Below, in pieces: positions 1-20,792 of a stretch of DNA of 20,792 bases (position 1 is the first letter of the stretch; each line of letters opens with the position of its first letter). Under the pieces are notes generated by a model. The model had not been told where the DNA came from. It was given only the letters and a program-made list of their open reading frames with translations, and ran no database searches. Source of the stretch: a virus; IMG/VR virus record IMGVR_UViG_3300030090_006110, positions 13,790 to 34,581 of that record; one strand, written 5' to 3'. The position numbers and the translations under genes were made by a program.

Positions 1-3000
1 AAGGTCGATATTCTTCCGCTGGAGCATCTGGATCTTGGATAAACTTTATGTCAGGTCTTATGTCTCTGCCTGGAGTTTCCATTACTCTTACAAATCTTCT
101 TACCTTATTAACCGAGTCTCTTCTTTTTCTCTTTATTGTTGGAGACTGTCCAGATCCAATTCCCGTTTGAGTAAATGCATTGTAATAATATTCAATTACC
201 GGATTTGATGGATCTGCATTTTCAAATGGTCCAGCGTAATCTTGATCTGGAACACCACCATACACAGTGCCGTTTAAGTTATCCATGTCAGCAAAATCAG
301 GAGCAGAGGATGTCCAATAGTCTCCGGAGAAATCATAACTTGACATTGATTCTGCTAAGAATGCATTAGTTGTCATCTGGTAAATTAAATATGCAAACTC
401 ATCAATAGAAGGAACATATGGATTAAAGAATGTTGCCTCTAGTAATTCTCTATAATTAACTTCGTCAAAGTTGTTATCAGTTTTATATTCAGGACTAAGA
501 AGATTATATAATTCAACTCCATATGAATTATCATTTCCATGATGTCCTCTTAGTTTATCTTCAAGATCATCTTGCCATATTGTATCTTCCAACATATGCG
601 AATGAACTACTAGGCCTCTCTCTGAAGGATAGTCAAATATCTGATCATCATCATGTGCCGGAACACCCTCTCTCCATGCATTGTCGGTTACGATTTCCCG
701 AAGATCTTCCGGTGCATCACAGCCATCATTATTTCCGTTTCTTAAAGCATAAGTGTTCGTATATGGATTATCATTCCAAGTGTGGTTTGTAGTTCCGTCT
801 TCTATGAGATCCCATGCATTGTTGCCAGAATAGGACCACCACCCGTAGGTATTCCAATAACCATCCGACTTACGAGTCAGTGCCGGTCCGAAATACGCGT
901 CTGTGCTGCTAAGATCCTGCGTCGAATTATAATCGTTCTTGCCCCAAACTTTAGATTGCGGTACTCCATCAGTTTCGTCGAAGAAAGAATCTCGACTTGA
1001 AACAAAGATGTGCCAAGAAACTCTGTCATCTCCAACAGGACATTGTGAACATACATTAGTTGGACATCCACTTTCATCACACGCGAGGCCCGGATAATGT
1101 TCACAAAGGCCATACATGCCTGTTTGCTGTTTCAAAGCACATTCCCCGGAGGTAAGGTTTTCTACACAATCTGTATTGTATTCACAACAACACGCACCCG
1201 GAAGATCTTCTTGACTATCATCAATACAACATTCGATTGATGGATCGGTGCATCTAGAGGCAATGCCTTGGAATATTCCTCCTGCTCCAGCACAGGTTTG
1301 AGGTCCAACCTCTTCACAGCCGTCAGGGAAGCAACAAGCACCTGTTGTGTCTATACAACAATCTACTTGCTCACATGCTGCATACTCTTCATAGAAAGTT
1401 CCTCCAGCATTTTCGCATTCCTCTTCAGACAATACCAATCTACACAATCCGCCGAGGCAGCACACTCTGGTTTCATCACAAACAATACATTCTTCATCCA
1501 CCACCGCTGCACAAGTTCCGGGGCAACTTCCGCCCTCTTCCCAATCTGTTCCACCTAAAGCATAACATGATTCTTCATCATAGTTGGTTAGGCAGTTAAG
1601 CATCTGATTTCCTACTGGAACATTGAAGTCAAAACAACATCTTCCTAAAGGTTTATTTTGTGCCTGTTCTGCACAGTTACACTCATCACATTGCTCACAC
1701 ATTGTTTCTGATGCAGAAGGATTGCTATAAATTATTCCATCTATAACTTCAGTTCCGAAACAAGGAATCCAACCATCTGGATAACTATACTCTTCTGTCA
1801 ACGAACTTGGATTCCATCTGACTATGTTCTGGCATTCTGGTTTGCCGCTGGCATTTCCATCCCCAACTGCACGTTGTATTTCCTCGAATGAATTTGCATA
1901 CTCACAGAATACATTTCCACTTAAGCAATAACAACCTATCCACTTTTCCTGAGTATCCGGCACACCTTCTTGGTTGCAGTGTTTAACGTCATATCCTCTC
2001 CAGATTGATCCTAACGCCGTGCATGTGTCCTCATTGCAATAGCTGCATATTGTTCTTGCATTACACTCGCTGTCCATATGACAACAAGATCCCCATTCGG
2101 TGCAAGTATTTGAACCACATGAATTAGTTCCGCATACTGTATTGACTCCCTTGAACGTAGTGGAATAACTTTCGTCTTTATTCCCGAGATAAGAACACTG
2201 TCGTTCTGTTAATTGAATACAATCTACGCACGGCGCTCCCTCATAACTGAAACAACATGCTCCGAGTGGAGGACTTGGACAATCACAGGGATAGTTATTA
2301 CAAGACCAACTGGTATCATCACAGCTTGCGTCGTTTACAAAATATCCAAAGAATTCTTCACATTCCTTTTCAGTTGTTTGAATGCAACCATTCATGGTAC
2401 AACATGCACCATCATTTCCTATACAACCAGTATCTTTGCAAAGAGTCTCAGTAAAGAATTTAGATCCTTCGAGTGCGTCACATTCCTTTGCTGTAATGTA
2501 ATCTCTACAGCCATTTCCGTCCTCGAAGTAAGAATCATGACAACATGCACCTATGTTATCTTCATTGTAAGTATATTCAGTATTTTCTTTAAAACCTATT
2601 ACTGGATTTAATGCGTACCATCTAAACTCTGTGTCTGTTATTGGTTTCCTGATAAAGTGTAAAATATCCACTGAGCCGTAGTCTTCGTTGTTTATATCTG
2701 ACTTGGTGAATTTAGTTTCTTTCCAAGTTCCATATTGATTTGCTTCAGGGAAAATCGGGAACTTCTCAGAAGCATTTGAAGGATCTCCATGATCCCCATA
2801 TTCTCCAAATATTTCATAATCATAATTGATTACTCCAGAATAAGGAGAGTCGGGATCAATGTTTCTGTGATTTCCTGCATCATGCAGAATAAGAGTAAGA
2901 TGCTGAACAATATCATGTGTTACTCCAGTTTCTACAGTAGGATCTGTCCCGTCACCATAAGAACCATATGGTGTGATAGGATCATCGATTGGCATAAAGA

Positions 3001-3934
3001 TTTGTCCGGTTGTTGGACCGCAATAAATCTTTTGAATATTACCATCTTTCAATGAAAGTTGAGTGTTAACTCCGCCGTCAAGATCTGATTCGAATCCGAT
3101 TGGATAAGCAGTATAACCATCATGATGACCGTGTCTCTTAATTATTTCTCTATGATCAATTAGTCTTGCAGTTAAGGCTTCATGATATGCTGATGCGTTC
3201 GATGGAACAGGCCAAGCACTCGCATTCCAGAAAGTATCGGTCGCACCATCACCATATGTAATTCCACTCTGGTATAGAAGTTCCCCAGTCAAACCCATGT
3301 TAACACCATCTGCTGCATTTGCAGATAAACCGCCTATGTGGAGAGTGTGATCATTGGAACCATGTATGTGAATGTCACCTTCAGATTCTAACGTCTTGAA
3401 AGTAACTTGATTATGTAATAGCGGATCCCCTGCTTCCCAATCTTTTGATCCGTCATATGTAAAAGTATTTCCATGTAATATGGATATTCCGCCAAGATTA
3501 ACAATCTTCACAGGTCCAGTTTGTCCTGTTGCTCCAGTTTCTCCTCGAATATCAGCGACGACGCCATTTTGAATATTCATCCCAACATCTGGACTTGGAA
3601 CTTCTAAAGTGAAACCGCCGCCTGTTGATGCCGTTCCTAAGAACAAAAGCAATCTATATTCTGAAGTTATGCCAGTAACACCTGCATACTCATAAAATTC
3701 AGGATTAAAAGTTCCGCCGGTTGGAGATAATGAATTTGGACCGCAGTAACCAAAACCTATTGAAACTGCGCCTTGAGCGCCAGTGGGCCCGGTTGTTCCC
3801 GTACCACCGCATACTCCTGTTGCTCCTGTCCCTGAAGCAAGACAAACTCCACTAACGCAATCGGGACCACAATCACCAGTAGGACCAGTTGCACCGGTCG
3901 GACCTAGAATCATAATATGGGCACTACTACTCAT
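1..3934 (-). CDS. Collagen-like, cysteine-repeat virion fibre protein (3' end outside window)
   Basis: This frame has no stop from the ATG at 3934 to the window edge, giving 1311 visible codons. The start follows an AAGGA Shine-Dalgarno in the 14-base gap after the previous gene. Residues 11-55 are collagen-like G-x-x with GPTG/GATG units, and a short second stretch lies at 131-141. Residues 142-300 look like a beta-rich fibre, with histidine-rich IHIHG and KRHGHHDG segments. Residues 462-944 hold eight cysteine-rich repeats beginning GACC (or GSCC, GRCC, VCC), with about 70 cysteines between 461 and 966. Residues 970-1311 are an acidic, aromatic-rich domain I do not recognise, ending in a basic patch (KRKRR at 1268-1272). 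Its place after the baseplate and fibre genes, and its N-terminus resembling the neighbouring collagen-like protein, suggest an adhesin exposed on the tail or particle. Function is inferred; the reading frame is certain. Confidence 0.85.
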   Translation of the reverse strand, partial: MSSSAHIMILGPTGATGPTGDCGPDCVSGVCLASGTGATGVCGGTGTTGPTGAQGAVSIGFGYCGPNSLSPTGGTFNPEFYEYAGVTGITSEYRLLLFLGTASTGGGFTLEVPSPDVGMNIQNGVVADIRGETGATGQTGPVKIVNLGGISILHGNTFTYDGSKDWEAGDPLLHNQVTFKTLESEGDIHIHGSNDHTLHIGGLSANAADGVNMGLTGELLYQSGITYGDGATDTFWNASAWPVPSNASAYHEALTARLIDHREIIKRHGHHDGYTAYPIGFESDLDGGVNTQLSLKDGNIQKIYCGPTTGQIFMPIDDPITPYGSYGDGTDPTVETGVTHDIVQHLTLILHDAGNHRNIDPDSPYSGVINYDYEIFGEYGDHGDPSNASEKFPIFPEANQYGTWKETKFTKSDINNEDYGSVDILHFIRKPITDTEFRWYALNPVIGFKENTEYTYNEDNIGACCHDSYFEDGNGCRDYITAKECDALEGSKFFTETLCKDTGCIGNDGACCTMNGCIQTTEKECEEFFGYFVNDASCDDTSWSCNNYPCDCPSPPLGACCFSYEGAPCVDCIQLTERQCSYLGNKDESYSTTFKGVNTVCGTNSCGSNTCTEWGSCCHMDSECNARTICSYCNEDTCTALGSIWRGYDVKHCNQEGVPDTQEKWIGCYCLSGNVFCEYANSFEEIQRAVGDGNASGKPECQNIVRWNPSSLTEEYSYPDGWIPCFGTEVIDGIIYSNPSASETMCEQCDECNCAEQAQNKPLGRCCFDFNVPVGNQMLNCLTNYDEESCYALGGTDWEEGGSCPGTCAAVVDEECIVCDETRVCCLGGLCRLVLSEEECENAGGTFYEEYAACEQVDCCIDTTGACCFPDGCEEVGPQTCAGAGGIFQGIASRCTDPSIECCIDDSQEDLPGACCCEYNTDCVENLTSGECALKQQTGMYGLCEHYPGLACDESGCPTNVCSQCPVGDDRVSWHIFVSSRDSFFDETDGVPQSKVWGKNDYNSTQDLSSTDAYFGPALTRKSDGYWNTYGWWSYSGNNAWDLIEDGTTNHTWNDNPYTNTYALRNGNNDGCDAPEDLREIVTDNAWREGVPAHDDDQIFDYPSERGLVVHSHMLEDTIWQDDLEDKLRGHHGNDNSYGVELYNLLSPEYKTDNNFDEVNYRELLEATFFNPYVPSIDEFAYLIYQMTTNAFLAESMSSYDFSGDYWTSSAPDFADMDNLNGTVYGGVPDQDYAGPFENADPSNPVIEYYYNAFTQTGIGSGQSPTIKRKRRDSVNKVRRFVRVMETPGRDIRPDIKFIQDPDAPAEEYRP
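1103..2551 (-). repeat. Array of eight GACC-type cysteine repeats (protein level)
   Basis: Within the left-end fibre protein, units start at residues 462, 509, 558, 615, 764, 824, 865 and 913. Each begins with a CC pair, usually GACC, followed by a cysteine a few residues on, then an E-C or similar pair, often a GG-x-F/W or F/W-G segment, and a closing cysteine. Units are about 30-44 residues. Units 4 and 5 are separated by about 100 residues of irregular cysteine-rich sequence. The repeats are diverged in sequence and do not look like recent tandem DNA duplications. Similar GACC-x-C-x-EC repeats occur, as I recall, in secreted proteins of some environmental bacteria such as planctomycetes. 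Confidence 0.8.
3770..3904 (-). repeat. Collagen-like G-x-x stretch
   Basis: Residues 11-55 of the left-end protein are built from GPTG, GATG and GTTG units broken by short cysteine-containing segments (DCGPDC, VCGG). Collagen-like stretches in phage fibres usually form trimeric rods. The cysteines inside it are uncommon and could cross-link the trimer, which is inference. Confidence 0.75.
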
Positions 3935-3948
3935 TTACTAATCCTTAA

Positions 3949-5142
3949 CTAGATTGGTTGTGGGAAGTCAAATGGACTTTTCCCTTCGCCTCTAACATAA
4001 AAACCATACCATTCATTTCTTCCTGATCCGATATCTTCCGTTCCAATACTTATGAACTGTATAATATCTATTCCGTTTGTTAACATCGGTTGTGCATTAA
4101 AAGGGAATTTCCAATTTTTAGGAAACACTTCATCATAGGAATATAAAATAAATTCACCTTCCTCATTTGTGCAATCTGTTCTAATTTTTCTAGAGCCGTT
4201 GTTATCTGCATTTTCTAATAACATTGTAAATCCTAAAGAGGTATTTTTACCAAATGCATTTTCATATTCATTTACATTTCCCTGATAACCAGACGTATCT
4301 ACCACTCTGATAAAAGGTCTTTCTGATTCGGAAGGAATGTAACCAAAATATTTTCTATAATCATCAAGTGGTTTGATTACCCAATAATTGCCTTTTGATT
4401 TATTAGCTTTTGCAGCATCAAGAGATAATAGATCCATAGGATTAATTTTATAAACGAAAGTGTTTGTGTCGCATACCCATTCCGATGGAGATATTCTGCC
4501 AGAAACTTCATCATATTTTTTAGTCGTTACACTTAAAGCAAAGGTAGGACCTGGATAATACTTTGTAAGGGTTGCTCCACATAAACCAGTTCCTCCTCCA
4601 TTATTTTGGAAGAATAGCAACTCCCCTGTTGTTCCCTGTGGCACCTGAGCGACATTTTCAGAATTATATCCAATTTTAATTACTGATCCAGCATAAACTT
4701 GTCTTCCGTCAGAGTCCGTCGTATACTTATCTTCTTCTGTTACAACAACTCCACCGCCGCCAGTCAGTCCTCTTAGATATAAGGTTCCTTCGGTCGATTC
4801 CGCAAAGAAAGATCCACCTGTAACCTGTCCAACATTTTCGCCATATAAATGGTAAATCGATTCACCAGTTGGACCTCTAAAGAATCCTCCGTCTGATGTT
4901 TGACCTCCTGCGTATTGAACAATGAGATGATGAGCGTTTCCTCCAGTGCTTGTATATGTCACACCGATAATGTGCGGTCCTGTAGAACCAGTTGGACCTG
5001 TTGCACCAGTGGGACCAGTTGATCCTGTATGACCAGTTGCTCCTGTAGCAACACTAGCACTTCCTGTATGACCAGTTGGTCCTACAGGCCCAATTTCAAA
5101 AGGATGGGCGCTAACTGTGTTTACTAGGGAAGGAAAACTCAT
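3949..5142 (-). CDS. Collagen-like tail fibre protein, 397 aa
   Basis: The ATG at 5142 follows AAGGA with 9 bases of spacing in a 15-base gap after the tail-collar gene. Residues 18-57 are a collagen-like stretch of GPTG, GHTG, GATG and GSTG units. Residues 58-190 are glycine-rich and beta-like, with further short GPTG and GGGG loops. Residues 200-397 are a more ordinary globular domain with many aromatic and charged residues (for example the YRKYFGYIP segment near 262-270). I do not recognise that C-terminal domain; its position at the end of a collagen rod suits a receptor-binding or capping head. Its N-terminus (SAH, then IGPVGPTG) resembles that of the next gene (SSAH, then ILGPTG), so the two may be paralogous at the attachment end. 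Fibre assignment is likely; the exact role is unknown. Confidence 0.85.
   Translation of the reverse strand: MSFPSLVNTVSAHPFEIGPVGPTGHTGSASVATGATGHTGSTGPTGATGPTGSTGPHIIGVTYTSTGGNAHHLIVQYAGGQTSDGGFFRGPTGESIYHLYGENVGQVTGGSFFAESTEGTLYLRGLTGGGGVVVTEEDKYTTDSDGRQVYAGSVIKIGYNSENVAQVPQGTTGELLFFQNNGGGTGLCGATLTKYYPGPTFALSVTTKKYDEVSGRISPSEWVCDTNTFVYKINPMDLLSLDAAKANKSKGNYWVIKPLDDYRKYFGYIPSESERPFIRVVDTSGYQGNVNEYENAFGKNTSLGFTMLLENADNNGSRKIRTDCTNEEGEFILYSYDEVFPKNWKFPFNAQPMLTNGIDIIQFISIGTEDIGSGRNEWYGFYVRGEGKSPFDFPQPI
4972..5091 (-). repeat. Collagen-like G-x-x stretch
   Basis: Residues 18-57 of the 397-aa fibre consist of near-perfect glycine triplets using P, T, H, S and A at the other positions, with one interruption (SASVAT). 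Such short stretches are typical of trimeric rods in phage fibres. Confidence 0.8.
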
Positions 5143-5157
5143 ATATTAAAGTCCTTC

Positions 5158-6666
5158 CTATTCTGTGTTGTCGATCTTGAGAATTCCAGAATCGTTATAT
5201 ACTTCTTGATATTCTGTGGTTAGTGAATCTGTTGGCAAACCAGTCAACTTAAGTTGTTTAACTTCCAACTTATCAATTAACGAAGCGTATGCAGTTGGAT
5301 CAACTCTCACTATCCAATTAACCGTCATATATGGTGGTAAGTTAGATTGTTTCAACGCCCATCCAAATTCTAAATCGATAGGAGTTCCAAACTTATCAGC
5401 AAGTCCTAAGTTTCCTCCACCGCCGTCTTCGTTTTCTTTTGCAGAACCAGTAAGTCTGAAATCACGATGACCGCCATATGTTCCTACAACATCAGGCTGT
5501 GTGTCACCAAAATCATCATCAAATCTAACTGGTTTTTCTTGACCTCCAAGTAAACTTCTTCCTCTTAAATCAGGAGGCAACACAGAATATACTCCAGGCG
5601 TAACGTCACCAGTATAATTTAAAGCAGAATATTCCCCTTGACCTCTTGAAGTTATTATGACTGATGTTCCAGTAGTGCTATGTTCAAATTCTGCTAATGT
5701 TTGTACTGGAGAAAATTCTTTATCAATTTCATCGACTTCACTTCCTCTAGTTGTGGAATTTTGTTTTTCATAAAAATTAGAATTTTCACTGTAAGGAATT
5801 AAATCTCCAAGGAAAGTATTATCCCAAGTCTGCTTGACATAAACTTCAGTTGTAATGCTATCAGTGATAGACACAGTTGCTACTACAATTCCGGAAATAG
5901 TTCTTATATTATTTCCTTGTCCTATCACTTGTCTTACTTTATCTCCCACAGCGGGAGTAGCTTTTAGATTTAATCTCTCTATCCATCCATATTTTTTACC
6001 GACTGCGGAATAGTATTCAGGGTATGTGGTAATATTGAAACCCGGAATTTGATTAGAATCTAAATACCCCTCTCCATCACAATATGCCCACCCAGTTGGA
6101 ACCGCAGTCTTTTCTCCAAGATACGCTTGAATTGTTCCGGGAGGAGTTAAGTTTCCAAGAGATACTGCAATATTTCCTCCGAGTAAACTGCCAACATAAT
6201 TTGTCACACAGCCAAAAATACGATCATTGGCATCATGTGCAATTCGAGTCATAACAGGCTTTGCAACCCACCCTGTTGTAGTGGGCCTTTCGGTTGTCAT
6301 CCACCCAGCAGTATAACCACTTAGGAAATAAACATCATCTTGTGTTGCTCCCGGAGCAAGAATGCCTGTGGTGTTGCTAAAGAAACTAGTCATGTTAACA
6401 ATACCACCGACACACAATTCAAAATCATTTGAACCTATAACTTGAGAAACAATACCAACTACTTCTGCATTGTAAGCATTGTTTGCTTGTGCGGCAGTGT
6501 AACCATAAGTATGACCATCCAATGCACTGTTCCATCGAAGAACGGTTCCAATAGTGAAGCCGTGATTTGCTTGATGCACGTTGACTGCAATTTTACTGGA
6601 CGTTGCAGCATTATTGTCAGTAAGACAAACATGAGGTTGTAAACTTGAAGAATTTGTTATTGCCAT
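5158..6666 (-). CDS. Tail-collar domain fibre protein, 502 aa
   Basis: The ATG at 6666 follows a GGAG Shine-Dalgarno with 8 bases of spacing. Residues 30-165 are a beta module (HGFTIG, EVVGIVS, VYFLS, VAKPVM) that also occurs twice in the preceding fibre. Residues 175-201 match the phage tail-collar signature: PPGTIQAYLG, then GWAYCDGEGY. The second half of the collar signature, LPPDLRGRSLLGG, is at 363-375, followed by GGH at 398-400 and LPPYMTVNWIVRV at 443-455. In typical collar proteins only about 25-40 residues separate CDG from PDLRGR; here about 165 do, including an inserted block near 227-360. The last 40 residues (from about 463) look like a short helical or coiled tail. By family it would be a short tail fibre or collar protein that contacts the host surface; it could equally be a receptor-tip subunit. 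Confidence 0.88.
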   Translation of the reverse strand: MAITNSSSLQPHVCLTDNNAATSSKIAVNVHQANHGFTIGTVLRWNSALDGHTYGYTAAQANNAYNAEVVGIVSQVIGSNDFELCVGGIVNMTSFFSNTTGILAPGATQDDVYFLSGYTAGWMTTERPTTTGWVAKPVMTRIAHDANDRIFGCVTNYVGSLLGGNIAVSLGNLTPPGTIQAYLGEKTAVPTGWAYCDGEGYLDSNQIPGFNITTYPEYYSAVGKKYGWIERLNLKATPAVGDKVRQVIGQGNNIRTISGIVVATVSITDSITTEVYVKQTWDNTFLGDLIPYSENSNFYEKQNSTTRGSEVDEIDKEFSPVQTLAEFEHSTTGTSVIITSRGQGEYSALNYTGDVTPGVYSVLPPDLRGRSLLGGQEKPVRFDDDFGDTQPDVVGTYGGHRDFRLTGSAKENEDGGGGNLGLADKFGTPIDLEFGWALKQSNLPPYMTVNWIVRVDPTAYASLIDKLEVKQLKLTGLPTDSLTTEYQEVYNDSGILKIDNTE

Positions 6667-6682
6667 TTATTGGACTCCGTTA

Positions 6683-9600
6683 TTAGTCTATACTTTCACT
6701 TACTTCTGTTGGTAGAGCATTGTTATATTCAGCGTCAGCAACATAGTGAACTACTACATTATCTAGGGGATTCGCACCATAGAAAATATTAATTCTTAGA
6801 CCAGCCGGACTTCCTGAAGTGCATCCAATATTTTCGGCATTTGCATTATTTATCCTATTAATTCCGAGAATATCTGTGGTGCCTGCGGCATACCTCAAAT
6901 CTCTTCCTATATCTGCATTAAAGCCTTCATTTATAATTCCAGAAGGAGAATACAACGTACACGATTCTGGCGTTTTTCTCATCGATCGGTCAAACTGATG
7001 TATGTGAGTCTTAGATGCAGGAACTATAAAGTGAATTCCAGATGGATTCGGTAAACCATTTTCGATTGTGTTTGTTCCCGGAATATCACCATAATCATAA
7101 CTTGTCTGATAGAACTCTTTACATTTCTTCAACTCTGTCTTTTCGTCCACACGATCAAAGAGAGTAGAGAAATTACTTCTTTCTAATTTAAATTGCGACA
7201 GGTGAAGATTATGATTAAAGTAAATATTCTTTTCTGTGCCATTAGGTAAAGAAGTAAGCTGTGTATAAATTCCTAGAGATGAGAAATGATCTCCACTAAA
7301 TCCATGAGTGATTCCATGATTTGAACCAGAGGCACCAGACTCGTTACTTATTTCAGGAACGAAGAATGCATACTGATATTTTTGCCAGTTTGGAGTAACT
7401 TGGAAATCTGTAATTGGAGTTATGATTTCATTGGCAGTTATTCCTCTAGCATCGAGTGCATCTTGACCAGTTGCGCCGGGAACACACCCAGTTGTTCCCG
7501 TTAAGTTCTGAGTCCAAGCTAAGTGACATGTTCCAGTCGAACCACCCTTCGCGTAGAAAGATGCAGTCATGATATTTCCTGCATGTGAAGTTACATCTGG
7601 GAATCTTTGTTCCACCTTGCAATATTCGTTACTATTTGTTCCTCCGTGGAAATTAATCTTGCCACGAACGGTTGAATAATAAATTGGATGTCCCTCTACA
7701 TCTGTCTGTTTTCTATCAAAATCATCTCTTCTTAAAACGTAATCGAAAGTTCTATGTGTTCCAGAGCTTGCGCCGGTTCCATATAATTCCATTATGAGAG
7801 GATTGCCGGCATGAGAACCAGTTCCAGTCTGAGAAACTCTTAGCCATCTATCTGCAAAGTAAGTATGATCTGTTGCAGTATGACCACTAGCACCAGTTGT
7901 TCCTAAACCTCTTTGCCAAATTCCAAAATCGGGATTTGTGATAAAGTTTCTATTTACTCTTTCAGCGTTATCATAAGTAAATCCAGTTGCACCAGTTGGT
8001 CCTAGTAAATTAAGATCTAAACCAGGCTGTGCAGGTTCGGCACCTCTCTGACGAGTATCTCCCGCACCCATTGGATTGGTAACGAAGTCCGGACTGTCTG
8101 GATTCATGATAACTTTTGTTCCCGACAAAGCATCGAATACCTTTACAGACAATGATCCTTCTTGTGTCTTCGTTGCATTACCATTTGATCCTAAGAAATA
8201 AGTGCCAGGATTATCAAAGTTAGTAAAGTTGGAATCTAAAATCACTGTTCCTTGTGTGGTAATTTCCATAATTCCCAAAGCAGTGTCAATGAAACTTACC
8301 ATTCCAATTACATGTGACGTACTAAGCTCCACATTGCTTGCTAATTTCAAACCGGATGGATTGCCATCAGTTGTATCATAAGTAACAAGATTTCCTTTCG
8401 TAAACGCAGGATCGGAACCGTGGGTATATGTGTTCTGGAAGAAGATAGATCTTGATCCAGTCGATCCTCCAGAACAACCTGTAGGATTGTTATACTGACC
8501 TCTATAATTTAGAATGACGCCGCTATTTGTTCCTGTTGCAATCATCATTGGTTTGTTTATATTACCAGTAACGATTGGTTCCGTAGACTGTATTTTTCCT
8601 TGATCAGCTACTGCGGCTGAAACTGCTAAGAAGTAAACTTGTCCCGGAGTCAATCCAGATGCAGCACTTTCAATAATGATATCATTCCACGCTGAGTTTC
8701 TGGACTCTTCAAGCTCTCCTAAGAATGTTATATCGAAAGTATCTTTATCAATATATTTTGATACCATACCTAGAGCATCCGCGGCATAAATTCCATCGCC
8801 CGATTCTGTTTCAAAGTCTCCAGCAGCCGAAGCATATGTGTATCCGTTGACTGCATCATACCGGAGACAATGGCCGAAAGTAAATCCGTGATCTGTTTTT
8901 GTTACTCTCTTCTTATTAGAACCCTTGTAGATATTGACATAACCTTTATCATCGAATTCAAGAAGTCCGCCGGCCGTATTTCCTATAACTAGTGCGCCGG
9001 TTACGCCCTTAACTCCTCTCCAGGCCTGTCCAGTTACACCAGAAACTCCTCCACGACCATCAATATCCATCCAGTTAGCACGGGATAATGTAGGACCAAA
9101 GAATATTCTTACAACCCCACCTTCAGCCGAGTCTGTGTCTGCTGAGAACAGAAGATTTTTATAATCGTTTGTTGGACCACTGTAACCATAAGGACCGGAT
9201 GGATAATCTCCACCAGTGCTTCCGAAACGATATGTTCCTGCTGGACCTTCCCCGCCACCTGTTGTACCACAGAATACTTGATTGTGGATTAACTTACCTT
9301 CTAGCCACAATCCTTCTTTGGTTCTCCACATATTGTTTTTATGAATCCAATAAGGTCTATCAAAAACAAAAGCGTCATCTGGGTCAGCAGATGCACTCTC
9401 ATCTTCCAATAGCCCAATGCTTGCAGGATCAGGTCCAGTTGCATAACCTCCGATTATAAGTCCACTATAATCTCCAACAGAAGCCCCCGCTTCATTATGA
9501 TTTAATATTACTAAACTTTCATTTACATTAAAGTTGCCTGTAACTTTTCCGGGATTAGCTGTTCCACCAATGGTCGCATCACCAACTTTAAGAGATTTAC

Positions 9601-10027
9601 CAATGTAAACATTATTGCAAAATGTAGAGGTAGTTCTTAAAACATTACCAGAGAATGCATAAGCAGCAGTTCCTCCGGTTGATACACCAACCATCAATCC
9701 ATCGCCAGCGGTTGTTCCATAAACTTTTAACAAATTTAATTTTTCAATGATCTCATCATTTGTCTTGGTTCTCCAAGATTCAAACGTATCATTTAAACTA
9801 ACGATAGGAATCAAATAATCTCTATGCTGAACTGTCGCTGAAACTCCGGCCACAGCACTATATTGATCATAAGAGAAAACACCATACTCACTAGGATACT
9901 GGTTTCCTGTGCCTCCGGGTAAAAACCAAGGCGCAGTTAAACCAAAATTACCATCTCTATCCGAGTGGTTATAGGCCCATGTATATCCAGTGCAGCCTCC
10001 AAAATATCCTATGTTAGTAGTAGTCAT
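6683..10027 (-). CDS. Large modular tail fibre protein with carbohydrate-binding-like region, 1114 aa
   Basis: The ATG at 10027 follows AGGA; the preceding gene's stop is 6 bases upstream, so translation is probably coupled. Residues 76-103 (SLNDTFESWRTKTNDEI and on) match the N-terminal attachment motif that I recall from fibres of T4-like marine phages. Residues 104-360 are glycine-rich rod-like repeats. Residues 378-512 and 531-645 are two copies of a beta module beginning around HGF or HGSDPAF and containing VYFL/TYFL. A short GPTGATG hinge at 676-682 leads into residues 690-980, which have the hallmarks of a common phage fibre binding domain: NFITNPDFGIWQRG at 694-707, FADRW at 724-728, and the late KKCKEFYQT segment at 967-975. 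Residues 981-1114 form the tip. Probably an adsorption fibre recognising surface glycan; receptor unknown. Confidence 0.88.
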   Translation of the reverse strand: MTTTNIGYFGGCTGYTWAYNHSDRDGNFGLTAPWFLPGGTGNQYPSEYGVFSYDQYSAVAGVSATVQHRDYLIPIVSLNDTFESWRTKTNDEIIEKLNLLKVYGTTAGDGLMVGVSTGGTAAYAFSGNVLRTTSTFCNNVYIGKSLKVGDATIGGTANPGKVTGNFNVNESLVILNHNEAGASVGDYSGLIIGGYATGPDPASIGLLEDESASADPDDAFVFDRPYWIHKNNMWRTKEGLWLEGKLIHNQVFCGTTGGGEGPAGTYRFGSTGGDYPSGPYGYSGPTNDYKNLLFSADTDSAEGGVVRIFFGPTLSRANWMDIDGRGGVSGVTGQAWRGVKGVTGALVIGNTAGGLLEFDDKGYVNIYKGSNKKRVTKTDHGFTFGHCLRYDAVNGYTYASAAGDFETESGDGIYAADALGMVSKYIDKDTFDITFLGELEESRNSAWNDIIIESAASGLTPGQVYFLAVSAAVADQGKIQSTEPIVTGNINKPMMIATGTNSGVILNYRGQYNNPTGCSGGSTGSRSIFFQNTYTHGSDPAFTKGNLVTYDTTDGNPSGLKLASNVELSTSHVIGMVSFIDTALGIMEITTQGTVILDSNFTNFDNPGTYFLGSNGNATKTQEGSLSVKVFDALSGTKVIMNPDSPDFVTNPMGAGDTRQRGAEPAQPGLDLNLLGPTGATGFTYDNAERVNRNFITNPDFGIWQRGLGTTGASGHTATDHTYFADRWLRVSQTGTGSHAGNPLIMELYGTGASSGTHRTFDYVLRRDDFDRKQTDVEGHPIYYSTVRGKINFHGGTNSNEYCKVEQRFPDVTSHAGNIMTASFYAKGGSTGTCHLAWTQNLTGTTGCVPGATGQDALDARGITANEIITPITDFQVTPNWQKYQYAFFVPEISNESGASGSNHGITHGFSGDHFSSLGIYTQLTSLPNGTEKNIYFNHNLHLSQFKLERSNFSTLFDRVDEKTELKKCKEFYQTSYDYGDIPGTNTIENGLPNPSGIHFIVPASKTHIHQFDRSMRKTPESCTLYSPSGIINEGFNADIGRDLRYAAGTTDILGINRINNANAENIGCTSGSPAGLRINIFYGANPLDNVVVHYVADAEYNNALPTEVSESID
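8093..8896 (-). repeat. Two copies of a beta fibre module in the 1114-aa fibre
   Basis: Residues 378-512 and 531-645 share the order: HGF/HG.D..F, a G-x-L-R/V-x-Y strand, an A-rich turn, [VI][IL]GMVS, an acidic strand, a PGxxYFL strand, and a closing K-x-[MV]-x or KVIM strand. A third copy is at residues 30-165 of the next gene (6172-6579). Similar modules occur widely in phage fibres. Confidence 0.6.
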
Positions 10028-10033
10028 TTATTC

Positions 10034-10705
10034 CTATCCTCCCGTAAACGGAATTGGTTCGTTCGTATCGATATAGTATGGTATGTTTCCAGTGCCTACA
10101 CCTTGAGTTGCTTTTATGTAAAACAAATTAACTGCATTCACTGGTAAACTATCTCCCTCTAGATACGAGCCAAGATTTAATATATTTATCTGATATCTAG
10201 ACGCACCTGGCGCGTTATGGTTTGCAAAACCTTGAGCATTATCGACTAAAGTTGGATCTACGCCAACTCTAGAGTATCCTCCCATCGCCGGAGTTTCATT
10301 TCCCTCTGGATTAATTTGTACTTCCTCTATTCTTGCGTAAACATATGTGTCTCGATCAGAATCGCCTATCACTGGAGAATCAGGACTCAACACATTATTA
10401 TTATGAACAAAGTAACCTATGTCTTTTCCTTGTGGAATAATATAAACATATCCAGTATTCAATGACACTCCCCAAGTACCAATTCCATTTGGAGGACTAG
10501 TTAAATCTAAACTAGCATCAATTAGACTTCCATTTTTTAAAAATCTTTTTGCTAAAGCAGATATCTGATTTTGTAACAGTGTTTGCATTTGAGTCAGTTC
10601 TCTAGCTTGAACCGCAAACCCTGGTCTAAATCCCATCTGTAAATGATTTTTAGTCGGATCCCAGTCATCTAAACCAGAATCTTGATATGAAAAAAATGTT
10701 GTCAT
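10034..10705 (-). CDS. DUF4815-like virion protein, 223 aa
   Basis: The ATG at 10705 has a strong AGGAG Shine-Dalgarno and is preceded by a late-promoter-like sequence. Residues 24-62 carry the most recognisable segment, FRPGFAVQARELTQMQTLLQ, then QISALAKRFLKNGSLI. This matches the N-terminal part of DUF4815-type phage virion proteins as I remember them. The rest is beta-rich, with TGYVYIIPQG, TYVYARIEEV and YQINILNLG segments. The proteins I recall with this region are often much larger and continue into fibre domains, whereas this one stops after about 220 residues and the next gene supplies the fibre. A baseplate-to-fibre adaptor is the natural guess from position, between gp8 and the long fibre. 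Confidence 0.75.
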   Translation of the reverse strand: MTTFFSYQDSGLDDWDPTKNHLQMGFRPGFAVQARELTQMQTLLQNQISALAKRFLKNGSLIDASLDLTSPPNGIGTWGVSLNTGYVYIIPQGKDIGYFVHNNNVLSPDSPVIGDSDRDTYVYARIEEVQINPEGNETPAMGGYSRVGVDPTLVDNAQGFANHNAPGASRYQINILNLGSYLEGDSLPVNAVNLFYIKATQGVGTGNIPYYIDTNEPIPFTGG

Positions 10706-10727
10706 CGCTTTCTCCTAACGGTTCTTT

Positions 10728-10735
10728 TATTTATC
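10728..10735 (-). promoter_or_regulatory. Candidate phage late promoter, GATAAATA
   Basis: The 35-base gap between the gp8-like gene and the DUF4815-like gene reads GATAAATA on the minus strand, one mismatch from the T4 late promoter core TATAAATA. It lies 22 bases before the start codon, and an AGGAG ribosome site lies between. It would start a transcript for the fibre genes. Confidence 0.5.
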
Positions 10736-10740
10736 TATTA

Positions 10741-12315
10741 TCAATACCCTGATGAACTTCTTCTTCCATCATTAGTAGGGTCTGGATCTTCTCCAATTAC
10801 TGCCCTAAATTGATAAGAACTTATTCCAGAAGTATATGAATCTGCATTTGTGATTTTGTTGACAAACAATACTTGAGAGTCGTCTCCCATTTTAATTCCC
10901 GGATCATCAACTGCTGTAATTTCAGTAAGATCTGTTGACGCACCTACTTTCTTTGCAGTTGTTGAGGTGTGCTTTCCGCTCCATGACAAACTTCCCGAAC
11001 CGGCAACCCTAGAAGATGCTAATGATGGCACCAAAGTAGTCTTGTCAAAAAGTTTATCGCCAACTGCAAATTTTTCATCAGCGTTGACAACTTCGACAAT
11101 AGTATTGTTTGAATTAGCCGCAACAACACTTCCAATATTTGTTTTACCTAAAGAGTTTGCTTGGGCGCTTGCAACTTTTTTACCTTTTGATACTACATTC
11201 GAGGCATTGACTGTAATTTTTGTTGTCATTCTTGTTGCAACATCTGCTTTTGTCGTTGCTGCAAAATTATTTCCGTCCGAATCTTTTAGATTCTTTACTA
11301 ATCTAATTTCATTAAAACCATCTGTCATATCAGTGATCTGTGCAAGTCTGCTGCTGTCAATAGAATATACTATCATAGCAGAGTCAGCATTGAGTAATGT
11401 TAACAAATCCATAGTCGGTGATATTACTGGATAAACAAAAGGAGCAATTACATCTCCATAGTTTGTATTGCCAAAAATATTATCAACGGTTTTATCAGAA
11501 GGGAATGATGGTTCTCCATAGCAGTACAAATTCTCAAAAGAATCTGAATATCCTTTTCCATGATGTTCAACATCAATTCTTCTTAGTCTATATCCATCCT
11601 CAGTTGAAATTGGAGAATTGCTGAAAAAATCCCACTTGACATCAAACGTGCATTCCTCATCCCCAGTTTCTAGAAATTCTATTCTTGGTTCAGAACTCCA
11701 TCTTATATTTTTTACAGCAGAGTCATTAACACTGAAACGAATTATACTACCAATTCTATTATTCCAATAATCCATCATTAGCTTAGTTAAATTAAGTTGA
11801 CTATTTGATGGTAGGTTTGGATTGTTGATTTCATCAACTGAAGGAACTGGAATCCATTTGTTTGTGTAAAATCTACTAAGATCTCCAGAAATTGAATACA
11901 AAAATTGCCATGTGTAATCATCTGCTGTTTTTATTGGGCTTATATCTGTCCCTGTTGGTGGTACAGTTGATATTCCGCCCTGATTATTATCAAGACACCA
12001 ATATACTCTTCTTACCCCATTGTCATTTACAACTGCATAGTAGTCTTTACCATCCATGTCTTTTGTGTTGTCCCAAGATTCAAAAACTCTTCTTTCCCAA
12101 CTAACATTTCTTGCTACAGATTTAAACCATGTATTATTTTCTTGTGATAGATTTACAGCTACAACACCATTTAATGTCCTAGCACTTTGAGTCGATCTAT
12201 AGTCTGGCTCATTAGTATTGTCTGAGGATTTTCCAAAGACAAGTGTGAGATTTTGATTTTTAAAATCTCTGGCAAAACTTTCTGACAATAATCCTGTTAG
12301 TCTTCTATAACTCAT
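10741..12315 (-). CDS. gp8: gp8-like baseplate wedge protein, 524 aa
   Basis: The ATG at 12315 sits 10 bases after the preceding stop, with an AGGT ribosome site. Residues 25-160 match the gp8 family pattern: FGKSS at 27-31, VYWCLDNNQGGIST at 104-117, then DDYTWQFLYSISGDLSRFYT at 132-151 and WIPVPS at 154-159. In T4, gp8 is a dimeric wedge component joining the inner wedge to the peripheral pins. T4 gp8 is 334 residues; this protein is about 190 longer. Part of the excess is a threonine, serine and alanine-rich beta block at about 365-475, followed by a family-like tail (GDDSQVLFVNKITNAD at 477-492, then SSYQFRAVIGEDPDP). It follows gp25, gp6 and a third wedge gene, as expected for wedge assembly. 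Family assignment is good; the insert is unexplained. Confidence 0.82.
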   Translation of the reverse strand: MSYRRLTGLLSESFARDFKNQNLTLVFGKSSDNTNEPDYRSTQSARTLNGVVAVNLSQENNTWFKSVARNVSWERRVFESWDNTKDMDGKDYYAVVNDNGVRRVYWCLDNNQGGISTVPPTGTDISPIKTADDYTWQFLYSISGDLSRFYTNKWIPVPSVDEINNPNLPSNSQLNLTKLMMDYWNNRIGSIIRFSVNDSAVKNIRWSSEPRIEFLETGDEECTFDVKWDFFSNSPISTEDGYRLRRIDVEHHGKGYSDSFENLYCYGEPSFPSDKTVDNIFGNTNYGDVIAPFVYPVISPTMDLLTLLNADSAMIVYSIDSSRLAQITDMTDGFNEIRLVKNLKDSDGNNFAATTKADVATRMTTKITVNASNVVSKGKKVASAQANSLGKTNIGSVVAANSNNTIVEVVNADEKFAVGDKLFDKTTLVPSLASSRVAGSGSLSWSGKHTSTTAKKVGASTDLTEITAVDDPGIKMGDDSQVLFVNKITNADSYTSGISSYQFRAVIGEDPDPTNDGRRSSSGY

Positions 12316-12325
12316 TTATTTACCT

Positions 12326-13849
12326 CTAATGGAATGCTGGGCATCCTCCACTATTTCCATTTGGAATGTTGGGAGATCCTGTACCAGTATTTAGGGAACT
12401 TAAGAACATAAAATCGCCAAGATTTATGTCTTTGAATGCAATTCCTTCAGGAACTTGGAAAGACCATGAATTCGGGTGATGATAAATTCTAAAGAAAGAC
12501 ATTCCAAGTTCTTCTGCTGCTGTTGCTCCAGTTCCACCTGAACCGCCTGCTGTATATCCCAGTGCCGCAAATTGATCCTGAGCGACCGCCAGTGCATTGT
12601 CCTCGAATGCTTGATGTGCTGTGGATCCATTCTCATTTTTATACCACATTGCGTCTGCATATGGGGCGGTTGTTCCTATACTTTGTGAATGATCTATTGT
12701 ATAAGTATTTCCAAGATATGGATTATAGCCGCAAGGATATAAATCCACTCCAAGGACATTATTTCTTAAATCCATAGTGGTTCCGAAACGATAAGCGGTA
12801 TAATTGCCTATGATTGGCTGTTCTACCGGGTATATATCTCCGGTGGTTCCCGGTTGAGGGATAGTTTCCCACACAGATCGATTTGCTCCAATGAAAGTTC
12901 CCGCTGGAGAAAATAGTTTCTTAACATAAGGAAGATAGTCATCAATTCTAGCTTCGGTGTCGAAAAGATATGAGTAGCTTTGCCAATATTTATTGTCATG
13001 TATTCTACTCAGTCCACTTAATGTTCCAACCTCATCATCATAATGAACTCCTTCTGGAGATCCCGGCGCACAGCCTGGTTTATCACATGGAGGATATATT
13101 TCATTTCCCTGAGCATCATAACTTCCTCCTGCCCAACAAGGCTCACCGGCAAGATTTGTCCAACAAGGCCCTGTTGCACAACTATTTTCTAAAGCAGAAA
13201 TTCCCGGATGCGGCTTAAATGGATATATTACATCACACTCTGCTGTTGATCCCCAATGATATGCAGTTGCTCCTGTGACTCCAGCAGACACGCCTCTATA
13301 TGGAGCTTCTGATAGTCTTAAAACATAAGCACTTGATTCGGTGACTGAAGAATCAGAATCAAAAAAGGTTCTGAGGAAATATTCTAAAGACTTTGGATTG
13401 CCTTTGTATTGATATAAATTTTTACAAGCAGACAAAAAGTTTCTTACGTCAGTTTTTCCTAAATCAGGTCTTAAGAAATCAACTAGAACTTCACCATCAT
13501 CGCCTTTAGTATAATCAAAGGTTTTATCTGGAAAGCCCTTAGCATAAATTTCTTTCATCAATTTTAAAACTGTGTCTGAAGTTTCATCAACATCAGTTAT
13601 TAATTCTTGCAATCCAACTTCTTGTTCTGATGCTAACCACTCATAGAATATTCTTATAAACTCTGTGAACTGAGGATATGACTCTTGGATATGACTAGGA
13701 AGTCTTGTGTCATTGAAAAAATTAACATATCTTTTTACTACTTGGTTATCATAAGAATCCTGAACGCCTTCAACAAAGCTATAAGCAATGTCATAGATAT
13801 TTCCAGCCGTTCCAGAATTTCCTCCAGTTCCAGTAGTAGTTAAAGTCAT
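12326..13849 (-). CDS. Baseplate wedge protein in gp7 position, 507 aa
   Basis: The ATG at 13849 follows GGGGA in a 10-base gap after gp6. Residues 1-16 are a loose T/G-rich leader. Residues 38-165 are helical and characteristic: LPSHIQESYPQFTEFIRIFY at 50-69, EWL at 70-72, then YQYKGNPKSLEYFLRTFFDS at 146-165. I recall this pairing from virion structural proteins of T4-like marine phages. Residues 283-320 (IHDNKYWQSYSYLFDTEARI, then KKLFSPAGTFIG) are a second conserved block. Between them, about 190-275, is a cysteine-, proline- and glycine-rich insert with CATGPCW and PPCDKPGC. The C-terminus (340-507) is beta-rich with a GGSGGTGAT loop near 435-443. Its place between gp6 and gp8 is that of T4 gp7, which bundles with gp25 and gp6, but T4 gp7 is about 1030 residues, so direct orthology is unproven. 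Confidence 0.72.
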   Translation of the reverse strand: MTLTTTGTGGNSGTAGNIYDIAYSFVEGVQDSYDNQVVKRYVNFFNDTRLPSHIQESYPQFTEFIRIFYEWLASEQEVGLQELITDVDETSDTVLKLMKEIYAKGFPDKTFDYTKGDDGEVLVDFLRPDLGKTDVRNFLSACKNLYQYKGNPKSLEYFLRTFFDSDSSVTESSAYVLRLSEAPYRGVSAGVTGATAYHWGSTAECDVIYPFKPHPGISALENSCATGPCWTNLAGEPCWAGGSYDAQGNEIYPPCDKPGCAPGSPEGVHYDDEVGTLSGLSRIHDNKYWQSYSYLFDTEARIDDYLPYVKKLFSPAGTFIGANRSVWETIPQPGTTGDIYPVEQPIIGNYTAYRFGTTMDLRNNVLGVDLYPCGYNPYLGNTYTIDHSQSIGTTAPYADAMWYKNENGSTAHQAFEDNALAVAQDQFAALGYTAGGSGGTGATAAEELGMSFFRIYHHPNSWSFQVPEGIAFKDINLGDFMFLSSLNTGTGSPNIPNGNSGGCPAFH

Positions 13850-13859
13850 TTACTATCCC

Positions 13860-15584
13860 CTAATTGATTCTATTTATTTCAATGTCAGGATCCTTAATCG
13901 TTAAAACTAAATTGTGCTTTGCACTTATCAAGTTTAAACGAGGATCAATTTGAATAGTAAAATTTTCTATTGCGCCAAGATTGTTAATTTGCACTCTTCC
14001 ATTTTCATAATTTACAGATCCGATGACTCCCATATTATTATCAGTTGATGTGTCCCACATTTCTATTTTTCCGAGACCATCATCATATAATCTAACAAGG
14101 TAAACAGTTCCATCTCTAATCACTCTAAAAGGAGATAGACTTTCTACAACGGAGGCAGGTTGTCCCTCTGGATCTCTGATTGCATTCTTAAACGGTATGG
14201 TTAATGAATACACAGGCTCATCTTCTGTTGCAGAATATGTTCTAGATAAATGCATTTGAATATTTTCGCCCACAATACCACTATCAATCTCCGACAGTTC
14301 TGCAATATAATCAGATATTCTGAATGAATCGTTGAATGTTCTTAAAGGATAATTTCTTGTGTATTGTGTGATAAGAGCGTCTATTTCTTCTACAGTTTTA
14401 TATGAAAGATCCGCATCAAATGTTAACTGTCCTGATAATCTAATATCAATTAAAACTGGATCAAGAAATTCTGGAACAATACTAACTAATGACTTTTCAT
14501 TACAGAGACCTAAAATTTCCTCTCTTTGAGAATCTGCGATTAGTCTTCTATTGTTTGATACTGCTGATACAAAAACTCTTCCGTAGTTTGGAGGATCATT
14601 TTCTTCTCCTCCCCATACACTTGTTTGAATGCCTGTTCCCATTTGTTTTTCTATCAGAACCTCAAAATCTCCCTTTGTGACTGCCCTTCCTTGAGTCTGA
14701 AAGAAAGATGGTGCGTTTTCTTTTATGCTTTCTAGTGTTTCTATTCCAGAGCCACCAACCGCAACCTTTCTTGTGGATAAAACTCCCACTCCATTTACTT
14801 GACTAACAAAAGAGGCACTATTATTAGAGTCTGCACCTGAAGTAACAAGATATTCAAATCTAATTTGGGATTGGTGTTCAGGAAGTTTTCCTAATACTCC
14901 ATCACCAAAATATACTTCATACCCCCCATCACTAGATCCTGTTAAATAATAAATTGAAGTTCCCGCAGTAAATCCACTAATGTTTCCAACAGAGTCATCT
15001 GCTTTTGACCATTCGATATAACCATTTCCTTCATCCACATGAACTTTTAATGTTGAAGTGTCTATCTCTGCATTTGGTATTTTAAACTTTTGATGTCTGA
15101 TCCCTCTATCGTAAAGAGTTCCAGCGACTCTATCCACTCTATTTCCTTGTAGCAAAGTAACCACTGTAGATCCATTCACATAATACGACTTGTCGGGTGT
15201 CCATTGATACCCGTTGCCCGTAAATAAATCTCCAAAGTTTATAGTTTGTCCTGTTCCGGTAACAACTACTTCTGCTCTAGGTGATCTTCTTGATGATGGA
15301 ACATAAGATAAAGGCTTTACTAACGAGTTGATTGATTCTCTTTTTGCCGCTGTGTCAAGAAATGACTCATTTGCAATCATGTTTGCATAAAAACCATACA
15401 TCGTAGAATTGTAAGATAACACATCTAACAAAGTAGAAAGTGCTGATGCCTCAAAATCATAGTCATTAAATGTGTCAGTTGCCTTTAAGTAATCTTTGAT
15501 TGAACTTTTAATATCAGTAAAATCTAACTTCCCTAAAGAAAGAATAGGATTCTGGGATCCAGTATATCCTGTTAAATATGCCAT
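13860..15584 (-). CDS. gp6: gp6-like baseplate wedge protein, 574 aa
   Basis: Only one base separates this ATG from the gp25 stop, and its ribosome site (AAAGGA) lies inside gp25, so the two are almost certainly translationally coupled. Residues 20-110 carry the gp6/gpJ-type signature: LDFTDIKSSIKDYLKATDTF, then YDFEASALSTLLDVLSYNS, then NESFLDTAAKRESINSLVKP and LSYVPSSRRSPRA. Residues 220-285 (GGYEVYFGDGVLGKLPEHQS, then IRFEYLVTSGADSN) are the expected beta domain, followed by RAVTKGDFEVLI at 298-309. The C-terminal part is beta-rich. In T4, gp6 (660 aa) forms the continuous inner ring of the baseplate as dimers bound to gp25 and gp7. The protein is a little shorter than T4 gp6, normal for marine relatives. 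High confidence. Confidence 0.92.
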   Translation of the reverse strand: MAYLTGYTGSQNPILSLGKLDFTDIKSSIKDYLKATDTFNDYDFEASALSTLLDVLSYNSTMYGFYANMIANESFLDTAAKRESINSLVKPLSYVPSSRRSPRAEVVVTGTGQTINFGDLFTGNGYQWTPDKSYYVNGSTVVTLLQGNRVDRVAGTLYDRGIRHQKFKIPNAEIDTSTLKVHVDEGNGYIEWSKADDSVGNISGFTAGTSIYYLTGSSDGGYEVYFGDGVLGKLPEHQSQIRFEYLVTSGADSNNSASFVSQVNGVGVLSTRKVAVGGSGIETLESIKENAPSFFQTQGRAVTKGDFEVLIEKQMGTGIQTSVWGGEENDPPNYGRVFVSAVSNNRRLIADSQREEILGLCNEKSLVSIVPEFLDPVLIDIRLSGQLTFDADLSYKTVEEIDALITQYTRNYPLRTFNDSFRISDYIAELSEIDSGIVGENIQMHLSRTYSATEDEPVYSLTIPFKNAIRDPEGQPASVVESLSPFRVIRDGTVYLVRLYDDGLGKIEMWDTSTDNNMGVIGSVNYENGRVQINNLGAIENFTIQIDPRLNLISAKHNLVLTIKDPDIEINRIN

Positions 15585-15585
15585 T

Positions 15586-16059
15586 TTATCTTGTCCTTTC
15601 TACTACGACTTCTACATTTCCTGATGAATTAGGATCATCCCCGTCTAAAACTTTTATATCATAGTTAAGTTGAACATTCAATTCGTTATTATCAGGATTT
15701 GGCCTTACAATGATATCATTGACTGCAATTCTTGGCTCATGTATACTTATCTGTCTCTTTATTTCTTCTACCAAATCATATATTGCCCATCCGTCATCTG
15801 GTTCAAATAGAAACTGTCGAAGATTACATCCAAAATCGGGAGCAAAAGCCTTTTCAAACGGATTAGTTAACAAGATATTTCTAACAGACTGATCTATAGA
15901 CGAACTATCATATCTTCTGACAATATCCCCCGAAAGTCCACTTTCTGTATATGATGGACTTGGACGAAAAATAAAAGATAGATCTGAGTAAATATATTCC
16001 TTTTCTTTTTCCGAATAAACCGTCTCTGTACCAGTATATCCTCTTCCGTATGATGGCAT
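15586..16059 (-). CDS. gp25: gp25-like baseplate wedge protein (GPW/gp25 family), 157 aa
   Basis: The ATG at 16059 follows AGGA with 7 bases of spacing and a candidate late promoter. The family pattern is clear: YSDLSFIFRPSPS at 24-36, DIVRRYDSSSIDQSVRNILL at 45-64, TNPFEKAFAPDFGCNLRQFL at 65-84, and the conserved IHEPRIAV stretch near 111-118. T4 gp25 is 132 residues and binds gp6 and gp7 in the wedge core, where it connects the baseplate to the sheath. The 22-residue N-terminal extension (starting MPSYGRGYTGTET) is longer than in T4 and shares a GYTG element with the next gene. Confidence 0.94.
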   Translation of the reverse strand: MPSYGRGYTGTETVYSEKEKEYIYSDLSFIFRPSPSYTESGLSGDIVRRYDSSSIDQSVRNILLTNPFEKAFAPDFGCNLRQFLFEPDDGWAIYDLVEEIKRQISIHEPRIAVNDIIVRPNPDNNELNVQLNYDIKVLDGDDPNSSGNVEVVVERTR

Positions 16060-16078
16060 TGTATTTTCCTTTTGCCTT

Positions 16079-16105
16079 TATTTATTAGATTACTTTATAT
16101 TTATC
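16079..16105 (-). promoter_or_regulatory. Two candidate late promoter cores before gp25
   Basis: The 51-base gap between the hub-type gene and gp25 contains GATAAATA (16105-16098) and AATAAATA (16086-16079) on the minus strand, each one mismatch from the T4 core TATAAATA. The nearer one lies 19 bases before the gp25 ATG, with an AGGA ribosome site between. The gap is very AT-rich, so chance matches are possible. Confidence 0.45.
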
Positions 16106-16110
16106 ATAAA

Positions 16111-17787
16111 CTAAGCAGTGAAATCATCATCAAAGCTAGGAATAGTATCATCGAAATCAAATTCTGGAAAACCAAAATCAAGAATATCAGTTCCTTCAAT
16201 CTCAGATGTTTCTTGGGTGCTTAGTGTAGTATTATCTCTAGCACAACTTACTGACATTTTGTATTCATTGTTACCACTCATAGTATGTTTTATTTTCGTT
16301 ACCAACCATTTGCCTCCGATGAGGTTTGGTGTTGGTGGATTATTCTCTTCGACACTTATAGCAGGGAAATTAATACTAATTACATCTCCTACTCTTAGGG
16401 TTAGATTACCAGCCGCTGTAAAATCTATCTCTTGTGAAAATAACATTGCCATTTGAGCTTTTCTTAAAAGTCTAGCTTTCAGCGGTGCATCCCAGTATCT
16501 AGCTCCCACACTTCTAACATACTCTAGATACTCTGGGTATTTTTCTCCGGTTTTTGGGAACTGACACTTTGTCATGTAATATGGTAAAGAATCATATGGA
16601 TCTGGAATACAACCACAAGCATCAGCGGTTAAACCTGTAGTCAAATAGTCACCATCTGTTAAAGTATTTTGAACCGGATCATATTCTGTATCTTCTTCAT
16701 GCTCACCTAGATTTTCATCTACAGTGGGACAACTAAACGTACCAATAATAGATTGATATGGTGGACCCTTAGTTTCCGAATTTGGAATTGAACCTGTAGC
16801 TCCTCCATATGGAGCAAAATAGTTTCCATAATCATTATCAATATTTTCTAACCACTCAGATGGAAGCCAACCGTACCACCAGTAATTATTTAAATCAACT
16901 CCGCTCCAGTCTGGGCCTAATACCGATTTTATCAATTCGCATTCCAGTGGAATTGCATTTATTTTTTCCTTTAATCCCTCACATGTATACTCATTGCAAT
17001 CATAAGTAAATCCACTATACCCACCTGATATTCCTTCTCCTACTCCAGAATCTCCGGCCCATAAAGGAGGCCATTCACTCCAATCTGGCGGATCCCAAGG
17101 TTCAAAGTATGGATCAAAATCAGGCAAACCTTGGGGGCCGTAATCAGGGAAACCGGGAGTGCCTGAAGGATCGTCTATTGGAGTCCAAGGATTTTCTGGT
17201 GTGCTGAATGGAAAATCTGCCATTAGATCATCTATTTCTGCCGATGGTGCAGAAGGAATAACATCGTCCTCTTCTTCTTGATTATGTCTTCTCAATCTAA
17301 GTTCATATTCTTTTTTAGATCTGCATATCTTGTAGATATCTTCGTATTCTTTTGCTTCATTTATTCTTTGTACGATAGGACCTCTGATTGAATTTCTTAT
17401 TTGAATCATTCTATTCAATTCTAGATCAGTATGAGTGTACCAAACATGTTCAGGATTGCCAACACCGAACGGACTAGAATAATTAAAACCATAACCAGTA
17501 AATTGTTTAAATAAAGGACCGTTTACTGGAAGAGCATTATCAGAAATATCATCCTCTTGATAATTAGTTTCAATATGAGTCCAAGTATTATAATCTGTAA
17601 AATGATCGTACTTGATTTCTTCTTTTTTGAATTGAGCTTCTATGTTTCTATTTGTTGGGACATAGTAATCAAGATACTTCAAATCGAACGCACAACCAGG
17701 TCTGGAAGGATTGTATGTAATTCCAGATGTTTTCCAATTCGGATTATCGGGGAAAATTGGTTCGGTTGAAAGATCTTGATATGGCAT
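16111..17787 (-). CDS. Probable baseplate hub-type protein with low-complexity insert, 558 aa
   Basis: The ATG at 17787 follows GGAG with 9 bases of spacing. Residues 1-165 mix aromatic loops with a helix (LELNRMIQIRNSIRGPIVQR at 122-141, then a charged stretch). About 170-265 is a low-complexity insert rich in P, D, W and G, for example PDFDPYFEPWDPPDWSEWPP at 222-241. Residues 350-410 have scattered cysteines. The C-terminal 430-517 resembles the terminal domain of gp27/late-control-D hub proteins: RLLRKAQMAMLFSQEIDF at 439-456, NLTLRVGDVISINFP at 461-475, GGKWLVTKIKHTM at 491-503, YKMSVSCARD at 509-518. Hub proteins form the central tube-tip trimer. The match is by pattern memory and position next to gp25; a tail-spike or hub-associated role is an alternative. 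The tail 520-558 is acidic. Confidence 0.6.
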   Translation of the reverse strand: MPYQDLSTEPIFPDNPNWKTSGITYNPSRPGCAFDLKYLDYYVPTNRNIEAQFKKEEIKYDHFTDYNTWTHIETNYQEDDISDNALPVNGPLFKQFTGYGFNYSSPFGVGNPEHVWYTHTDLELNRMIQIRNSIRGPIVQRINEAKEYEDIYKICRSKKEYELRLRRHNQEEEDDVIPSAPSAEIDDLMADFPFSTPENPWTPIDDPSGTPGFPDYGPQGLPDFDPYFEPWDPPDWSEWPPLWAGDSGVGEGISGGYSGFTYDCNEYTCEGLKEKINAIPLECELIKSVLGPDWSGVDLNNYWWYGWLPSEWLENIDNDYGNYFAPYGGATGSIPNSETKGPPYQSIIGTFSCPTVDENLGEHEEDTEYDPVQNTLTDGDYLTTGLTADACGCIPDPYDSLPYYMTKCQFPKTGEKYPEYLEYVRSVGARYWDAPLKARLLRKAQMAMLFSQEIDFTAAGNLTLRVGDVISINFPAISVEENNPPTPNLIGGKWLVTKIKHTMSGNNEYKMSVSCARDNTTLSTQETSEIEGTDILDFGFPEFDFDDTIPSFDDDFTA

Positions 17788-17807
17788 TAGTTAAAGCTCC
17801 GTTGTAC

Positions 17808-17815
17808 TATTTATG
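17808..17815 (-). promoter_or_regulatory. Candidate phage late promoter, CATAAATA
   Basis: In the 38-base gap before the hub-type gene the minus strand reads CATAAATA, one mismatch from TATAAATA and 20 bases before the ATG, with a GGAG ribosome site between. Same arrangement as the two other candidates in this window. Confidence 0.45.
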
Positions 17816-17825
17816 ATCTTTTAAT

Positions 17826-20792
17826 TTATCCCGGATCATTATTTACATTACAACACGGACCAAAGCAGAGCGGCCCTGAGAGAGCTGCTTCCGGACAGTT
17901 CCATAGAGAAGTTTGACACTCTGCCGGTGGCCAATCCTGTAAATCATCAGGACATAAACACCAACCATCCGTAAGACATGGACAAGGCACACATTTTTTA
18001 CACATGGTTGTGCCTGGAACGCCATCTGCACAACCAGTTGTCACCAACTGACAACAATTTGGGAATTGACAATCTCCTCCCTCCCAGAACATTTCGCATA
18101 CTGCATCATCCGGACACCGGCAACTACAATTAACGGCTTCACATGATCCTCCGATGTAATTGCCTCCAGTTTCCTCACATGTAGCATTATATGTGTAAGT
18201 GCAACTTGCATCATCTTCTCCATAATTTCTACAGCAAGCTCCATAATCCCAATCTACTGGACAAGCATGATCCCATGTGTCACTTGCTTCGTTATATGTA
18301 GAGCAACTTGTATCCGGTCCTTGCCATACGCCCTCACACGCCTCTTCTAATCTTCTCTGACACCATCTAGGATCTCCGGGCGGATAGCAACAAGCGCCGG
18401 TTTCAGGTTGAGGAGTTGATTCGCCTGGACAGTCGATAATATTTTCACAAGCATATCTGCCACTTATATTACAGCATTTATAGTATCTACTTGCTCCGGG
18501 ATTGAATGGATCAGTATAGTTCCACTGTTCACATGGATCTTGAGGAATACATTCTTCTCCGGGCATAGCTAAGTCTGGATCATATGTATCACTGAACCAA
18601 TAATAGCAAGCATCAGGATCACACTCGTCCTCAAATTTACAATATTTAAATTCTGGCATTGTGCAATCAGTGCCTTCACCAAACCACTCTCCGCCTTTAC
18701 TTTCACAACAAACAGCAGCAGTATCTACACATTCTCCATAAAGACAACATGCTCCGATTACTCCGCTCTGTCCTCCCCAATAATCACAATCATCCTCTGT
18801 TGTTATGAAACATGTAGCACAATCCGAATCAGCTTCAGGATCATCTTCATCACAATCACAATTTTTCACACAGACTATAAGATCAGTTCCATCGGAATCT
18901 TCACCTTCCTCGTCTCGATCTAAGGGATGAGTAGGACTTCCTGTTTCCAAATAAGTTTGTGGATCGCATTCCGCAGGCATCTCATGTTCACAGCATTCGG
19001 GATAGTCCTCTCCTCCAGGCTCACACCCCGGAGGACATTGAGGATTGTTATTATCATCAAGAGGGAGTCCACTTATAAGAACATCCTCACACGGAAAAAC
19101 CATTTCGGGATCACATGTTGGATTCCAATTCCGTATGTTAATTCTTGGAGGTTCAGCTTCTGGACATTTACAAGGAACTCCCTTTTGATGTATGTTAGCG
19201 GTAGGACAAGTTCCTGACTCACCAAACGTAGAGAACCCGTGTATTTCATATTGACTTAATTGAGTGAATGGAGCCATGTATCGAATTGTGCAAGGTGCTG
19301 CTCCCTTGTAGCAACTTTCATATACAGGATTGCCAGTTAAGTCTTGTCTGAAATTAATTGGGGAATCGAAACCAAATTGTTCTGGCCAGGCAGATCCTCC
19401 CCAACCACAATGTTCTTTTCTTTCTCCTCGTTCATATGAACCATCAGGCCATTGTCCACCCGCAGGATTTTGTCCATTACATTCCCACCATCCGGGTATA
19501 GGCCAGTTATTAGGCCAACCACATGCTTCAACTTTATCTGCACTACAGTTACAACATTTAAAGTGTTTAGCCATCATGTCATTCAAACCACCAAGATAAT
19601 CTTCTCCTGTTTTCAGGTGAACTACATTGGTGTCTTGTATGACTCCCTCACCGCCTTGAAAAACTTCTCCAGAATATGGTATCGGACTTGCATCGTAATA
19701 AAATACAGGTAACTCCCAAGGCTGTAAACGAGACTCTATCATTTGATTTTTCGCGTATCCGGCCAGATAGCGTGGAACTTCATCTTGAAATACTTTAACA
19801 CAATCGCAATAATATAAACTGTAATCCATTCTATCAGTGCAATAATTTGTGTGAACATACATCCCCAATGGGCCCGTACTGAGTTCGTCTTTTATATCTC
19901 GATTATTAATATCGTAAAATATTTTATGTTGAACAATCGGAGGAATTAAATCTGCAAACCACCAATAATCTGGATTTGCTGGATACTCCCAAAGAAAACA
20001 ATTTTGATCGCAAGAATGACCAGCACAGAAATTAATAGGTTCTGGAGCTTCATCTTCTTCGGGATTAAAATCATCTGGTAACGGAGGAGTGTAAACATTG
20101 TATGGAGAATCAAACCCACCATGTTCTCCGGGTTCTCGCCACCGAGGTGGATCTATACTGCTGATGTCCTCTTCTGGATGAACAAAATCTCCATATTCAT
20201 GATCAAATTTCAGATAATGTGGATTGAACTTGAAGGTAGCAGCCTCTTCGCCAATATCATCAACGAATAAATCATACAATACCTTTGCAATTTGCCATGC
20301 GCCGGGATTTAAGGGTGTTACAGATTCAACACTTTGTCCCGGTGGAGGGGGACAGCAATCAGGATAATTATCGCCTCCGGGTTCACATCCTGCCGGACAA
20401 TCCCACGCTGGATCTCCCTCAGAGGTACACCAACTCATAGAGCCAGAATTATCTACTCCAAAGTAAATTTGTCCCGGCAGAGGATTGATAGAACCGTCAC
20501 TTAATTTTTGTGGCCCAAATCTTTCTTTGATATCCATATAAAGAGCATTAGCAGCATCAATCGCGCCTGGATCTAATAGATCATGAGTTGGATCAGTTTC
20601 ATTTGGATCGCTAGGAGGCCCAGATTCAAAATAACGATCATAATAAATGAATTTCAATGGTAAATCATATTCATGTATTCCGCATAATCTTGCTTTTTCA
20701 GATTCTTCGGCGGGGGGAATGCCATCAGAAAGGTCATTATCTATTGGTCTATCTGCGAGGTTGATAATACCTCTTGAGTCCTCTCCTCCTCC
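17826..20792 (-). CDS. Cysteine-rich virion-cluster protein with vWA-like motif (5' end outside window)
   Basis: The frame is open from the stop at 17826 to the window edge, 988 visible codons, so the true start lies beyond the window; a TTG at 20657 is only an internal codon. About 110 residues in, PLPGQIYFGVDNSGSMSW (codons around 20480-20430) looks like the first strand and D-x-S-x-S metal site of a von Willebrand A domain. It is followed by a cysteine-rich loop, then a helix (WQIAKVLYDLFVDD). A later HLKTGEDYLGGLNDMM segment could supply the site's threonine, but I see no secure final D-G. The middle is W-, P- and G-rich with cysteine pairs. The C-terminal 350 residues hold about 51 cysteines and three GACC-type repeats like those of the leftmost gene. 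No signal peptide can be judged because the N-terminus is missing. Position upstream of baseplate genes suggests a virion adhesin; this is inference. Confidence 0.82.
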   Translation of the reverse strand, partial: GGGEDSRGIINLADRPIDNDLSDGIPPAEESEKARLCGIHEYDLPLKFIYYDRYFESGPPSDPNETDPTHDLLDPGAIDAANALYMDIKERFGPQKLSDGSINPLPGQIYFGVDNSGSMSWCTSEGDPAWDCPAGCEPGGDNYPDCCPPPPGQSVESVTPLNPGAWQIAKVLYDLFVDDIGEEAATFKFNPHYLKFDHEYGDFVHPEEDISSIDPPRWREPGEHGGFDSPYNVYTPPLPDDFNPEEDEAPEPINFCAGHSCDQNCFLWEYPANPDYWWFADLIPPIVQHKIFYDINNRDIKDELSTGPLGMYVHTNYCTDRMDYSLYYCDCVKVFQDEVPRYLAGYAKNQMIESRLQPWELPVFYYDASPIPYSGEVFQGGEGVIQDTNVVHLKTGEDYLGGLNDMMAKHFKCCNCSADKVEACGWPNNWPIPGWWECNGQNPAGGQWPDGSYERGERKEHCGWGGSAWPEQFGFDSPINFRQDLTGNPVYESCYKGAAPCTIRYMAPFTQLSQYEIHGFSTFGESGTCPTANIHQKGVPCKCPEAEPPRINIRNWNPTCDPEMVFPCEDVLISGLPLDDNNNPQCPPGCEPGGEDYPECCEHEMPAECDPQTYLETGSPTHPLDRDEEGEDSDGTDLIVCVKNCDCDEDDPEADSDCATCFITTEDDCDYWGGQSGVIGACCLYGECVDTAAVCCESKGGEWFGEGTDCTMPEFKYCKFEDECDPDACYYWFSDTYDPDLAMPGEECIPQDPCEQWNYTDPFNPGASRYYKCCNISGRYACENIIDCPGESTPQPETGACCYPPGDPRWCQRRLEEACEGVWQGPDTSCSTYNEASDTWDHACPVDWDYGACCRNYGEDDASCTYTYNATCEETGGNYIGGSCEAVNCSCRCPDDAVCEMFWEGGDCQFPNCCQLVTTGCADGVPGTTMCKKCVPCPCLTDGWCLCPDDLQDWPPAECQTSLWNCPEAALSGPLCFGPCCNVNNDPG
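18126..18755 (-). repeat. Three GACC-type cysteine repeats in the vWA-like protein
   Basis: Three units begin GACC at codons near 18755, 18398 and 18242, each with the same layout as the units in the leftmost gene: GACC, an inner C, then a second C or E-C, a G/W segment and a closing C. A degenerate KCCN...C unit lies between the first and second. They show that the same module was used twice in this cluster. Confidence 0.75.
18990..19037 (-). repeat. Second copy of a 16-residue CEPGG motif
   Basis: The segment CPPGCEPGGEDYPECC nearly repeats CPAGCEPGGDNYPDCC encoded at 20352-20399 in the same gene; 12 of 16 residues are identical, including all five cysteines. It is an internal duplication about 1.36 kb apart. 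Confidence 0.8.
20352..20399 (-). repeat. First copy of a 16-residue CEPGG motif
   Basis: CPAGCEPGGDNYPDCC lies just after the vWA-like metal-site motif and is duplicated at 18990-19037. Here it interrupts the expected vWA core between the first strand and first helix. Confidence 0.8.

Follow-up and report, generated by a model that had tools for sequence, protein, structure and literature searches.

Tandem six-cysteine GACC units in tail-cluster proteins of uncultivated phages: a probable relative of the disulfide module of animal iRhoms

What is an array of cysteine-rich repeats doing in a protein encoded among phage tail genes, and in what state would it be built into a virion? The question is raised by the window analysed here, a stretch of 20,792 nucleotides spanning bases 13790-34581 of the 34,581-base IMG/VR viral record IMGVR_UViG_3300030090_006110. 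Its leftmost frame, orfA, comprises a collagen-like N-terminus, a middle region, eight GACC units and a C-terminal region. A sequence-only reading had described eight cysteine repeats with about 70 Cys in about 500 residues (about 14%), and recounting agrees: there are 66 Cys among the 483 aa of residues 462-944 (window 1103-2551), or 13.7%, with 11 Cys in the other 828 aa of the frame. His is scarce in the same region (3 in 483 aa). Five of the eight units start with a literal GACC (residues 462, 509, 558, 865 and 913) and three with the variants GSCC (615), GRCC (764) and RVCC (823). Seven G[ASR]CC motifs occur in orfA, whereas 20,000 composition shuffles average 0.13 and never exceed 4. A profile of the unit (below) detects seven units at i-E <= 0.0041, the eighth (residue 913) being weak (i-E 0.32). 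Just beyond the left edge of the window a run of N (contig positions 13777-13788) separates orfA from the next gene; where orfA ends and its neighbour starts is uncertain. The features of orfA are as follows.

2..3934, minus strand: orfA, 1311 codons in the window, 3′ end cut by the window edge
3773..3904, minus strand: collagen-like Gly-X-Y-type stretch (GPTGATGPTG...), residues 11-54; weak Pfam Collagen match, PHROG tail fibre 5.6e-5
2423..2551, minus strand: unit 1, aa 462-504, unit HMM i-E 4.8e-7
2309..2410, minus strand: unit 2, aa 509-542, unit HMM i-E 2.2e-8
2117..2263, minus strand: unit 3, aa 558-606, unit HMM i-E 5e-4
1973..2092, minus strand: unit 4 (GSCC), aa 615-654, unit HMM i-E 1e-3
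1517..1645, minus strand: unit 5 (GRCC), aa 764-806, unit HMM i-E 4e-3
1358..1462, minus strand: unit 6 (RVCC), aa 825-859, unit HMM 2.1e-10; in the first AlphaFold model
1244..1342, minus strand: unit 7 (GACC), aa 865-897, unit HMM 1.2e-8; in the first AlphaFold model
1118..1198, minus strand: unit 8 (GACCC), divergent, aa 913-939, unit HMM i-E 0.32

The Pfam Collagen match is below the cut-off. GACC units are also found in orfK, at the opposite end of the window, and in five more frames of the same contig past the left edge of the window.

The unit HMM has 37 positions and was built from units of the window's contig and of other viral contigs. Across the 475 copies that align to it six Cys are near-invariant, in the consensus G-A-C1-C2-x3-G-x-C3-x2-T-T-x3-C4-x3-G-G-x-[FYW]-x-G-x-G-T-x-C5-x4-C6, and adjacent units are typically spaced by about 44 residues. 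Judged by this conservation, the unit is a genuine domain. It has no family in Pfam, NCBIfam or PHROGs. Searches with the whole regions of orfA and orfK gave zero matches among 50,697 GenBank phages, and single-unit and tandem queries gave nothing better than E 2-9. This absence is informative, because a consensus query run at the same database size recovers 64/119 IMG/VR loci at E<1. Exact window peptides retrieved no related loci; finding them took the degenerate pattern GACCxxDGxC, which was run on IMG/VR. Among the matches listed (at least 119 viral loci), 83/119 contain a unit, 60 of them at least three, and a homolog of a window tail gene is present in 30/83 unit-bearing loci compared with 1/36 loci lacking a unit. 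Near-identical contigs, compared for changes in copy number, were mostly identical where they overlap.

No description of GACC repeats was found in the papers searched. The 'cysteine-rich repeats' of eukaryotic rusticalin-type proteins (PMC7379824) are set apart by description, their glycine/proline pattern being described differently. The sequence-only reading had associated such repeats with secreted bacterial proteins and not with T4-type fibres, and within the collections searched no described phage fibre has them. Its suggestion of a new class of phage module stands in part: the unit has no library family, but it is not the oddity of one fibre, being widespread in uncultivated phage contigs that include at least one non-T4 phage, and its fold has a precedent in animal iRhoms. 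The repeats are undescribed in the collections searched, yet common in the uncultivated phages of IMG/VR. What the libraries and papers searched did not contain is this unit as a part of phage tails, and the connection with iRhom; Cys-rich adhesin repeats are already a known kind.

The remaining genes of the window place orfA in a tail cluster.

3949..5142, minus strand: orfB, collagen-like fibre protein, PHROG collagen-like minor tail 2.9e-6
5158..6666, minus strand: orfC, tail-collar-like protein, Pfam Collar 8.3e-5, just under the cut-off; conserved beside GACC genes
6683..10027, minus strand: orfD, 1114 aa, conserved across GACC phages
10741..12315, minus strand: orfF, baseplate wedge subunit, PHROG 438
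12326..13849, minus strand: orfG, baseplate wedge, Pfam PF23786, over the cut-off
13860..15584, minus strand: orfH, gp6-like baseplate wedge subunit, PHROG 219, 5e-114
15586..16059, minus strand: orfI, gp25-like baseplate wedge subunit, PHROG 261
16111..17787, minus strand: orfJ, tail protein, PHROG 350
17826..20792, minus strand: orfK, 988 aa, 5′ end open, 81 Cys, three clear GACC units
18660..18755, minus strand: orfK GACC unit, aa 680-711, unit HMM 5e-9
18294..18398, minus strand: orfK GACC unit, aa 799-833, unit HMM 5e-9
18126..18242, minus strand: orfK GACC unit, aa 851-889, unit HMM 2e-6
20433..20453, minus strand: DNSGSMS in orfK, vWA/MIDAS-like, motif only, putative vWA

orfD has no Pfam match and no match among the 50,697 GenBank phages. 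The gp6-like, gp25-like and other wedge-like baseplate genes lie upstream of the GACC and collagen-like genes on the orfA side. The order tail protein, gp25, gp6, wedge, orfD, orfC, collagen-like/GACC genes is common to the six T4-like contigs, the window's own included (G000, G001, G003, G016, G022 and G024), that were read fully or almost so. Moreover, a collagen-like stalk and GACC units occur on one chain in orfA and in ORFs of G003, G001, G016 and G022, and the giant GACC proteins of T4-like contigs carry up to 18 units each. The 157-kb contig G003 encodes a T4-type terminase, portal, major head protein, sheath, helicase and DNA polymerase, and its GACC units are restricted to the tail cluster; G023 encodes a portal, sheath and terminase of T4 type. 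The conserved order after the baseplate genes and the collagen-like N-termini thus bear out the proposed phage-fibre setting in a T4-type phage, and support reading the orfA-type proteins as probable tail-appendage proteins of T4-like phages. The label 'tail fibre' rests on synteny and the collagen-like N-termini, no domain for receptor binding having been identified. The module also occurs outside T4-like phages: G012 (IMGVR_UViG_3300042140_000185; 63% GC), which has an HK97-type head and a tape measure, encodes a GACC protein of 1026 aa that adjoins tail genes.

Two known tail systems offer a comparison. The collagen-like tail-fibre proteins of tailed phages (PHROG 6320, 5073 and 30509) share with the GACC proteins an N-terminal collagen-like stalk and a place after the baseplate genes, although none of these PHROGs covers the GACC units. 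In the T4-type baseplate/short-tail-fibre cluster gp6/gp25-like wedge genes lie directly upstream, as in the window. T4 carries gp9-gp12 at this place in the tail cluster, whereas in the GACC phages it is occupied by giant Cys-rich proteins. In G024 a 549-aa ORF upstream of the baseplate genes (positions 7593-9242 of locus L263) has 17.5% Cys and no GACC unit, and is possibly a different Cys-rich module.

The GACCxxDGxC pattern was also searched against an 84,980-species prokaryote collection. Among the matches listed, 40 cellular loci have two or more units, and 33/40 are from Planctomycetota, mostly Phycisphaerae. Two cellular genomes have 90 and at least 148 pattern matches, and cellular GACC ORFs carry up to 19 units. 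When genomes were drawn evenly from the class of one Phycisphaerales genome, 8/61 gave matches at E<=1e-12, that genome included, compared with 0/56 at E<=1e-6 in the class of a Klebsiella. The Planctomycetota proteins, unnamed in Pfam, share the tandem six-Cys unit with the phage copies, but their N-termini often resemble signal peptides and their segments nearly always contain six Cys, whereas the phage copies lack such signals and often have a seventh Cys. By a simple hydrophobicity rule, signal-like N-termini are present in 31/50 cellular GACC ORFs and 0/69 viral ones (controls 16% and 2.8%). The repeats thus have relatives in secreted-looking Planctomycetota proteins, in support of the sequence-only reading, which had named secreted bacterial proteins as a source of similar repeats. 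At two cellular loci (L205 and L175), stretches rich in DxNxN and resembling calcium-binding loops come after two units in which Cys4 and one Cys of the CC pair, taken to be Cys1, are absent.

What fold does the unit adopt? A profile built from 50 tandem unit pairs was run against all PDB sequences and matched only iRhom1 and iRhom2 (E 2.4e-5 to 7.5e-4), with 0 matches for the reversed profile. Alignment to an iRhom1 segment by hhalign gave 88.7% probability, against 1.9% for the reversed segment. In the opposite direction a single iRhom1 segment finds GACC ORFs weakly (best E 0.027), and therefore the link rests on the profile. A template-free AlphaFold2 model of orfA units 6-7 comprises two beta-hairpin/helix/strand modules (pLDDT 87.6) whose relative orientation is uncertain given a pTM of 0.55. 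Foldseek against the PDB returned three matches to this model, all iRhom (1.3-1.4 A over 40-42 columns, 42-43% identity, prob 0.85-0.99); E-values for the GACC models are 0.3-1.5 because the domain is short. A second template-free model, of units 1-2 (pLDDT 81.9), matched only iRhoms in the PDB, weakly (prob 0.25 and 0.06). No structural match to the GACC model was found in BFVD, and no rhomboid Pfam match in orfA, orfK or other GACC ORFs.

The iRhom homology domain (IRHD) of animal iRhom1/2 (PDB 9xy4, 9q7y, 9o58 and 8snl) is stapled by 8 disulfides (PMC11248996; also PMC12184519) and was reported to be without structural relatives (PMC11248996); two structured regions had been predicted in it earlier (PMC8233286). 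The Cys spacing CC-x-C-x-C-xGxF-x-C-x-C is common to the IRHD and the GACC unit, and iRhom has two stretches matching the unit, the first incomplete. The two differ in setting: the IRHD belongs to a membrane pseudoprotease that folds in the ER, where TM1 and TM2 flank it, whereas the GACC units are tandem repeats in phage proteins lacking export signals. Shared Cys spacing and modelled backbone fold support placing the GACC unit in the disulfide module family of the IRHD, so the fold is not unprecedented. A domain that uncultivated phages carry in hundreds of copies would thus have its only solved relative in iRhom, and would in turn give the fold a prokaryotic reference point.

Patterns of Cys loss give a view of the pairing. 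Of 886 distinct units, 15 lack Cys2 and 100 lack Cys6; 13 lack both, against 1.69 expected (Fisher 2e-11), where Cys6 was sought within nine residues after Cys5 and the units are not independent. This co-loss depends on the search distance past Cys5, because wider windows reach the next unit. Joint loss of Cys1 and Cys4 is seen in one unit by alignment and in a second by eye, and Cys5 is never lost among the 886. The co-losses therefore favour the pairs 2-6 and 1-4, leaving 3-5. Only pair 2-6 is statistically firm, as a prediction from sequence; pairs 1-4, which derives from one or two units, and 3-5 are more conjectural. Exactly six Cys are found in 241/264 cellular and 134/203 viral unit-to-unit segments. 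An odd count occurs in 62/203 viral segments, 60 of which have seven Cys (9/264 in cellular segments); the spare viral Cys may be free, or may form an inter-unit or cross-chain bond.

The sequence-only reading had proposed small disulfide-type domains, and the iRhom homology together with the paired loss uphold this. It had also allowed that the Cys bind metal, each unit being a zinc or iron-sulfur site. Because such a site can form in the reducing cytosol, no oxidation would be needed, and folding would be explained without export or a phage oxidase; in 19 contigs, most of them fragments, we found no DsbA match and no thioredoxin over the cut-off (one weak thioredoxin-like match is in G003). 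Nevertheless, Cys2 and Cys6 drop out together and leave the remaining four in place, which argues for paired cysteines over a metal site. Moreover, the sole structural relatives, and the only PDB matches of the tandem models, are the disulfide-bonded iRhom domains (PMC11248996), zinc-finger Pfam models match single members only (E 0.058-0.46), and the same unit occurs in secreted-looking cellular proteins. We therefore regard metal binding as very improbable.

If disulfides form, they might do so inside the cell, in an oxidising host cytoplasm or with the aid of a host enzyme. Folding of the large, disulfide-rich arrays would then precede virion assembly. The lack of a phage-encoded DsbA match in the 19 contigs speaks against this, as does the major head protein of G003, the closest match of which (61%) is from a Methylophilales phage; Methylophilales are not known to have an oxidising cytoplasm. 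Intracellular disulfides thus seem unlikely. It is also conceivable that the GACC proteins are effectors or decoys that are released, encoded beside the tail genes and forming no part of the virion, and several GACC ORFs of the cluster (e.g. positions 7302-9041 of the window's contig) have neither collagen-like stalks nor other structural hallmarks. This is hard to reconcile with the lack of signal peptides, with the joining of stalk and units on one chain and with the conserved order after the baseplate and collar genes, and we think it quite improbable.

We consider it probable, therefore, that the GACC units are disulfide-stapled tail-fibre/adhesin modules that are synthesised in reduced form in the cytosol and become oxidised when released. 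The domain itself, its six-Cys conservation, iRhom-like fold, Cys2/Cys6 paired loss, gene context and lack of signal peptides are supported computationally; oxidation on release and a structural or adhesive role of the arrays are what we infer from them. The relatives in cells and animals fold in oxidising compartments, and the difficulty raised earlier, of oxidation in a reducing cytoplasm, is a real one, since the lack of an export signal means that the phage chains are made and attached in the reducing cytosol. Tandem domains of about 37 residues (beta-hairpin, short helix, strand; six Cys) would be strung along giant tail-appendage proteins, after collagen-like fibre stalks and just downstream of the baseplate genes, and would most likely serve as rigid, protease-resistant spacer or adhesion arms for host attachment. 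The chains would be synthesised and assembled in a reduced state inside the cell, and lysis, by exposing the virion to oxygen, would lock the three-disulfide fold (predicted pairs 1-4, 2-6 and 3-5). The units may in this sense be the 'surface display' modules of the sequence-only reading. They would mark a T4-like phage lineage with unusual disulfide-rich tails, and they raise the question of how a virion part with dozens of disulfides matures when made in a reducing cytosol. A more speculative and rather doubtful proposal is that phage tail appendages, secreted proteins of Planctomycetota and animal iRhoms all share a single family of disulfide domains, and that phages use its redox dependence as a maturation switch, the arms being reduced in the cell and stiff and sticky only after lysis.

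Lastly, vWA domains at G022:C1:12194-12664 and G010:C1:28426-28923 score over the Pfam cut-off in ORFs of two GACC contigs, and the G022 ORF, of 1695 aa, also carries 14 GACC units; these domains would fit an adhesive role. A vWA/MIDAS-like sequence at positions 9053-13816 of the window's contig is below the Pfam cut-off. The window's contig has no tRNA, and the cultured relatives are only distant. The 123-kb GACC phage contig G001 contains a tmRNA gene (positions 14699-15062 of locus L253), whose tag, ANTRAFAMAA, might point to a host.
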